Below, in pieces: positions 1-64,000 of a DNA stretch of 64,000 bases. The notes under the pieces were generated by a model that made no database searches, was not told the origin of the DNA, and worked only from the letters and a program-made list of their open reading frames with translations. Each line of letters begins with the position of its first letter. Position 1 is the stretch's first letter. The stretch spans positions 3,492,096 to 3,556,095 of the forward strand of contig NC_014145.1 of the NCBI RefSeq assembly GCF_000253115.1, given 5' to 3'. The stretch is from Thiomonas arsenitoxydans (GTDB taxonomy: Bacteria > Pseudomonadota > Gammaproteobacteria > Burkholderiales > Burkholderiaceae_C). The position numbers and the translations under genes were made by a program.

Positions 1-2670
1 GCCGGGGCTGGGTAGATTGGCGGGAGGCGTGGTGGAGGGCAGCAGCAGCCAGCGGCCATAGGGCTTGGCACTGGCTTCGCTTTGCAGCAATTCGCGCAGC
101 CAGCCTTGCGCCATCACGCTGTCGGCTGGGCCGCTGAGAAGCGCGGCGTCGATGCGCTCGCCCGCCAGTCGCACGGCACGGTGCACGCCGCGGCCAGGGT
201 CGGCGTAGTGCAACGCGGCGCTTCTCTGCACACCGAAATGGGCTTCGATCCGCGCCAGCAACGCGGCAGCCGGCGCACCGCGCGCGGCGGCGCGCAGCAG
301 CAGGCCGGTGCGGTCGCGGCCGAAGGGCACGCACAGGACGAAGGGCAGATCGGCCAGCTCCTGCATCAGCGTGGCGCGCAGCGCCTGGGCGCGGTGTTCG
401 GGCATCCAGCCGAAGGCGGCGAGGTGCCAGGGGAGATGGGCGGCCTCCACCCGCACCGCGCTGTGCTTGAGTTCGGGCTGGAAGGAATAGGGGTCGATGA
501 CGGGCAGGGTGAGGCCGTTGACGCCCAGCCGCGCCACGCCTTGGGCATTGCGCCCGCCAAGGTATTCCGCGCCCCAGTGCATGGCGATGAAGGCCTGGCC
601 GGGGCGCACCGTGTCGGTGGCGCGTGCGGGCAGCACGATGTCGCCGCGGCGCGAGGCCACGCGCAGCAACTCGCCGTCGCTCAGACCTCGCCGGGCGAGA
701 TCGCTGGGGTGCAGGTCGATGCAGGGCTCGGGTGCATGGTTGAACAGGCGTGGCACCGAGCCGGTGCGGCTCATGCCATGCCACTGGTCGCGGAGGCGGC
801 CGGTGGTCAGCGCCACGGGGTAGCGCGCGTCGCAGGGTTCGGCCACGGGTTTGAAGGCCTCGGCGAAGAATCTGGCGCGGCCATCTGCCGTGGGGAACTG
901 GCCGTCGTCGTACAGCCGCGCTTTGCCGACGCTCGCACCGGCGGGGTAGGGCCACTGCTGCGGGCCGTCGCGCTCCAGCGTGGCCCACGACAGGCCGGTG
1001 ATGTCGAGGTCGCGGCCTCGGGTGCTTTCGCGGTGCTCGTTCCAGACGGCTTCGGGCGTGGCGTAGGGGAAGAGCGTGAGCCTGCCGTTCAGCCGTGCAG
1101 GCAAGAGGGCTTCGAGCCGACGGGCGAAGTCCACCGCAATCTCCCAGTCGTCGCGCGCCTCGCCGGGGGCTTTGGTTGCGGCGCGCACGCGGCTGATGCG
1201 GCGCTCGGAGTTGGTCACCGTCCCAATCTTCTCGCCCCAGGTGGTGGCGGGCAGCAGTACGTCGGCATAAGGCACGGTGGCGGCTGTGGTGTAGGCCTCC
1301 TGCACCACGACGAGTTCGGCGGTCTGCAGCGCGCGACGCACCAGCGCCTGGTCGGGCAGCGACTGGGCAGGGTTGGTGCAGGCGATCCACAGTGCCTTCA
1401 CCTTGCCGTCGGCCGCGGCCTGGAACAACTCGACGGCGGTCTTGCCGCGCAGCGCCGGAACGTCGGCCACACCCCAAAGTTTGGCCACTTCGGCGCGGTG
1501 CGCCGGGTTGGCCAGATCACGATGCGCCGACAGCAGATTGGCCATGCCGCCCACTTCGCGCCCGCCCATGGCGTTGGGCTGGCCGGTGAGCGAAAACGGC
1601 CCTGCGCCCGGCTTGCCAATCTGGCCGCAGGCGAGGTGCAGATTGATGAGCCCGGCGTTCTTCGCCGTGCCGCTGCTTGACTGGTTGAGGCCTTGGCAGT
1701 ACATGGAGAGCGTTGGCTGGCGCGTCTGCGGTGTCGCGTCCGGCGCGCCCAGCGCGAACCAGCGTGCGACGGTGACGATGTCCTCCGCCTTCAGCCCGCA
1801 CAGATTGGCAGCGGCCGCCGGGCTCATTTCCCGCACCCGCTCGCGCAGGGCCGCATAGCCGCTGGTGTGCGCTGCGATGTAGGCGGGGTCGACCAGGTCT
1901 TCCCACACCATCACATGCAGCATGGCGTGGAACAGCGCGACGTCGGTGCCGGGCAACAACTGCAGGTGCAGATCGGCGAGTTCGGCGGTTTCGGTACGGC
2001 GCGGGTCGATGACGATGATGCGCATCTCGGGCCGCCTGGCCTTGGCCTTTTCGATGCGGCGAAAGGTGATGGGATGCGACCACGCCGCATTGCTGCCCGC
2101 CAGCACCAGACAGGAGGCGTGGTCAATGTCGTCGTAGTTGCACGGCGGCGCGTCAGCCCCCAGCGTGACCTTGTAGCCGGCTACCGCGCTGCTCATGCAC
2201 ACGCGGGAATTGGTATCCACATTGTTGGTGCCGACCAGCCCCTTGGCCAGCTTGTTGAAAACGTAGTAGTCCTCGGTCAGCATCTGGCCGGAGATGTAGA
2301 AACCCACGCTGTCGGGCCCATGCTCGGCGATGATGGCGGCGAAGCGCTGCGCGACATGGTCCAGCGCCTCGTCCCAACGCACCGCACGGCGTGGCGCATC
2401 GCGCTGCGTGCGCAGTTCGGGCCGCAGCGCGCGCACCTGCGGCAGCAACTCCGGCTTGGCGCTCAGGTGCAGCGCGCCGCCCTTGGTGCACAGCTTGCCG
2501 AAGTTGGCCGGATGATCCGGGTCGCCGCGCACACCCGTGATGCGCCCGCCCTCGGTCTTGATGAGCACACCACAGCCCACGCCGCAATACGGGCAGGTCG
2601 AGCGCACCTCGCGCAGCGCGCCTTCGGGCATGATGGCGATGGAGCCTGCGGGCAGGTCGGCGGCGTTCAT
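1..2670 (-). CDS. nasA: Assimilatory nitrate reductase catalytic subunit, partial (C-terminus beyond window)
   Basis: Cytoplasmic molybdenum enzyme that reduces nitrate to nitrite, feeding NirBD. About 890 codons are visible and the frame is still open at base 1. Near the N-terminus Cys26, Cys29, Cys33 and Cys61 form the [4Fe-4S] motif (CPYCGVGCG, then LCTKG) of molybdopterin oxidoreductases. The molybdopterin domain follows, with VNTNSR-like and GTVTNSERR-like family segments, then a molydopterin-dinucleotide-binding domain near residue 640. The ATG at 2670 overlaps the nirD stop (TGATG), implying translational coupling in nrtABD-nirBD-nasA. A C-terminal BFD-like [2Fe-2S] domain, common in NasA, would lie outside the window. 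Confidence 0.93.
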   Translation of the reverse strand, partial: MNAADLPAGSIAIMPEGALREVRSTCPYCGVGCGVLIKTEGGRITGVRGDPDHPANFGKLCTKGGALHLSAKPELLPQVRALRPELRTQRDAPRRAVRWDEALDHVAQRFAAIIAEHGPDSVGFYISGQMLTEDYYVFNKLAKGLVGTNNVDTNSRVCMSSAVAGYKVTLGADAPPCNYDDIDHASCLVLAGSNAAWSHPITFRRIEKAKARRPEMRIIVIDPRRTETAELADLHLQLLPGTDVALFHAMLHVMVWEDLVDPAYIAAHTSGYAALRERVREMSPAAAANLCGLKAEDIVTVARWFALGAPDATPQTRQPTLSMYCQGLNQSSSGTAKNAGLINLHLACGQIGKPGAGPFSLTGQPNAMGGREVGGMANLLSAHRDLANPAHRAEVAKLWGVADVPALRGKTAVELFQAAADGKVKALWIACTNPAQSLPDQALVRRALQTAELVVVQEAYTTAATVPYADVLLPATTWGEKIGTVTNSERRISRVRAATKAPGEARDDWEIAVDFARRLEALLPARLNGRLTLFPYATPEAVWNEHRESTRGRDLDITGLSWATLERDGPQQWPYPAGASVGKARLYDDGQFPTADGRARFFAEAFKPVAEPCDARYPVALTTGRLRDQWHGMSRTGSVPRLFNHAPEPCIDLHPSDLARRGLSDGELLRVASRRGDIVLPARATDTVRPGQAFIAMHWGAEYLGGRNAQGVARLGVNGLTLPVIDPYSFQPELKHSAVRVEAAHLPWHLAAFGWMPEHRAQALRATLMQELADLPFVLCVPFGRDRTGLLLRAAARGAPAAALLARIEAHFGVQRSAALHYADPGRGVHRAVRLAGERIDAALLSGPADSVMAQGWLRELLQSEASAKPYGRWLLLPSTTPPANLPSPG

Positions 2671-3059
2671 CAGTCCGCGCTCGCGCAGGCTGCGCCGTCA
2701 CAGTGCGCCGCGTGCATTTCGGTAATTGACGCGTGCAACTGGTCGCTGCGCAGATAGACCTGTTCGCCCTCCACCTTCACCGCGAAGGCCGGAGTGCAGC
2801 CCTCGTCCGGCGCTTGCGCACGACCATCGTCGAGCCGGATGGTCCAGTTGTGTAGCGGGCAGGCGACCGATTCACCGAACACGATGCCCTGGCTCAGCGG
2901 GCCGCCCTTGTGCGGGCAGCGGTCGAGCAGGGCGTAGATGCGGTCGCTGGCGGTGCGGAACAGGGCGATGTCCACGCCGTCCGGGCGGCGCACGCGGCGT
3001 GCGCCCAGTGCGGGAATCTCGGACTGGGTGCAGACAGGAGTCCAGTGGCTGGTGCTCAT
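2670..3059 (-). CDS. nirD: Nitrite reductase (NADH) small subunit, Rieske-like
   Basis: Small subunit of the cytoplasmic NADH-dependent siroheme nitrite reductase, which reduces nitrite to ammonium. The protein has 129 residues, a normal NirD length. It keeps a full Rieske ligand set, Cys48-x-His50 and Cys67-x2-His70, whereas some NirD proteins such as that of E. coli have lost these ligands. The start overlaps the nirB stop by four bases (ATGA), and the stop overlaps the nasA start. Confidence 0.93.
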   Translation of the reverse strand: MSTSHWTPVCTQSEIPALGARRVRRPDGVDIALFRTASDRIYALLDRCPHKGGPLSQGIVFGESVACPLHNWTIRLDDGRAQAPDEGCTPAFAVKVEGEQVYLRSDQLHASITEMHAAHCDGAACASAD

Positions 3060-5515
3060 GCCGGTTCTCCTTGTGCTGCGGCAACCGGCACGATGGGAAT
3101 GAACTGCCGCGTATCCACTTGCGCCTTGTCGAACTCGAACCACGGGTCGGGCTCTCCCTGCAGCGCGAATTGCAGCCGCTCCCACAGAGCTTTGCGGCCC
3201 TCGGCGTCGGCCAGGATGCGCTGCTTCACAACGTCCAGGCCGACACGGGCGATGTAATGCACGGTGCGCTCCAGATACCAGCCTTCCTCGCGGTAAAGCT
3301 GGATGAAGGCGCCGGTGTACTCCAGCACTTCCTCCTGCGTCTTGAGCTTGACCAGGAACTGCGCGACTTCGGTCTTGATGCCGCCGTTGCCGCCCACATA
3401 CATTTCCCAGCCGGAATCGACGCCGATGATGCCCACGTCCTTGATGCCGCTTTCCGCGCAGTTGCGTGGGCAGCCGCTCACGGCGAACTTCACCTTGTGC
3501 GGCGCGTACATGCGCCAGGTGGCGCGCTCCAGCAGTTTGCCCAGCGCCGTGCTGTCCTGCGTGCCGAAGCGGCACCACTCGCTGCCGACGCAGGTCTTCA
3601 CCGTGCGCAGCGCCTTGGCGTAAGCGTGGCCGCTGGGCATGCCGATGTCGGTCCACACGGCTTGCAGGTCTTCCTTTTTCACGCCCAGCAGGTCGATGCG
3701 CTGGCCGCCGGTCACTTTCACCGTGGGGATGTTGTACTTGTCCACGGCGTCGGCGATGCGGCGCAACTCGGCGGCCGAAGTCTCGCCGCCCCACATGCGC
3801 GGAATCACCGAATAAGTGCCGTTCTTCTGGATGTTGGCGTGGCTGCGCTCGTTGATGAAACGGCTTTGCGGGTCATCCTTGGCCTCGTGCGGCCAGGTGG
3901 AAATGAGGTAATAGTTCACCGCCGGGCGGCAGCTTGAGCAGCCATTGGGTGTGCGCCAGCCGAGCTTGGCGTACACGTCGGCAATGGTGAGCAGATGCTG
4001 TTCGCGGATGGCGTCGCGCACCTCCTGGTGGGTGGCGTCGGTGCAGCCACACAGCGCCTTTTTCTTCGGTGCGGCGGAGAAGTCGCCTCCCGCAGTGAAC
4101 ATCAGGATCTGCTCGACGAGCCCGGTGCAGGAGCCGCACGAGGCGCTGGCCTTGGTGTGCTTGCGCACTTCTTCCAGCGTGAACAGTCCCCTGTCCTTGA
4201 TCGCCTTGACAATCGTGCCCTTGCACACGCCGTTGCAACCGCAGACCTCGTCGGTGTCGGCCATCAGCATGGCCTTGCTCTGGCCCTGATGGCCGGCATC
4301 ACCCAGAGCGCCTTCGCCGAACATCAGCTTGTCGCGGATGTCATGCACCTTGCGGCCTTCGCGCAGCAGCTTGAAGTACCACGAGCCATCCACGGTGTCG
4401 CCGTACAGGCAGGCGCCGACCAGCTTGTCGCCCTGAATCACCAGGCGCTTGTAAACGCCGGAAAACGGGTCGGACAGGACGATGTCTTCGCAGCCCTCGC
4501 CGCCCATGAAGCTACCGGCCGAGAACAGGTCGATACCCGTGACCTTGAGTTTGGTGCTGATCTGGCTGCCGGTGTATCGACCTATGCCCATCTGCGCCAG
4601 GTGGTTGGCTGCCACCTTGGCCTGCTCGAACAGCGGCGCCACCAGGCCGTAGGCAATGCCGCGATGCGCGGCACATTCGCCCACGGCGTAAATGCGCGGG
4701 TCGGTGATGGTCTGCAGCGTGTCGCTCACGACGATGCCGCGATTGCAGTGAATGCCGGCCTTCTCCGCCAGCGCGGTGTTGGGGCGGATGCCTGCGGTCA
4801 TCACCACCAGATCGGCGGGAATCTCGCTGCCGTCCTTGAACCGCACGGCGCGCACCCGGCCTGATTCATTGCCCAGCAAGGCTTGCGTCTGCGCGCCGAT
4901 GAGGAACTTGAGACCGCGATCTTCAAGCGACTTCTGCAGCAGCTTGCCCGCCACATCGTCGAGTTGTCGCTCCATCAGCCACGGCATGATGTGCACCACG
5001 GTCACGTCCATGCCGCGCAGCATCAGACCGTTGGCCGCTTCCAGCCCCAGCAGGCCGCCGCCAATGACCACCGCGTGCCTGTGCGTCTTCGCGGTCTCGA
5101 TCATGGTTTCGGTGTCCTTGATGTCGCGGTAGGCGATCACCCCGTCCAACTCCTTGCCCGGCACCGGCAGGATGAACGGCAGCGAGCCTGTGCCCAGCAG
5201 CAGCCGGTCGTAGGGGGCTTCGAGGCCTTCATCGGTGCGTACCACGCGCTTGATGCGATCGATTTGCACCACCGTCTTGCCGGTGTGCAGGGCGATGCCG
5301 TTGTCGGCATACCAGTCCAGCGGATTGAGGATGATCTGCTCGATGGTCTGCTCCCCGGCCAGCACGGGCGACAGTAGGATGCGGTTGTAGTTCGGGTGCG
5401 GCTCGCTGCCGAACACGGTGATGTCGTAGAGATCGGGCGCGAGCTTGAGCAGTTCTTCGAGCGCCCGCACCCCGGCCATGCCATTGCCGACGAGAACGAG
5501 TTTGGGTTTGTTCAT
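3056..5515 (-). CDS. nirB: Nitrite reductase (NADH) large subunit
   Basis: Catalytic subunit of assimilatory nitrite reductase (nitrite plus 3 NADH to ammonium). The 819 residues follow the usual order: N-terminal FAD/NAD(P) disulfide-reductase fold (VGNGMAG near residue 8, second GGGLLG near 150), two BFD-like [2Fe-2S] segments around residues 420-520 (CGCNGVCKG, CGSC, CGC, GCSSC), then the sulfite/nitrite reductase ferredoxin-like and siroheme domains. Siroheme/[4Fe-4S] ligands are visible as CVGSEWC (CX5C) and CPRNC (CX3C). The frame is open to 6079, but the conserved N-terminus MNKPKLVLVGNG fixes the start at 5515, 32 bases downstream of nrtD. Confidence 0.95.
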   Translation of the reverse strand: MNKPKLVLVGNGMAGVRALEELLKLAPDLYDITVFGSEPHPNYNRILLSPVLAGEQTIEQIILNPLDWYADNGIALHTGKTVVQIDRIKRVVRTDEGLEAPYDRLLLGTGSLPFILPVPGKELDGVIAYRDIKDTETMIETAKTHRHAVVIGGGLLGLEAANGLMLRGMDVTVVHIMPWLMERQLDDVAGKLLQKSLEDRGLKFLIGAQTQALLGNESGRVRAVRFKDGSEIPADLVVMTAGIRPNTALAEKAGIHCNRGIVVSDTLQTITDPRIYAVGECAAHRGIAYGLVAPLFEQAKVAANHLAQMGIGRYTGSQISTKLKVTGIDLFSAGSFMGGEGCEDIVLSDPFSGVYKRLVIQGDKLVGACLYGDTVDGSWYFKLLREGRKVHDIRDKLMFGEGALGDAGHQGQSKAMLMADTDEVCGCNGVCKGTIVKAIKDRGLFTLEEVRKHTKASASCGSCTGLVEQILMFTAGGDFSAAPKKKALCGCTDATHQEVRDAIREQHLLTIADVYAKLGWRTPNGCSSCRPAVNYYLISTWPHEAKDDPQSRFINERSHANIQKNGTYSVIPRMWGGETSAAELRRIADAVDKYNIPTVKVTGGQRIDLLGVKKEDLQAVWTDIGMPSGHAYAKALRTVKTCVGSEWCRFGTQDSTALGKLLERATWRMYAPHKVKFAVSGCPRNCAESGIKDVGIIGVDSGWEMYVGGNGGIKTEVAQFLVKLKTQEEVLEYTGAFIQLYREEGWYLERTVHYIARVGLDVVKQRILADAEGRKALWERLQFALQGEPDPWFEFDKAQVDTRQFIPIVPVAAAQGEPA

Positions 5516-5547
5516 GATGCGGAGTCCATTGGGTTGCGCGCTGCGTC

Positions 5548-6348
5548 TCAGGCTGCCTTGGCCTGCGGGTGCGCCTGGCGCTTGTAGAGAAACTCCAGCA
5601 CCTGGGCGCGCAGATGGGCGTAGTGCGGGTCTTCGCTCAGAGCCAGACGTTCGCGCGGGCGCGGCAGATCGACCGTGAGAATTTCGCCGATGGTCGCGGC
5701 AGGGCCATTGGTCAGCATGACGATGCGGTCGGACAGCAGCACCGCCTCGTCCACGTCGTGCGTCACCATCACCACAGTGGCGCCGCTTTTCGCCACGATG
5801 CCTTGCAGCTCGTCCTGCAGCCGGGCACGGGTGAGGGCGTCGAGCGCGCCGAAAGGCTCGTCCATCAGCAGCAACTTGGGCTCCATCGCCAGAGCCCGGG
5901 CGATGCCGACGCGCTGCTTCATACCGCCGGAAATTTCGTGTGGATGTTTGTGTGCCGCGTGCGGCAGGCCAACGAGTTCCAAAGCAGACTGGGTGCGGGC
6001 CTTGAGTTGCGACTTGGTTTCGCTTGCGCCGAACACGCGCTCCACGCCGAGGTAGATGTTGCCGTAGCAGGTCATCCAAGGCAGCAGCGAGTGGTTTTGG
6101 AACACCACGGCGCGGTCAGGGCCTGGCGCGTGAATTTCGCGGCCGTCGCACACCATCACGCCCGAGGATGGCAGCGTGAGTCCGGCGATGAGGTTGAGCA
6201 GGGTGCTCTTGCCGCAGCCGGAATGGCCGATCAGGCTGATGAACTCGCCCTTGGCGATGTCGAGGTTGATGCCCTTGAGCGCGTGGAAAGGACCGCGCGC
6301 GGTGTCGAACACCATTTCGACGTGTTGGATGATGATGAAATGTTCCAT
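5548..6348 (-). CDS. nrtD: Nitrate ABC transporter ATP-binding protein
   Basis: ATPase that energises nitrate/nitrite import with NrtA and NrtB. The 266 residues contain Walker A GHSGCGKST (41-49), Q-loop VFQNHSLLPW, signature SGGMKQR, Walker B LLLMDEPFGALD and the H-loop (MVTHDVDEA), typical of the nitrate/sulfonate/taurine subfamily. The start is the first conserved Met (MEHFIII); the open frame upstream, to 6516, lies inside nrtB and is a shadow. There is no C-terminal NrtA-like fusion as in cyanobacterial NrtC. Confidence 0.92.
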   Translation of the reverse strand: MEHFIIIQHVEMVFDTARGPFHALKGINLDIAKGEFISLIGHSGCGKSTLLNLIAGLTLPSSGVMVCDGREIHAPGPDRAVVFQNHSLLPWMTCYGNIYLGVERVFGASETKSQLKARTQSALELVGLPHAAHKHPHEISGGMKQRVGIARALAMEPKLLLMDEPFGALDALTRARLQDELQGIVAKSGATVVMVTHDVDEAVLLSDRIVMLTNGPAATIGEILTVDLPRPRERLALSEDPHYAHLRAQVLEFLYKRQAHPQAKAA

Positions 6349-6383
6349 GATGATGGCCTTTTGTGTTTTGCGTGATGGGAAGA

Positions 6384-7298
6384 TCAGCGCGCTTCGTCGT
6401 AGCTGAATCGCCGCGCAATCAGCATCAGCGCGCCTTCGAGCACCATGCCGGTGACGCCGATGACCAGAATGGCGATGATGATGTGGGCGAGGTTGAGGTT
6501 GTTCCACTCGTTCCACAGCCAGAAGCCGATGCCGGTGCCGCCTGTCAGCATTTCAGCGGCGACGATCACCAGCCAGGCGGTGCCGACCGACAGCCGCACG
6601 CCGGTCATCATGTAGGGCATGACCGAGGGCAGCAGAATCTTGGTGAACACCTTCCAGGTGGAGAGGTCGAGCACGCGGGCCACGTTCAAATAATCCGCCG
6701 GAATGCGCTGCACGCCGATGGCGGTGTTGATCATCATCGGCCAGATGGAGCAGATGAAAATGGTGTAGATGGCCGCCGCCGGCGCATTGCTGAACACATA
6801 CAGCCCGATGGGCAGCCAGGCCAGCGGCGACACCGGACGCAGCAGGCTGATGAGAGGCGAGAGCATGCGGTTCAAGAACTGCACGCGGCCAATGGCGAAA
6901 CCCAGCGGAATGCCTACCAGCGCCGCCAGACCAAAGCCGTAGGCCACTCGCTGCAGCGAGGCCAGCAGGTTCCAGCCGATGCCCACATCGTTCGGTCCGT
7001 TGTCATAAAAGGGATGCGCAAACACCTTCTGCGCCGACTGCCAGGTGACCAGCGGCGAGGGGAATTGCGCGCTGTGCTCGGCCGCCAGTTCCCACACCAG
7101 CAGCAGGAGTGCGAAGCCCATCAGCGGGGCGATGAGGCGCAGCGCGATTTGGCGGTTCTTCGCGCGTTGCCGCTCTGCCGGGCTCACGGTGCGTATGGCA
7201 GTTTGCTTTGTAGCGGCCGGGGGAGCTTCGGGTGAGGCGTCCTCCGTCGCAGAGGCTTCAAACGATCCGCCCGGGGCGGAAAAGACGGCAGTGTTCAT
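6384..7298 (-). CDS. nrtB: Nitrate ABC transporter permease
   Basis: Inner-membrane permease of the nitrate importer, 304 residues with about six hydrophobic segments. The EAA loop typical of BPD_transp_1 permeases sits around residues 200-225 (ARVLDLSTWKVFTKILLP). ATG 7298 was chosen because CAGGAG lies six bases upstream. An in-frame ATG at 7316 has a poorer ribosome-binding site. The first 55 residues are Ala/Pro/Thr-rich and cytoplasmic. It lies 31 bases downstream of nrtA in the same operon. Confidence 0.92.
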   Translation of the reverse strand: MNTAVFSAPGGSFEASATEDASPEAPPAATKQTAIRTVSPAERQRAKNRQIALRLIAPLMGFALLLLVWELAAEHSAQFPSPLVTWQSAQKVFAHPFYDNGPNDVGIGWNLLASLQRVAYGFGLAALVGIPLGFAIGRVQFLNRMLSPLISLLRPVSPLAWLPIGLYVFSNAPAAAIYTIFICSIWPMMINTAIGVQRIPADYLNVARVLDLSTWKVFTKILLPSVMPYMMTGVRLSVGTAWLVIVAAEMLTGGTGIGFWLWNEWNNLNLAHIIIAILVIGVTGMVLEGALMLIARRFSYDEAR

Positions 7299-7329
7299 GC
7301 TGGACTCCTGGTTCATTGCGTCGGCAAGG

Positions 7330-8610
7330 TCAAACGGCGAGATCGTTGACTTTGAAGCCGTGGGCATAGGCCTTGGGGTCCTTGCCGTCCCAGGTCACGC
7401 CGTCGATCAGCTTGGAGGTGCGCAGCGTGGTGGCGGGCACCGGCACCTTCAGTTCGGTGGCGACTTCCTTGTACAGATCGACGCGGTTCACCGCCTTGGC
7501 CACGGCGAGATAGTCGGGGTCGGTCTTGATCAGTCCCCAGCGGCGGAACTGGGTGAGGAACCACATGCCGTCGGACAACCACGGGAAGTTGACCTGCCCG
7601 TCTTCATAGAACGTCATCGGGTGCGCGTCGTGCCAGCTTTTGCCCAGGCCGTTGGTGTAGTTGCCAAGGATGCGCGGCAGGATGGTTGCCACCTGGGTGT
7701 TGACATAGCCCGGCGCGGCGATGGTCTCGGCCATCTTGGTGCGGTTGGCATCCGAGGCGTCGATCCAGCGGCAGGTTTCGAGCACGGCGGCCATCACCGC
7801 CTTGGTGGTGTTGGGGTACTTTTCGACGAACTCGGCGGTGGTGCCCAGCACCTTCTCTGGATGGTCCACCCAGATTTCCTGCGAAGTCACCGCAGTGAAG
7901 CCGATCTTCTGGTTGATAGCCACCGCGTTCCACGGCTCGCCTACGCAGAAGCCGTCCATGCTGCCCACCCGCATATTCGCCACCATCTGCGGCGGCGGCA
8001 CGGTAATCACCTTGTCGTCCTTCAGCGGGTTGATGCCGTAGGTCGCCAGCCAGTAATAAAGCCACATCGCATGCGTGCTGGTGGGGAAGGTCTGGGCGAA
8101 GGTGTAGGTGCGCTTTTTCTGCGCAATGGCCTTGGCCAGCGCCGGGCCGGTGGTGATGCCTTCCTTGGCCAGCGCGTCAGCCAGGGTGATGGCCTGGCCG
8201 TTGCGGTTCAGGCCCATGAGTATGGCCATGTCCTTCTTCGGCCCGCCGACGCCGAGCTGCACGCCATACGGCAGGCCGTAGAGCACATGCGCCATCTGGA
8301 TGCCGCCGGTCACCAGGTTGTCGCGCACTGCGGCCCACGAGGCCTGCTTGCTTGGAATGATCTTGACGCCGTACTTCTTGTCGAAACCCAGCACCGCGGC
8401 CATGACGATGGGCGCGCAATCAGTGAGGGGAATGAATCCGATCTTGACTTCTTCCATTTCAGGTTTTCCCAGAGTGGCGGCGCGCGCCGTGGGCTGCAGG
8501 CTGGGAAGAAGACCGGCAACAGCCACGGCGGCGCCTGACTTGATGAGGGTGCGGCGCAAGGGTTGTGCCGGGTCGTTGCTCGGAGGGGGGGCGTCTTGCT
8601 GTTTGCGCAT
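7330..8610 (-). CDS. nrtA: Nitrate-binding periplasmic protein, Tat-type signal
   Basis: Periplasmic nitrate receptor of the NrtABD importer and first gene of the nitrate operon. The 426-residue protein starts with a Tat-type signal (LRRTLIK near residues 19-25, then a hydrophobic stretch ending in ARA), followed by the NMT1/NrtA-like fold (VKIGFIPLTDCAPIVMA). ATG 8610 has AGGA about seven bases upstream. The export signal argues that this is a true receptor and not the cytoplasmic sensor NasS, which resembles NrtA in sequence. Its 5' leader carries the RNA elements listed separately. Confidence 0.92.
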   Translation of the reverse strand: MRKQQDAPPPSNDPAQPLRRTLIKSGAAVAVAGLLPSLQPTARAATLGKPEMEEVKIGFIPLTDCAPIVMAAVLGFDKKYGVKIIPSKQASWAAVRDNLVTGGIQMAHVLYGLPYGVQLGVGGPKKDMAILMGLNRNGQAITLADALAKEGITTGPALAKAIAQKKRTYTFAQTFPTSTHAMWLYYWLATYGINPLKDDKVITVPPPQMVANMRVGSMDGFCVGEPWNAVAINQKIGFTAVTSQEIWVDHPEKVLGTTAEFVEKYPNTTKAVMAAVLETCRWIDASDANRTKMAETIAAPGYVNTQVATILPRILGNYTNGLGKSWHDAHPMTFYEDGQVNFPWLSDGMWFLTQFRRWGLIKTDPDYLAVAKAVNRVDLYKEVATELKVPVPATTLRTSKLIDGVTWDGKDPKAYAHGFKVNDLAV

Positions 8611-8633
8611 GGCAGTTCCTGAAATAGCGGGCG

Positions 8634-8679
8634 AAAAAAAGCCTTCGGGCGCTTCACACAAGGCGAAGCACACGAAGGC
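8634..8679 (-). terminator. Intrinsic terminator (attenuator) in nrtA leader
   Basis: On the minus strand, seven-base arms GCCTTCG (8679-8673) and CGAAGGC (8647-8641) enclose an inner GCTTC/GAAGC stem and are followed by seven U residues (8640-8634). It lies between the predicted start site and the nrtA ATG, so it can only act as an attenuator. Its 5' arm shares GCC (8679-8677) with the P2 hairpin, so the two structures exclude each other. Confidence 0.8.
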
Positions 8680-8688
8680 ATCATTGCC
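8677..8688 (-). promoter_or_regulatory. Putative ANTAR-binding hairpin P2 in nrtA leader
   Basis: GGC-AATGAT-GCC on the minus strand: a hexaloop with A at position 1 and G at position 4, as in ANTAR RNA targets. The stem is only three base pairs, but its 3' arm is the start of the terminator stem, which is the arrangement expected of an antiterminator. Confidence 0.5.
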
Positions 8689-8727
8689 GAGCTGAGCGGG
8701 GGAGACTCCCGTTCAGTGGGTTCAACA

Positions 8728-8745
8728 TAGACCGCCGTTGGCCTA
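8728..8745 (-). promoter_or_regulatory. Putative ANTAR-binding hairpin P1 in nrtA leader
   Basis: TAGGCC-AACGGC-GGTCTA on the minus strand forms a six-base-pair stem (one G-U pair) closing a hexaloop with A at position 1 and G at position 4, the signature recognised by ANTAR proteins such as NasR and NasT. It lies within a few bases of the predicted sigma-54 start site near 8747. Confidence 0.6.
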
Positions 8746-8758
8746 CAGCGCTATTTAA

Positions 8759-8773
8759 GCAATCAGCGTGCCA
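8759..8773 (-). promoter_or_regulatory. Sigma-54 promoter of nrtABD-nirBD-nasA
   Basis: Minus-strand TGGCAC-GCTGA-TTGC, followed by T, matches the -24/-12 consensus perfectly. The predicted start is near 8747, giving a leader of about 137 bases before the nrtA ATG. Confidence 0.8.
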
Positions 8774-8905
8774 ACCCTCCACTCGGGAGAGATCAGAGGG
8801 AAGCTCCCCGCTGTATCAAATTAGGCTGGTCTTCGATGACGCAAAACTGTGCGTAACGGTTCCAGTCTGGTGCGTGTGAGCACACAAAGCGCGCAGCCGC
8901 AAGGC

Positions 8906-9541
8906 TCAGATCAATCCGACGGTATCGAGAATGCGCTGGGCAACCTCGGAGAGCTTCAAGCCTTTTTCCATCGCCAGCTTGCGCATGCGGCTGAAGGCTT
9001 CTTCCTCGGTGCAGCCCTGGCGCTGCATCACAATGCCCTTGGCCCGCTCGATCAGCTTGCGCTCGGTGAGATGGGTGCGCGCCTGGCTCAGTTCCGCGCG
9101 CAAACCCTGTTCGCGCTCGAACCGCGCCAGCGCCACCTCAATCACCGGCCTCACCCGGTTGGGCTTGAGGCCGTCCACGATATAGGCCGTCACCCCCGCC
9201 GTGATGGCTAGTTGCGCAGTCTCGGTGTCGTCGTCATCGGTGAACAGCACGATGGGTCGGGGCGTGTCGCGCGAGGCCAGCACGACGTGCTCCAGCAGAT
9301 CGCGCACGCCAGACTCTGCATCCACAATCACCAGATCGGGCTTGAGCGCGGCAATGCGGTCGTCCAGGTCGGGTTTGGCCGGCAGAACGGCCACTACCTG
9401 GTAGCCCGCATCCAACAAGGCCTTTTCCAGCATCGCGCAACGCCCTGCCTGGCGCTCATGATTCGCCTGATCGTTCTCCGTCGCCAATGCGGGATCGGGG
9501 GAGATGACAGCAACCGTCAGAGTGCTTAGTGGGTTGGGCAT
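8906..9541 (-). CDS. nasT: ANTAR-domain response regulator / antiterminator
   Basis: Predicted RNA-binding antiterminator of the nitrate operon. The 211-residue protein has an N-terminal receiver-like domain with a long Asp-containing segment (DLVIVDAESG near residue 75; FTDDDD near 105) and a C-terminal ANTAR domain (LIERAKGIVMQRQGCTEEEAFSRMR, about residues 150-200). ATG 9541 was preferred because the receiver starts soon after; the frame extends to 9628. It lies directly upstream of the nrtA leader. The usual partner sensor NasS was not found in this window. Confidence 0.88.
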   Translation of the reverse strand: MPNPLSTLTVAVISPDPALATENDQANHERQAGRCAMLEKALLDAGYQVVAVLPAKPDLDDRIAALKPDLVIVDAESGVRDLLEHVVLASRDTPRPIVLFTDDDDTETAQLAITAGVTAYIVDGLKPNRVRPVIEVALARFEREQGLRAELSQARTHLTERKLIERAKGIVMQRQGCTEEEAFSRMRKLAMEKGLKLSEVAQRILDTVGLI

Positions 9542-9617
9542 ATCTCGATTCGAGCAAATTCCATGCCCCAAAGAGTTAGTTCGTTTTCCTGCGATTGATG
9601 ACAAATCTTGAGGCCAT

Positions 9618-10028
9618 TCAAGAATCAAGGGATGTCATGCTTTGCGTGGCATACGCAGCAAGTGCCGCAATCACTCCAGCATCTTCGCCCGCTGGCTGTG
9701 CGAGCACGATTCGCAGCTTCGGATATCGCGCCCGCGCGGCTTGCACCACTTCTGGAATGTCGCGCCGGAGGTGGCCGCCTGCACCAAGGAAGAGGGGCGC
9801 GATGTGCACATACTCCGTGCCGTTTTGGCCCGCTTCCTCCAAGGCTTGTTGCAGGGAGGGTTGCATCGACTCCAGAAAAGCAAGGCGGACGGTCAGTTCG
9901 GGGTGGCGGGACTGCACCATGCCACAAACGGCCTCAAAGGGCAGAGCCCATTCGGCTAACCGGGAGCCATGGGCCAGCAAGACAAGTAACCTAGGTTCAC
10001 TGTTCATCGGTATGTAAGTTTGGGTCAT
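9618..10028 (-). CDS. CbiX/SirB-type sirohydrochlorin chelatase
   Basis: Small single-domain chelatase that inserts metal into sirohydrochlorin. Next to nirB, its likely product is siroheme, the NirB cofactor. The 136 residues include LLVLLAHGSR near the N-terminus (candidate catalytic His) and HIAPLFLGAGGHLRRDIP near residue 75, both hallmarks of the CbiX/SirB family. Starts at 10028 or 10007 (MNSEPRLL) are both possible and neither has a strong ribosome-binding site. Cobalt chelation for cobalamin is the alternative. The gene reads toward nasT with a gap of 76 bases. Confidence 0.8.
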   Translation of the reverse strand: MTQTYIPMNSEPRLLVLLAHGSRLAEWALPFEAVCGMVQSRHPELTVRLAFLESMQPSLQQALEEAGQNGTEYVHIAPLFLGAGGHLRRDIPEVVQAARARYPKLRIVLAQPAGEDAGVIAALAAYATQSMTSLDS

Positions 10029-10289
10029 GATTAGGGTGCTGGTGGTGCACCCCGGTATTGATCGGCCTGAGATTGTTCGACGCGATTTCGGGATGCGACG
10101 AGGCGAACTGCATATAACCGTTCGCTCTGCGGTCGCTGGGTACGTGCTTCAGAAGTGGAATGTAGATTGCAGTCTGGATAGGCGACTGGATCCGATGATC
10201 CATCGCTTGAGCTTGAAGAACATTGAATCACTGAAGGACTGCAAGAATGCGGCGATTGCGCCGGGATTTAGCAATCCGGTGGCCACTGG
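10029..10289. other. Intergenic stretch without supported gene
   Basis: Separates the chelatase from the IS630-type transposase. A plus-strand 88-codon open frame exists but shows no recognisable family or good ribosome-binding site, so no gene is called. The last bases before 10290 probably include one end of the insertion sequence. Confidence 0.4.
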
Positions 10290-11276
10290 CTAGTGCCCTG
10301 TCCCGCTGATACGTGAGCAAAGTCGATGCAGCTTTTCGAGGATGGAGTCGGCAGTAGCGGTCCACTTGAATGGCTGGCAGTTCATGTTGTGGGCGGCGAC
10401 GAAGTGGTCGATGCGTTGCACGAGTTGTTTGACGCTGGTGAACGAGCCGCGGCGAATGGCCTTGTCGGTGATCAGCGCGAAGAAGCGCTCGACCTGATTG
10501 AGCCAGGAGCTGTAGGTGGGGATGAAGTGCAGGTGCCAACGCGGTCGTGCTGCCAACCAGGCTTTGATCTTGGGATGGCTGTGGGTGGCGTAGTGGTCGC
10601 AGATGCATTGGATGTCCAGTTCGGCGGGCACGGCCTGGTCAATCTCGCGCAGGAAGGACAGGTATTCCTGGTGTCGGTGGCGCGGTTTGCACGCCGCCAG
10701 CACCGCGCCGTTGATCACGTTGAGCGCCGCAAACAACGTGGTTGTGCCATGGCGCTTGTAGTCGTGGGTGACCCCTTCGGCATAGCCGAACCCCATGGGC
10801 AGCATCGGCTGGGTGCGCTCCAGCGCCTGACACTGGCTCTTTTCGTCCACGCAGATCACCAGCGCGTTGTCCGGCGGGCTCAGGTACAGGCCGACCACGT
10901 CGCGCAACTTCTCGATGAAGAAGGGGGCGTTGGACAACTTGAAGCTCTCGGTGCGATGGGGCTGCAGACCGAAGAGTTGGAAGTAGCGCGCGACGCTGCT
11001 CTTGGAGATGCCGGTCTCGGCGGCCACCGAGCGCACGCTCCAATGCGTCGAGCCGTTGACCGGTTTGGTGTGCAGCGTGGTCTTGATCAGGTGCGCAACG
11101 CGTTCATCGTCGATCGAGCGCGGCTTGCCCGGCCGCACGTCGTCGTACAGCCCGGCGATGCGCCGCTCGATGAACCGCTTGCGCCATTTGCCCACTGTGG
11201 CCTGGGTCAGCTTCAAGCGCTCGGCAATGGCGCTGTTCGGTTCACCGTCCGCACTGCTCAGAGCCGCGGGCAGCAA
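10290..11276 (-). mobile_element. IS630-family transposase, 5'-truncated
   Basis: DDE transposase of the IS630/Tc1-mariner group. About 328 residues remain: helix-turn-helix region (AIAERLKLTQATVGKWRKRF), second HTH/linker, then the catalytic DDE residues in VICVDEKSQ, ICDHYATHSH and SSWLNQVERFF. The first roughly 40 residues usual in the family are missing, and no ATG start is available; translation could only begin at TTG 11276. The upstream side abuts the tail of an antitoxin-like frame and vapC, so the element's 5' end was lost in insertion or later rearrangement. Probably not mobile on its own. Confidence 0.8.
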
Positions 11277-11320
11277 GCGGCTGCGCGTCCGGAGTTTGTC
11301 GAGGCCGAAAGAGCTTGGTG

Positions 11321-11716
11321 ATGCTGCGATTTTTGCTGGACACCAACATCTGTATTTATCTGATGAAGGAACAGCCCGAGCCGGTCATTCGACGGTTTTC
11401 GGCTTGCAAGCCCGGCGAGGTTGGGGTCAGCTCGATTACTTGGGCTGAGTTGTGTTGCGGTTTGGAGGTGCATAACAGCCCGCCCGAGTTGACCGCGCTG
11501 TCGAACAGCTTGGTCATCAAAGATTTCGACGTGCAAGCGGCGGCTTTTTTTGGAAATCTCTCCCGGCAGTTTCCAGCCAGAAAAAACAGCTTCGACCGCA
11601 TGATCGCTGCGCATGCCATCTCCTTGGGGATCACGTTAGTGACCAACAACGCCGCCGATTTTGCGCTTTACGCCGATGCCGGGCTGGTCGTCGAGAACTG
11701 GACGACTTCCGCCTGA
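11321..11716 (+). CDS. vapC: VapC-type PIN-domain toxin (orphan)
   Basis: RNase toxin of a type II toxin-antitoxin pair. The 131-residue PIN domain starts with FLLDTNICIYLMK (first catalytic Asp), then has TWAELCCGLE (conserved Glu) and KNSFDRMIAAHA (conserved Asp), with VTNNAADF near the end. No complete VapB antitoxin precedes it. Only about a dozen codons upstream (ending FVEAERAW, stop at 11319-11321, overlapping the ATG as TGATG) look like an antitoxin tail, and the transposase remnant takes over before them. Toxicity without an antitoxin would need a second antitoxin elsewhere or an inactive toxin. Confidence 0.85.
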   Translation: MLRFLLDTNICIYLMKEQPEPVIRRFSACKPGEVGVSSITWAELCCGLEVHNSPPELTALSNSLVIKDFDVQAAAFFGNLSRQFPARKNSFDRMIAAHAISLGITLVTNNAADFALYADAGLVVENWTTSA

Positions 11717-12028
11717 CGAAAATATGGCTTCTTGTTGGTCGGCCCGCAAACCAAGATGCGATGTCCCTATCTACGCGTTGCGGACCGGGAAGCGCAAAGC
11801 AACATCAGCGCTGCTGACTGCAACTGTATGACTGCGGCCGTCTGGGAGACGATCGCGCTCATCCGCGAGAAGTCGCGGTGGATTCCGATTCATACGAGCA
11901 CTTGCCGACGTCGATCCGCAAGGGCGCCGGCACGAAGTCCGGCGTTTGCTTTCCAGGCATCTCTCCTCGACTTGCGCTACGCCACGGGTGAGCGCAATCA
12001 CCAGCGCCAACGCAGTCACGCCGAAAAA
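11717..12028. other. Intergenic stretch with a short gene remnant
   Basis: No intact gene. Bases 11957-11999 match 49036-49078 inside the alpha/beta hydrolase gene at 38 of 43 positions, in the same translated frame (ASLLDLRYATGERN versus ASLLVLHYATGERN). This appears to be a scrap of a second copy of that gene. Confidence 0.5.
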
Positions 12029-12895
12029 TCAAAAGTGATATTCCACACGCACCATGGGGGTACTGGCCTTGGCGCCCGGCACGGTAGATGCCGGGTTGCC
12101 AAACTTGTTGCGCCAATATTGATATTGCACCCCGGCCCAGAGTTTGTTGGGCACGCTGTAGAGCGCCTTGCCCACGTCATACATGATCTCGGTGGAGAGC
12201 AGCGTTTCCGGCGCGGTGCCGTAGCCTTTGGCGCCGATATGGTCGAAATAACCGCTCCACTTCCAGCTGCCGCCGGCAAACGGAATGCCCCAGTCCGCGG
12301 CCAGCACGTAGGTGGTCTTGAAGCTCACATCGCCGCCTTGCGGATAAGGGTTAAAACCGTTGTGGTTGCTCTCCTTGTAAAGCTCCAGGCCGACCTTGGC
12401 GTAGCCCGGCACGTTCAGACCGAGCATGGGGCCGATACGGAATTTGCGCACGCGCGGCGCAAAGGTGGTGTTTTTGCTGGAATAGTCGAAGCCCATGCCG
12501 AGCAGGACATCGTTGATCGGCCCCCAATTGATCTTGTTGCCGCTGATTTGGGAGTAGGAGAAGGTGCGACGGTAGACCGCGTAGATCTCCTGCGCCCCCG
12601 CTGCAGCACAACTCGTGCCTGCCGCACAGGCTTCCGGGTCGGAAGAGTCGGACATCAGCACGTCCATATTGAAAAAGTTGGTGCCGAGCGAATCGCCGCT
12701 GGCATAGGAAAAGCCGAGGATGCGCTTGGCGATGTCCTTGGGGTTTCCGGGCTCGGCAAATTGCGTGCCGTACTGGCCGTGAACCCAGGCATCGCTCCAG
12801 GTGGCGGCCTGGGCCGAAGTGCCTGCGGCACCCAAGCTCGCTGCGAGGATGGACGCGGCTGCGATGGTTTTTCCGGTGTTTCGACCTGTTTTCAT
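12029..12895 (-). CDS. Tsx-like outer-membrane channel
   Basis: Predicted beta-barrel porin of the nucleoside-specific Tsx/OmpK family. The 288-residue precursor has a signal peptide (residues 1-30, ending SAQA), then the family's opening pattern WSDAWVHGQYGTQFAEPGNP, a NFFNMDVLMSDSSDP segment and a C-terminal strand ending in Phe (VRVEYHF), as expected for BAM-inserted barrels. ATG 12895 follows GGGAG. It lies 129 bases downstream of the IPNS-like gene and could serve uptake of a nucleobase-like compound with the ABC genes upstream. Substrate is inference. Confidence 0.75.
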   Translation of the reverse strand: MKTGRNTGKTIAAASILAASLGAAGTSAQAATWSDAWVHGQYGTQFAEPGNPKDIAKRILGFSYASGDSLGTNFFNMDVLMSDSSDPEACAAGTSCAAAGAQEIYAVYRRTFSYSQISGNKINWGPINDVLLGMGFDYSSKNTTFAPRVRKFRIGPMLGLNVPGYAKVGLELYKESNHNGFNPYPQGGDVSFKTTYVLAADWGIPFAGGSWKWSGYFDHIGAKGYGTAPETLLSTEIMYDVGKALYSVPNKLWAGVQYQYWRNKFGNPASTVPGAKASTPMVRVEYHF

Positions 12896-13024
12896 GTTGT
12901 GTTCTCCCTGTCAAAAAGTTGTCAATCTGAGTGAACTGGAGCGATGTCCAGACGAGTTCCCCGGGTTGAAAAGCGGGTGGCGGATACCGCGCTGCAGAGG
13001 CGCGGTGAAAGTGGGGGCGCTGGA

Positions 13025-13930
13025 TCAGCCATAACTGGCGGCGAGCTTGTGCAGGATGTGGTCACGCGCGGTAATGGGCGCATACGCGGGTGGCTGTCCG
13101 ACAGGCACGCAACCTGCCAGCGAAGACACCAGCACGGCGTCATCCGGATCGGAGAAAAAGGCGATGGAATAGCGGCTGCGCCACGGCTGCAGGGGACGCA
13201 CGCGGTGCAAGGTGGAGCGAAAGCGGCCATTGCTCCAGCGCTCCAGCAAGTCGCCGGTGTTCACCACCACGGCGTCGGCGTCGGCCGGCACAGGCACCCA
13301 GGCCCCATCTGCCGCGCGCACTTCCAGTCCAGGATTGCCATCCTGCCACAGCAGGGTGAGGCTGCCGTAGTCGGTGTGCGCACCGGCGCCCGCGGCAAGA
13401 TCTCCGCCATGCTGCGGCGGATAGTGCAGAAAGCGCAGGGTCTGGTTCTCTCCCCGGTGACGCTGCGCGAAATAGCCCGGCTGCAGTCCGAGCGCGAGGC
13501 CGATGGCGTCGAGCAGACCTTCCGCCAAGGCGCGTGCCGCGGCGAACAAGGCCAGGGCATCGTTGCGAAATGCAGAGCCGGGCCAGGCGGTGACATCGCT
13601 TGCTGAACGCAGCGCGTCACGCATGGTGAAGCTCTCCTTGCGATCAGCCGAGGCCAGCGGATCAAGCGCCTCTTGGCCTAGGGCAACATAGCCGTGGTTG
13701 CGCTGGATGTCGCGGTAGCGCAGCGTCTCCTTGTCTGCATCGGCCAAGGCGAAAAATCGCTTGCTGGAGGTGAAGGCGTTTTGCAGCAGGGCAGCATCCA
13801 AGCCGGTGTTGCGCAGGCACATGAAACCGCTGTCCTGCGCCGCGGCGCACAGCGCCTGGCCAAGCGCGCCGCGGTCGGCACCTGGGCGCATGCCGCCGCA
13901 ATCAATCAGGGGAATGGACGGGCCGGGCAT
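13025..13930 (-). CDS. 2-oxoglutarate/Fe(II) oxygenase, isopenicillin-N-synthase-like
   Basis: Non-heme iron oxygenase of the PcbC/IPNS-like family. The 301 residues contain the N-terminal DIOX_N domain (PLIDCGGM; CAAAQDSGFMCLRNTG) and the C-terminal 2OG-FeII domain with iron ligands HTD (AHTDYGSLTLL, near residue 187) and distal His (STLHRV, near 242), plus RYSIAFF, which supplies the 2-oxoglutarate-binding Arg and Ser. It begins six bases downstream of an ABC permease gene, so it is probably co-transcribed and may oxidise the imported compound. Bacterial homologues beside nucleobase or amino acid transporters are common; the substrate is unknown. Confidence 0.82.
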   Translation of the reverse strand: MPGPSIPLIDCGGMRPGADRGALGQALCAAAQDSGFMCLRNTGLDAALLQNAFTSSKRFFALADADKETLRYRDIQRNHGYVALGQEALDPLASADRKESFTMRDALRSASDVTAWPGSAFRNDALALFAAARALAEGLLDAIGLALGLQPGYFAQRHRGENQTLRFLHYPPQHGGDLAAGAGAHTDYGSLTLLWQDGNPGLEVRAADGAWVPVPADADAVVVNTGDLLERWSNGRFRSTLHRVRPLQPWRSRYSIAFFSDPDDAVLVSSLAGCVPVGQPPAYAPITARDHILHKLAASYG

Positions 13931-13936
13931 GTCCGC

Positions 13937-14767
13937 TCAACGATCCATTGCACTCTCGTGCCAGTTCTTCAGCGCCAGCTTGGACAGCAGCACCATCAGC
14001 ACGAACAGCGCCACGCCGGCAAGGGTCAGCAGGATGAGCGCGGCAAACATCTCAGGAATCTGCAGGTTGTAGCCCGACTGCAGGATTTGATAAGCCAACC
14101 CCGAACCCTGGCCGCCCGTACCCGCGACAAACTCGGCAACCACGGCGCCAATCAGCGCCAGGCCGCTGCTGATGCGCAGGCCGCCGAAAAAGTAGGGCAA
14201 GGCACCAGGAATGCGCAACCGCACCAACCGCTGCCAACGCGAGGCGCGGTACAGGGTGAACAGGTTGTTGAGATTGCCGCTGACGCTGTTGAGACCCAGG
14301 GTGGTGTTGGAGATGATGGGAAAGATGGCGATGATGGTGGCGCACACCACTAGCGCCAGTTCAGTGTTCTTGATCCAGATGATGATCAACGGAGCAATCG
14401 CCACAATGGGGGTGACCTGCAACATCACCGCATAAGGAAACAGGCTCATTTCCAGCCAGCGGCTCTGGGCGAACAGCAGTGCCGCCAGCGTGCCCAGCAG
14501 CGTGGCAGCAAGAAAGGCGAAGAAGGTGACTTTGAGGGTCATCAGCAGCGCGAAAAACAACGTGGGCGCATGCGCCACCAGCGCCTGCGCGATGAGCAGC
14601 GGGCCCGGCAGCAGGTAAGAGGGAATGTGGCCGACTTCGACCACCAGTTGCCAAATCAGCAGAAACAGCACGCCCACCCCCAGGGGAGCGGCGACGCGGA
14701 GAACGCGCGGTTGTTGAAGCAAGGCAGCTGGGGTCATGGCGTTGCGGTGCAGGAGGTTGGCAGACAA
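13937..14767 (-). CDS. ABC transporter permease (SsuC/ThiX-like)
   Basis: Inner-membrane permease of the nitrate/sulfonate/taurine/pyrimidine-precursor class, 276 residues with about six membrane segments and the EAA loop near residues 180-200 (LYRASRWQRLVRLRIPGALPY). It lies 18 bases downstream of the first binding-protein gene. The likely matching ATPase is not in this leftward unit but at 18262 in the divergent unit. Confidence 0.88.
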   Translation of the reverse strand: MSANLLHRNAMTPAALLQQPRVLRVAAPLGVGVLFLLIWQLVVEVGHIPSYLLPGPLLIAQALVAHAPTLFFALLMTLKVTFFAFLAATLLGTLAALLFAQSRWLEMSLFPYAVMLQVTPIVAIAPLIIIWIKNTELALVVCATIIAIFPIISNTTLGLNSVSGNLNNLFTLYRASRWQRLVRLRIPGALPYFFGGLRISSGLALIGAVVAEFVAGTGGQGSGLAYQILQSGYNLQIPEMFAALILLTLAGVALFVLMVLLSKLALKNWHESAMDR

Positions 14768-14785
14768 GGCGCTCGATCGCGGGCT

Positions 14786-15790
14786 TCAGGAGCCGTCGGG
14801 TTTGCTGGGCAGGATGCGCAGTTCCTTGATGAACTGCATGTCGTAGGCCTTGCGGTAGTCGAAGTCGGCGGGCAGCATTTTGTTCTGCACCATGTAATCG
14901 AACATGGCTTTCCAGCGCGCGTTCGTCATGGCACCAATGCCGAGCGTCTGCGCTTCGTCCCCTGTGACGATCTGGTACTTCTTCATCATGCGGATGGAGA
15001 AGTCGATCTGCTCTGTGCTCTGCTTGGGGTTGGCCTCGGTGATGAGCTTGTCACCCGCGGCGGGGTCGGCCAGATACAACTTCCAGCCTTCGAGTGATGC
15101 CTTGACGAAGGCGGCCACCCACTGCGGATGCTCCTTGATCAGCGCGGTGCGGGTGTCGATGGTTTTGCCGTAGGCCATCCAGCCGTCATCGGCCAGCAGG
15201 AAGACCACGGGCTTCTCGCCACCTTTCTCGATGGCCAGCGGCTCGTTGCCGACATAGCCCTGCATGGACATGTCCTTGTCGTGCAGGAAGGGGGCGACAC
15301 TGGCGTTGTAAGGCCGCTGCTGCGCCTTGGTGTAGCCAAACTTGCCCTCCAGCCACGGCCACCAAGTGGCGTTGGCGTACTGCGCCACCATGATGGGCTT
15401 GCCCTTGAGTTCGGCCAGCGACTTGATGCCCTGGTGCGCAATCAGCGCCTGGGGATCTCTCTGGAAGAACGCGGCCACTGTGGCGACCGGCGCACCGCGC
15501 TCGACGGCCTGCATGGTCTGCATCGGATAGCCGGTGTAAAAGTCGCACGAACCGCTGGCGAGCAATTGCTGGCCGTTGATCTGCGGCCCGCCGGGCTGAA
15601 TGCTCACATCCAGCCCGGCCTTTTTGTAGAGGCCAAGCGCGAGCGCCTGATAGAAGCCGCCCTGCTCGGCTTGCGGAAACCAACTGGTGCAGAGTTTGAG
15701 CTTGGGCAACGCCTGAGCGCTGGCCGCAGGCAGGGATGCCAGCGCACCCAGGGAAATCAATGCGGCAGAGACGAGATGACGAATAGACAT
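14786..15790 (-). CDS. NMT1/THI5-like periplasmic binding protein (copy 1)
   Basis: Solute-binding protein, 334 residues: signal peptide to about residue 25 (AASAQA), then KLKLCTSWFPQAEQGGFYQALALGLY, typical of NMT1/THI5-like receptors for pyrimidine- or amine-type ligands. It is a close paralogue of the next gene (long shared blocks such as GGPQxNGxQLLAxGxCDFYxGYP and EKGGEKPVVFLL), so the pair arose by tandem duplication. Ligand not known; context suggests a nitrogen heterocycle. Confidence 0.88.
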   Translation of the reverse strand: MSIRHLVSAALISLGALASLPAASAQALPKLKLCTSWFPQAEQGGFYQALALGLYKKAGLDVSIQPGGPQINGQQLLASGSCDFYTGYPMQTMQAVERGAPVATVAAFFQRDPQALIAHQGIKSLAELKGKPIMVAQYANATWWPWLEGKFGYTKAQQRPYNASVAPFLHDKDMSMQGYVGNEPLAIEKGGEKPVVFLLADDGWMAYGKTIDTRTALIKEHPQWVAAFVKASLEGWKLYLADPAAGDKLITEANPKQSTEQIDFSIRMMKKYQIVTGDEAQTLGIGAMTNARWKAMFDYMVQNKMLPADFDYRKAYDMQFIKELRILPSKPDGS

Positions 15791-15823
15791 GATCGTGGAG
15801 ACAAGGACAGAAAAAAAGCGGGG

Positions 15824-16831
15824 TTACTTGAGATCGGCCGCGTCGGGCAAGACCTTGATCGTCTTGATGAACTGGAGGTCGTAAACCTTGCGATAGTCGA
15901 AGCTGGCGGGCACCATCTTGTTGTGCACCATGAAGTCGAACATCTCTTTCCAGCGCGCATCGGTCATGGCGCCGATGCCGAGTTTGGACGCCTCCCCGCC
16001 GGTGACGAGCTGGTACTTCTCCATCATGCTCAGGCCGAATGCGAGTTGTTCCGGCGTCTGTTTGGGGTCGGCTTCGACGATCAGCTTGTTACCTGCTGCG
16101 GGGTCGGCGAGATAGGACTTCCAGCCCTCGGCTGAAGCCTTGATGAAGGCCGCCACGACCTGGGGCTTCTTGTCGATCAAGCTGCGCGTGGTGTCGATGG
16201 TTTCGGCGTAGGCCGGCCACCCGTAGTCGGACAGCAGGAACACCACCGGCTTCTCCCCGCCTTTCTCGATCATCAGCGGCTCGGAGCCGACATAGCCCTG
16301 CTGCGAGAGATTCTTGTCCTGCAGAAACTGGGCGACGTTGAAGGTGTAGGGGCGCTGCTGCGACTGGGTGAAGCCGTACTTGTTTTCCAGCCAGGGCCAC
16401 CAGGTGGTGTTGGCGTAAGAGGCCACGAGAATGGGCTTGCCTTTGAGGTCTGCCAGAGTCTTTACCCCCTGATGCGCGATGATCACGCTGGGATCTTTCT
16501 GGAACACCGCTGCAACCGTGACCACTGGCACGCCGCGCGAGGCGGCCACGATGTCCTGCACCGGATAGCCCATGTAGAAATCGCACGTACCGCCCGCGAG
16601 CAGCTGCAGGCCATTGACCTGCGGCCCGCCCATCTTGATGGTCACATCCAGACCGGCTTTCTTATAAAGCCCGTTGGCCAGCGCCTGGTAGAAGCCGCCG
16701 TGCTCAGCCTGCGCAAACCAGTTGGTGCAAAACCTGATTTTTTGTGGCGTCTGGGCCTGCGCACCTGCAAGACCGGACATTGCCAGGGCGGCGCCCAAGA
16801 CCCAACGCTGCCAACCGTGACCTCTTTCCAT
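15824..16831 (-). CDS. NMT1/THI5-like periplasmic binding protein (copy 2)
   Basis: First gene of the leftward unit, 335 residues from ATG 16831, which has AAGGA eight bases upstream. Signal peptide to about residue 27 (GAQAQ), then KIRFCTNWFAQAEHGGFYQALANGLY. Very similar along its whole length to the gene downstream. Two receptors sharing one permease may broaden ligand range. Transcription probably starts from the sigma-54 type promoter at 16882-16896. Confidence 0.88.
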   Translation of the reverse strand: MERGHGWQRWVLGAALAMSGLAGAQAQTPQKIRFCTNWFAQAEHGGFYQALANGLYKKAGLDVTIKMGGPQVNGLQLLAGGTCDFYMGYPVQDIVAASRGVPVVTVAAVFQKDPSVIIAHQGVKTLADLKGKPILVASYANTTWWPWLENKYGFTQSQQRPYTFNVAQFLQDKNLSQQGYVGSEPLMIEKGGEKPVVFLLSDYGWPAYAETIDTTRSLIDKKPQVVAAFIKASAEGWKSYLADPAAGNKLIVEADPKQTPEQLAFGLSMMEKYQLVTGGEASKLGIGAMTDARWKEMFDFMVHNKMVPASFDYRKVYDLQFIKTIKVLPDAADLK

Positions 16832-16881
16832 TGCATCGATCCTTTTTTTGAAAATTGCCAAATGTTGTATGCAATGACGAT

Positions 16882-16896
16882 GCAAAACGTATGCCA
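16882..16896 (-). promoter_or_regulatory. Sigma-54 type promoter, leftward (binding-protein unit)
   Basis: Minus-strand TGGCAT-ACGTT-TTGC, followed by A, matches the -24/-12 consensus except for the last base of the -24 box. Predicted start near 16870, about 40 bases from the ATG. Confidence 0.65.
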
Positions 16897-17046
16897 GGCA
16901 ATTTCTTTAACTTGCAGAACTGGTGCGCAGATGTAACTGCCTGCCTGACATCGGCTGCATGCACCATGCGCGTGGGCATCCCGCATGGATTCAGTGCGCT
17001 GCGCACCAGCGTTGTTCAACGGACCCGGCGTCAACCCGATCCGCCA

Positions 17047-17061
17047 TGGCATCCGAATTGC
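17047..17061 (+). promoter_or_regulatory. Sigma-54 type promoter, rightward (Rieske unit)
   Basis: TGGCAT-CCGAA-TTGC, followed by T, with correct spacing. Predicted start near 17073, about 113 bases upstream of the oxygenase ATG. Together with the leftward promoter it makes a divergent pair in the 354-base intergenic region. Confidence 0.65.
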
Positions 17062-17185
17062 TAGATGCTATGCAGGAGTAGAAGCGGTCAGCGGCGATGC
17101 TGCGGGACATTGCTCCCCTGAGACCTCTGCCGCAAGACCGTTTGCAGGCCGGGCCTCATTTCCGCAACCTTTAAGAGGAGCCGCC

Positions 17186-18247
17186 ATGCTCGTTACACAA
17201 CAACCCGTCCTGCGTCGTTTTTGGTATGCAATCATGCCTCTGCATGATCTCGAATCTGGACCAAAACCATTCACCCTGCTCGGCGAAAAACTGGTGCTGT
17301 GGAAGACGCCCGACGGACAGCCTGCGGCATTGCGCGACCGCTGCTGCCACCGCACCGCGCAACTGTCCAAGGGCTTTGTCGATGCTGCAGGGTGCATCGT
17401 CTGTGGGTATCACGGCTGGACCTACGACTGCGGCGGCAACTGCGTACGCATCCCCCAGAACCCGGACATGGCCATACCCGCTGGAGCGCGGGTGGAGTCG
17501 TTTCACTGCGCAGCGCGCTATGGCTATGCCTGGGTGGCATTGGAGAAGCCGCTGGCGCCCATCCCCGACTTTCCCGAAGAGGGCGCAGAAGGGTTTCGGC
17601 GCGTCTTCCAGTTTTACGAGCGTTGGGCCACCAGCCCGCTGCGCTTCATGGAGAACGCATTCGACAACTCGCACTTCAGCTATGTGCACAAGGCGAATTT
17701 CGGCATCTTTGAGCAGCCCCAGCCCTCGAGTTACCGCATCGAGGCCACCGAAGACGGTTTCGAGGCCGAAACCCTGGTACCCATCCGCAATCCGGCAAGC
17801 GGTCACCGCATTACCGGCAGTACCGGAGAATTCACCCAGCGTCACCTGCTCAACCGCTGGTGGCTGCCGTTCGTGCGGCGCTTCGGTTGCGTCTACCCGG
17901 AAAGCGGCCTGCATCACATCATCTACAACTGCGCCACGCCGATTGATGATGACCACATCATGCTGGCGCAATGGCTCTATCGCAATGACACCGAGGCGGA
18001 CTGCAGCACACAGGAGTTGATTGCCTGGGATCGGCCCATCGTCGATGAAGACCGCGACATCCTGGAAGCCACCGACCCGGACGCCTGCGTCGATACGCGT
18101 CGTCGCATGGAGTTCCACATGCAATCCGACAAGCCGGGCCTGATGATGCGCAAGCGCCTGCTCGAACTCTTGCATGCGCATGGCGAGGAAGAAGTTTTCA
18201 GGTCTGCGGCGGTGAAGCACTTTCCCATCCAACCCATACCCTCCTGA
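17186..18247 (+). CDS. Rieske non-heme iron oxygenase, catalytic subunit
   Basis: Ring-hydroxylating-type oxygenase of 353 residues. ATG 17186 follows AGAGGAG. The N-terminal Rieske domain has ligands CCH (RCCHRTAQ, near residue 49) and CGYHGW (near 72). The catalytic domain has a facial-triad segment ENAFDNSHFSYVH near residue 156. The family covers VanA- or phenylpropionate-dioxygenase-like monooxygenases that hydroxylate or demethylate small ring compounds. No reductase or ferredoxin gene is adjacent, so electrons must come from elsewhere. Neighbouring ATPase and deaminase suggest a heterocyclic nitrogen source. Confidence 0.85.
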   Translation: MLVTQQPVLRRFWYAIMPLHDLESGPKPFTLLGEKLVLWKTPDGQPAALRDRCCHRTAQLSKGFVDAAGCIVCGYHGWTYDCGGNCVRIPQNPDMAIPAGARVESFHCAARYGYAWVALEKPLAPIPDFPEEGAEGFRRVFQFYERWATSPLRFMENAFDNSHFSYVHKANFGIFEQPQPSSYRIEATEDGFEAETLVPIRNPASGHRITGSTGEFTQRHLLNRWWLPFVRRFGCVYPESGLHHIIYNCATPIDDDHIMLAQWLYRNDTEADCSTQELIAWDRPIVDEDRDILEATDPDACVDTRRRMEFHMQSDKPGLMMRKRLLELLHAHGEEEVFRSAAVKHFPIQPIPS

Positions 18248-18261
18248 ACAGGGATGCCCAC

Positions 18262-19101
18262 ATGGACATGACCCTCACATCGACGCCCCCTGACTCGCAA
18301 GCCACAACGCCGCTGGACCAGCCCGACGCGCTTACCGCGCTGTTCGCCAACCGGGTTGAGAAGACCTACCCCAACGGCACCCATGCCCTTGATGAGGTGC
18401 GCCTGCGTATCCAGCAGGGCGAGTTCGTGTCGCTGCTCGGACCTTCCGGCTGCGGCAAGAGCACGCTGTTGCGCATGTTCGCCGGGCTGGATACGCCGTC
18501 GGCCGGGCGCATTCTGTGGTGGGGCTCGGAAAAAATGGACGGCGCCGACGGCAAGCAGTCGTTGTCCATGGTGTTCCAGGAGCCCACGCTGATGCCCTGG
18601 GCGCGGGTGCGCGCAAATACCCGGCTGCCGCTCGACCTGCGCGGCACGCCGCGCGCAGAGGCCGATGCCCGCGTGACCGAGGCGTTGCAGATGGTGGGAC
18701 TGGACAAATTTGCCGATTCCTGGCCGCGCGAGCTGTCCGGCGGTATGCAGATGCGCGTGTCGCTGGCGCGGGCGCTGGTCACCCACCCCAGCCTGCTGCT
18801 GCTCGACGAACCCTTCGGCGCGCTCGACGAGTTCACCCGCAACAAGCTCGACAGCGATGTGCGCAATCTGTGGGCGCAGCAGGCCATGACCGTCGCCTTC
18901 GTCACGCACAGCATTTACGAGGCCGTCTTTCTCTCCACCCGCGTGGTGGTCATGGCCGCCCGGCCGGGCCGGGTGATTGCCGATGTGGCCATCGACGGCC
19001 CGGAGGTGCGCGACGAGGAATGGCGGGTCAGCGCGCCGTTTCTCGCCTACTGCCGACAACTCTCCGAGCTGCTCACTGCAGCCGCGCAGGGCAGAGTCTG
19101 A
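18262..19101 (+). CDS. ABC transporter ATP-binding protein
   Basis: ATPase of the nitrate/sulfonate/taurine class, 279 residues: Walker A LGPSGCGKST (near residues 59-68), VFQEPTLMPW, signature LSGGMQMR, Walker B LLLLDEPFGALD, H-loop VTHSIYEA. It lies 14 bases after the Rieske oxygenase. There is no permease or receptor in this direction, so it most likely powers the permease at 13937 and the two receptors encoded divergently. Residues 1-30 form a low-complexity leader. Confidence 0.88.
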   Translation: MDMTLTSTPPDSQATTPLDQPDALTALFANRVEKTYPNGTHALDEVRLRIQQGEFVSLLGPSGCGKSTLLRMFAGLDTPSAGRILWWGSEKMDGADGKQSLSMVFQEPTLMPWARVRANTRLPLDLRGTPRAEADARVTEALQMVGLDKFADSWPRELSGGMQMRVSLARALVTHPSLLLLDEPFGALDEFTRNKLDSDVRNLWAQQAMTVAFVTHSIYEAVFLSTRVVVMAARPGRVIADVAIDGPEVRDEEWRVSAPFLAYCRQLSELLTAAAQGRV

Positions 19102-20559
19102 ATGACCCCCGAATGGACCTCTCCTATGCAGCAACCCACTTCCCCTGACCTGCTCATCCGCGGCGCACAGGCACTCCTGACCGGCCTGCCTGGCGGCGCG
19201 GCGCGAAGCGCAGGTGCAGACGTGCGTGTTCGAAACGGCGTCATCAGCGCCGTCGGCACTCTCACGCCAGAACCGGGTGAACCCGTGCTCGACGCCAGCG
19301 GCTGCGTGATCTACCCCGCCTGGGTCAATACCCACCATCATCTGTTCCAGTCCTTGCTCAAGGGCGACCCGAAGGGCATCGACTGCACCCTCACCCCCTG
19401 GCTGGCCGCCGTGCCCTACCGCTACCGCGCCGCGTTCGATGCGCAGCGGTTTCGGCTGGCCGTGCGCATCGGCCTGGTGGAGCTTGCGCTCTCGGGCTGC
19501 GGCACCGTGGCCGATCACAACTACCTCTACTGGCCCGACATGCCTTTCGACGGCTCGGCCATCGTGTTCGATGAGGCGGAGCAACTCGGGCTGCGCATGG
19601 TCTTGTGCCGCGGCGGACAGACCCGCACCCGGCAACTCGAAACCAGCCTGCCCAAGGTGCTGCAACCCGAAACACTGCAGGCCTATCTGGATGATCTGTC
19701 AAGGCTCCAACAACGCTATCACGACCCCGCGCCGCAGGCCATGCGCCGCGTCGTGGCCGCGCCCACCACGCCGCTGTTCTCCATGCTGCCGCAGGAATTG
19801 CGCGACACCGCGGCGCACGCGCGCAGCCTGGGTCTGCGACTGCATTCGCATCTGTCGGAGACCGTCATCTATCAGCAGACCGCACAAACGCAGCACCAGC
19901 GCAGCCCCATCGATTTTGCCGCCAGCGTGGACTGGCTGGGCCCGGACGTGTGGTTCGCCCACCTGGTCAAGCTCGACCCTGAGGAGATCGACTTGCTCGG
20001 CCGCACCGGCACCGGCATCGCCCACTGCCCGCAGAGCAATGGGCGGCTGGGCAGCGGCATTTCCCCCATCCGTGCGCTCGAAAATGCTGGCACACCCATT
20101 TCGTTAGCGGTGGATGGCGCCGCGTCAAATGAGGCTGCCGACATGCTCAACGAAGCGCATGTCGCCTGGCTGATGGCCCGCGCCCGGGGCGGCCACGCGG
20201 CACGGCCCGAATACGCCGGAGGGCGTGGTGAAACCGGCGCGGCGGATGCCACTGTGGAAGACGTGGTGCGCTGGGGTACGGCAGGCGGCGCACGCGTGCT
20301 GGGCCTGGACAGCGTGGGCACCCTACAACCGGGCATGGCCGCAGACATTGCCATCTACGTCCTGGATCAACCGCGTCACTTCGGCCTGCACGATCCTGCC
20401 ATTGCCCCCGTGGCCAGCGGGGGCGCCAGCCTGCGCGCCCTGCTGGTCGGCGGCAAGGAGGTGGTGCGCAACGGCGTCATTCCCGGCCTGGACTTGGCCG
20501 AACTCGCCGCGCAGGCGCGCGCCGCCGTGCGCACCCTGCAGAGTCTGGCAACGCCTTGA
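19102..20559 (+). CDS. Amidohydrolase, 8-oxoguanine deaminase/TrzN-AtzB-like
   Basis: Metal-dependent aminohydrolase of the COG0402 group, 485 residues. Metal-binding motifs are NTHHHLFQSL (near 75), a His in LRLHSHLSET (near 248), WFAHLVKL (near 285) and VDGAASNE carrying the conserved Asp (near 341). Members deaminate purines or s-triazines (8-oxoguanine deaminase, hydroxyatrazine hydrolases). The neighbouring oxygenase could produce an oxidised purine-like substrate. Start 19102 directly follows the ATPase stop; Met 19126 is an alternative. Confidence 0.82.
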   Translation: MTPEWTSPMQQPTSPDLLIRGAQALLTGLPGGAARSAGADVRVRNGVISAVGTLTPEPGEPVLDASGCVIYPAWVNTHHHLFQSLLKGDPKGIDCTLTPWLAAVPYRYRAAFDAQRFRLAVRIGLVELALSGCGTVADHNYLYWPDMPFDGSAIVFDEAEQLGLRMVLCRGGQTRTRQLETSLPKVLQPETLQAYLDDLSRLQQRYHDPAPQAMRRVVAAPTTPLFSMLPQELRDTAAHARSLGLRLHSHLSETVIYQQTAQTQHQRSPIDFAASVDWLGPDVWFAHLVKLDPEEIDLLGRTGTGIAHCPQSNGRLGSGISPIRALENAGTPISLAVDGAASNEAADMLNEAHVAWLMARARGGHAARPEYAGGRGETGAADATVEDVVRWGTAGGARVLGLDSVGTLQPGMAADIAIYVLDQPRHFGLHDPAIAPVASGGASLRALLVGGKEVVRNGVIPGLDLAELAAQARAAVRTLQSLATP

Positions 20560-20565
20560 GCCACC

Positions 20566-21167
20566 ATGCGCGTTCTCTTGCTGTATGCCCATCCGGTGGA
20601 GACTAGCTTCCATGCGGCGCTGCATGCCCGCATGGTGCAGGCGCTGCGCGCAGCAGGCCACGAAGTCGATGACTTCGACCTCTACGCCGAAGACTTCAAC
20701 CCGGTGCTGTCGCGCGAGGAACGCTTGAATTACCGCGACACCACCCGCAACACCGCAGCCGTGGCCAGCTATGTGCAGCGCCTGCAACGGGCCGAAGCCC
20801 TCGTGCTGTGCTTCCCTACTTGGTGCTTCGGCCTGCCCGCCATCCTCAAGGGGTTTTTCGACCGGGTTCTGGTGCCTGGCGTGGCCTTCGACATCACCAA
20901 CCCGGCAAAGGTGCGCCCCGGATTGACGCATCTCCGCCACATCGCCGCCATATCGCCGCCGTCGTCACCTACGGCCGCCCCCGGTGGATGGCCTGGGCCA
21001 TGGGCGATCCTCCGCGCAAAGTCGTCACCCGCTATTTACGCGCGCTGTGCGGGCGCGGCGTGCGCATCCGCTACCACGCGCGCTATCACATGAATGTTGC
21101 CACCCGCGACCAGCTCGAACGGTTCGCGCTGCGCGTGGAAGACGCCATGCACAGGCTGCCGCGGTAG
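20566..21167 (+). pseudogene. NAD(P)H dehydrogenase (quinone)-like flavodoxin, frameshifted
   Basis: Flavodoxin-fold oxidoreductase (KefF/MdaB/NQO1-like): MRVLLLYAHPVETSFHAALH at the start, LVLCFPTWCFGLPAILKGFFDRVL near residue 85. After HLRHIAA the correct continuation (VVTYGRPRWMAWAMGDPP to the end at 21167) is in another frame. The cause is visible: ATCGCCGCC occurs twice at 20941-20960, separated by AT, an 11-base near-duplication. Removing one 11-base unit restores one frame of about 196 codons. Confidence 0.8.
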
Positions 21168-21219
21168 CGAAAACCCCCTCCGGGGCGCAGATGCAGACGC
21201 GGCAGGCCTGGGGGCGCTC

Positions 21220-22475
21220 TCAGGCCGTGCGCCAATGCACCGCAGCCGGTCGTCCTGGCAACTGCAGCTCGGCCACGGCGGGCTGCGTGCTGGCGATGAT
21301 CTGGCCTGCGCGCAGCACCAGCAGGCGGGTGGCGCGCAGGCGGATGGCCTCGACTGGGTCACCTGCCTGCAGCAGCACCAGATCGGCGCGGCAGCCCACG
21401 TCCAGGCCGTAGCCCTCCAGCCCGAGAATGCGCGCCGGGGTGGTGGTCACTGCGTCGAAGCACTGGCGCATCGCCGCCTGCCCCGTCATCTGCGCCACAT
21501 GCAGGCCCATGTGGGCGATTTCTAGCATGTCGCCGCTGCCGCCCGCGTACCACGGGTCCATCACGCAATCCTAGCCGAAGGCCACGGGCACACCCGCGGC
21601 CAGCAGCTCGGGCACGCGGGTCATGCCGCGGCGCTTGGGATAGGTGTCGTGGCGGCCTTGCAGGGTGATGTTGATCAGCGGGTTGGCGATGGCCGCCACG
21701 CCGCTCTCGGCCATCAGCGGCAGCAGCTTGCTGACGTAATAGTTGTCCATGCTGTGCATGGAGGTGAGGTGCGAGCCGACCACCCGTCCTTGCAGCCCAA
21801 GGCGCTGGGTGTGGAAGGCCAGGGTTTCGATGTGGCGACTCATCGGGTCGTCGGACTCGTCGCAATGCATGTCCACCGGCAGGCCGCGCGCGGCGGCGAG
21901 TTCGCACAGCAGCTTCACGCTCTCTGCGCAGTCTGCCATGGTGCGCTCGAAATGCGGAATGCCGCCCACCACGTCCACGCCCAGGTCAAGCGCGCGCTGC
22001 AGGTTGCGCAGCGCGGTCGGTGAGCGCAGCACGCCGTCCTGCGGGAAGGCGACGAGCTGCAGGTCGAGGTAGGGCCTGACGTGCTCGCGCACTTGCAACA
22101 GGGCTTCGACCGCCAGCAGACGGTCGTCGCATACATCGACATGCGAGCGGATGGCGAGCAGGCCTTTGGCCACCGCCCAGTCGCAATAGGCCAGGGCGCG
22201 CTCGATGAGAGCGTCTTGTGTGAGCTGCGGCTTCAACTCGCCCCACAGCGTAATGCCTTCGAGCAGGGTGCCGCTCTGATTGACGCGCGGCAGGCCGTAG
22301 CTCAGCGTGGAATCCATGTGGAAATGCGCGTCGACGAAGGGCGGGCTCAGCAGCTGCCCGGCGCAGTCGATCTCGCGTGCGGCTGGACCGCGACGATGCG
22401 CCCGGCTTCAATGCCGAGGTCGATGTCGGTGCGGCCATCGGGCAGAGTGCCGCGGCGAAGAATGAGATCGAGCAT
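21220..22475 (-). pseudogene. Cytosine deaminase/AtzC-like amidohydrolase, frameshift plus amber stop
   Basis: Remnant of an amidohydrolase related to cytosine deaminase and N-isopropylammelide amidohydrolase. The N-terminal piece (MLDLILRRGTLPDG) starts at 22475. The rest (SPPFVDAHFHMDSTLSYGLPR) is in another frame, with the shift near 22380. Strong family blocks follow (IRSHVDVCDD, DMHCDESDD, GSHLTSMHSMDNYY). A TAG at 21571-21573 then replaces the residue before the catalytic Asp in VAFG-x-DCVMDPWY, usually His. Two independent lesions make real decay more likely than a single sequencing error. It faces the broken oxidoreductase gene. Confidence 0.85.
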
Positions 22476-22533
22476 CAGGCGTGTTCCTGCGGCAAGGGCT
22501 GCATGAGCGCCGCAGAGTAGCGGCAGCGCGCGC

Positions 22534-23229
22534 TCATCGTAAGCCGCTGCCGCGCAGCACCATGTCGAGCACATGGCGGGTGGCGCGTTGTTGTTGCGCT
22601 GCGTCCATCTCGGGAGCGCCCAGCACGGCCTGCACCTGCACGGCGAAATCCGCATAGGTCTGGGTGGCGGCCCAGATGGTGAAGAACAGGTGGGTGCTGT
22701 CCACCGCGTGCATGCGGCCCTGGGCGATCCATTGATCGATCACCGCAGCCTTCTCGCGCACCAGCGGGTTGAGGGTGGTGGCGAGCATGTCGCCAATTTC
22801 AGGGGCGCCGTGCAGCAATTCGTTGGCGAACACCTTGGAGGCCAATGGACGCGCGAAGGCCATGCGCATTTTGTCGCGGATATAGGTCTCCAGCGCGGCG
22901 CGCGGGTCAGCCTCCAGAACGATGCCATGCACTGGAATCAGCCAGTCGTCTAGGATGCGCGCCAGCACCCTACGGTACAGGGCGCGCTTGTTGCCGAAGT
23001 AGTAGTGCAGATTGGCCTTGGGCAGGGCCGCCGCCTCGGCAATCGCAGCCATGGTGGCGCCGCCGAACCCAGCGCCCGCAAAAACGCGCTCGGCGGCGTC
23101 GAGGATCAGCGCCTCGTTGGCTTCACGCATGAGCCCGCGCATCCGCTTCTTCCCGCTGGATGAGCCGCGCCCCGGCACCGAGCGCGCTACTGTCTCTGCG
23201 GTGCTGGCGGGTGCCAGGGCGGCGCTCAT
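22534..23229 (-). CDS. TetR-family regulator, RutR-like
   Basis: Transcription regulator of 231 residues: TetR helix-turn-helix around residues 38-85 (LILDAAERVFAGAGFGGATMAAIAEAAALPKANLHYYFGNKRALY) followed by a RutR-type C-terminal ligand domain (HAVDSTHLFFTIWAATQTYADF). RutR of E. coli senses uracil. Here the gene is last in the leftward pyrimidine transport unit, 19 bases after the receptor gene. RutR-like palindromes at 27291 and 32844 are its likely targets. Confidence 0.85.
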   Translation of the reverse strand: MSAALAPASTAETVARSVPGRGSSSGKKRMRGLMREANEALILDAAERVFAGAGFGGATMAAIAEAAALPKANLHYYFGNKRALYRRVLARILDDWLIPVHGIVLEADPRAALETYIRDKMRMAFARPLASKVFANELLHGAPEIGDMLATTLNPLVREKAAVIDQWIAQGRMHAVDSTHLFFTIWAATQTYADFAVQVQAVLGAPEMDAAQQQRATRHVLDMVLRGSGLR

Positions 23230-23248
23230 GGGTGCAATGCCCGAGGGG

Positions 23249-24283
23249 TTACTTCGCCGGTGGCCAGGGCAGTTTGGCAGCGATGTCCCAGATCGCGTGG
23301 CTGTACCCTGCCCTGCCGGGATCGGTCTTGATCACCGGATCGCTGCCGCCTGACAGCAGCACTTTGACCGTGCGCGCGTAGTCAGCCGGGTAGAGATAGC
23401 CGATCTTGGGGGTGTTGGCGTCGGTGATGAGTTCGGCCATGCTCTTCATCTGGCGCTCCTGCACGGCCACCGTGGCGCTGCCGCTGGCGTCCTGCGCCAC
23501 CACGATCTTGGCGGCTTCTTCAGGGTGCTTCACCGCGTAGTTCCACCCGGCGAAGGAGGCCTTGAGGAACTTGGCCATCTTCTCGTCGAAGGCCTTGTCC
23601 TTGAGCTTGGGGCCCATGACATAGAGCCCGTCTTCCAGCGTGGACACGCCTTCCTTCTGATAGGAGAACACCACCAGATCGCTGGGCTTCACCCCGGCGT
23701 CGATGATCTGCCAGTACTCGTTGTAATTCATCGCCGAGATGCAGGCGGCCTGGTTCTGCAACAGCGGATCGACGTTGAAACCCTGCTTGAGCACGGTGAT
23801 GTCCTTGCCCGGCTTGTAACCCAGTTTGCTCATCCAGTTGAAGAAGGGGTATTCATTGCCGCCGAACCAGACGCCCAGCGTCTTGCCTTTGAAGTCTTTC
23901 GGGCTGGTGACGCCGCTGGACTTCTTGCACACCAGCAGCAAGCCGGAATGGTTGAACACCTGGGCGATGTTGACCAGCGGTACGCCCTTCTCGCGCGAAG
24001 CCAGCGCGTCGGGCATCCAGTCCACCACCACGTCGGCGCCACCGCCAGCGATGACCTGTACTGGCGACACGTCCGGCCCGCCCGGCTTGATGGTCACGTC
24101 CAGACCTTCGTCCTTGTAATAGCCCTTGGCCGCAGCCACGTAATACCCGGCGAACTGCGCCTGCGGCACCCACTTGAGCTGCAGCGTGACCTTGTTGTCC
24201 GCGGCGAGCGCGGCGTGGCTTGTGCCAAGGCCGATGAGGGCGGCGGCAGCCCAGTGGCGGATGTATCCAGACAGCAATTTCAT
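23249..24283 (-). CDS. NMT1-type periplasmic binding protein, pyrimidine-linked
   Basis: Receptor of an ABC importer, 344 residues from ATG 24283 (AAGGAG upstream). Signal peptide to about residue 28, then LQLKWVPQAQFAGYYVAAAKGYYKDEGLDVTIKPGG, typical of NMT1/THI5-like receptors. The long open frame upstream overlaps the permease and is spurious. It is encoded with two permeases, an ATPase and the RutR-like regulator, next to the reductive pyrimidine pathway, so uracil, thymine or a related compound is the likely ligand (inference). Confidence 0.87.
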   Translation of the reverse strand: MKLLSGYIRHWAAAALIGLGTSHAALAADNKVTLQLKWVPQAQFAGYYVAAAKGYYKDEGLDVTIKPGGPDVSPVQVIAGGGADVVVDWMPDALASREKGVPLVNIAQVFNHSGLLLVCKKSSGVTSPKDFKGKTLGVWFGGNEYPFFNWMSKLGYKPGKDITVLKQGFNVDPLLQNQAACISAMNYNEYWQIIDAGVKPSDLVVFSYQKEGVSTLEDGLYVMGPKLKDKAFDEKMAKFLKASFAGWNYAVKHPEEAAKIVVAQDASGSATVAVQERQMKSMAELITDANTPKIGYLYPADYARTVKVLLSGGSDPVIKTDPGRAGYSHAIWDIAAKLPWPPAK

Positions 24284-24315
24284 GATGCGCTCCTTGCGAG
24301 GTGGGTGAAATGGGA

Positions 24316-25509
24316 TTAAGAAATTCCGGCAGCGCTGCGCACCGACGGATGCCAGAACGCGGCGCGGCGCTCCAGCAGTACCAGCGCGGCATATGCAACT
24401 GAGCCAGCCACCGAGGCGGCGGTGATCGCGGCCCAGACCAAGCCCATATTCATGCGCGCCGCCTCGGTAGAAATTCGAAAGCCCAGCCCGACCGTAGGCG
24501 AGCCGAAAAACTCGGCGACGATGGCGCCTATCAGCGCCAGGGTGGCGTTGATTTTGAGCGCCGTGATCATCTGCGGCACGGCAGACGGCAGCTTGAGCAG
24601 CCATAGGGTCTGGCGGTGGCTGGCGCCGTAGGTCTGCATCAGCTCGGCCTCCAGCGTGCCCGCTGCGCGAAGCCCGGCCAGGGTGGAAACCAGCATGGGG
24701 AAAAAGGTCATCAGCGCCACTACGGCGGCCTTGGATTCCCAGCCGAAGCCGAACCACATCACGGCAATAGGGGCGACGCCCACCAGCGGCACGGCGCTGG
24801 TCATGGAAGCGATAGGCAGCAGGCCGCGCTGCAGAAAACTGTGGCGGTCGATGGCGAGCGCCACGCCAAAGCCCAGGCCGCAGCCGATGAGCCATCCGGT
24901 CAGCGCCTCGCGCACCAGGGTCTGCATGGCATCTTGCACGAGCGTGCCCGCGCGCTCCACCAGCGAGGCCAGCACCCACTGCGGCGCGGGAAGAATGACG
25001 CGCGGCACATCGAATGCCGTCACGCCCAGTTGCCAGAACAGCAAGGCCCACAGGCCGAGGACTGCGGCGGCGGACTGTGCGTCCAGGCGCGAGCCGTCGA
25101 GATGCGCGCAGCGATGCACCGTGAGCAAACCGATCAGCCCCAGTGCGACGCAGCCCAGCCAGAAACCGCTGCCTGCCTGGACATCGCCCAGAGCCGGCGG
25201 CACGCCCAGCCACAGCAGCCCGGCAGAGAGCGCCAGCAGGGTGAGGCCATAGGTCATCCAGCGCCCGCTGGGCCAGAGCAGGCGCACGGCGGCGAGCAGC
25301 AACAGGCCCAGCGCAGCCAGCGCGCGCGGCTGCTGCGCGGCGTCGAGCACCAGAGCGCCTGGTGCATCGGCCAATAAGGGCATGGCGGCGCTCAGCGCAA
25401 TGGCCAGCAGGGCGCACAGCGCCAGCACGCCGCCGGGGGCGCGGCGGCGCGGCGCCACTGCGCCACCCGCCAGCGAAGAAGGGCTAGCGGCCATGGCGAT
25501 TGCGCTCAT
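24316..25509 (-). CDS. ABC permease with extra N-terminal membrane region
   Basis: 397-residue permease, about 120 residues longer than usual. Residues 1-165 hold several additional hydrophobic segments (LALCALLAIALSAAMPLLA, ALAALGLLLLAAVRLL, LTLLALSAGLLWLGV, LGCVALGLIGLL). The standard BPD_transp_1 core follows, with an EAA loop near residue 310 (MQTYGASHRQTLWLLKLPSAVPQ). ATG 25509 overlaps the stop of the upstream permease by four bases (ATGA). It probably pairs with that permease as a heterodimer. Confidence 0.87.
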   Translation of the reverse strand: MSAIAMAASPSSLAGGAVAPRRRAPGGVLALCALLAIALSAAMPLLADAPGALVLDAAQQPRALAALGLLLLAAVRLLWPSGRWMTYGLTLLALSAGLLWLGVPPALGDVQAGSGFWLGCVALGLIGLLTVHRCAHLDGSRLDAQSAAAVLGLWALLFWQLGVTAFDVPRVILPAPQWVLASLVERAGTLVQDAMQTLVREALTGWLIGCGLGFGVALAIDRHSFLQRGLLPIASMTSAVPLVGVAPIAVMWFGFGWESKAAVVALMTFFPMLVSTLAGLRAAGTLEAELMQTYGASHRQTLWLLKLPSAVPQMITALKINATLALIGAIVAEFFGSPTVGLGFRISTEAARMNMGLVWAAITAASVAGSVAYAALVLLERRAAFWHPSVRSAAGIS

Positions 25510-26441
25510 TGCACCCTCCCGCCGCGTTTGCGCAGCACCACACGCTCCAGCACCGCCACCGCCGCAGTCAGTCCCAGTCCCAACAGCGCGGCCATGACCA
25601 GCGCGGCCCACATCTGCAGGATGTTGCCGTAGTAAGACGCGGTGAGCAGGCGCGCGCCCAGGCCGCCCTGCGCGCCGGTGGACACCTCCGCCACCATCGC
25701 CCCCACCAGCCCCGCGGCCACGGCGACTTTCAGCGCCGGAAACACATAGGGCAGCGCCGAGGGCATGCGCAGTAGCCAGAACGTCTGCCAGCGCGAGGCG
25801 GCATAGGTCTGCAGCAATTCGGTTTCAATGCGCTGCGGCGCGCGCAGGCCCTGCACCATGGCCACCGTCACCGGAAAGAAACAGAGATACATGGCGATGA
25901 CCGCCTTGGGCAGCAGCCCGCTCAGCCCCAAGCTGCCAAGGATAATGAGCACGATAGGCGCTAACGCCAGCACCGGCACCGTCTGCGAGGCCACAACCCA
26001 GGGCATCAGCGCCCGCTCGGGCGTGCGGGCATGCACCATCAGCGCCGCGAGCACCCAACCAAACAGGCCGCCGAGCACGAAGCCCAGCAGCGTGGCCTGC
26101 GCAGTGATCCAGGTCTGCAGCAGCAGGCTGCGCGGCGAGTCGACGGGCCAGTCGAACACGCCCTGCCACAGGGTGATGGCGATCTGGTGCGGCGCAGGCA
26201 GCACCGGGCGCGGCGTCGACCAGGTGGCCAGCAGCCAGTCGCTCCAGGTCCACGGCTTGTTCAGCGGCGCGAGCACTTGCTGCTCGGCACTGTGGCCGTT
26301 GAGCAGCACAGCCAGGCCATACCAGAGCAGCACCAGCACGGCGCCTACCGCCAGCACTGGCAAGGTCCTGCCCTGGGACGCGGGGCGTGCGCGCGCTGCG
26401 GGTTCATGCGGCGCCAATCGGATCACGGGGATGGAGGCCAT
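25506..26441 (-). CDS. ABC transporter permease
   Basis: 311-residue permease from ATG 26441, seven bases after the ATPase stop. It has about six hydrophobic segments and an EAA loop near residue 220 (LQTYAASRWQTFWLLRMPSALPYV). Residues 55-100 form an unusual extracytoplasmic loop (LNGHSAEQQVLAPLNKPWTW). Homologous to the core of the next permease. Confidence 0.88.
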   Translation of the reverse strand: MASIPVIRLAPHEPAARARPASQGRTLPVLAVGAVLVLLWYGLAVLLNGHSAEQQVLAPLNKPWTWSDWLLATWSTPRPVLPAPHQIAITLWQGVFDWPVDSPRSLLLQTWITAQATLLGFVLGGLFGWVLAALMVHARTPERALMPWVVASQTVPVLALAPIVLIILGSLGLSGLLPKAVIAMYLCFFPVTVAMVQGLRAPQRIETELLQTYAASRWQTFWLLRMPSALPYVFPALKVAVAAGLVGAMVAEVSTGAQGGLGARLLTASYYGNILQMWAALVMAALLGLGLTAAVAVLERVVLRKRGGRVQ

Positions 26442-26448
26442 GTGTCGG

Positions 26449-27267
26449 TCAATGGTGGCCGTCGCTGAGCGCCTTGCGCACGGCCTGCACCAGCGCGGCA
26501 TATTCCGGCGTGTCGCGCAGTTCCAGGGTGCGCTCGTCGGGCAGGGTGGACTCGATCACCTCGACGATGCGCCCGGGCCGAGGCGACATGACCACAATGC
26601 GGGTGGACAGGTACACCGCCTCGGCGATGGAGTGGGTGACGAACACCACGGTGCGGCGCTCGCGCTGCCACAGCGCCTGCAACTGGGCGTTGAGATCATC
26701 GCGGGTGATTTCGTCGAGCGCGCCGAAAGGCTCGTCCATCATCAGGATGCGCGGCTCGAAGGCCAGAGCGCGGGCGATGGACACGCGCTGCTGCATACCG
26801 CCGGACAACTGCCAGGGATACTTGTTCTCGAAGGCGGCCAAGCCCACGCGCGCCAGGTGCTCACGCGCCACGCCGACAGCCTGCTCCTTGCGCATGCCCT
26901 GGATGCGCAGCGGCAGCATCACGTTAGCCAGCACCGTGCGCCAAGCGAACAGCGCCGGTGCCTGGAACACATAGCCGTAGGCGCGCGATTGCCGCGCGTC
27001 CCGGGGGCTCAGGCCGTTGACCCACACCTCGCCAGCGCTGATGGACTCCAGATCGGCAATGACCCGCAGCAGCGTGGTCTTGCCGCAGCCCGACGGACCG
27101 ATGAGCGAGACGAACTCGCCCTGGCCGATGCGCAGATCAATGTCCTTGAGCGCCTGCACCGGCGCGTCGGCCGCTGCATACACCACGCTGGCGCCGCGCA
27201 CCTCGACGGCAGGTTTGATGGAGGCGGCGAGGCGCGATTTGGCGAACGGATCAATCAGGGCAGACAT
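26449..27267 (-). CDS. ABC transporter ATP-binding protein, pyrimidine-linked
   Basis: 272-residue ATPase of the nitrate/taurine class: Walker A IGPSGCGKTT near residue 57, signature LSGGMQQR, Walker B LMMDEPFGALD, H-loop VTHSIAEA. First gene of the transporter unit (ATPase-permease-permease-receptor-regulator). A sigma-54 type promoter and a RutR-like palindrome lie directly upstream, overlapping the 3' flank of the amidohydrolase gene at 27337. Confidence 0.9.
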   Translation of the reverse strand: MSALIDPFAKSRLAASIKPAVEVRGASVVYAAADAPVQALKDIDLRIGQGEFVSLIGPSGCGKTTLLRVIADLESISAGEVWVNGLSPRDARQSRAYGYVFQAPALFAWRTVLANVMLPLRIQGMRKEQAVGVAREHLARVGLAAFENKYPWQLSGGMQQRVSIARALAFEPRILMMDEPFGALDEITRDDLNAQLQALWQRERRTVVFVTHSIAEAVYLSTRIVVMSPRPGRIVEVIESTLPDERTLELRDTPEYAALVQAVRKALSDGHH

Positions 27268-27290
27268 GCGGAGGCGGCGAGAAGAACAAA

Positions 27291-27306
27291 TGGACCAAAT
27301 GGTCAG
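27291..27306. promoter_or_regulatory. RutR-like operator before transporter unit
   Basis: TGGACCAAATGGTCAG is a near-perfect palindrome and differs from the E. coli RutR consensus (TTGACCA-N2-TGGTCAA) at one base in each half. The predicted sigma-54 start site (about 27302) lies inside it, which suits repression. Confidence 0.65.
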
Positions 27307-27313
27307 AACAGTT

Positions 27314-27328
27314 GCAAGGAGTGTGCCC
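27314..27328 (-). promoter_or_regulatory. Sigma-54 type promoter of pyrimidine transporter unit
   Basis: Minus-strand GGGCAC-ACTCC-TTGC, followed by A. The GG and GC pairs have canonical spacing; the first base of the -24 box differs from consensus. It lies between the stop of the hydrolase at 27337 and the ATPase start. Confidence 0.6.
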
Positions 27329-27336
27329 GTGCCGCA

Positions 27337-28611
27337 TCACTGCACCACGCCCGCACGCTCGAGCATGGCGTGCAGCAGCACATTGGCCCCGGCGGTGATG
27401 TGCTCGGGCTTGGCGTCCTCGATCTCGTTGTGGCTGATACCGTCTTTGCAGGGGATGAAAATCATCCCGGCGGGGGCCAGGCGCGCGGCGTACACCGCGT
27501 CATGCCCGGCGCCGGAAACTGCAGGCATGTGCGAGTAGCCCAGTTGCGCGGCGGCACGCTGCACCGCGTTAATGCAGTCTGCGTGAAAGGCCTGTGCTGG
27601 ATAGCTCGACACCAGGTCGATCTGGATGGACAGGCCGCTGTCATCGGCCAGCTTGCGGGCGTAGGCCTTGACCTCGTCGGCCATCTGGTTGACGGCGGCG
27701 TCGCTGCCGTTGCGCAGGTCGATGCTGAACTTCACTCGCCCCGGAATCACGTTGCGGCTGTTGGGATGAACCTGCACCATGCCCACGGTGCCGCGTCCGT
27801 GCGGCGCGTGGCGCAGGGCGCAGGCCACGACCTCCTGCATCAAGTGCGTGGCCACTTGCAACGCGTCCTTGCGCAGGGCCATCGGTGTCGGCCCGGCATG
27901 CGCCTCCATGCCAGTGACGGTGCAGTCGAACCAGCGGATGCCGAGCACGCCTTGCACTACGCCGATGGTCACCTCGGCATCTTCGAGCACCGGACCTTGT
28001 TCGATGTGAGTCTCGAAGTAGGCGCCCAGGGGATGATCGCCCGGCTCCTGCTCACCGATATAGCCAATGCGCTCCAGTTCGCCCCGCACCGTCTTGCCCT
28101 CGGTGTCGGTGGCGGCGTAGGCGTGCTCCAGGGTGAAGGCCTTGGCGAACACGCCAGAGCCCATCATCACCGGCACGAAGCGCGAACCTTCCTCGTTGGT
28201 CCAGAACGCCACCTCGATGGGCGCTTCGGTTTGAATGCCGTGGTCATTGAGCGTGCGCACCACCTCCAGCCCGGCGAGCACGCCGTAGTTGCCATCGAAC
28301 TTGCCGCCTGTCGGCTGGGTGTCGATGTGGCTGCCGGTCATGATGGGCGGCAGCGCGTTGTTGCGGCCGGCGCGGCGCATGAAGCCGTTGCCGATCTTGT
28401 CGATGGTCACGCTCATGCCGGCCTCGCGCGCCCAGGCCAGCACCAGATCGCGGCCCTGTTTGTCGAGATCGGTCAGGGTGAGACGGCACACGCCGCCCTT
28501 GGGCGTGGCGCCAATCTGCGCCAGTTCCATGAGCGATTGCCACAGGCGCTCGCCATTGACGCGCAATACGGCGGCAGCGGTCTGCGACGGAAGATCAGTG
28601 CGGGTGTTCAT
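27337..28611 (-). CDS. M20-family N-carbamoyl-amino-acid / beta-ureidopropionase-type hydrolase
   Basis: Zinc-dependent amidase of 424 residues. In reductive pyrimidine degradation it would hydrolyse N-carbamoyl-beta-alanine to beta-alanine, CO2 and ammonia. Family motifs are GSHIDTQPTGGKFDGNYG (near 91), WTNEEGSRFVPVMMGS (near 136), HIEQGPVLE (near 201) and GAGHDAVYAA (near 375). The same family includes allantoate amidohydrolase and hydantoin-pathway carbamoylases, so the exact substrate rests on context. ATG 28611 lies 28 bases after the dihydropyrimidinase stop. Confidence 0.88.
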   Translation of the reverse strand: MNTRTDLPSQTAAAVLRVNGERLWQSLMELAQIGATPKGGVCRLTLTDLDKQGRDLVLAWAREAGMSVTIDKIGNGFMRRAGRNNALPPIMTGSHIDTQPTGGKFDGNYGVLAGLEVVRTLNDHGIQTEAPIEVAFWTNEEGSRFVPVMMGSGVFAKAFTLEHAYAATDTEGKTVRGELERIGYIGEQEPGDHPLGAYFETHIEQGPVLEDAEVTIGVVQGVLGIRWFDCTVTGMEAHAGPTPMALRKDALQVATHLMQEVVACALRHAPHGRGTVGMVQVHPNSRNVIPGRVKFSIDLRNGSDAAVNQMADEVKAYARKLADDSGLSIQIDLVSSYPAQAFHADCINAVQRAAAQLGYSHMPAVSGAGHDAVYAARLAPAGMIFIPCKDGISHNEIEDAKPEHITAGANVLLHAMLERAGVVQ

Positions 28612-28639
28612 CAGGTCATCCTCCAGAGAAAGCGGAGCA

Positions 28640-31440
<2,801 letters not shown>

Positions 31441-31448
<8 letters not shown>

Positions 31449-32811
31449 GGGAAAGTCCTCGATGTTGGACGGCGGCAGCTCCCGCAGCGCTCAGTTGCGC
31501 GTGAATGGAGTGCGCCGCGCGCTTGCCGTGTTCCACTGCCTCGACGGTAAGTTCCAGACCGCCAATGCAGTCTCCCCCCGCCCATACGCCGGGCAACGCC
31601 GTGCGGCCCTGCTCATCGGCAACGATGCGGCCCTGCGCCAGTTCCAGCCCGGCGTCGCGCAGCCAGGGGTTGCCCAGCGTCTGGCCGATGGCCTTGAGCA
31701 CCATATCGGCCTGCAGCATCTCGGTCTCACCCGTGGATGCCAGACGACCCTCGCGCAGCGTCTGGCGCGCGAGGCGCACCGCCTGCACCTTGCCCTGCGC
31801 GCCCAGAACTTCTTCCGGCGCCAGCCAGTGGCGGATGGTCACACCATGCGTCTGCGCCCAATCCTGCTCCTCCTTCGACGCGGACATGCTGGACGCGCCC
31901 CGGCGGTAGACAATGGTCACCTGCTCCGCCCCGAGCAGGCTGGCCTGCACGGCGGCGTCAACCGCCGTCATGCCGCCGCCGATGACCACCACGCGGCGGC
32001 CGATCGGGATCTGCTCCAGATGCCTGGCCTGCCGCAGCGCGGCGATGAAGTCCACCGCGTCGTCCACGCCATACAGCGTCTCGCCAGGAATGCCGAGCGT
32101 GTGCGTGTCGGCCAGGCCGATGGCGAGGAATACGGCGTCGAACTCCGCGCGCAAGGCCTGAAGTTGCAGCGCCGATTCAAGGCGCCAGCCGTTGTGCAGC
32201 GTGATGCCGCCAATGCTCAGCAGCCAGGCCACCTCTTTCTGTGCGAAATCGCCTGTGGTCTTGTAGGCCGCCAGACCATATTCATTCAGGCCGCCGGGTT
32301 TGGCGCGCGCATCGAACATCTCCACGTCATAGCCCTGGCGCGCCAGCGTGTGGGCGCAGGCCAGGCCAGCAGGCCCGGCGCCAATCACGGCAACGCGCCG
32401 ACCCACAGGTGCCGCGCGTTGGAACACCTGCGGCCGCGGACTGCGCATCAAGGCATCGACCGCGTGGCGCTGCAGTCGGCCAATGGCCACGGGCACGCCC
32501 TGCTGGGTATTGCGCACGCAGACCTTTTCACAGAGGTCTTCGGTCGGACAGACTCGCGCGCACATGCCGCCCAGCGGGTTGGCGTCGAGTATGGCTTGCG
32601 CCGCGCCACGCAAATTGGCATCCGCAATGCGGCGGATGAAGGAGGGGATGTCGATCTGCGTCGGGCAGGCGCGGGCGCAGGGCGCATCAAAGCAATACAG
32701 GCAGCGCTCGGCTTCGAGCAGCGCCTGCGTCGCGGTCAGCGGCGGAACGGCATCGGCAAAGCGCGCGGCAAGTTCGGCGGCTTGCTCGGCGGGCAAAAGA
32801 AGAGAGGACAC
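31441..32811 (-). CDS. preT: NAD-dependent dihydropyrimidine dehydrogenase subunit PreT
   Basis: FAD/NAD subunit that passes electrons from NADH to PreA. N-terminal GltD-like [4Fe-4S] region (CLYCFDAPCARACPTQIDIP near 36; CARVCPTEDLCEKVC near 85), FAD site VAVIGAGPAGLACA (near 139) and NAD site VVVIGGGMTAVDAA (near 275). GTG 32811 was chosen because GGAG lies eight bases upstream and MSSLLLPAEQA fits the family start; a TTG at 32841 is the alternative. First gene of the preT-preA-hydA-hydrolase unit. Confidence 0.92.
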
Positions 32812-32843
32812 GCTGACGACTCCGGCTGGCTTCAAGTTCAAAC

Positions 32844-32859
32844 CTGATCAAACGGTCAG
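32844..32859. promoter_or_regulatory. RutR-like operator before preT
   Basis: CTGATCAAACGGTCAG is a palindrome related to the 27291 site (shared A-N-C-A-AA-N-GGTCAG core). It covers about +5 to +20 relative to the predicted sigma-54 start, suited to repression by the TetR protein at 22534. Confidence 0.55.
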
Positions 32860-32874
32860 GATATTGAGCTTGAT

Positions 32875-32889
32875 GCAATCTGCGTGCCA
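32875..32889 (-). promoter_or_regulatory. Sigma-54 promoter of preT-preA-hydA unit
   Basis: Minus-strand TGGCAC-GCAGA-TTGC, followed by A, a full consensus match. Predicted start near 32863. Confidence 0.75.
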
Positions 32890-33196
32890 ATGCGTACGCA
32901 ATGTCCAGCCCTCGGCGGAACTCTGCCGGGTTGATCGCAGCAAGCCAGCACCTCACATCCATACGCTCGATTGCGGTGCGTGCATGCTGCCTGCCGGTGC
33001 AGGCGCACCAGCACATGACGCCCCATCAGGGCCAAGATGAGTCAGCTACTTGGCTCAAGTCGCCGGATGACCGGTTTGCGCTAATTCATGAACGACCTCG
33101 ACGGCGTTGAACCCGGGTTGCCGTTCTGGAGACGCCGTGAAAGTTTCCAATGCGTATCGTGATTCGCACCTGCGGCACCTTTTGGCAAAGCAGCCA
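32890..33196. other. Intergenic stretch without supported gene
   Basis: Between the preT promoter and the 3' end of the next leftward unit. Short open frames are present but none has a family signature. No clear terminator hairpin with a U-run was found. Confidence 0.4.
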
Positions 33197-34728
33197 TCAG
33201 CAGCAACCCAGAAAGGCCCTGCTCTCGTAGAACGGCCCTAAGTCTTCTGCCATCATCATGACAACTTCGCGCCAGCGTCCGCATTCGGCATGACTTCCAA
33301 GGCGCGAGCGCGCCTGCGCAAGAAGTTCGGCATAAAGAGCCGGCTCGTCGAGACTGAGAACCTTGCCCCGATGGACGATGGTCCGCCCATCAATGATGAC
33401 CTGCTCGATGTGGCGCCCCTTGGCGCGTGCCAGCACGTAGTCCAGTGGGTCGATGTCGGAAAACAGGGCATCATCGTCCAGATCGGCGTGATCCAGAATC
33501 AACAAATCCGCAGGGGCGCCTGGCGCGATGCGCCCCGCCAGGGATTCGCGCCCCGCATCGGGGCCGCGCACCACGCGGTCGCCATTCGCCGCAGCAAATG
33601 CCCAGAGCTGGGCCCGCGTCATGGTGACGTCATAACCCCAGCCGCGATGCAGCGCGTAGGCCAGGCGCATTTCGCGCAAGGCATCGTCGTCCTCATCCAG
33701 CGCCATGCCATCCAGCCCCATCGCCACGCGGCAACCGGCACGCAACATCTCCGCGACTGGCGCCACGCCCGATTTCAAGCCGAGGTTGGAACTGGTGTTG
33801 ACTGCTATGGTGACGCCCCGCTCGGCAAGAAGCGCCAATTCCTGCGGCCGCGCCCAGGTGCAATGCGCCAGCGTCAGGCGCGGGCTCAACAGACCGATAG
33901 CATCGAGATAGGTCAAGATGCCCTGTGGATAGGTGTGGTCGGCCCATTCGCGCTGGTAGCGGGTTTCGAGCAAATGCATGTGCACGGGACGCCCGGTGTC
34001 GCTCGACGCCTGCGCGATGGACTGGAGCAACGCATCGCTGCACCACTGCACCCCGGTGGGGCCATACTGCACCGTGACATGCGAACCGTAGCCGCCTTGC
34101 GCCACCATGTCCGCGACCGCGTCGACCAGCGCGAGCTGACCCGCAGGGTCTGGACTTGCATGCATGCCCAGGCGTTGCGCCACCAGGGACCGAATCTCAG
34201 GCCGCAGCGCGTTCAACGCGGCGTCATCACTGCTGTAGGCGATGCCCTGGCGGTCGCGCAAGACAATGGCGAAGCCGATGTGGATCCCAACGTCGCGCGC
34301 GGCGCGCGCAACAGCCTGCGCCTCGTCCACGTAGGACGAGAGCCCCTGAACACACGTGTAGTGCACCATCAACCGAGCCACCCCATGCCGCACCGCGCGT
34401 GCGAAACAGGTGGCTGCGGACAGATAGGGGTCGACTCCTGGCACCAAACCGAGAAACGGCAACCAGCTCTCCAATGGTTGCTCGAACGCGCCGAGTGACG
34501 CGCTACGGAAGGTGCGCGCAGGTCGTGTGCATTACTCAGCGCGGGCAGTACAAGCTTGCTGCAAGCCACGTCCTCTTGCTGTTGCGGCACGATGTCCTGA
34601 ATCTTGCCCTGTGCGATGTGAATGCGCATGTGCGACTGTGCGTCCTCGCTTCCGGGCGAGGCTAGCAGCCAGCGACAATCCACCAGTGAGGCCAATTGAT
34701 GCAACGGTTCGTCGGCCATGCGCGTCAT
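33197..34728 (-). pseudogene. Amidohydrolase (TrzN/SsnA-like), frameshifted at the metal-binding His
   Basis: COG0402-type amidohydrolase in two frames. The N-terminal piece (MADEPLHQLASLVDCRW) reads to ALSNAHD. The remainder (ARTFRSASLGAFEQPLESWLPFLG, then to 33197) is shifted by one base. Inserting one base between 34520 and 34521 restores NAHDHARTFR, the HxH metal motif of this family, so the lesion sits in the second His codon. Later motifs are intact (HMHLLET, LTLAHCTW, MGLDGMALDEDDD). The start at 34728 lies eight bases after the isochorismatase stop. A sequencing error is possible. Confidence 0.75.
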
Positions 34729-34735
34729 CTCGCCG

Positions 34736-35425
34736 TCACGATACGCCGCGCAACACCGCATCAAGCTTGCAGGTCCAGCCGACGATGCCACCCTGCGCGG
34801 CGATCATCTCCAGCGTGGCCTGCTTGAAATACGGGAAATAGCTGGCCGTGGCCTCTTCGACCAGGAGGCAGTCATAGCCCCGGTCGTTCGCCTCGCGCAT
34901 GCTGGTCTGCACACAGACCTCGGTGGTCACGCCACCGAAGATCAGGTGGGTGATCGCACGGCGCTGCAGGATCTCCTGCAGTCCGGTGTCGTAGAACGCG
35001 CCCTTCCCGGGTTTGTCGAGCTCCACCTCGCCTGCGATAGGTTGCAGCGCATCGATGATGGCGTTACCCGGTTCACCGCGAACCAGAACGCGCCCCATCG
35101 GCCCCATGTCGCCGATTCGCAGGCTGGGCTCGCCCCGGCAGCGCTTCGCGGGCGGGCAGTCGGACAGGTCGGGCGCATGCGACTCACGCGTGTGCACCAC
35201 CAGCAAACCATACGTGCGCGCCCAAGCCAGCAGCCTGGCGGCGGGCTCCACCGCCTGCGCAAGTTGCCCGACGTCGTTGCCAAGGGTTTCGCCGAAGCCG
35301 CCGGGCTCGATGAAATCGCGCTGCATATCGATGAGCACCAGCGCCGTGTTGCGCAGATCGCAAGCGAACGGGCCGGGACGTGCCCGCACGCGCAGGGTCA
35401 TCAGGGTCGTCTCGGACGCACTCAT
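34736..35425 (-). CDS. Isochorismatase-family amidohydrolase (copy 1)
   Basis: Cysteine hydrolase of 229 residues, related to biuret amidohydrolase and RutB-type ureidoacrylate hydrolase. The triad is visible as Asp in [10 protein letters not shown] (near 33), Lys in [13 protein letters not shown] (near 140) and the nucleophile in [10 protein letters not shown] (near 174). ATG 35425 has GAGAAGG just upstream and overlaps the stop of the related gene by four bases. It shares long blocks with that gene, indicating tandem duplication. Substrate likely a small ureide or amide. Confidence 0.85.
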
Positions 35426-36105
35426 ACCTTCTCCCAGACTTGCAGCAAGGTGGCGGCATCGCTGACGGCGCCGAACACGCCACCCTGCATGGTGACCATC
35501 TTGATCGCTGCTGCGTGATTTCCGGCGTCGGTTGCGCCGCAGCAGTCGGTGAGCAGCAGACATTCGAAGCCGCGGTCGTTTGCCTCGCGCATGGTGGTGT
35601 GCACACACACGTCGGTGGTAATGCCGGTGAGCACCAGATTGCGGATGCCCCGCGTGTGCAGAATCAATTCCAGATCAGTGGCGCAGAAACTACCCTTGCC
35701 CGGCTTGTCGATGACAATCTCGCCCGGCAGCGGCGCCAGTTCGGGAATGATCTCCCAGCCAGGCTCTCCACGCACCAGAATCTTGCCGCAGGGCCCGGGG
35801 TCGCCGATGCCCGCACCGATGCGCTGGCTGCGCCAGCGTTTGTTGGCGGGAAGATCCGACAGGTCTGGACGATGTCCTTCGCGTGTGTGAATGATGGTGC
35901 AACCCACGGCGCGCATCGCCGTGAGAACCTTGCGGATGGGCTCGATGGGCGCACGGGTCAGGGAGAGGTCGTAGCCCATGGCGTCGACATAGCCGCCGAC
36001 GCCACAGAAATCGGTTTGCATGTCGATGACCACCAGAGCCGTATTGCCGGGACGCAGGTCACCGTCGAAGGGCCAGGGATAGGGATGCGACGCGATTGAC
36101 GGCAT
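35422..36105 (-). CDS. Isochorismatase-family amidohydrolase (copy 2)
   Basis: Cysteine hydrolase of 227 residues with triad Asp in [12 protein letters not shown], Lys in [16 protein letters not shown] and Cys in [16 protein letters not shown]. The sequence style resembles biuret hydrolase and other ureide-cleaving members. ATG 36105 follows GGAGG and overlaps the formamidase stop. Two paralogues side by side could act on successive intermediates or form a hetero-oligomer. Confidence 0.85.
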
Positions 36106-37127
36106 CAGACCTCCGGCTCGAAAGGGTTGGGCTCGGGGCCGCGATAGCTTCGGCTTGGTGCGGCGAAACCACAGGGCGTGCCGTCGCGCACTTGGACTGT
36201 GCCATCCCACGGCAGTTTGTAGCGCCCCGCGACCATGTCGTGCATGAAGGTGTAGGGGCAGTCCTGTGCCCCGCCCTGCACCGCAACGTAGCCGCGGTGA
36301 TAGAGCTGGTAGGGATTGTTCTCCACGCCCCAGACCGCGCGCGCCTCGCGCACCAGATCCGGCCGTAGTTCGGCAGTGATGATCTCGTCGGGACGATTGC
36401 CGCCGACGGTGATCACCGTCCCGTCGAAGTTGCAGAACATGCCCTCACCCATCGAATCGAAGTTGCCGTCACTGCCACAAAGACAGACGCTGGCGGTAAT
36501 GGCGAGGTTCTGGAACGCATTAGCCTGGTTGGTAATCGTCCAGGCGTGGCGAATAGGCGCGGTGTAGCCGGCTGTGCGCAGAATGATTTCCGCTCCCTTG
36601 TAGGCTGCCTCGCGCGCCATTTCGGGAAACATGCCGTCGTGGCAGATGATCAGTCCGAGTTTGCAGCCCTTGGGACCGTCGCACACCGGGATGCCCACAT
36701 TGCCGGGCTCCCAGGCTTCCACGGGAACCCAGGGGTGCAGCTTGCGGTAGTACAGCCTGATCTCCCCCTGATCATCGATGATCAGACCCGTGTTGTACGG
36801 ATTGCCGTGCGGGTTGAACTCCATGATGGAGAAGCAGCCCCAGATCCGATGCGCCACACAAGAAGCCTTGAACGCAGTCACTTCCGGCCCATCCAGCGAC
36901 ACCATCAACTCGGGCGCCGTGCTCATCGACAAGCCGTGCAGGGCGTACTCCGGGAACACGACGAGATCCATCGTGCCCAAGTTGCGCCGCGCCTTGCCGA
37001 CCAGGGCACAGATGCGCTCAGCCTGCGCGGCGAGTTGCACGGGCGTCTCCACCACAGGCAGTTGCAATTGCACCAGGCCGACGACTACCCCATGCGGAGA
37101 CTTGTTCAGACCGCCGAGTCCACTCAC
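36105..37127 (-). CDS. amiF: Formamidase / aliphatic amidase, nitrilase superfamily
   Basis: Cytoplasmic amidase that would hydrolyse formamide or a short aliphatic amide to ammonia and the acid. Catalytic triad segments are [10 protein letters not shown] (Glu), YRKLHPWVP (Lys) and [13 protein letters not shown] (Cys). Overall length and the [14 protein letters not shown] block match AmiF/AmiE. GTG 37127 was chosen because GGGAG lies eight bases upstream; TTG 37133 is too close to it. Follows the BMP-type receptor gene in a unit with two isochorismatase-like enzymes. Confidence 0.85.
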
Positions 37128-37183
37128 GTTCAATACTCCCTGCTTGGAGGATGCTGTTCAGACTATGCCGGGCGTGCAGGCAA

Positions 37184-38254
37184 TCACTTGGTATTGCCAA
37201 TCACGCCCTTGACAAAGAAGTCCATCGACGCGATTTTGTCCGGGCTCAGGCTCTGCCCTTTGGCGGCCAGTACCGTGCCATCCTGCGCCTCGATCGGGCC
37301 GGCCCACACATGCAGCTTGCCGTCCTCGATTTCCTTCTTCTTCGCTTCGATCAACGTGCGCGTGGCCGCTTCGACAGACGGCCCAAACGGCGCCAACTGG
37401 GTGGTTCCGGACTTCAGATTGCCGTGAATGGCCTCGGACTTCCAGGTACCGGCCTCGACCTGCTTGACCACGTCCGCCATGACCGGTCCCCAGTTCTCGA
37501 CTACCCCGGTCAGCCAGCCCTGCGGATCGAACTTCATATCGTTGAAGTGGTAACCCACCACCTTGATGCCGCGCTTCTTCGCCGCCTCGATCACCGGAAT
37601 CGGCGAGTCGACGTGCGACGCAACAACATCCACGCCTTGGTCGACCAGGGCATTCACCGAAGCCACGTCTTTGGCCGGATCGTTCCACGAGCCCGTGTAA
37701 ACAACGGTCACTGTCGCTTTGGGATTGACCGACTGCGCACCCAAAGCCAAGGCATTGATGTTCTGCAGCACTGGCGGAATCGGGTGCGCCGCTACAAAGC
37801 CGATCTTGCCGGTCTTGGTCGCCTTGCCCGCCGCGATGCCAGCCAGATACATGGCCTCGTAGGTTTCAGCGGAATAGGTGCCCAGGTTCGCGGCGCGCTT
37901 GTCGCCGTAGCAATGCATGAAAGTTACCTTGGGGTATTTCTTCGCCAATTCGAGTGCATACGACAGATAGCCATAACTCGTAGCGAAGATGATCTTGTCG
38001 CCGGCGCCGATCATGCGCTCCATCGCCTGGGTTACCTGCGCATTCTCGGGCACGTTTTCTAGGAAGTTGGTCTTCACGCCCGGCACATCTTTTTGCACAT
38101 ACAGCCGACCGGCGTTCTGCGCTTCGTTATAGCCGCCGTCGGTTTTGGCGCCGACGTAGACATAGCCCACGGCGATGTCGGCCAGGGCTGGTTGGGCTGA
38201 GAGGGTGGTGGCCAGACCGAGGGCTGCAGCTAGGGCGAGAAGACGAGATTTCAT
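37184..38254 (-). CDS. BMP-family (basic membrane protein) substrate-binding protein
   Basis: Receptor of a nucleoside-type ABC importer, 356 residues from ATG 38254. Signal peptide to about residue 25 (QPALA), then the BMP/Med fold (IAVGYVYVGAKTDGGYNEAQNAG; FATSYGYLSYALELAKKYP; KIGFVAAHPIPPVLQNINALALGAQSVNP). BMP receptors bind purine nucleosides and sometimes oxidised purines or ureides. It is downstream of its two permease genes and ATPase. Confidence 0.9.
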   Translation of the reverse strand: MKSRLLALAAALGLATTLSAQPALADIAVGYVYVGAKTDGGYNEAQNAGRLYVQKDVPGVKTNFLENVPENAQVTQAMERMIGAGDKIIFATSYGYLSYALELAKKYPKVTFMHCYGDKRAANLGTYSAETYEAMYLAGIAAGKATKTGKIGFVAAHPIPPVLQNINALALGAQSVNPKATVTVVYTGSWNDPAKDVASVNALVDQGVDVVASHVDSPIPVIEAAKKRGIKVVGYHFNDMKFDPQGWLTGVVENWGPVMADVVKQVEAGTWKSEAIHGNLKSGTTQLAPFGPSVEAATRTLIEAKKKEIEDGKLHVWAGPIEAQDGTVLAAKGQSLSPDKIASMDFFVKGVIGNTK

Positions 38255-38301
38255 GTTGTTCTCCAGTGCAAAGGGGACAAGAAAGTAGATGGAAGGACCA
38301 G

Positions 38302-39225
38302 TCAAGCCATGCCACGAAACACGCCGACGAGTTCTTGTGGCATGGACGTTCCGCGCTGGCTGGCCCGGTAGCTCAGCAGCAGAACAACGAGCGGCACCAG
38401 GTACGGCAAGGTGCCAAGCAGGTACGGTGAGATGTCGGCCCCCATGGACTGCAGCCGTAGCGCCAGCGCTTCCGACAGGCCGTAGATCAGCGCCACCGGC
38501 AGCGCCAGCCAGGGGTTCCAGCGTGCAACGATGACCAGACCGACAGCTAGGAGGCCGCGACCCGCCGTCATCTGCTCGACCCAGGTGCGGGTGTAGTCCA
38601 CCGACAGCGCCGCTCCCGCGAGTCCGGTGAACAAGCCGCCGGTAAGAATGCCCGCAATGCGCAGCGCGACGGGCTTCTTGCCCAACATACGCAATGCGTC
38701 GGCCGACTCGCCAGTGGCGCGCCACACCAGGCCCCATTGCGTGCGGTAGAGAAACAGGCCGCAGAGCAGCACCAGAATCAGCGCCAGATACACGGTGGGC
38801 GTGAGCTGGCCGAGAAAGCTGCCAACGATGGGCAAGTGCCCCAGCCAGCCGTGCGCGAGGCTGTGAAAACCGGAAATCTGCTGTCCCACCAGTGGTGCGC
38901 CGTAGAACGCTGACAGGCCGTTGCCGAGAAAGAAAATGGCCAGCCCGCTTGCTATCTGGTTGACCCCCAATCCAAGGCAAAGCAGCGCGTGAACCGACGA
39001 CAAGGCCATGCCTGCCAGCGCCCCCACCAGCATCCCCAACCAGGGGCTGCCACTGGCGTAGGTGACTGCAAAGCCTGCGGCGGCACCCACCAGCATCTGT
39101 CCCTCGACGCCTAGGTTGACGATACCGGTGCGCTGCGTCAGCATTTCGCCCAGCATCGCCAGCAACACCGGCGTGGCCATGAGCAAAGCGATGGACAAGA
39201 GCCCAAACCAGGCGGCAATGTTCAT
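38302..39225 (-). CDS. BMP-type ABC permease (YufQ-like)
   Basis: Permease of 307 residues with eight to ten hydrophobic segments. Conserved blocks LGEMLTQRTGIVNLGVEGQMLVGA (near 27) and GLVWRATGESADALRMLG (near 160) are typical of the nucleoside (BMP) transporter branch of the branched-chain permease family. The start overlaps the preceding permease by four bases. Confidence 0.92.
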   Translation of the reverse strand: MNIAAWFGLLSIALLMATPVLLAMLGEMLTQRTGIVNLGVEGQMLVGAAAGFAVTYASGSPWLGMLVGALAGMALSSVHALLCLGLGVNQIASGLAIFFLGNGLSAFYGAPLVGQQISGFHSLAHGWLGHLPIVGSFLGQLTPTVYLALILVLLCGLFLYRTQWGLVWRATGESADALRMLGKKPVALRIAGILTGGLFTGLAGAALSVDYTRTWVEQMTAGRGLLAVGLVIVARWNPWLALPVALIYGLSEALALRLQSMGADISPYLLGTLPYLVPLVVLLLSYRASQRGTSMPQELVGVFRGMA

Positions 39226-40268
39226 GCGACGCTCCTGTGTTTGGCGCGCCAGGCCCCCACGCCGAGCACGCTGATGAACAGCAACGCCTGCATCACCAAG
39301 GTGTTGGAAAACGGCAGTTGGGCGAAAAGCTGCAAGGCATCGCCCGAGGACAGCAACCCGCCCATGATCAACGCCAACGGAATGATGCGCAGAAAGTTTT
39401 GCCCCGCCAGCCAGGCGACCAGAAAGCCGATATAGCCGTAGCCAGACGAGATGTCGGGCTGCAGGTGAGTCTGCACATTGGCCGCCTGCACCCAGCCCGC
39501 AAGGCCGGCAAGACTGCCCGCCAGCGCCATGACGGCAATCGCATGGCGGGTGTAGGAGAGCCCGGCCATGCGCGCCACGCGCGGGTTGCTTCGAAGCAGC
39601 GACAAGCCCGTGCCCCAGCGGCTCTTTTCCACCAGCACATGCAGCACGATGGCGAGCAGCACAGCCAGCACCAGCGCCCAGTTACTGGACAGGGCGCCGA
39701 GATGCAAGGACGGAAACTTGGCAGCGTCAGGAAAGGCGATGGTGGCCGGCCAGCCGAGATTGGCCGCATCTTTCCACGGCCCATACACCGCGTATTCCAC
39801 AATCTTGATGGCGATGTAGTTCATCAGGATGGTGACGATGGTTTCGTTCACGCCCAGCGCCGCACGCAGCACGCCGGGAATGGCGCCCCAAAGGGCGCCG
39901 CCCAGCAGCGCCAGCAGCAGTGCTGCGGGAAACAGTTCCCAGAAGGGTGCAGCCGTTATGGCCAGCACTACCGCGGTGCCGGTGAGCGCGCCGAAATACA
40001 ACTGCCCTTCGGCCCCCACGGACACCAGGCCCATGCGCGCGGGCAAGGCCGTGGCCATGGCGCAAAACAGAATGGGGATGGTCTTGCTCAGCGTGGTGTT
40101 GGTGGAGAAGGCATTGCCGAACGCGCCCTGCACCATCTGACTGAAAATCTGCAACGGCGCATAGCCGTTGAGCTGGAAGAACACCGCCGCCAGCAACAGA
40201 AACACGAGTGTTCCAGCCACCGGCACAAACGCCCGATCGACCCACGGCAGTGCCAGAAACGATTTCAT
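39222..40268 (-). CDS. BMP-type ABC permease (YufP-like)
   Basis: Permease of 348 residues. Conserved blocks PILFCAMATALPARMGLVSVGAEGQLY and GALWGAIPGVLRAALGVNETIVTILMNYIA identify the YufP-type partner of the downstream permease. It overlaps the ATPase stop by four bases, so the ATPase, both permeases and the receptor form one transcript. Confidence 0.92.
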   Translation of the reverse strand: MKSFLALPWVDRAFVPVAGTLVFLLLAAVFFQLNGYAPLQIFSQMVQGAFGNAFSTNTTLSKTIPILFCAMATALPARMGLVSVGAEGQLYFGALTGTAVVLAITAAPFWELFPAALLLALLGGALWGAIPGVLRAALGVNETIVTILMNYIAIKIVEYAVYGPWKDAANLGWPATIAFPDAAKFPSLHLGALSSNWALVLAVLLAIVLHVLVEKSRWGTGLSLLRSNPRVARMAGLSYTRHAIAVMALAGSLAGLAGWVQAANVQTHLQPDISSGYGYIGFLVAWLAGQNFLRIIPLALIMGGLLSSGDALQLFAQLPFSNTLVMQALLFISVLGVGAWRAKHRSVA

Positions 40269-41749
40269 GCAGCCTCCCCATGCGTCATCAAATGGCCAAG
40301 GCGCACGCGGTCGGCCTCCCCCGCGGTCAGCACCCCGGCAATGCGCCCGTGATACAGCACAGCAATTCGGTGGGCATAGCGCAGCAGGTCATCCAGGTCT
40401 TCGGATATCCACAGGATCGCGGCGCCAGCAGCAGCTTGTCGGAACAGCTCGTCATACACCGCCTGCGTCGCATGCAGGTCCAACCCCATGGTGGGATAGC
40501 ACGCGACGATGAACTGGCGCGGCTCCGACAACTCGCGTGCGATCACCAGCTTCTGCAGATTGCCGCCCGACAGGCGACCCGACGCCAGGCCGCTCTGGCG
40601 TGGGCGCACGTCATAGCGCTCCATCAGCGCATCAGCGCGTGCATCCAGCTTGGCCCAGCGCGGAAACAGCGGCAAGCGCAGCAGGCCACGCAGCGCGAGA
40701 TTCAGGCTGTTGCGCATCTCTGCTGCCACGGCGTTTTTCAGCGGATATTCCGGGATATAGCCCTGGCGCGCATCGTGCGGCTGGCGAGTGTCGCGGCTGT
40801 GAAGCACTTCGCCGTCGAGCAGCACGTCGCCCTCTTGCAAGTTCACCATGCCGGTGGCTGCGTCTGCCAACAGATCCTGCCCATTGCCCGACACCCCAGC
40901 AACCCCCAGCACTTCGCCCGGGGCGATGTCGAGGTCAATGCCCTCCAGCGACAACGATTCCGTGCTGCAGCGCAAGTTGCGCAGGCTGATGCGCGCCACC
41001 GCACTGGCTGGCGGCGCGGTCTGCGCCACCGGCTTCAAGCTGGCATCACCCACCATCAGCGTCACCAGTTTGGCGGCGTCCATACCGCGCGCATCGGCCT
41101 GCGCCACCAGTTTGCCCGCGCGCATGACCGCCACACGATGCGCACAGGCGCGCACGTCCTCCAATTTGTGGGTGATGAACACCACGCTGCGCCCGGTATC
41201 GGCCAGCTTGCGCACCACAGCGTGCAGACGCTGCACCTCTTCAGGGGCCAGGACCGATGTGGGTTCGTCGAGGATGATCAGACGGGCGTCAAGATTGAGC
41301 ACCTTGACCAGTTCCACCTGCTGCCTCTGCCCCACCGACAACTCCGAAACCAATCGCTGCGGCGCCACCCCCGGAGCAAACTCGGCCAGCAGTCGCAAGA
41401 CCTTGGCGGTATTGCCGCGGCCATGCCACAACGGTGCATCGGGATAGGCCAGCAGCAGGTTATCCAGTACCGTAAGCGCGGGAATGACGCTGAACTGCTG
41501 GAACACCATGCCGATGCCCAGGGCCATGGCGTCGCGTGGTGAAGCAATGTCCACCTCTCGTCCGCCCAGCAGCACCTGCCCGCTGTCAGCGCGGTAGTAG
41601 CCATAAAGCACCTTCATCAGTGTGCTCTTGCCCGCGCCGTTCTCGCCGAGCAGCGCCAGCACTTCACCTTCGCCAATCTCAAGCGACACGGCATCATTGG
41701 CCTGCACCGGGCCAAAGCGCTTGCTGATGTCGATGAGCTCGACTTTCAT
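40265..41749 (-). CDS. BMP-type ABC ATPase with two nucleotide-binding domains (YufO-like)
   Basis: 494-residue duplicated ATPase. The first domain has Walker A LLGENGAGKST (near 35), signature LSVGQRQQVEL and Walker B LIILDEPTSVL. The second has a degenerate Walker A-like VAGVSGNGQDLL (near 285) and signature LSGGNLQK with VACYPTMGLD. Asymmetry of this kind is normal for nucleoside/BMP transporters. First gene of the transporter set, 153 bases after the 5-FCL-like gene. Confidence 0.92.
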   Translation of the reverse strand: MKVELIDISKRFGPVQANDAVSLEIGEGEVLALLGENGAGKSTLMKVLYGYYRADSGQVLLGGREVDIASPRDAMALGIGMVFQQFSVIPALTVLDNLLLAYPDAPLWHGRGNTAKVLRLLAEFAPGVAPQRLVSELSVGQRQQVELVKVLNLDARLIILDEPTSVLAPEEVQRLHAVVRKLADTGRSVVFITHKLEDVRACAHRVAVMRAGKLVAQADARGMDAAKLVTLMVGDASLKPVAQTAPPASAVARISLRNLRCSTESLSLEGIDLDIAPGEVLGVAGVSGNGQDLLADAATGMVNLQEGDVLLDGEVLHSRDTRQPHDARQGYIPEYPLKNAVAAEMRNSLNLALRGLLRLPLFPRWAKLDARADALMERYDVRPRQSGLASGRLSGGNLQKLVIARELSEPRQFIVACYPTMGLDLHATQAVYDELFRQAAAGAAILWISEDLDDLLRYAHRIAVLYHGRIAGVLTAGEADRVRLGHLMTHGEAA

Positions 41750-41902
41750 TGCACGCGCCCGAACTCAACTGGCCGGCACGTCCAACTAGGCACACTCCCC
41801 CATCCGGACGTCCGACTCAACGGCTTAGGCTGAAAGTGACCCAGCCCGCTCACATTGACTTGAATAGTTATGCACATGATCTTTTCCTGCGAACCTCATG
41901 CC
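41750..41902. other. Short intergenic gap
   Basis: No convincing promoter or terminator hairpin was recognised, so the 5-FCL-like gene and the transporter genes are probably one transcript. The palindrome-like GTTATGCACATGATC near 41867-41881 is too weak to call. Confidence 0.35.
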
Positions 41903-42745
41903 TCAAATGTCACGGTCACTGAGCCCCACTGAGCCCTTCGGCGCCCCACCCTGCTCGATCCGCCCGCGTAGTTCGCCGAGGAACGGAATGTCACGATATT
42001 GATCGGGTTCAACCTGATCCCAGGCCACCCCATGGGGCTGTGGATAGGGTGTGTCGGTCCGAATGCTTTCTTCCTCGGTGAAGACCCAGTCCAGCGCCGA
42101 ATCGTGGCCGAGCATCACCAGACGCTGCGCTGCCACGACTTGGCAGGAATGCACCGTCGTGACGATTGGGGTGCCTGCAGACAGCTTGCCAAGTTCTCGG
42201 AAGATGCCAAGTTCAAGGTCAGCGAAACCGCCGCCCTTGCCGGTGCGCCCACCGAGACGGGTTACCGCCACGCAGCCCACCACCACCAGATCGAGAGTCG
42301 GCAGTTCCTCGAACTGCACCGGCACGCCATGAGCCACGCCTCCCTGGGAGGTTGCGGCAAGCTCGAATGAGACCTGGCGCGCGGCAAGCTGCACCGGGTC
42401 GAGCAGTACAAAGGGATAGGGACGCTCCAACTCAGGAACCGGCATATAGAGTTGCTTGCCGGCGTAAAGCGCACGCAGGCGCAGAGGAATCTGTGGCGGG
42501 TCCGGGTTGCACTTGACCACCCCTGCGTCGCGCCACATAGGGGTGGCGGCTAGGCGCCAAGCGGCTCTGTCTGCGCCGACGAAATTCGGAATGCGGCTAC
42601 GCACCGGCCCCACGCCAACCTCCATACGCTCAAGCGCGAACCAGATCTCGTCACGCAAGGCGTCTTTATCACGGTTGCGGCCCGCCCAGCGCGCCGTGTC
42701 GTCTATTGATGCTGTGGATGCGATGCTTTCGGACATATTCGTCAT
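41903..42745 (-). CDS. 5-formyltetrahydrofolate cyclo-ligase-like protein (COG0212)
   Basis: 280-residue relative of 5-FCL/MTHFS. Family segments include RSRIPNFVGADRAAWRL near 50, KCNPDPPQIPLRLRALYAGKQLYMP (near 78) and the C-terminal LGGRTGKGGGFADLELGI (near 165). The paralogue group is distinct from housekeeping MTHFS and is often found beside catabolic or thiamin-related genes. Near a formamidase, a role tied to formyl or one-carbon units is possible but unproven. ATG 42745 or 42736. First gene after the leftward sigma-54 promoter. Confidence 0.75.
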   Translation of the reverse strand: MTNMSESIASTASIDDTARWAGRNRDKDALRDEIWFALERMEVGVGPVRSRIPNFVGADRAAWRLAATPMWRDAGVVKCNPDPPQIPLRLRALYAGKQLYMPVPELERPYPFVLLDPVQLAARQVSFELAATSQGGVAHGVPVQFEELPTLDLVVVGCVAVTRLGGRTGKGGGFADLELGIFRELGKLSAGTPIVTTVHSCQVVAAQRLVMLGHDSALDWVFTEEESIRTDTPYPQPHGVAWDQVEPDQYRDIPFLGELRGRIEQGGAPKGSVGLSDRDI

Positions 42746-42914
42746 TCCTTGGAAATACGCAAGCAGCTCTTTGCAGGATCGCCGACCTGCGTCGGCGATT
42801 GCGCTGGGCTTTGTCTGGCAGGTCTGGATTCACCATCCTTGAGCGCCAGACCGGGTGCAAATAGCCTTGCCTCCAGCCTCGAACTCAACCCACCCTGACA
42901 AGTCAACCGCAACT

Positions 42915-42930
42915 ATCTTGTGCACAAGAT
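42915..42930. promoter_or_regulatory. Perfect 16-bp palindrome, likely GntR operator
   Basis: ATCTTGTGCACAAGAT is a perfect palindrome covering the predicted start site (about 42924) of the leftward sigma-54 promoter. The core TCTTG-N4-CAAGA recurs at 46214-46227. The GntR-family gene at 45298 lies between the two sites. Confidence 0.7.
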
Positions 42931-42935
42931 GCCAT

Positions 42936-42950
42936 GCAAGATGTGTGCCA
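42936..42950 (-). promoter_or_regulatory. Sigma-54 promoter, leftward (5-FCL-like / BMP / formamidase unit)
   Basis: Minus-strand TGGCAC-ACATC-TTGC, followed by A, a full consensus match. The predicted start lies inside the palindrome at 42915-42930. Confidence 0.75.
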
Positions 42951-43043
42951 TTGCCCAGTAGCAACTGCGCGGTGCGTGAAGCAAACAGCACACTGCTGCT
43001 TCCCAGTTGACTGAGTAATTTTCCCAACCCGCTTCGGCCTGAT

Positions 43044-43058
43044 TGGCACATCCATTGC
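43044..43058 (+). promoter_or_regulatory. Sigma-54 promoter, rightward (atzGEH unit)
   Basis: TGGCAC-ATCCA-TTGC, followed by A, a full consensus match. Predicted start near 43070, with a leader of about 180 bases. TGCAT and ATGCA arms flank ATCATG at 43056-43071, an imperfect palindrome at the start site. It is about 94 bases from the leftward promoter, so shared enhancer sites are likely. Confidence 0.75.
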
Positions 43059-43249
43059 ATATCATGATGCATACAAGTCTGGGGCTCGCTGTCATGCTCC
43101 GTCTGTCCAGCACCCACCCGAACCCAAACACAAGTTGGAATGCATTCCGTGGCAATTGGCGCCACACGGCAGCAGTGCGCAACGGGCACCGCACTGGTGC
43201 AAGTTGCACCAAACCCGCCAGATCAATCCAGTCAACATTGAGGCAAACC

Positions 43250-43456
43250 ATGCAACACACACCGACACCCTCCGCCGACGCACCGTCCCACATCGACACG
43301 GTTCGATGCGCCGCGACACAACTCGACCTCGTGCTCACGGACGATGCCCTGCAGCGCGTCGCCGACCAATGGGCTCGCCTGCAGACCATGGCCTCCGCGC
43401 TGACGCAAGAGCCTTTGGGCATTGCAGATGAGCCCGCGCCGGTCTTTACGCCCTGA
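43250..43456 (+). CDS. atzG: AtzG-like small amidase subunit (DUF4089)
   Basis: 68-residue protein, starting at ATG 43250 with TTGAGG upstream. Alpha-helical DUF4089 pattern (LVLTDDALQRVADQWARLQTMASALTQ) ending EPAPVFTP. In Pseudomonas sp. ADP, AtzG is required with AtzE for 1-carboxybiuret hydrolase activity, and the Klebsiella Hpx system has an equivalent HpxX. The adjacent atzE-type gene starts 50 bases downstream. Confidence 0.8.
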   Translation: MQHTPTPSADAPSHIDTVRCAATQLDLVLTDDALQRVADQWARLQTMASALTQEPLGIADEPAPVFTP

Positions 43457-43506
43457 ACCCTGTCACATAGCCCGACCCAACTGTCCTTCCGCCGAGAAGA
43501 CCTTCC

Positions 43507-44886
43507 ATGACGACCTCCAATTCATCCCTTGCGCTGCAAGTCGCCGGCCCCCTGGCTCAGGCCATTGCCTCCGGTGAGATCTCCGCCTTGGAAGTAACCG
43601 AACAGGCCTTGGCGCGTATCGCCGCAGTTGATGGCGCCATCAACGCCTTCACCGCCATCACGGCGCAGCGCGCACGCGACGAAGCGCGCAGAATCGACGC
43701 CCTGCGTGCGCAAGGCGCCCCGTTGCCGCCACTGGCCGGCGTGCCCTATGCGGTAAAGAACCTGTTCGACATCTTCGGGCTAACCACGCTCGCCGGCTCG
43801 AAACTACTGGCGACGCAGTCACCCGCCACAAACGACGCTGTGCTGGTGCAGCGCATGCAGGCCGCAGGCGCCGTCCTCGTAGGCGCGTTGAATATGGATG
43901 AATTCGCCTATGGCTTCACCACCGAAAACAGCCACTACGGACCGACGCGTAACCCGCATGACCCAACACGCAGCGCCGGTGGATCCTCGGGTGGAAGCGC
44001 CGCAGCGATTGCTGCGGGCATGGTGCCTCTCGCACTGGGTTCAGACACCAACGGTTCGATCCGCGTACCGTCCTCGCTATGCGGCATCTTCGGCATCAAG
44101 CCCACGTTTGGCAGGCTGTCACGCAGTGGCAGCTACCCCTTCGTCTACAACCTCGACCACCTCGGCGCTTTCGCGCGCAGCGTGGACGACCTTGCCCTGT
44201 GCTACGAAGCGCTTTGCGCGGGCGAACCGCCTCGATCTGAAGCCTTGCTGCGGCAGAGCGACACCCCTTTGCGCGTCGGTCAGCTCGGCGGCTATTTCGA
44301 CGATCACGCCGGACCCCAAGCGCGTGAGGCCGTAGGCATGGCCGCCGAGGCCCTCGGCGCACGCGACCCAGTGAACTGGGTTGGCGTGGAAGCCGCCCGT
44401 TCCGCAGCCTTCCTCATCACAGCAGCCGAAGGCGGGCAACTGCACCTGGACCATCTGCGCACCCAGTACGACCTGATGGAGCCCCTTTCACGCGACCGCC
44501 TCGCGGCCGGGTCCATGCTCCCCGCCGCCTGGTATGCACAGGCCCAGCGCGTACGTGCTCGCTTTCATGCCCGCGCTCTGGAACTTTTCAGTCGTTACGA
44601 CCTGCTCATCGCTGCGGCGACGCCGGTCTCGGCACAGCCCCTGGACAGCGAGGGCTTCGAACTCGACGGCCGCATGCTGCCCACCCGCGCCAATATGGGT
44701 CTGCTCACCCAGCCCATTTCCTGCATTGGCCTGCCCGTGGTCGCCGCTCCGATCCGGCATGCCCCGGGAGCCATGCCTATCGGCGTGCAACTCATCGCCC
44801 CGCCCTGGCGCGAGGACATCGCCCTGCGTGCAGCGAAAATACTTGAATCTGCAGGCGTGGCCTTCGCCACCCCCGTTCCAATCTGA
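43507..44886 (+). CDS. atzE: AtzE/HpxY-family amidase
   Basis: Amidase-signature hydrolase of 459 residues with the Ser-cisSer-Lys triad: Lys84 in [10 protein letters not shown], cis-Ser in AGGSSGGSA (near 160) and nucleophile Ser184 in [12 protein letters not shown]. Closest in character to the AtzE family (1-carboxybiuret hydrolase; HpxY of oxalurate catabolism). No AtzD cyanuric acid hydrolase or AtzF allophanate hydrolase is in the window, so the ureide acted on is open. Forms a unit with the DUF4089 and DUF3225 genes. Confidence 0.85.
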
Positions 44887-44911
44887 CAGCACACCAACCG
44901 CCAATCTCGAC

Positions 44912-45301
44912 ATGACCCCATCCGCGATCAACCTCCCCGACGTCCTGGCCGAAGTCGAGGACATGTTCGCTCGCTACGAACAGGCGCTGGTGAGCAACGA
45001 CGTCGCCAGCCTTGACGCCCTGTTCTGGAATTCGCCGCATACCCTGCGCTATGGTGCAACCGAGAACCTCTATGGATTCGACGCCATCGCGGCGTTTCGG
45101 GCCCAACGTCCGGGCCAAGGACTGGCGCGACGCATTCGCCACCGCTCCATTACCACCTTCGGCCGTGATTTTGCCGTGGCGAACGTTGAATTCGAACGCA
45201 GCAACAGCCCGCGCGTCGGACGCCAAAGCCAGACCTGGGTGCGCTTTGAGCAAGGGTGGCGCGTGGTTGCCGCGCATGTGAGCTGGATGGACACATTATG
45301 A
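44912..45301 (+). CDS. atzH: AtzH/HpxZ-like protein (DUF3225)
   Basis: 129-residue SnoaL/NTF2-like protein ([30 protein letters not shown], then [24 protein letters not shown]). AtzH is reported to process allophanate- or dicarboxyurea-type intermediates, and HpxZ is linked to oxalurate catabolism. The stop overlaps the GntR start (ATGA), so regulator and enzyme are translationally coupled. Confidence 0.82.
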
Positions 45302-46047
45302 CAACTGCCGCAGCACGCACGAGCCACGTTGCAATCAAGGCCAAGCCCGCGCCCAAGGCGGCGTCGCGCGCAGAGGAAATCTACGCCCGCTTGCGCGAAG
45401 AAGTGTTTGAGTTTCACCTGTTACCCGGCCAGCGCTTCACGGAAACGGAGTTGGCCGAGCACTATGTCGTATCCCGCACCCCGGTGCGCGAAGCACTGCT
45501 GCGCTTGCAGGCTGAAGGGTTGGTACGCGGCTATTTCCGCAGCGGCTGGGAAGTCGTGCCGATCGACTTCGCTCGTTTCGACCATCTGTACGAATTGCGC
45601 AAGCTCGTTGAAGTGCACGCCGTTCGCAAGCTTTCCATGCGTGAACTGGCCACTGAAACGCAAACCATGCTGGATGCGCTGGCAGCATCCTGGATCGTGG
45701 ACAAATCGGCGCGTCTGAGTGATGCCCGAAAGATCTCATTGCTGGATGAGGCCTTCCATACCAATCTGGTGGCTGCCGCGGGCAACCCAGAGATTCTGCG
45801 CGTGCATGCGGAAATCACCGATCGCATCCGCATCATCCGCCGCCTCGACTTCACCTATACCCATCGCGTCAGCACCACCTACGACGAGCATGCCGCCATC
45901 CTGCGTGCCATCCAGCGCCACAAGCCCGACCAGGCCGAACTGCTGATTCGAGCCCACATTGATCGCAGCCAGATCGAAACACGCAAGATCACCTTGCACC
46001 GCTTGCAAAACATACGCACCGAAACACAACACGACGCTGCGCTGTAG
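45298..46047 (+). CDS. GntR-family regulator (FadR/FCD subgroup)
   Basis: 249-residue regulator: winged HTH at residues 24-85 ([49 protein letters not shown]) and an FCD ligand domain with likely metal-binding residues ([42 protein letters not shown]). ATG 45298 overlaps the atzH stop. The palindrome TCTTG-N4-CAAGA found at 42915 and 46214 is its probable operator. Confidence 0.88.
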
Positions 46048-46192
46048 TGCGTCCACCTTGTTATTTCTCTTCGCATGGTCGGCAGGCACGTTGAGCGCCG
46101 TCTTTGCTTAGGGCGAAAGACGATTCTGTTTTTCATGCCCCACACCGTGAAAGATGAGGGAGCTAACGGCCTTATTTTGCAGCGCTTGAAGC

Positions 46193-46207
46193 AGGCATGC
46201 ATCTTGC
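46193..46207 (+). promoter_or_regulatory. Sigma-54 type promoter, rightward (46267 transporter unit)
   Basis: AGGCAT-GCATC-TTGC, followed by A. The GG and GC pairs have correct spacing, but two bases of the -24 box differ from TGGCAC. Predicted start near 46219, inside the operator-like palindrome. Confidence 0.55.
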
Positions 46208-46213
46208 ATTTTT

Positions 46214-46227
46214 TCTTGCACACAAGA
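46214..46227. promoter_or_regulatory. TCTTG-N4-CAAGA site, likely GntR operator
   Basis: TCTTGCACACAAGA has the same arms as the perfect palindrome at 42915-42930, and likewise overlaps a predicted sigma-54 start. Confidence 0.6.
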
Positions 46228-46266
46228 TGCTTCCGACCTATCTGCATCGAATCTCAAGGGGCTGCT

Positions 46267-47277
46267 ATGAACGAAAAAATTTCTCGGGTTTCCAGCTTGG
46301 CTGACGCGTCACGCCGCACCGCACTGAAAGCTGGGCTCGCCGCAGGGCTTGTCAGTGGGTTCCCAGCGCTGGCGCGTGCGCAGGACAACACTATCCGGAT
46401 TGGCTACTGGCCCATCGCCGCGGGGATTCCGCTGTATGCGGGCGTCAATCATGACGTCTTCAAACAAGCAGGACTGCAAGTCGAGGCCGTGAAGTTTGCG
46501 AGCGCCCAGCAGGTCGTCGAGGCCATGATTGCTGGGCGCATTCACGGATCGGCCAACGGCACTGCATCTGCCGCGCTCGGTCTCGGTGACATTGCTGAAC
46601 CCGGCCTGTGCAAAATCATCGCAGCCAATCCATCAAACGCCAAACTGGTGCTCGACGAAGTACTGGTGGCGGAGAAGAGCGATTACAAAACCATCGCGTC
46701 TCTCAAGGGAAAGCGCATTGGCTGCGGCCCTGGCATTCAAAACGTGACCCTGGCGAAGATCATTTTTGAAAAGAATGGCTATCCAGAGGTCAAGCCAATT
46801 GAAATGCCTGTCGGCCAACATGTCGCCGCGCTTGCGGCGGGGCAAGTCGACGCCGTCTATACGCTCGAGCCCACGGGCACTGTGGGTCGGCTGAAAGGCT
46901 TGACCAAAATCCTCGAAACCGGCGTGATCTCAAAGTACGTTCTGGGCAATCCGATGGCCCCGTGGTACGGCGGCTCGGCCTCATTGACCGCCGCCTTTCT
47001 CAAGGCACAGCCAGAGCTGGCCAAACGCTACATCACCGCCTATCTCAGCGCAATTGACCTCGTGCTCAAGGAACCGGCCAAAGTCCGCCCCGACCTAGTG
47101 GGCTACACCGCCATCGACGCCAAGCTGGCTGAAGCCGTTCCCTTGCCGGGCTTCACGACCTACAGCCAGTTCACACCTTCCGATATTGGTTATTTCCAGA
47201 AATTTTTCGACGTATTCACCGAGCGCAAAATTTTCACACGCAAGGTTGATGTCGCCTCCATGTTGTACCGGGCCTGA
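46267..47277 (+). CDS. NMT1-type binding protein with Tat-type signal
   Basis: 336-residue periplasmic receptor. Twin-arginine leader SRRTALKAGLAAGLVSGFPALARAQ (residues 15-40), then IRIGYWPIAAGIPLYAGVNHDVFKQAGL, an NMT1/SsuA-like fold. ATG 46267 follows AAGGGG. Starts a unit with a permease, an ATPase and an alpha/beta hydrolase. Ligand unknown; the shared operator with the ureide genes suggests a related compound. Confidence 0.87.
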   Translation: MNEKISRVSSLADASRRTALKAGLAAGLVSGFPALARAQDNTIRIGYWPIAAGIPLYAGVNHDVFKQAGLQVEAVKFASAQQVVEAMIAGRIHGSANGTASAALGLGDIAEPGLCKIIAANPSNAKLVLDEVLVAEKSDYKTIASLKGKRIGCGPGIQNVTLAKIIFEKNGYPEVKPIEMPVGQHVAALAAGQVDAVYTLEPTGTVGRLKGLTKILETGVISKYVLGNPMAPWYGGSASLTAAFLKAQPELAKRYITAYLSAIDLVLKEPAKVRPDLVGYTAIDAKLAEAVPLPGFTTYSQFTPSDIGYFQKFFDVFTERKIFTRKVDVASMLYRA

Positions 47278-47288
47278 GCGTCATCACT

Positions 47289-48035
47289 ATGCAACGTCTG
47301 CTTCCTCTCACGGGACCATTTCTGCTCCTGCTGCTGTGGCAAATGGCAGTGTCCGCGCACTGGGTCAACCCGGTGCTGCTCCCCTCGCCCGAAGACACGC
47401 TGGCGACGCTCTGGACCAGCCTGATTGATGGCAGCATGTGGCCGGATTTTCAGGCCACTGTGTTGCGCACCTTCTACGCCTTTGCCATTGCAGCAGTGAT
47501 TGGCGTGCCACTGGGCGTTGCGCTGGGCAGTTCGCCTGCCATTTATCGCAGCGTCGAATTCTTGGTCGATTTTTTCCGCTCCACGCCATCTTCTGCACTG
47601 ATTCCCTTGTTCATGCTGCTGTTCGGCCTGTCCGATCTGAACAAGATCGCGATCGCGGCGTTCGCCGCCGTGCTGCTCATCTTGTTCAACAGCGCCTATG
47701 GCGTGATGAATGCGCGCAAGACCCGCGTGCTTGCCGTCAAGGTCATGGGCGTCTCGCGCTGGCATGTGTTCAAGGATGTGCTGCTACTGGAGAGCCTACC
47801 GCAGACCTTTGTCGGTCTACGAACAGGCGTGAGCATGGCGCTGGTCATCGTCATCGTTGCGGAGATGTTCATCGGCTCGGATACCGGTCTGGGACAGCGC
47901 ATCATCAACGCGCAACAAGTGCTCAACATCAAGGGCATGTATGCGGCCATCCTGCTCACCGGCATCCTGGGATATGCCCTGAATCTGCTGTTCTCGTTGG
48001 TGGAAATACGCTTTGTTCACTGGGGTGGAAAATGA
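47289..48035 (+). CDS. ABC transporter permease
   Basis: 248-residue permease with about six membrane segments and an EAA loop near residues 148-170 (VMGVSRWHVFKDVLLLESLPQ). It belongs to the nitrate/sulfonate/taurine class. It begins 11 bases after the receptor gene and overlaps the ATPase start by four bases. Confidence 0.9.
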   Translation: MQRLLPLTGPFLLLLLWQMAVSAHWVNPVLLPSPEDTLATLWTSLIDGSMWPDFQATVLRTFYAFAIAAVIGVPLGVALGSSPAIYRSVEFLVDFFRSTPSSALIPLFMLLFGLSDLNKIAIAAFAAVLLILFNSAYGVMNARKTRVLAVKVMGVSRWHVFKDVLLLESLPQTFVGLRTGVSMALVIVIVAEMFIGSDTGLGQRIINAQQVLNIKGMYAAILLTGILGYALNLLFSLVEIRFVHWGGK

Positions 48036-48880
48036 ACGCACTTGCAAAGCTATTCCAGGGCGGACCCAAGAAGACGGGAACGCCGGACGGCCTCCCCGAA
48101 CTGACGCGGCTCCCAGCGGCGCCAGAGACGCATGTGACGATCCGCGGACTTAACAAGCAGTTCGGCGGCGTGCCCCTCTATCAGGGGTTTGACCTGGATA
48201 TTCCACGCGGAAAGATTGTCTCCATCTTCGGCCCGAACGGCTGCGGAAAATCCACGCTCATCAATATGATTGCAGGACTGCTGCCCGTGGATGGCGGCGA
48301 GATTTTGTTCGACGGAAAGAGCCTGCGAGAAACGGTCATCGGCTATGTGTTCCAGAACTATCGCGAGGCGCTGCTGCCCTGGCTGTCCGCGCGGCGCAAC
48401 ATTGAATATCCGCTGATCCGCAGCGGGATGAAGCCCGTGCAGGTGAAGGCGCGCGTGGACGAACTGGTGGCCGCTTTCGACATCCGATTCGACCTGGAAC
48501 GACACCCCTATGAGTTTTCCGGGGGACAACAACAACTCGTGTCCATCATGCGCGCCCTGGCGCCGCGCCCCGAAGTGCTGTTTCTGGACGAACCCTTCTC
48601 CGCGCTCGACTATGAAATGACGCTGTTCATCCGCGACAAGCTGCAGGAGGTGCAACTGCAGGACCGCACCACGACGCTGATTGTCTCGCACGATCTGGAG
48701 GATGCCGTGTTTCTCGCCGATCGCATCCTGCTGCTCACGCGCCGGCCAACACGTGTTGCAGCCGCACTGAATTTCGAACTTGCACGACCGCGCGGCCCAG
48801 AGTCAATCGCGGACGCCCGGTTCATTGAGGTGAAATCCAACGCCCTGGAAATTTTTCGCCGTGAGCTAGCCTCTTCATGA
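48032..48880 (+). CDS. ABC transporter ATP-binding protein
   Basis: 282-residue ATPase: Walker A FGPNGCGKST (near residue 64), VFQNYREALLPW, signature FSGGQQQL, Walker B LFLDEPFSALD, H-loop VSHDLEDA. The first 35 residues are a family-atypical leader. It overlaps the permease stop and the next gene's start by four bases each. Confidence 0.9.
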   Translation: MNALAKLFQGGPKKTGTPDGLPELTRLPAAPETHVTIRGLNKQFGGVPLYQGFDLDIPRGKIVSIFGPNGCGKSTLINMIAGLLPVDGGEILFDGKSLRETVIGYVFQNYREALLPWLSARRNIEYPLIRSGMKPVQVKARVDELVAAFDIRFDLERHPYEFSGGQQQLVSIMRALAPRPEVLFLDEPFSALDYEMTLFIRDKLQEVQLQDRTTTLIVSHDLEDAVFLADRILLLTRRPTRVAAALNFELARPRGPESIADARFIEVKSNALEIFRRELASS

Positions 48881-49713
48881 GCGCGAAGATCACCCAAAAG
48901 CGCCCCATGCATCTCTATCGTGGGATGGACAAGGCAACTCTTGATGCCGCCTACAACAACAGCGCCGCGGTCACCGACAGCGCACAAATTCTCATGCGTT
49001 GGGAGGACCGCAGCATGCAGCTCCGATCCTCCCGGGCCTCTCTCCTCGTCTTGCACTACGCCACGGGTGAACGCAACCGCATCGATTGCTTTGATGCTGG
49101 CCCTGGCACGCCTTGGCTCGCATTCATTCATGGCGGCTATTGGCAGATGCGCGCCAAGGAAACCTTCCACTTCGTCGCTGCGGGCCCTCTTGCCCTTGGG
49201 ATCAGCGTGGCATTCATCGGCTACACGCTGGCGCCAGAAAAGAGGCTGGACGGCATCGTTGCGGAAATCTCCGCAGCGCTGGATATATTGACGCAACGGG
49301 TCGGTGCCATCCATCTTTCTGGCTGGTCGGCAGGCGCTCACCTCGTAGCCATGAGCATGGGCCACCCGGCAGTGAAGAGTGGGCTGGCCATGAGCGGGAT
49401 TTACGACCTTGAGCCCATGCGCCTGTGCTATGTGAATGACAAGCTGGGGCTGGACGAAGACGAGGTCGTGCGCAACAGCCCGATTGCGCTTCCTGCACCC
49501 AGCAAACCCCTGGTGATCGCCTACGGCGGAAGCGAGTTGGCCGAGTTGCAGCGTCAGTCTGTCTCCTACTTTCAGACTCTTCAAATACAGCGCACGAACT
49601 TGCACGCATTGGAGCGCCTTGACGGCCATCACCATTTCTCCATCCTCGAAGAATTAGCCTCGCCGACCGGCGCGCTTGCGCTTGCCGCAGCGCGCCTCAC
49701 GGCTGTGCGTTGA
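48877..49713 (+). CDS. Alpha/beta hydrolase, kynurenine-formamidase-like
   Basis: 278-residue esterase or amidase of the BD-FAE / arylformamidase-like group. Oxyanion-hole motif FIHGGYW (near 84), nucleophile elbow GWSAG (near 149) and a His-rich C-terminal motif (DGHHHFSILEEL) that supplies the catalytic His. Such enzymes hydrolyse N-formyl or carbamoyl groups. It is coupled to the transporter genes by a four-base overlap, so it probably acts on the imported compound. A 43-base piece of a related gene lies at 11957-11999. Confidence 0.82.
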   Translation: MSAKITQKRPMHLYRGMDKATLDAAYNNSAAVTDSAQILMRWEDRSMQLRSSRASLLVLHYATGERNRIDCFDAGPGTPWLAFIHGGYWQMRAKETFHFVAAGPLALGISVAFIGYTLAPEKRLDGIVAEISAALDILTQRVGAIHLSGWSAGAHLVAMSMGHPAVKSGLAMSGIYDLEPMRLCYVNDKLGLDEDEVVRNSPIALPAPSKPLVIAYGGSELAELQRQSVSYFQTLQIQRTNLHALERLDGHHHFSILEELASPTGALALAAARLTAVR

Positions 49714-49813
49714 TTGCCCCAACTGTGGGCGCCCTGCACTACATCGGCATCACAGGGCGACGCAACATGCCGCTTTCCTGGCGGTTTTTCTGGGGAGCAA
49801 AGCGTGCTGAAGA

Positions 49814-49828
49814 TGGCATGAACTTTGC
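49814..49828 (+). promoter_or_regulatory. Sigma-54 type promoter before the riboswitch
   Basis: TGGCAT-GAACT-TTGC, followed by A. Predicted start near 49840, which places the whole riboswitch in the transcript. Confidence 0.6.
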
Positions 49829-49885
49829 ATATAACCCCCTGCACGGAATTGGTGGTGGCACGCCAATTGTTGATTTGCGTTTGAC

Positions 49886-49983
49886 AGGGTAGCTAGGGTT
49901 CCGGCTTCTGCACGAAGCGTCTGGTCCAAGAGCTGCCCGGCCTCTCAAAGAGGCTCCACGGAGGGATAAAAGCCCGGGAGATA
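49886..49983 (+). ncRNA. ykkC-class riboswitch, guanidine-I type
   Basis: The leader shows the ykkC hallmarks in order: CTAGGGTTCCG (49893-49903), a GCTTC/GAAGC hairpin, CTGGTCCAAGAG (49921-49932; the consensus usually has GGTCCGAGAG), a GCCTCT/AGAGGC hairpin, then CACGGAGGGATAAAAGCCC (49958-49976) and CGGGAGA. The last block is typical of subtype 1, which binds guanidinium. ykkC subtype 2 variants (ppGpp, PRPP) are the alternative. Boundaries are approximate. Confidence 0.88.
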
Positions 49984-49997
49984 AGCGACACCGCTTA
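49982..49997 (+). promoter_or_regulatory. Hairpin after the riboswitch
   Basis: TAAGCG-ACAC-CGCTTA forms a six-base-pair stem with a four-base loop right after the aptamer. No U-run follows, so it is not an ordinary terminator. It may help form the expression platform. Confidence 0.4.
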
Positions 49998-50041
49998 CTT
50001 CCGTGCTTTGCCATTTTTCCCTCACCCTCGGAGCCCGCATC

Positions 50042-51052
50042 ATGATGTCTACACGCAAAGCTGTCATCCGCACTTTTGCAAGCCTTGCCGTATTTGCTTC
50101 CATTGCAGTCGCCAGCAGTCAGGTGGCCCAAGCGGCCCCCAAGATGGTCATTGGTACTGTGGTCTGGATTGGCTACGGTCCGTTCTATGTTGCTGATGCC
50201 AAGGGTTTTTTCAAAAAATACGGTCTCGATGCGAAGCTGCAGAATTTCAATGATCCTGCGGTGATTCCCTCGGCCATCGCCAGCGGTGCAGTTGATGGTG
50301 GCATGTTGACCTACGACCAGGTGATTGGCACCGACGCTAAGGGCTTGGGCCTGCAGGTAGTTATGCCCATCGACTATTCCAATGGCGCCGATGCCATTGT
50401 GGCTAAGCGTGACATCACGACGGTGAGTCAGTTCAAGGGCCAGAAGATTGGCTACAACCCGCTGTCACCCTCCGATTTCCTGCTCACTTATGCCTTGATG
50501 AAAAACGGCATGGGAGAAAAGGATGTGCAGTCCGTCAGCATGACGCCCGAGTCTGTGCCCGCCGCCATGGCATCGGGTGGAATTCCGATCGGGGTCACCT
50601 ACGAACCGAGTCTGTCGCAGATTGTGGCCATGGATGACGGCAAAAAATTCCATGTGGTGTTCTCTTCAAAGGATGCGCCGGGTCTGATCACGGATGTGCT
50701 GGTCTACAACAAGTCCTACATCCAGAAGCATCCCGCTGAAGTGAAAGCAACCATTGAGGCCTATCTGGAGGGGCTGGCCTACATGAAGAGCCATCCGGAG
50801 GAAACAGACGCGCTCATCGGCAAAGCCATGGGCATTTCCGCAAAAGACGTGAAGGATCAGATGTCCGGCGTGTTCAACATTCCATTGGACGGCATGGTGA
50901 AGTCGTTCACCAAGTCCACTTCGACGACATCGTTCTACGGCAGCGGCCCCGTCATCGGCAAGGTGCTCATGGGCAAAAAGCAGATCACCGCAGTGCCTCC
51001 GATTGAAAACACGTTCGATGCGTCCTTCGTGATGGCACTCAGCAAAAAGTAA
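50042..51052 (+). CDS. NMT1-type binding protein under the guanidine-I riboswitch
   Basis: 336-residue periplasmic receptor with a signal peptide to about residue 30 (SQVAQA), then KMVIGTVVWIGYGPFYVADAKGFFKKYGL, typical of the nitrate/sulfonate/taurine/NMT1 class. ATG 50042 (or 50045) follows CTCGGAG. No permease or ATPase gene follows, so it must share a membrane complex, perhaps the one at 47289-48880. Receptors of this class are commonly found downstream of guanidine-I riboswitches. Confidence 0.88.
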   Translation: MMSTRKAVIRTFASLAVFASIAVASSQVAQAAPKMVIGTVVWIGYGPFYVADAKGFFKKYGLDAKLQNFNDPAVIPSAIASGAVDGGMLTYDQVIGTDAKGLGLQVVMPIDYSNGADAIVAKRDITTVSQFKGQKIGYNPLSPSDFLLTYALMKNGMGEKDVQSVSMTPESVPAAMASGGIPIGVTYEPSLSQIVAMDDGKKFHVVFSSKDAPGLITDVLVYNKSYIQKHPAEVKATIEAYLEGLAYMKSHPEETDALIGKAMGISAKDVKDQMSGVFNIPLDGMVKSFTKSTSTTSFYGSGPVIGKVLMGKKQITAVPPIENTFDASFVMALSKK

Positions 51053-51128
51053 TTCAATTGGTGTCGCCCTGTGTTGCTTTGGAATGCAAAAGCAGAGCGG
51101 CGCCAGATTCAACACTCTGGGGGCTCCC

Positions 51129-52139
51129 ATGGCTTCTTCCATCTTTCGCTACAAGGGCGGCGCACTACCCAACGTCGTCGCCTTGACCTACACGGTGCTG
51201 GGCTACGCAGGCGGGCTGGCCCTGATCACAAGCAGCTCTTGGTGGATAAACGCGCTCGGCGTATTGCTGTTGGCGCATGCGCTGATCTATTCCGCCTATT
51301 TCCTGCATGAATTCGCCCATGGCACGGTTTTCAAGACCAATGCCGCCAACCAGCGTGGCGGCATCGCAATGAGCTGGATCAATGGCAGTTGCTATGCGCC
51401 GTTCACGGATCTGCGCCGCAAGCACATGCGTCATCACATCGACCGTGCAGACGTGATCACATTTGACTACAGGCAGTTCCTGCTCGCGTCGCCACGTTGG
51501 CTGCGCGGAACCGTCGTGGCGCTGGAGTGGGCGTATCTCCCGGCTGTGGAGTTTCTGATGCGGGCTTATGTGATGTTGCTGCCGTTCATCGAACCGGAAC
51601 GCGCCGCCGCTCGCAAGCGCATCCTGGGCGTTTTCACTGTGCGCGTCCTGTTCTTCGCCTTGCTCGCCTGGTTTTCACTCAAAGCCCTCCTGCTGTACTT
51701 CCTGGCCTATGTGCTGTTCATCACCGCTTTGCGCTTTGCGGATGCGTATCAACATACCTATGACGCCTTCGCCATCTTGTCGACGGGGGGCATTCCGGAC
51801 GAGAAGCTGCGCGACCACGATTACGAACAGCACAACACCTATTCAAACCTGGTCTCTGTGCGATTTCCGTGGATGAATCTGTTGCTGCTGAATTTCAGTT
51901 ATCACAACGCGCATCACGAGAAGCCCACTGCGCCATGGCATCAGCTTCCCGCATTGCATCGCCAGCTCTATGCTGATGAGCACTCTCAGGTGATCCCGAT
52001 GGCGTCACTGCTACGTGGTTTCCATCGTGATCGCGTCCGGCGGGTGCTGAGCGATGACTATGGTGTTGTGACCACTGGCCCCGACAAGGCCGAGCGTTTC
52101 TATGGGGCGGTTGGCGTGTCTTTTCTGACCGCAGTCTGA
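51129..52139 (+). CDS. Membrane di-iron fatty-acid-desaturase-like hydroxylase
   Basis: Integral membrane protein of 336 residues with the histidine boxes of the desaturase/hydroxylase superfamily: HEFAH (60-64), HMRHH (99-103) and HNAHH (259-263), plus a further His at YQHTYDAF. Four or more hydrophobic segments lie around residues 12-60 and 165-200. The context, with guanidine riboswitch, small-molecule receptor and creatininase, argues for oxidation of a small nitrogen compound rather than a lipid. ATG 51129 is preferred; Met 51084 is possible. Electron donor unknown. Confidence 0.82.
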   Translation: MASSIFRYKGGALPNVVALTYTVLGYAGGLALITSSSWWINALGVLLLAHALIYSAYFLHEFAHGTVFKTNAANQRGGIAMSWINGSCYAPFTDLRRKHMRHHIDRADVITFDYRQFLLASPRWLRGTVVALEWAYLPAVEFLMRAYVMLLPFIEPERAAARKRILGVFTVRVLFFALLAWFSLKALLLYFLAYVLFITALRFADAYQHTYDAFAILSTGGIPDEKLRDHDYEQHNTYSNLVSVRFPWMNLLLLNFSYHNAHHEKPTAPWHQLPALHRQLYADEHSQVIPMASLLRGFHRDRVRRVLSDDYGVVTTGPDKAERFYGAVGVSFLTAV

Positions 52140-52144
52140 AACCT

Positions 52145-52930
52145 GTGGCCGCGCTCGATTTTTCTGGTAAGACGGTTCTGGTGACAGGAGCGTCGGGCGG
52201 CATCGGACTCGCCATCGCCCAAGCCTTCGGCGCGCATGGCGCGACGCTTGAACTGGTTGATCGCGTCTTGCCCATGCAGAGTTCCGAGACCCGTCGTCTC
52301 ACTGCTGCAAGTGCGGTGACCTGGCATGCGGCAGACCTCGGCGACGCCTCGGCCGTGGAAGCGCTGGCGCAGGCCCTGCAGCAGCGCGGCGTTTCCGTCG
52401 ATGTGCTGGTCAACAACGCCGGAGCGGAATACCCAACCCCTCTCGATGACGAGGATCCGCTGGCTGCCAGCCGCTGGTCTGCCCTGCTACACAACAACGT
52501 CACCAGCATGTATCTGCTCACCCGCGCTGTGCTGCCCTTGATGGTGCAGGACACAGCGGTCATCAATCAATCCTCCATCTGGGGCAAGACAGGCGTGGCG
52601 CACTTTTCAGCTTATGTCGCCAGCAAACACGCGGTCATCGGCTTGACGCGCGCCTTCGCCGCCGAACTCGCACCTCGCGGCATCCGGGTGAACACGGTCT
52701 GTCCGGGCTGGGTGCGGACTGCGGCAGCCATGCGCTCGCTCCACGCGATGGCTGCGCGCAGAGGCATGGAGGCCTCCGCGCTGCAGGCTGAAATCCTCAA
52801 CGGCCAGGCCATTGCCACCTTGCTGGAGCCGGAGGACATCGCAGGCACTTTCCTGTTTCTCGCATCGTCCCTGGCCAAGGGCATCACCGGCCAGAGCATC
52901 GTCGTGGACAACGGCGAATTCATGAACTGA
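52145..52930 (+). CDS. Short-chain dehydrogenase/reductase (SDR) 1
   Basis: 261-residue classical SDR starting at GTG 52145, five bases after the desaturase stop. Cofactor motif TGASGGIG (residues 14-21), Asp at the end of strand 2 (ELVDR, favouring NAD), NNAG, catalytic Ser in NQSSIWG and YVASK (Tyr-x3-Lys). Probably oxidises an alcohol made by the upstream hydroxylase, or reduces an aldehyde (inference). Confidence 0.85.
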   Translation: MAALDFSGKTVLVTGASGGIGLAIAQAFGAHGATLELVDRVLPMQSSETRRLTAASAVTWHAADLGDASAVEALAQALQQRGVSVDVLVNNAGAEYPTPLDDEDPLAASRWSALLHNNVTSMYLLTRAVLPLMVQDTAVINQSSIWGKTGVAHFSAYVASKHAVIGLTRAFAAELAPRGIRVNTVCPGWVRTAAAMRSLHAMAARRGMEASALQAEILNGQAIATLLEPEDIAGTFLFLASSLAKGITGQSIVVDNGEFMN

Positions 52931-52941
52931 GCCACAAGCCC

Positions 52942-53694
52942 ATGACATTTTCACTCGCAGGAAAAACCGCGCTGGTCACCGGTGCAGCGACGGGGATCGG
53001 TCGCGCCATCGGCATCGCCTTGGGGCAGGCCGGAGCCACGGTCATCGTCAACCACCTCGGCCGGCTGGAGCAGGCACAGCAGACCGTCGCGCTCATCGCT
53101 GCCACGGGTGCGAAGGCCTGGGCGATCGAGGCCAACGTGGCGGATGCCGCTTCCGTAACCCAAATGGTGGAGGCCGTGCTGCAACGTCATGATGCGCTCG
53201 ACATTCTGGTCAACAACGCGGGCATCCTGCTGGAAACGCCCTTTCTCGACACGAGCGAGGCGGAGTGGGATCAGGTGATCAATACGGATCTCAAGTCGGT
53301 CTTCCTGTGCTGCCGGGCGGTCCTGCCGTCCATGCTGAGCCATGGAAGCGGCTGCATCATCAATATCGCTTCAGAGCTTGGTTATCTTGGGCGCGCTGGG
53401 TTTACCGCGTACACCACGGCGAAAGCCGGCGTCATTACCCTGACTCGCTCACTCGCGCGCGAGTTCGCCCCCACAGTGCGCATCAACGCCATCGCCCCCG
53501 GACCGGTGGACACGGCCATGCTGTCGCTGCATCAGATGAGCCCGGAATGGGTGGCCAAGGAGAGCGCCATCCCCATGGGCCGTGTCGGTCGACCAGAGGA
53601 AATCGGCGGGACCGCCGTCTTTCTCGCGTCCGAGCAAGCGAGCTTTTACTGCGGTCAGACCTTGAGCCCTAACGGAGGGGCGCTGATGGCGTGA
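52942..53694 (+). CDS. Short-chain dehydrogenase/reductase (SDR) 2
   Basis: 250-residue classical SDR: TGAATGIG (near 12), NNAG (near 91), Ser in INIASELG (near 142) and YTTAK (near 156), with the C-terminal GRVGRPEEIGGTAVFLAS block common in 3-oxoacyl-reductase-like or glucose-dehydrogenase-like members. It begins 11 bases after SDR 1 in the same unit. The two SDRs are not close duplicates. Confidence 0.86.
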   Translation: MTFSLAGKTALVTGAATGIGRAIGIALGQAGATVIVNHLGRLEQAQQTVALIAATGAKAWAIEANVADAASVTQMVEAVLQRHDALDILVNNAGILLETPFLDTSEAEWDQVINTDLKSVFLCCRAVLPSMLSHGSGCIINIASELGYLGRAGFTAYTTAKAGVITLTRSLAREFAPTVRINAIAPGPVDTAMLSLHQMSPEWVAKESAIPMGRVGRPEEIGGTAVFLASEQASFYCGQTLSPNGGALMA

Positions 53695-53700
53695 CCGGGC

Positions 53701-54588
53701 ATGACGACACAACACACTCCGTCTGCCGCTGCACCCGTGCTGGCCCTGCTCACCGGCGCCCTGCTTTGGGGGCTGGCATGGTGGCCACTGAAGTATTTTG
53801 GAAGTGCGGGAATCAGCGGCAATCTGATGGTCAGCGTCAGCTATGGCCTCGTCGCCATACTGGGCTTGCCTGTGTTGTGGAGGCAGCGGCGGCAATGGCA
53901 GAGGCAGGCCGGCCTGTTCCTGCTGATCGCTGTTCTGGGGGGATGGGCAAACACCTCGCTGGTCAATGCGCTGATGAGCGGCAATGTGGTGCGCGTCATG
54001 CTGCTGTTTTACATGGCCCCTGTCTGGGGCGTGCTCGCAGGCCGGCTTTTTCTCGGCGAGCACATATCGCTGCATCGCGGCGCCGCTTTGGCATTGGCAC
54101 TCGTCGGGGCGTTTGTGCTGTTGGGTGGACAGGCGGCCTTTATAACGCCGTTGTCCCCGATCGACATGATGGCGCTTTCCGCCGGACTGGCGTTTGCCCT
54201 GACCAACGTCACGACGCGTGCAGCCCATGCCATACCGCTGGCCAGCAAGACCTTGGTCATTTTCCTGGGTTGCACGGTCACGGCCACGACGGCGGCGTTG
54301 ACCATCGGCCAGACTCTGCCCGCGTTGCCAGCGAGCGTCTGGGGACTGATTGGACTGTTCTCGCTCACTTGGCTGGCGCTGGCAACCCTGGCCACGCAAT
54401 ACGGCGTCACGCACATGCAGGCTGGGCGTGCTTCCGTGCTATTGATTCTCGAACTTGTTGCTGCGGTCATATCCGCCATGCTGATCGGCGGTGAAACGCT
54501 CAGACCGCAGGAATGGATCGGCGGAGCGCTGATCGCCTGCGCTGCGCTGTTGGAAGCCCGCACCCCACAACTTTTGCCTGCACGCTGA
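53701..54588 (+). CDS. DMT-superfamily (EamA) transporter
   Basis: 295-residue membrane protein with about ten hydrophobic segments in two EamA repeats (PVLALLTGALLWGLAWWPLKYFG; LSAGLAFALTNVTTRAAHAIP; GRASVLLILELVAAVISAMLIGGE). Could export a metabolite or import a substrate. Guanidine-I riboswitches often control small drug/guanidinium exporters of the related SMR family, but this full-length protein is not an SMR. Starts seven bases after SDR 2. Confidence 0.85.
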   Translation: MTTQHTPSAAAPVLALLTGALLWGLAWWPLKYFGSAGISGNLMVSVSYGLVAILGLPVLWRQRRQWQRQAGLFLLIAVLGGWANTSLVNALMSGNVVRVMLLFYMAPVWGVLAGRLFLGEHISLHRGAALALALVGAFVLLGGQAAFITPLSPIDMMALSAGLAFALTNVTTRAAHAIPLASKTLVIFLGCTVTATTAALTIGQTLPALPASVWGLIGLFSLTWLALATLATQYGVTHMQAGRASVLLILELVAAVISAMLIGGETLRPQEWIGGALIACAALLEARTPQLLPAR

Positions 54589-54599
54589 AAGGATTTGGA

Positions 54600-55391
54600 A
54601 TGAACCCTGTGATGATGGAACGGATGAGCTGGATGGCGTATCGCGACCGGATCGCCGAGGACGACCCGGTGATGTTCCTGCCCTGCGGTGCACTCGAACA
54701 ACATGGCCCGCATCTTCCCCTGGGCACCGATGCACTGCTCGCCACCGCCGTGGCAGCAGGCGCTGCAGCCCGGCTTGAAGGCCTTGTCGCCCCAGCACTG
54801 AGCTATGGCTACAAATCGCAGCCCAAATGTGGCGGCGGTCAGCACTTTCCCGGCACGACCAGCCTGGATGCCACCAGCCTGATTCAGATGACGCGCGATG
54901 TCATCCGCGAACTCGCCCGGCACGGTATCAAACGACTGGTCGTCGTCGTCGGCCATTATGAAAACCAATGGTTCGTCACCGAAGGCATCGACCTTGCCTT
55001 GCGCGAACTCGGCCCGGCTTGCGCCCTGCGAGTGATGCGGCTCGAATACTGGGACTTCCTCACGGAACAAACCCTTGCGCGGGTCTTCCCAGAGGGCTTT
55101 CCTGGCTTCGCTCTGGAACATGCCGCGGTCATCGAGACTTCGCTGATGCTGCATCACCATCCTGAACTGGTGCGCATGGACCTGCTGCCGGATGATGGCC
55201 CCGCACAGTTCCCGCCCTACGACATCTACCCTCTACGTCCCGAACGCGAACTATTCTCAAATGAGGCCTGGTTGCAAAAACAGGTGTCTAAACAAAATCA
55301 ATATCTTACGAGCTTGCAAACGGAATATGCAAGCACTTGCGAGAACTTGCATTGCACTGAAATTGGCACAGATTTGCCACAGAATTTCTAA
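54600..55391 (+). CDS. Creatininase-family amidohydrolase with replaced C-terminus
   Basis: Very similar in motif order to Pseudomonas putida creatininase (creatinine/creatine interconversion). Metal ligands Glu33, His35, Asp44, His119 and Glu121 are all present (GALEQHGPH, VGHYEN), as are YGYKSQPKCGGGQHFPGTT, YWDF and ALEHAAVIETSLML. The Trp near position 174 of the P. putida enzyme is Phe here (GFPGF). After FPPYDIYPLRPERE (about residue 219) similarity ends, and a tail of about 40 unrelated residues runs into AT-richer DNA, suggesting truncation by an insertion. ATG 54600 follows AAAGGA. Activity is uncertain. Confidence 0.82.
   Translation: MNPVMMERMSWMAYRDRIAEDDPVMFLPCGALEQHGPHLPLGTDALLATAVAAGAAARLEGLVAPALSYGYKSQPKCGGGQHFPGTTSLDATSLIQMTRDVIRELARHGIKRLVVVVGHYENQWFVTEGIDLALRELGPACALRVMRLEYWDFLTEQTLARVFPEGFPGFALEHAAVIETSLMLHHHPELVRMDLLPDDGPAQFPPYDIYPLRPERELFSNEAWLQKQVSKQNQYLTSLQTEYASTCENLHCTEIGTDLPQNF
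55300..55360. repeat. Clustered CTTGCA-type short repeats near the island junction
   Basis: CTTGCA or its complement occurs repeatedly here: CTTGCA (55313), TGCAAG (near 55328), CTTGCG (near 55336) and CTTGCA (near 55346). They may bind an excisionase or regulator at the island edge. Confidence 0.35.
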
Positions 55392-55473
55392 AGAGGGATT
55401 TTGAGCACGTAGTTGAATCGGTGAATAAACAGCCTTGCTAGACGCTGAGTGTTCATCCTCTTCTGCTCCTGCC

Positions 55474-55899
55474 ATGACTGCTCCAAAGGCTTCGTCCATC
55501 TCTCCATTTGTCGCCGTAACAAAAGAAGCTGCTGCAGCCGCACTGAGCTGCTCCCTACGCTGGATTGACAAGCTCATCGAGGCAGGTGAGTTGCCTGTAC
55601 CGACAAAAATCGGTCGCCGGGCATACTGGCACCCCGATGAGTTTTATGGGGCGCTCAGCGCCAAGCTGTTGCGAGAAACAAATGCTCCTCGATTCTCGGT
55701 CAACGAGGTCGACCATGCTGATACGCCGAGCCAACCGATTGAGCCGACAGTCGATGGTCGGCGAGCGAGAGCGGCCACCGCAACGAAGCTATCCGTTTCT
55801 GATGCGAAAGGCCCGCCGCATCGACGACGCTCGGCTTCCCCAGTGGACGCGATGCGTGCAAAGACGGCCGCCGTTCTTCGAGTCGTTGCGACGCCTTGA
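55474..55899 (+). CDS. Helix-turn-helix DNA-binding protein, AlpA/excisionase-like
   Basis: 141-residue protein from ATG 55474. Residues 10-70 read as a MerR/AlpA-type winged HTH (FVAVTKEAAAAALSCSLRWIDKLIEAGELPVPTKIGRRAYWHPDEF), found in phage and integrative-element regulators and excisionases. The C-terminal half is basic and low in complexity. It is the first gene after the composition change, consistent with an element-borne regulator. Exact role unknown. Confidence 0.65.
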   Translation: MTAPKASSISPFVAVTKEAAAAALSCSLRWIDKLIEAGELPVPTKIGRRAYWHPDEFYGALSAKLLRETNAPRFSVNEVDHADTPSQPIEPTVDGRRARAATATKLSVSDAKGPPHRRRSASPVDAMRAKTAAVLRVVATP

Positions 55900-55922
55900 G
55901 GGCGATGTAAAAAGAGAACATG

Positions 55923-55948
55923 AAAAAGCGGCCCCAAGTCGGGGCCGC
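55923..55948 (-). terminator. Intrinsic terminator of the 56016 gene
   Basis: Minus strand: GCGGCCCC/GGGGCCGC eight-base-pair stem with a five-base loop, followed by five U. It lies 67 bases downstream of the stop. Confidence 0.75.
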
Positions 55949-56015
55949 CCAAGAATTACATCAGTCCCAACGCTGGGGCCCCATCACCCTCAGCGGTCGA
56001 TTCCACCGCCGGCTC

Positions 56016-56666
56016 TCAGTGCAACACAGCACCCGCTGGCACCTGCAGCCGCCCAGCTTGTCTGACGTCAACATCACTGTCGTGCGTCTTGGGCGGAGGC
56101 ATGCACGCGACCGCCCACCGCTCCCCGACCTCGAAGCCCGGGACGAGGCTCTCCGGCGAGTCTTCAAGGCGCTTGAACAATGCGACCATCTCCAGCGTGC
56201 GCGTCACGAACTCACCCCCAAGCGGCGCTTCATCGACCCGCTTACGAATGGCTCCCCACTGCGCGCTTTCCGGGTCTCCGACGGGCGGCCCGGACGTCAC
56301 GACGATGACTTGGGGCTTGTCGGCAATCGCGACGGCGATGTTCATTGAGCGCCGTGTTTCAACCGCTTCGAACAACCAGGCCTTTGCGACCGTGTTCAGC
56401 ATCGGCACGAGGCACACGACTTGCGTCGATGCGGCTTGCAGCGTGACGATTGCACACAGAAGACCATCACCATTGCCCGCAATGGCAAGGCCCTGACCCG
56501 TCGGCACGAGGCTGCTCTCAAACAGCCGCGCCACGCGGTCCGGTAGCTCGATAAACAGGGCGTGGCCGTCGTAATGGGGCCTTTGCTTCAGCGTCGTCAG
56601 TTCGGCGGCGAACTGCGACGGGTCGAGCAGCAGCCCTAAGCCGATGGAATTTCTCTTCGTAGGCAT
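56016..56666 (-). CDS. Conserved-looking hypothetical protein
   Basis: 216 residues from ATG 56666, preceded by AGGAG. Mixed alpha/beta composition (LFIELPDRVARLFESSLV; LLCAIVTLQAASTQVVCLVPMLN; NIAVAIADKPQVIVVTSGPPVGDP), with no signal peptide or membrane segment. I do not recognise a family. Its own terminators lie on both sides, so it is probably a single-gene transcript or read through from the gene at 56762. Confidence 0.65.
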   Translation of the reverse strand: MPTKRNSIGLGLLLDPSQFAAELTTLKQRPHYDGHALFIELPDRVARLFESSLVPTGQGLAIAGNGDGLLCAIVTLQAASTQVVCLVPMLNTVAKAWLFEAVETRRSMNIAVAIADKPQVIVVTSGPPVGDPESAQWGAIRKRVDEAPLGGEFVTRTLEMVALFKRLEDSPESLVPGFEVGERWAVACMPPPKTHDSDVDVRQAGRLQVPAGAVLH

Positions 56667-56718
56667 TTTTTCTCCTGGGTTGGATGGCCTGCTCTCGTGT
56701 AGCGACCGGCGCCCAGAC

Positions 56719-56743
56719 AAAAAAAGCGGGCCCGCAGGCCCGC
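56719..56743 (-). terminator. Intrinsic terminator between 56762 and 56016 genes
   Basis: Minus strand: seven-base arms GCGGGCC and GGCCCGC around a four-base loop (56743-56726), followed by seven U (56725-56719). Confidence 0.75.
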
Positions 56744-56761
56744 GAACAAAAGAAGGAAAAA

Positions 56762-57379
56762 TCAAGACGCCATCAAGCTCCGGTCTTTCCCGGCTGCATG
56801 CGCTGCCATGGCTTCATGTTCGTCATGCTGGATGGCCGCACGCTGCAACCAGCGCAGGATGTCCGGCAGGAGCGGCAACTCGGCCAGTTCCATCGCCCGA
56901 TTCTTGCCATAGACCATCACCAGGTAATGCCTGTACTCGTCGGTCAGGTCCGCGACGGAGTCCGGCACGAGCGCGCGCAGTTTCGGGTCCGTCAGCATCC
57001 GCGCAAATTCCCGTTCAATCGTGTCGGTCGGTGACTCGATGCGCGTGGCAAAGTCGCCGACCCGGATGTCGCCGGCGAGTAGCCGTGCGGTAATCGGAGG
57101 AATGGCCAGGTAGCGCGCGGCCTTCGTCATGAAGGCGCGGTCCCTGACCAGCCTGGAGGCATGACCGCGTTCGCAGCGTTCAAGCTCCTCCAGGCTGATG
57201 CCGAGGACGTGGGCCAAATGGTTGGCGTCATGCCGGCGCCGAGCCGCATCGTCGAGCACCCAGCCGATGAGCGGGCCGCCTGGGTGCTGGTAAAGCCGCA
57301 ACACGCGTTCGGCCGGGGTCTCCGGGGCGACGTATGCGGACGCGTCGAGCGGTGGATGGAGTGCTGCCTTGTGTTCCAT
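56762..57379 (-). CDS. Hypothetical protein with HTH-like segment
   Basis: 205 residues. Residues 50-70 (NHLAHVLGISLEELERCERG) resemble the core of an XRE-type helix-turn-helix. The rest is helical and rich in Leu and Arg (YLAIPPITARLLAGDIRVGDF; LPLLPDILRWLQRAAIQHDEHEAMAAHAAGKD). Divergent from the XRE-type gene at 57607, suggesting a regulatory pair, though this is inference from arrangement. Confidence 0.6.
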   Translation of the reverse strand: MEHKAALHPPLDASAYVAPETPAERVLRLYQHPGGPLIGWVLDDAARRRHDANHLAHVLGISLEELERCERGHASRLVRDRAFMTKAARYLAIPPITARLLAGDIRVGDFATRIESPTDTIEREFARMLTDPKLRALVPDSVADLTDEYRHYLVMVYGKNRAMELAELPLLPDILRWLQRAAIQHDEHEAMAAHAAGKDRSLMAS

Positions 57380-57606
57380 GGTGATGTCCTGTGTGCACGC
57401 AAATCCGTGCGCTTCCTATAGCGACCGTGGTTTCGCGGCATCACAGAGCGTATGGATGCGGAACCATCCACGCGCAACGTCAAGAGACTGGGCCAGCAGT
57501 AATCCGCGAGCTGGAGGCACCGACGCTTGGATGCTGGTGACTACACCTGAAAGGCCAGTCCTCTGGCGGTCGAAATCGACCCTCCAGAACCCCTCAGGAG
57601 TCACAT

Positions 57607-58248
57607 GTGAAAGTCAAGCAAGCCAGGAAAACCAAGGACCTCACCACCTGCACAGAAGTCAATCCCGCCGAGCCCCAAGTAGCAGAACCCGCACCTCATA
57701 AGCCTCACGCTCCCTGGAGCGGTGAGGTCAGCGAGACATTCGCCGTCCGGCCCGGTGGCCTGCTGATTGCTGCTCTCGTGCAGTGCGCCGCAGAGCGAGG
57801 CCAGTCCTTTCCGGAGATGTGTCGTGAACTGGGCTACAGCTACCCGTACCTGAACCTGCTGATGAGCGGGGTCCGACAGGTCAATCAGATTTCTGACGAC
57901 TTCGCTCGGGCGTGCGCAGCCTATCTGCGCGTGCCTCGCATGAGTATTTTGATGATGGCTGGACGCATCACGCAAGCCGACCTGATGGAACCGGGGCTGT
58001 ATGGCCCGCAGACCATTGAACCGGCGTTTCAAGTCCTGTCAAAGGACGCAGCCTGGGGACCGCTCGTGACCGGGGAACTCCGCGACGTTTCGATGGTGTC
58101 AAAGTACGCGCTGGTCAAGATGTACGAGAAGGCTGAAGGCAAGAAGCTGCTACCCGAAATGGACATCGCGGCGCTACAAACCGAAGTGGTCGCGATGCAG
58201 GCTCACATCAGCACGATAAGGGCAGAGCTCGCGGCGAAGAAAGAATAG
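57607..58248 (+). CDS. XRE-like helix-turn-helix protein
   Basis: 213 residues from GTG 57607, with CAGGAG six bases upstream. Residues 48-115 form an HTH region (LIAALVQCAAERGQSFPEMCRELGYSYPYLNLLMSGVRQVNQISDDFARACAAYLRVP) like domains in phage or plasmid regulators. The C-terminal 40 residues are probably coiled coil (LPEMDIAALQTEVVAMQAHISTIRAELAAKKE). Ends before a strong terminator. Confidence 0.7.
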   Translation: MKVKQARKTKDLTTCTEVNPAEPQVAEPAPHKPHAPWSGEVSETFAVRPGGLLIAALVQCAAERGQSFPEMCRELGYSYPYLNLLMSGVRQVNQISDDFARACAAYLRVPRMSILMMAGRITQADLMEPGLYGPQTIEPAFQVLSKDAAWGPLVTGELRDVSMVSKYALVKMYEKAEGKKLLPEMDIAALQTEVVAMQAHISTIRAELAAKKE

Positions 58249-58279
58249 AAACTGTCGCGCGGTCATTGAGCCCATTCAC

Positions 58280-58303
58280 GCCCCCGTACTGCGGGGGCTT
58301 TTT
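58280..58303 (+). terminator. Intrinsic terminator of the XRE-like gene
   Basis: GCCCCCG/CGGGGGC seven-base-pair stem with loop TACTG, then five U. It lies 32 bases after the stop. Confidence 0.85.
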
Positions 58304-58377
58304 GCATCCAATCCAGCGGCGGTGGTGCAGGTCGGCGGGGTGTACCGAGAAGCGCAGCGATGCGTGGCGGCCTTGCG

Positions 58378-58500
58378 TTACGGCCGGATGTGCGGCACGC
58401 TGCGCAGAGACCACGCATGGCGCAGCCAGGTTTTGCGGAGGTCGCGTGCCAGCACGCAGAGGGTCAGCGCGAGGGCCAGGATGGCAAGCCAATTCAACAT
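58378..58500 (-). CDS. Small single-pass membrane protein (40 residues)
   Basis: Starts at ATG 58500 with AGGA nine bases upstream. MLNWLAILALALTLCVLA is a plausible membrane segment, followed by a basic tail (RDLRKTWLRHAW). On the same strand as the gene at 58604 and 103 bases after it. Could be chance; homologues were not checked. Confidence 0.4.
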   Translation of the reverse strand: MLNWLAILALALTLCVLARDLRKTWLRHAWSLRSVPHIRP

Positions 58501-58603
58501 GTAGCAATGTCCTGGTGATGGTTGTCGGAACGGGTGGGGCTCTCGATTTGTCAGGGCATTATCAAATCAAACGTCCAGCGTGAACAGCCGCTGCCCCCAT
58601 GGT

Positions 58604-59269
58604 CTAGCGTCCACGGCGCTTGACAAAGCCCTTTGCCTGTAGCGCGCGCAGCAGACTTGCTTCCCCTTCGCCCTGCGTAGCTTCCCAGAAATCGGCCCAT
58701 AGCCGGTAGGTCTTTGTCGAGCGCACCTGTTCGTCCGGTGCCTTGCCATAGCGACCTGCGGCAACGGCTCGGGCGGCTTCTTGAACGGCCGCCAATGCCG
58801 ACCGCAAGGGGTCATCGGTCCCTTTGGCATTGGTTGGCATCTGTATTGCCGTGCTGTCGGTCTTCACGCCAGAGAGCGCATCCTGCAAAGCCCCTAACCT
58901 GGTCGCAGACACTGGCATTCCGGCACTGCGCGCAGCGGCTTCACGCACCAGCCGCTGCGCTTCCTCCAGCCGCCACCCAGGGTCGCGCTCCCTCACCTCA
59001 TCCTCCAGCCGTTGCCGTTCCGCAGCTTCCCGCGCGGGCCCGCAAATCTTGGCATCAATGAAGGCGAGCTCGTCGTCTGACATCTGCTCGCGTAGTGCGG
59101 CGGGGATGGATTCGGTGGTCACCGGCAGGCTGCCTACATAGACCTGCCGCGAGTAGCCGTGCGTGTTGCCGGCAGAGCCCTTGGGCACCCAGACGGAGCG
59201 GTAGAGAAGGGCGCGGGCTCGGCGGTGTTTGATGTGCATGGCGACGGCTCTGGTGACAAGTGATGCCAT
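58604..59269 (-). CDS. Hypothetical protein, island-type
   Basis: 221 residues (or from Met 59239). N-terminal basic section HIKHRRARALLYRSVWVPKGSAGNTHGYSRQVYVGSLP, then a long charged helical region (AREAAERQRLEDEVRERDPGWRLEEAQRLVREAAARS). No catalytic motif was recognised. Proteins of this style occur in proteobacterial genomic islands, but I cannot name a family. Confidence 0.6.
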   Translation of the reverse strand: MASLVTRAVAMHIKHRRARALLYRSVWVPKGSAGNTHGYSRQVYVGSLPVTTESIPAALREQMSDDELAFIDAKICGPAREAAERQRLEDEVRERDPGWRLEEAQRLVREAAARSAGMPVSATRLGALQDALSGVKTDSTAIQMPTNAKGTDDPLRSALAAVQEAARAVAAGRYGKAPDEQVRSTKTYRLWADFWEATQGEGEASLLRALQAKGFVKRRGR

Positions 59270-59450
59270 GTGTAGCCATCACCGTTCCACACGCCACCGT
59301 CGCAGGGTGACCCGGCGTATGGACCCAGCGGCACGAAGCCTGCCAACACGTCGGCACCGGGCCAATACCTCGTGGCATCGGCGTGGGTGCACCACGGAGA
59401 TAAACGCGGTGCCTACATGAAGTCCCAACTTCTCTGGACAGGACTTCACC

Positions 59451-59900
59451 ATGCCCGAGCTTCACACCGCCGCAGTCCCCAGCCGTCTCGTCACCCGTAA
59501 CGAATTTGGGGCCCTTTGCCCCGAACGGACCCTATCCGCAGAGGAACGAACCTCCGTCGCCTCCTTGCTGGGCCGCGCCATCCAGGCCGACCTACTCCCC
59601 GAGTCGTACTGCACGCGCTCAAAAAAGGAAATCCAAAGCCGTAACCATCACATCTATGACGTCCTGCTCGACGATGGACGGGTGACCGCTGTGGTTATCC
59701 TCACCCTTGATTTTTGGAAGCACCTGACCAAACTGCGCACCCGGATAGGCAAGGAGTACAACCTGCTAAAAGTCGGCGCGGATGGAGCGGTCGAGGTCAT
59801 CGACATTGATGTGCGTACGTGCGCCAAGCGCGCGAAAAATGCCACGGCATGGGGCGCTTTACTCAAGGGGCAAGACAAAGACACGTGGCCCCTAAAATAA
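59451..59900 (+). CDS. Hypothetical protein
   Basis: 149 residues from ATG 59451. Soluble alpha/beta composition (HIYDVLLDDGRVTAVVILTLDFWKHLTKLRTRIGKEYNLLKV), no signal peptide. Function not recognised. It lies 59 bases upstream of the GHKL ATPase gene on the same strand and may belong to the same unit. Confidence 0.6.
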   Translation: MPELHTAAVPSRLVTRNEFGALCPERTLSAEERTSVASLLGRAIQADLLPESYCTRSKKEIQSRNHHIYDVLLDDGRVTAVVILTLDFWKHLTKLRTRIGKEYNLLKVGADGAVEVIDIDVRTCAKRAKNATAWGALLKGQDKDTWPLK

Positions 59901-59959
59901 GACCTGTTGCCATATCACGCTAGTGACGCGTGTGCAAAAAGAGAAGGCTGACGCGACGC

Positions 59960-60883
59960 ATGATTTGGAAGATTCTTTTTCCCGTGGAGAGGGCCGTCCT
60001 CCTACCTCTTATCTTCAACGCAGAGACGATGCTTCCGTTTTTGGCCGAGGTCGTCGACGAGCAGCGTGACGCAAAGTGTTCAAAGGTCATTTTCGACTTC
60101 AGCAGGTTGACCTTCGTCGAACCGGTTGGTGTCGTTGTCTTATCAAATGTTATTGAGTATTTCAAAACGCTGGGTTGCAAGGTCAGCTTCAAGAACCATG
60201 CGACGGAGACTGCAGGAACGAAGTTCCTCGATGACTCCCTTTTCTTCGAGCGGTATCTTGGCAAGAGGATATTTGGTGGCTCCGTTCGCTCTACCACCAT
60301 GCCGCTCAGGCTCATACATAGCGAACAGGCTCAGGCGTATTTGCTGAGCGACGTTATGCCGTGGGTTGGTCAGCGTGTGGGAATGAGGCCAGAGTCGCTC
60401 GATGGCGTTCGCGTTTCGCTCGAGGAGGTTCTTCACAACGTGCAAGACCACTCTGGGGTACGCATCGGGTGCACTTTCGCGCAGTACTTTCCGAAAAAAA
60501 ATCAAATCCAGATAGCCATTTCCGACTTCGGTGCCGGAATTCCGCGCGTAGTACGAACGAGAGAGCCGAGCGCTAGTGACTCTGCGGCACTTCGCCTGGC
60601 ATGCCAAGAGGGCTTCACAACGAAGAGCAATGTGCAGAACCGAGGGGCGGGTTTGCCCACTCTCATCAAGTACGTCACTCAGAACAATGGAGGCAATGTG
60701 CTCATTGTTTCCGCCCGTGGGAGCCTGTCCGCGGTTCCGAACCCTGCCGGCCCTCCCCCATATAAAATTACGGCACGAGCCACAGGGGGGGGCTACCCGG
60801 GAACGTTGGTTCGAGTGACGCTTAGAACAGATACGCTAGAGCGGGTCGCATCGGACGCAGAAGTGGAGCCGTTCTCATGGTAG
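59960..60883 (+). CDS. GHKL-type ATPase with N-terminal STAS-like region
   Basis: 307 residues from ATG 59960 (GTG 59930 possible). Residues 1-110 resemble a STAS-like sheet/helix domain (KVIFDFSRLTFVEPVGVVVLSNVIEYFKTLG). The C-terminal half has GHKL ATPase boxes: N-box LEEVLHNVQDHSG (near 154), G1 DFGAGIP (near 189) and G2 NRGAGLPTL (near 229). No His-kinase phosphorylation domain is seen, so this resembles anti-sigma-type or standalone HATPase proteins. It overlaps the STAS-like gene by seven bases. Confidence 0.8.
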   Translation: MIWKILFPVERAVLLPLIFNAETMLPFLAEVVDEQRDAKCSKVIFDFSRLTFVEPVGVVVLSNVIEYFKTLGCKVSFKNHATETAGTKFLDDSLFFERYLGKRIFGGSVRSTTMPLRLIHSEQAQAYLLSDVMPWVGQRVGMRPESLDGVRVSLEEVLHNVQDHSGVRIGCTFAQYFPKKNQIQIAISDFGAGIPRVVRTREPSASDSAALRLACQEGFTTKSNVQNRGAGLPTLIKYVTQNNGGNVLIVSARGSLSAVPNPAGPPPYKITARATGGGYPGTLVRVTLRTDTLERVASDAEVEPFSW

Positions 60884-61179
60884 TGAAGGTTATGGACCAT
60901 GTGAGGACCGCATCCTCCTACGAGGATGGAGATGTCATCTTTCGTCTCATCCTTCCACCGGTAATGGAAGGACAGCGCGTTGAAGTCGATTTCACGGGCA
61001 TTACGTCAGTGCCATCTGCGTTTGTAAATGCTGCATTTGTCCGCTTGCTGGAACAGGTTTCTCTGGAGCGGGCCCGGGAAGTGCTGACTTTCGTCCAGTC
61101 AACCCGGCAAATAAATGAGCTTATTCGAAGTCGCTTCGAATTTGTGGAGCAAGAAAAGAAGCGGTTGGCCGGGGTATGA
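60877..61179 (+). CDS. STAS-like protein (DUF4325)
   Basis: 100 residues: RVEVDFTGITSVPSAFVNAAFVRLLEQV is the diagnostic STAS-like DUF4325 segment. Its tight coupling to the HATPase gene suggests a switch in which ATPase and STAS-like partner bind each other, as in SpoIIAB/SpoIIAA pairs. Such pairs are widespread in islands; function unknown. It ends in ATGA, which may start a degraded downstream frame. Confidence 0.78.
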   Translation: MVVKVMDHVRTASSYEDGDVIFRLILPPVMEGQRVEVDFTGITSVPSAFVNAAFVRLLEQVSLERAREVLTFVQSTRQINELIRSRFEFVEQEKKRLAGV

Positions 61180-61496
61180 GTACCCCAGGCATGTCCACGG
61201 GCAAGAAGGTCGACTACCTGGTTGCTCTTCGTGTTGGGTGCGGATTCTCTAGCTGCGGTGGCACACCCATTGTAAGTACGGCGAGCCTGAAAGATTCATC
61301 GACGGCGCATGGTCAGCGAAGGTCCGCGCGCAACCTATTGGGTGAGGGCAGGCGCCGCCGCGCTAGGACGCTGTGTGGCCGGCTCCAATGGGCCGACGTC
61401 AATGGCGCGTTGAACCGCAGCAATCCACAGCGCATCGCTTGCCTCTTGGCCAAGTTGTTGCGAGTGGAATGTTGACAGCTATGGAACAGGACCGGC
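61180..61496. other. Intergenic stretch, no secure gene
   Basis: A 99-codon plus-strand frame starts at 61176 within the STAS-like stop (ATGA), which would be good coupling. Its composition (Arg/Ser-rich, no fold pattern) does not look like a real protein. It may be the remnant of a third gene of the GHKL-STAS unit. Confidence 0.35.
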
Positions 61497-62651
61497 TCAA
61501 ATGAAGCTAGCTCCCTGCGCGTCGAGTAAGGCGCTGTAATTTCCAAGATGATGCTGCCACAAGGAATCCGCGTTTTCTTCATCTGGTGCAGGCACTGCCT
61601 CAAGTGAGTACAGTTTTCCGCACTGCACATAGTTCAGGTACGGGGTAGCATTGTTCACGCTTGGGCCTTGAGCCAGGTAGCTGGTGTCGATGTTCTGACC
61701 GAGGTAACCTGCTGCAGCCTCTGCCCCATGCTTTACGACATCGGCGAGGCCGTCTCGCAGAGTGGCTACTGAGGACTCCACGCACGCGGCTACCGTTTTC
61801 AGTATGGCGTTCTTCCGTGCGAGCCAACTGTCAATCGGGTTGTTGATGACCTCATCGGGAAGGTCCAGTGCCAATGGAGTTTGCGGGACCCAGTCCCGCG
61901 AATTGTTGACGCAAATGGCCAAGCCGATGTTCCCGGCAGCTTGCGCAAAGTCGTGCCCATACTGCCAATTGCCTGGTTTTGGTTGCGCAAACACATAGGA
62001 CTTGTAGTTGAACTCTTTAGTCTCCAGTGCGTGTGCTAGCGCGTCAGTTCCTCCGCTGCTATGCAGCAACAGCGAGTGCAACAGCGTCGCAATGGCCGCT
62101 CCTTGGCTATGACCGCAGATTAGTATGTTGCAACCCCGAGGGAGTTGCTGAAGCTTCTTCAGAATGCCAATGTCTTTGTGATACAGCAGAACCAGCGCAC
62201 TCCATAAAAACCCCAAATGGACGCCCGATTTTTCGGAATTGCTTGGTTTCACCGTCGCGTACGACAGGTTGCCCAACGGCGGACCGGCCGCAGTTAGGGG
62301 AAAGGATGCATTGCACTGCACGGTCGTTGCCAAGGCATCGTCCAGCATGCTGGAAACAGTCCCAACCGTGCCCCGGATGACGATTGCGTAGGAACCGGAT
62401 GCGCCGGTGCTCGCACTATTGCGCCAACCGGCCCATGCATTGTTGAAGGGGCCAACACCATCTTGCGTTCCACCGAATCGCGATGGTTCGGGCGATGCAG
62501 GGTTCTGCGTCAGGCTCGCGAAATCGAGCGTCCACGACGTAGGAGGGGGCGGGAGAGGGGCGGGAGCAGGCAGTCCGTTCCCGTTGAGCTGCATGCACAG
62601 ATTCAATGCATCGCGCGCTTCTTGAAACTGATAGCCGGAAGAAAATGCCAT
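61497..62651 (-). CDS. Class-3-lipase-like hydrolase
   Basis: 384 residues from ATG 62651. Nucleophile elbow ICGHSQGAAIATLLHSLLLHS (near residue 180), preceded by SYAIVIRGTVGTVSSMLDD and VHLGFLWSALVLLYHKDI, as in lipase class 3 proteins. A likely Asp and His follow in NSRDWVPQTP and near the C-terminus (WQHHLGNYSAL). No secretion signal is seen, so it may act in the cytoplasm or be delivered otherwise. Convergent with the GHKL-STAS genes. Confidence 0.72.
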   Translation of the reverse strand: MAFSSGYQFQEARDALNLCMQLNGNGLPAPAPLPPPPTSWTLDFASLTQNPASPEPSRFGGTQDGVGPFNNAWAGWRNSASTGASGSYAIVIRGTVGTVSSMLDDALATTVQCNASFPLTAAGPPLGNLSYATVKPSNSEKSGVHLGFLWSALVLLYHKDIGILKKLQQLPRGCNILICGHSQGAAIATLLHSLLLHSSGGTDALAHALETKEFNYKSYVFAQPKPGNWQYGHDFAQAAGNIGLAICVNNSRDWVPQTPLALDLPDEVINNPIDSWLARKNAILKTVAACVESSVATLRDGLADVVKHGAEAAAGYLGQNIDTSYLAQGPSVNNATPYLNYVQCGKLYSLEAVPAPDEENADSLWQHHLGNYSALLDAQGASFI

Positions 62652-63239
62652 AGCGTGACCCCTTGTCCAGTGCGCATCGGCGCCCGCATTAACCGAACAA
62701 TGTCGCGGAAATGGCTGCAACATGGTCCTTGACTAGTGGGCTTTTACAGCCACAAGTTATAGGAAAAGAGTACATCTCTCGGCAAGGATTAACAAACCTA
62801 AGAGTGTTTCGGATTGTGTGGGGAGATGTGAACCGATGGAGCGCGCATCCAGCGGAATCCAAATCTCGGTGAGGATGGTGTCCAGAGCATAAATTTTTGG
62901 TCAACCTATGCTTTTCTGCTATCCGCTGGGCCAGGAATTGCTTCACAAATCGGGGGACAAAAATCAGCTAACGGCACATACTGCGCCGAGGAGTCTTCGT
63001 ATTGCGCGACAGATTGCAGTTGCTGAAGCGCAGATGAATCGTGTCTGTCGACGGTAGTCAATGCCAATTGTTTGGCTTGGTCTGAAGTCTGAAGTCTGAA
63101 GTCATAGCGCGTGCCTTACCGGCCACAACGACCAACGAGGGGGTAAGTGCGACGAGCGGAAATGAACGGCAAATTTTCATGGGCTCCCAATAGAATTCCC
63201 GGCATGAACTGACCACCCACCGCGGGCGCCACGCCCGCC
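62652..63239. other. 588-base stretch without supported gene
   Basis: No open frame with a recognisable family was found on either strand. It contains the TCTGAAG tandem repeat at 63081-63103. Confidence 0.4.
63081..63103. repeat. TCTGAAG tandem repeat, three copies
   Basis: Three consecutive seven-base units followed by TC. Too short for a clear role; probably replication slippage. Confidence 0.6.
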
Positions 63240-63295
63240 GACCTCAACTTGAAGCGCACGACACAGGGTTCGTGCGTCCGCAAAAAGTTGAGGTC
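63240..63295 (+). promoter_or_regulatory. Long hairpin covering the ribosome-binding site of the 63299 gene
   Basis: GACCTCAACTT (63240-63250) pairs perfectly with AAGTTGAGGTC (63285-63295), and a nested CGCACGA/TCGTGCG stem lies between. The 3' arm contains the GAGG Shine-Dalgarno sequence, so the folded form would hide it. Confidence 0.6.
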
Positions 63296-63298
63296 AAC

Positions 63299-63511
63299 AT
63301 GCAAAACCAGTACGAAGCCGCGCGCGAACTCCTCGCCGCCGGCGCCTTCATCGAGCAGGTCTCGGACGCTCCGCTCGCCTACCGCATCCGACTCGGTAGT
63401 GATTCGGCCCCGTTGCCGGCCGGGCTCTTCCAGCAGCTGCTTGCCCACAAGCAGATACGCCAGAGCTGCAGGGTGAGTGGGAGGATGCGGTACGTAATCG
63501 TCGAGGTGTGA
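63299..63511 (+). CDS. Small hypothetical protein (70 residues)
   Basis: ATG 63299 with GAGG six to nine bases upstream, inside the hairpin listed above. Sequence AARELLAAGAFIEQVSDAPLAYRIRLGSDSAPLPAGLFQQLLAHKQIR then a beta-like end (RVSGRMRYVIVEV). No family recognised. The structured leader suggests tight control of translation. Confidence 0.55.
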   Translation: MQNQYEAARELLAAGAFIEQVSDAPLAYRIRLGSDSAPLPAGLFQQLLAHKQIRQSCRVSGRMRYVIVEV

Positions 63512-63536
63512 GGGGAGGCGCTGAGGCCGAGAACGC

Positions 63537-63820
63537 TCACTCCATTGGCCGGTACACCTCAACCAGCGCTAGGTGGCGCTCCAGGTGCTCGCCCATGTAC
63601 CGGCCAAATTTCCCCTCATCCTCAAGCCGTAGCTGACTGGCATTGAGGACGCGCCCACTCTTCTTTGTAGTTCAAGCTGCGTCACCTCTTGGCGAACACG
63701 CGGATGGATTGGGCGGAAGCCCTCGCGTGACGGGTCAAAGCTCAGCTGGTAGCCGTCGAAAAGCTTGTCGACGTGGGCAACGAGAAGCAATCCGTTCATT
63801 GGGTCGATAGCAATTGGCAC
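63537..63820 (-). pseudogene. HNH-endonuclease-like fragment, frameshifted
   Basis: NGLLLVAHVDKLFDGYQLSFDP resembles the region after the HNH core in many HNH endonucleases (NGLLL-x-H-x-D-x-LFD). A C-terminal continuation (NASQLRLEDEGKFGRYMGEHLERH to a stop at 63537) is in a different frame, with the shift near 63655-63665. The upstream part carrying the HNH core is missing too, so this is a remnant. Confidence 0.55.
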
Positions 63821-64000
63821 TTGTAGCAGAAACGGCTGCGGCGCAATGGCTAAAGTGGGACCTGCGCGCAGAAAAGGCGCCGTCTGACTGGCAACTTGAG
63901 TACGAGTCCGCTTAGCCCGGCGAAAGACCCCTTGCCCAAGTCAGCGCCTCATCGATGTCAAGCCGGAGGCTTGCATACGTGTTGCGTAGCAGACTATCCG
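63821..64000. other. Window edge, no gene called
   Basis: A short plus-strand frame ending near 63914 (WLKWDLRAEKAPSDWQLEYESA) has a protein-like look but no start within reach, so it is left uncalled. Confidence 0.3.

Follow-up and report, generated by a model that had tools for sequence, protein, structure and literature searches.

A Guanidine-I riboswitch-linked operon in Thiomonas arsenitoxydans and its relatives as a candidate N-dealkylation module for substituted guanidines

Introduction

The closest described system to the operon studied here is the MgdH/MgdL operon of Vreelandella boliviensis, which, in the available portion of its description (PMC12508155), pairs an oxygenase with a lyase. 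MgdL of this organism (UniProt A0A265DXW6), described there as a beta-barrel with catalytic residues Asp49 and Arg51, has been demonstrated to cleave N-(hydroxymethyl)guanidine. Exporters are also often under the control of guanidine riboswitches (excerpted text of PMC12186494), and the one paper found to bring together ykkC and a desaturase places the desaturase, in its accessible sections, under a B12 switch and not under ykkC (PMC2211319). No operon of the kind described below is named in the accessible parts of PMC12508155, PMC12186494, PMC11410670 and PMC13296017, and an earlier mention elsewhere is possible. Here we analyse a 64,000-nucleotide stretch of the Thiomonas arsenitoxydans chromosome (hereafter the window), and argue that an operon within it is probably a guanidine-inducible N-dealkylation module for substituted guanidines which feeds the carboxylase pathway, its biochemistry being predicted.

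Results and Discussion

A Guanidine-I riboswitch and its leader

A covariance-model scan over the whole window identified a Guanidine-I aptamer on the forward strand at 49882..49982 (Rfam RF00442, full length 1-107, 87.9 bits for a gathering threshold of 63, E 2.2e-14). A permissive scan of 49840-50041 (E up to 10) retrieved neither the ppGpp nor the PRPP family, and only one further family at a noise-level 16 bits. The initial annotation, which had assigned the aptamer to ykkC subtype 1 (Guanidine-I), is thus confirmed, and both a false aptamer and another ykkC subtype were rejected on these scores. RNA folding further delineates a putative expression platform (49969..50018, forward strand), in which a hairpin at 49969-50009 (z of -3.4 relative to shuffles) captures the 3' strand of the aptamer and is followed by five T residues at 50014-50018. 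This hairpin was not picked up by a simple terminator scan, and the T run begins 4 bases past the stem. The competing hairpin leads us to predict a guanidine ON switch, in which guanidine would stabilise the aptamer and let transcription pass the terminator.

Six genes and an integrative element

Behind this leader lie six forward-strand genes, separated by gaps of about 5 to 80 bases. The first encodes an NMT1/SsuA-like periplasmic substrate-binding protein (SBP, 50042..51052; PF09084, 8.4e-31), which scores below the cut-off of the SsuA_fam model, and the operon holds no permease or ATPase gene to partner it. Next comes a membrane di-iron protein of the "fatty acid desaturase" family (FAD, 51132..52139; PF00487, 2.4e-33), whose reading frame is open from 51084 and whose start is likely Met17 (51132), where relatives begin. 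Two short-chain dehydrogenases follow (SDR 1, 52145..52930; SDR 2, 52942..53694; both PF13561/PF00106), the second barely passing a glucose 1-dehydrogenase subfamily model (219.4 vs. a cut-off of 215), then an EamA/DMT-family transporter (53701..54588; PF00892, 3.3e-21), and finally a creatininase-family amidohydrolase with a displaced 3' end (CRN, 54600..55229). The latter passes the creatininase equivalog model TIGR04448 with 320.8 bits (cut-off 235), a score taken over the entire reading frame from 54513. By Pfam/NCBIfam annotation, none of the six is gca, cgdAB or atzF.

The CRN reading frame is incomplete in this genome: a 38.4-kb integrative element interrupts it at 55230, leaving the first about 210 of about 255 codons and a tail that differs from those of relatives. 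The element begins with a 15-bp direct repeat inside the CRN gene (55230..55244, forward strand) which recurs 38.4 kb downstream, and its left part (55230..64000, no strand assigned), recognised from these repeats and from an identical end elsewhere, runs past the end of the window. This left end is also present, 100% identical, at another chromosomal site. The right end resembles by eye the 3' half of a tRNA; ARAGORN found no tRNA in loci L100 or L003. The six tightly spaced genes of the initial annotation therefore hold as to order and spacing, but the last reading frame, from 55230, belongs to the end of the mobile element.

Past the element lie the CRN 3' remnant and two genes, X10 and X6, and then, in convergent orientation, a guanidine carboxylase operon (locus L003: gca, cgdAB, atzF) under a second Guanidine-I switch. 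A further gene, X9, is not adjacent to X10 in this genome, where only two matches of about 51% identity were seen elsewhere in the window. In this strain, the element has thus truncated CRN and parted X10 and X6 from the switch. An operon ending at CRN was considered and dropped, since relatives carry X9, X10 and X6 downstream.

Recurrence across relatives

Gene neighbourhoods of relatives were mapped by tblastn, and 80 loci were kept, 73 of them with enough upstream DNA (at least 1.6 kb) and 52 with at least 7 kb downstream. A Guanidine-I motif precedes SBP-FAD in 66 of the 73; the gene order thus recurs widely together with the aptamer, in support of the initial annotation. A stricter aptamer pattern selected the same 68 of 80 loci, and Rfam confirmed 8/8 pattern sites in seven rechecked loci; a looser pattern gave one site elsewhere (minus strand of L077, at 15517) that Rfam did not confirm and that stands outside the counts. 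SBP was found in all 73 relatives with room, and conservation of gene order among relatives excludes a chance neighbourhood. The switch is absent from the other seven loci, which counts against our best explanation. Many soil and water bacteria carry the gene set, which occurs in Burkholderiales, Pseudomonas, Acidithiobacillus and others; examples with an intact operon are Thiomonas delicata DSM 16361, Hydrogenophaga pseudoflava CZa25-1 and Stutzerimonas stutzeri 4C29. Downstream, X6 is present in 46 of the 52 loci with room, X9 (an isochorismatase-type amidase) in 45, and MBL-fold genes also belong to the set.

Connection to the carboxylase pathway

The initial annotation had proposed a route different from the carboxylase pathway. 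This is contradicted by the carboxylase operon, which in T. arsenitoxydans lies about 56 kb away beside the displaced end of the studied operon, and by CgdA, which clears its cut-off in 48 of the 50 genomes scanned that carry the operon (vs. 29 of 369 genomes of the class); a route independent of the carboxylase was rejected on both grounds. Relatives of guanidine-pathway enzymes or permeases (48% identity or more) occur in 51 of the 80 loci, the enzymes proper in 27. The two operons share a riboswitch class and usually a genome, as here, but the studied one lacks the carboxylase enzymes and is a predicted supplier of guanidine. On the best reading, it supplies the carboxylase route and does not replace it.

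X6, a predicted MgdL-type lyase

The X6 family matches a putative MgdL from locus L117 (probability 99.9, E 2.7e-33, 33% identity), which served as reference in place of the published sequence. In L117 and L114, a guanidine carboxylase gene under a Guanidine-I motif is followed by a 2OG/Fe(II) dioxygenase (recognised by eye) and the putative MgdL, an order matching that of the mgdH-mgdL operon in the available text of PMC12508155. Its Asp and Arg stand at residues 49 and 51 in L117, as published, and at 45 and 47 in L114, and the Asp-x-Arg pair is unchanged in 51/51 X6 sequences and in 21/21 rows of alignment A3. The X6 structure model is a lipocalin-like beta-barrel. This homology, with the catalytic pair kept, points to X6 as an MgdL-type lyase of predicted activity. 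Counting against an X6 step, six loci with room lack the gene (L047, L060, L064, L066, L077 and L082), and at two of the eight positions where the class survey placed X6 (L113 and L115), neither FAD nor a 2OG dioxygenase is seen, although X6 of L113 sits some 8 kb before CgdA. A plasmid search with X6 gave one weak Streptomyces match with no recognisable guanidine-related gene nearby.

The initial annotation had suggested that the di-iron enzyme may oxidise a substituted guanidine and so free guanidine; the homology of the conserved downstream gene X6 to MgdL supports this idea, the oxidation by FAD remaining a prediction.

FAD, a membrane di-iron enzyme

PF00487 is the sole Pfam family of FAD (116.4 bits, gathering 29.7). 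The His boxes H75xxxH79, H114xxHH118 and H274xxHH278 are unchanged in 20/20 sequences, and many further residues are invariant in the family. FAD is thus not a 2OG/Fe(II) dioxygenase and belongs to another oxygenase family than MgdH, though the two possibly work alike. Its predicted structure is of low quality (mean pLDDT 61); a fold search with it gave no match at E up to 0.001 (AlkB appeared at E 0.63 with this same model). A PDB sequence search with the FAD profile found nothing, and a plasmid search yielded one cyanobacterial desaturase (37% identity).

Substrates of the desaturase family are mostly lipids or hydrocarbons, which counts against a guanidine role. We nonetheless find it very improbable that FAD, under guanidine control, simply desaturates or hydroxylates lipids to adapt the membrane to a chaotropic ion: this reading draws on PF00487 membership only, whereas FAD comes after a small-solute SBP and before hydrolases, the guanidine-pathway relatives noted above recur around it, its family has many invariant residues, and its single NCBIfam match, a carotenoid ketolase, falls far below cut-off. 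Another reading, to which we give little credence, is that the target of FAD is guanidine itself, hydroxylated for instance to hydroxyguanidine, or that FAD has a detoxifying role, the remaining genes removing the products and no substituted guanidine being involved. The switch does sense guanidine, EamA could act as an exporter, and exporters are often riboswitch-controlled (PMC12186494, available text). However, an MgdL-type lyase needs a C-hydroxylated N-alkylguanidine, which cannot form from guanidine, and the carboxylase pathway already handles guanidine in 48/50 genomes, taking CgdA as marker.

We favour FAD as a predicted N-alkylguanidine hydroxylase. No ferredoxin or rubredoxin gene was seen among the recurring operon genes, which counts against this role. 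A likeness may be drawn with the MocD-type rhizopine oxygenase, presumably a desaturase-family enzyme acting on a small polar compound, for which we assume dedicated ferredoxin and reductase genes; the MocD system differs in having no known guanidine link. For rhizopine catabolism, the accessible part of PMC10107442 gives a gene order and cites a title on a ferredoxin oxygenase complex.

Proposed pathway

In the proposed module, the guanidine ABC permease would receive from SBP an N-alkylguanidine, methylguanidine being the likeliest; FAD would hydroxylate the carbon beside the guanidino nitrogen to give an N-(1-hydroxyalkyl)guanidine; and X6, by homology with MgdL, would split this into an aldehyde and guanidine. 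The guanidine released would be processed by the carboxylase, CgdAB and allophanate hydrolase, whose genes lie alongside, and serve as a nitrogen source. As far as the available text of PMC12508155 goes, the MgdH/MgdL operon likewise has a Guanidine-I switch, part of an ABC importer, an oxygenase with an MgdL-type lyase, and the carboxylase pathway. The oxygenase here is instead of the membrane di-iron desaturase family, where MgdH is a 2OG/Fe(II) dioxygenase, and the studied operon is separate, has its own switch, and adds SDR, EamA, creatininase, isochorismatase and MBL-fold genes. Since methylguanidine alone would require no SDRs, creatininase, isochorismatase or MBL-fold genes, the main substrate may be larger.

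The creatininase relative and its link to the SDRs

Beyond its equivalog score, CRN matches the creatininase structures 1j2t, 1q3k and 3a6e, which we take to be Pseudomonas putida creatininase, at E about 1e-70 over residues 4-217 of 263. The positions that we take as creatininase metal ligands are kept in all 55 operon CRNs. In these same 55, the pair Trp174-Asp175 (in what we assume to be the creatininase numbering, and presumably the gate of its pocket) is replaced by Phe/Tyr-Ala, so that the specificity of CRN has probably shifted. Operon CRNs thus resemble the P. putida enzyme in sequence and metal ligands, but differ from it in the pocket and in never occurring without an SDR among the 52 loci with sufficient downstream DNA (both present in 41, neither in 11), besides the truncation of the present copy.

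These observations bear on creatinine catabolism, an unlikely alternative, in which CRN would be a true creatininase or the opener of an oxidised creatinine ring. On the corresponding route, FAD would hydroxylate creatinine to creatol, an SDR would oxidise this, CRN would open the ring, X9 would split off the acid, and FAD with X6 would demethylate the methylguanidine. The equivalog and structure matches agree with it, as do the SDR-CRN coupling and the frequency of X9 (45/52), and the oxidation of creatinine through creatol to methylguanidine is described chemically in the accessible part of PMC3775425. However, the pocket replacement is found in all 55 operon CRNs, the SBP-FAD core lacks CRN and SDR in the 11 loci, and no paper in the searched literature combines guanidine, riboswitch and creatininase.

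Returning to N-dealkylation, the finding of SDR and CRN only together suggests a second exit through an acylguanidine. Speculatively, in the fuller operons, which have one or two SDRs, SDR would oxidise the hemiaminal to an N-acylguanidine, and CRN would hydrolyse it to guanidine and an acid, cleaving the same type of bond that creatininase opens in creatinine. We tentatively consider, while rating it clearly less likely than not, that with FAD as the membrane di-iron N-alkylguanidine hydroxylase, SDR and CRN form such a formaldehyde-free dealkylation, from hemiaminal through N-acylguanidine to guanidine and carboxylic acid; for a methyl group, the intermediate would, speculatively, be N-formylguanidine.

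Significance

The operon offers a widespread and concrete candidate in which a guanidine switch would control both a membrane di-iron oxygenase and an MgdL-type lyase. If this is true, the use of substituted guanidines would be far commoner than one would judge from the halophile system, and genes now labelled fatty acid desaturase or creatininase would receive new functional assignments. Should the SDR/CRN route also be true, the creatininase fold would take on a novel function, and the N-dealkylation itself would be of a novel type.

Organization of the operon

The Rfam covariance model places a Guanidine-I aptamer at 49882-49982 on the forward strand (87.9 bits vs. a gathering threshold of 63), and a permissive scan of 49840-50041 returned only noise as the second-best family, in agreement with the ykkC-class, subtype-1 aptamer proposed in the initial annotation. 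RNA folding predicts a leader hairpin (49969-50009, + strand, z -3.4) and a subsequent T5 run (50014-50018, + strand). Since such a hairpin would sequester the aptamer's 3' strand ahead of the T5 run, the predicted leader fits a transcriptional ON switch; the hairpin was absent from the output of a simple terminator scan. As first noted, six genes follow at short gaps: an NMT1/SsuA-like substrate-binding protein (SBP), a membrane di-iron protein of the fatty-acid-desaturase family (FAD), two SDRs, an EamA transporter and a creatininase-family amidohydrolase (CRN).

The operon had been read as ending in this creatininase; the gene is present, but its 3' end has been displaced by an integrative element. 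Similarity to 54 relatives holds up to about residue 210 of CRN and is lost beyond, the DNA from 55230 onward is 100% identical at a second chromosomal site over at least 3,246 bases, a 15-bp direct repeat stands at both element ends (55230-55244 and 38.4 kb further), and a 45-residue 3' remnant of CRN (84% identity to a Thiomonas delicata protein) lies beyond the island. The operon has therefore been split by an element of ~38.4 kb (55230-64000 in the window), inserted in the creatininase gene at the 15-bp repeat. Close to its right end, within the element, is an ORF (9959-11542 of locus L102) that by eye encodes a tyrosine recombinase. The right end itself resembles, by eye, the 3' half of a tRNA; an ARAGORN search of loci L100 and L003 gave no tRNA.

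Beyond the CRN remnant come X10 (MBL fold, AiiA-like, 143 bits vs. a cut-off of 375) and X6 (no family match in Pfam or NCBIfam), then a convergent cyanase gene and guanidine carboxylase operon (AtzF, carboxylase, CgdB, CgdA, ATPase, permease and SBP; CgdB matched by its models in two stretches), which is preceded by a second Guanidine-I switch. The cyanase gene (2442-2885 of L003) sits at the end of that operon. Locus L012 has a near-identical layout without interruption, in which X9 lies between CRN and X10 and EamA was not found. X9 belongs to the isochorismatase family (L068 copy, 273 bits vs. 370 for the biuret hydrolase cut-off).

Other features of the window

A second NMT1 SBP, a permease, an ATPase and an alpha/beta hydrolase occupy 46075-49713, ending just 5' of the aptamer; the Rfam scan of the window found no Guanidine-I ahead of these genes. 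The region 34775-46047, perhaps a further nitrogen-scavenging cluster, holds two tandem isochorismatase-family genes (~51% to the operon's X9) and, by eye, a nitrilase-like gene, an ABC transporter and an amidase. A Xanthine riboswitch (RF03054, 17071-17120, 54.5 bits, Rfam) precedes ORFs named by eye as a Rieske-like oxygenase, an ABC ATPase and an amidohydrolase.

Conservation across genomes

The operon is real, widespread and putatively guanidine-switched. A single scan of genome contigs gave 218 loci with a FAD relative, and among the best 80 of these the SBP lay 5' of FAD in every one of the 73 whose upstream DNA reached 1.6 kb or more. The Guanidine-I pattern preceded FAD in 66 of the same 73 loci (68 of all 80 kept), so that the gene order surveyed does recur, and Rfam confirmed 8/8 pattern sites checked, from 7 loci. 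Rfam, run on 10 sources, gave no Guanidine-I hit for the 7 pattern-less loci that had enough upstream DNA; Guanidine-II occurs elsewhere in the locus in one of them, L060, and in L016, whose upstream is short. A looser-pattern Guanidine-I site in L077, away from FAD, was unconfirmed by Rfam. Where at least 7 kb was available downstream (n = 52; raw counts throughout, uncorrected for relatedness), we found SDR1 in 39 loci, SDR2 in 40, EamA in 41, CRN in 41, X9 in 45, X10 in 36 and X6 in 46 (missing in 6), and the full gene order, X10 optional, in 35. The distribution is patchy, since FAD occurs in just 7 of 200 genomes of the window's own family, its own included. Five of the 80 relatives (L018, L019, L022, L023, L033) carry a second FAD, perhaps for a second substrate, accompanied in four of the five by a second SBP; the L019 contig measures 3.1 kb. 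An incomplete literature search recognised no earlier description of the operon, and prior notice is possible.

Link to the guanidine carboxylase pathway

Matches to CgdA (TIGR03425) above its cut-off were obtained from 48 of the 50 genomes chosen as FAD-operon bearers (from 50 of the 80 loci, picked mainly for longer contigs) vs. 29 of 369 class genomes, a sample that includes the own genome and other operon bearers (Fisher p 4e-40, relatedness ignored). The two exceptions gave no match (L032 genome) and a weak match (L063 genome); any match at all was seen in 47/369 class genomes. Relatives of carboxylase-pathway enzymes or permeases (at least 48% identity) lie inside 51 of the 80 kept loci and 30 of 39 full-length loci, and the enzymes proper, at the same identity, inside 27/80. 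These associations, together with the carboxylase operon beyond the island, speak against the route distinct from the carboxylase pathway that was originally proposed. In locus L054 the switch is followed by an uninterrupted series of permease, ATPase, SBP and FAD genes, which suggests that the SBP works with the guanidine permease.

X6 and the MgdL-type lyase

In Vreelandella boliviensis (PMC12508155), the 2OG/Fe(II) dioxygenase MgdH was shown to hydroxylate methylguanidine, and MgdL, described as a beta-barrel, cleaves the stable hemiaminal and requires Asp49 and Arg51. A survey of 369 genomes of the class located X6 at 8 places in 7 of them; three of these places accompany FAD operons (the own genome G000, where the island now intervenes, G114 and G460). 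Two others (L117, L114) have the order carboxylase, 2OG dioxygenase (by eye), X6 homologue behind a Guanidine-I motif, as in the published MgdH/MgdL system (PMC12508155). In L118 (G584), an X6 homologue follows a 2OG dioxygenase (by eye), and no carboxylase gene was found in that stretch; this copy is a second one, within a spermidine/putrescine-like transport cluster (by eye). L113 and L115 show neither FAD nor 2OG dioxygenase; the L113 copy adjoins EamA and an ABC transporter, ~8 kb ahead of CgdA.

In the L117 homologue, which the X6 profile matches at E 2.7e-33, residues 49 and 51 are Asp and Arg, the positions published for MgdL (PMC12508155), and the Asp-x-Arg pair is invariant in 51/51 X6 sequences (2 of 53 left out for length). 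The X6 model is a lipocalin-like beta-barrel (pLDDT 90.6), and a beta-barrel is also described for MgdL (PMC12508155). Sequence identifies X6 as a homologue of the MgdL-type lyase. Because of this homology, FAD would fill the role of MgdH as an oxygenase of a different family (desaturase here, 2OG/Fe(II) dioxygenase in V. boliviensis), which supports the earlier idea of a di-iron enzyme oxidising a substituted guanidine to release guanidine.

A possible second exit

SDR and CRN are both present in 41 of 52 loci and both absent from 11. No locus has just one of the two, and by eye the loci that lack them are dispersed over the FAD tree. Creatininase cleaves the acyl-guanidine bond of creatinine. 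In CRN, the positions that we take to be the creatininase metal ligands are kept in 55/55, and the pocket Trp-Asp is replaced by Phe/Tyr-Ala. Because CRN is strictly paired with the SDRs, it is tempting to speculate on a second exit, in which the hemiaminal would be oxidised by SDR to an acylguanidine and then hydrolysed by CRN. The main rival, creatinine catabolism, which we consider unlikely, can draw on a path from creatinine through creatol to methylguanidine described in PMC3775425. The most likely function of the operon as a whole is to N-dealkylate substituted guanidines and so supply the carboxylase pathway.
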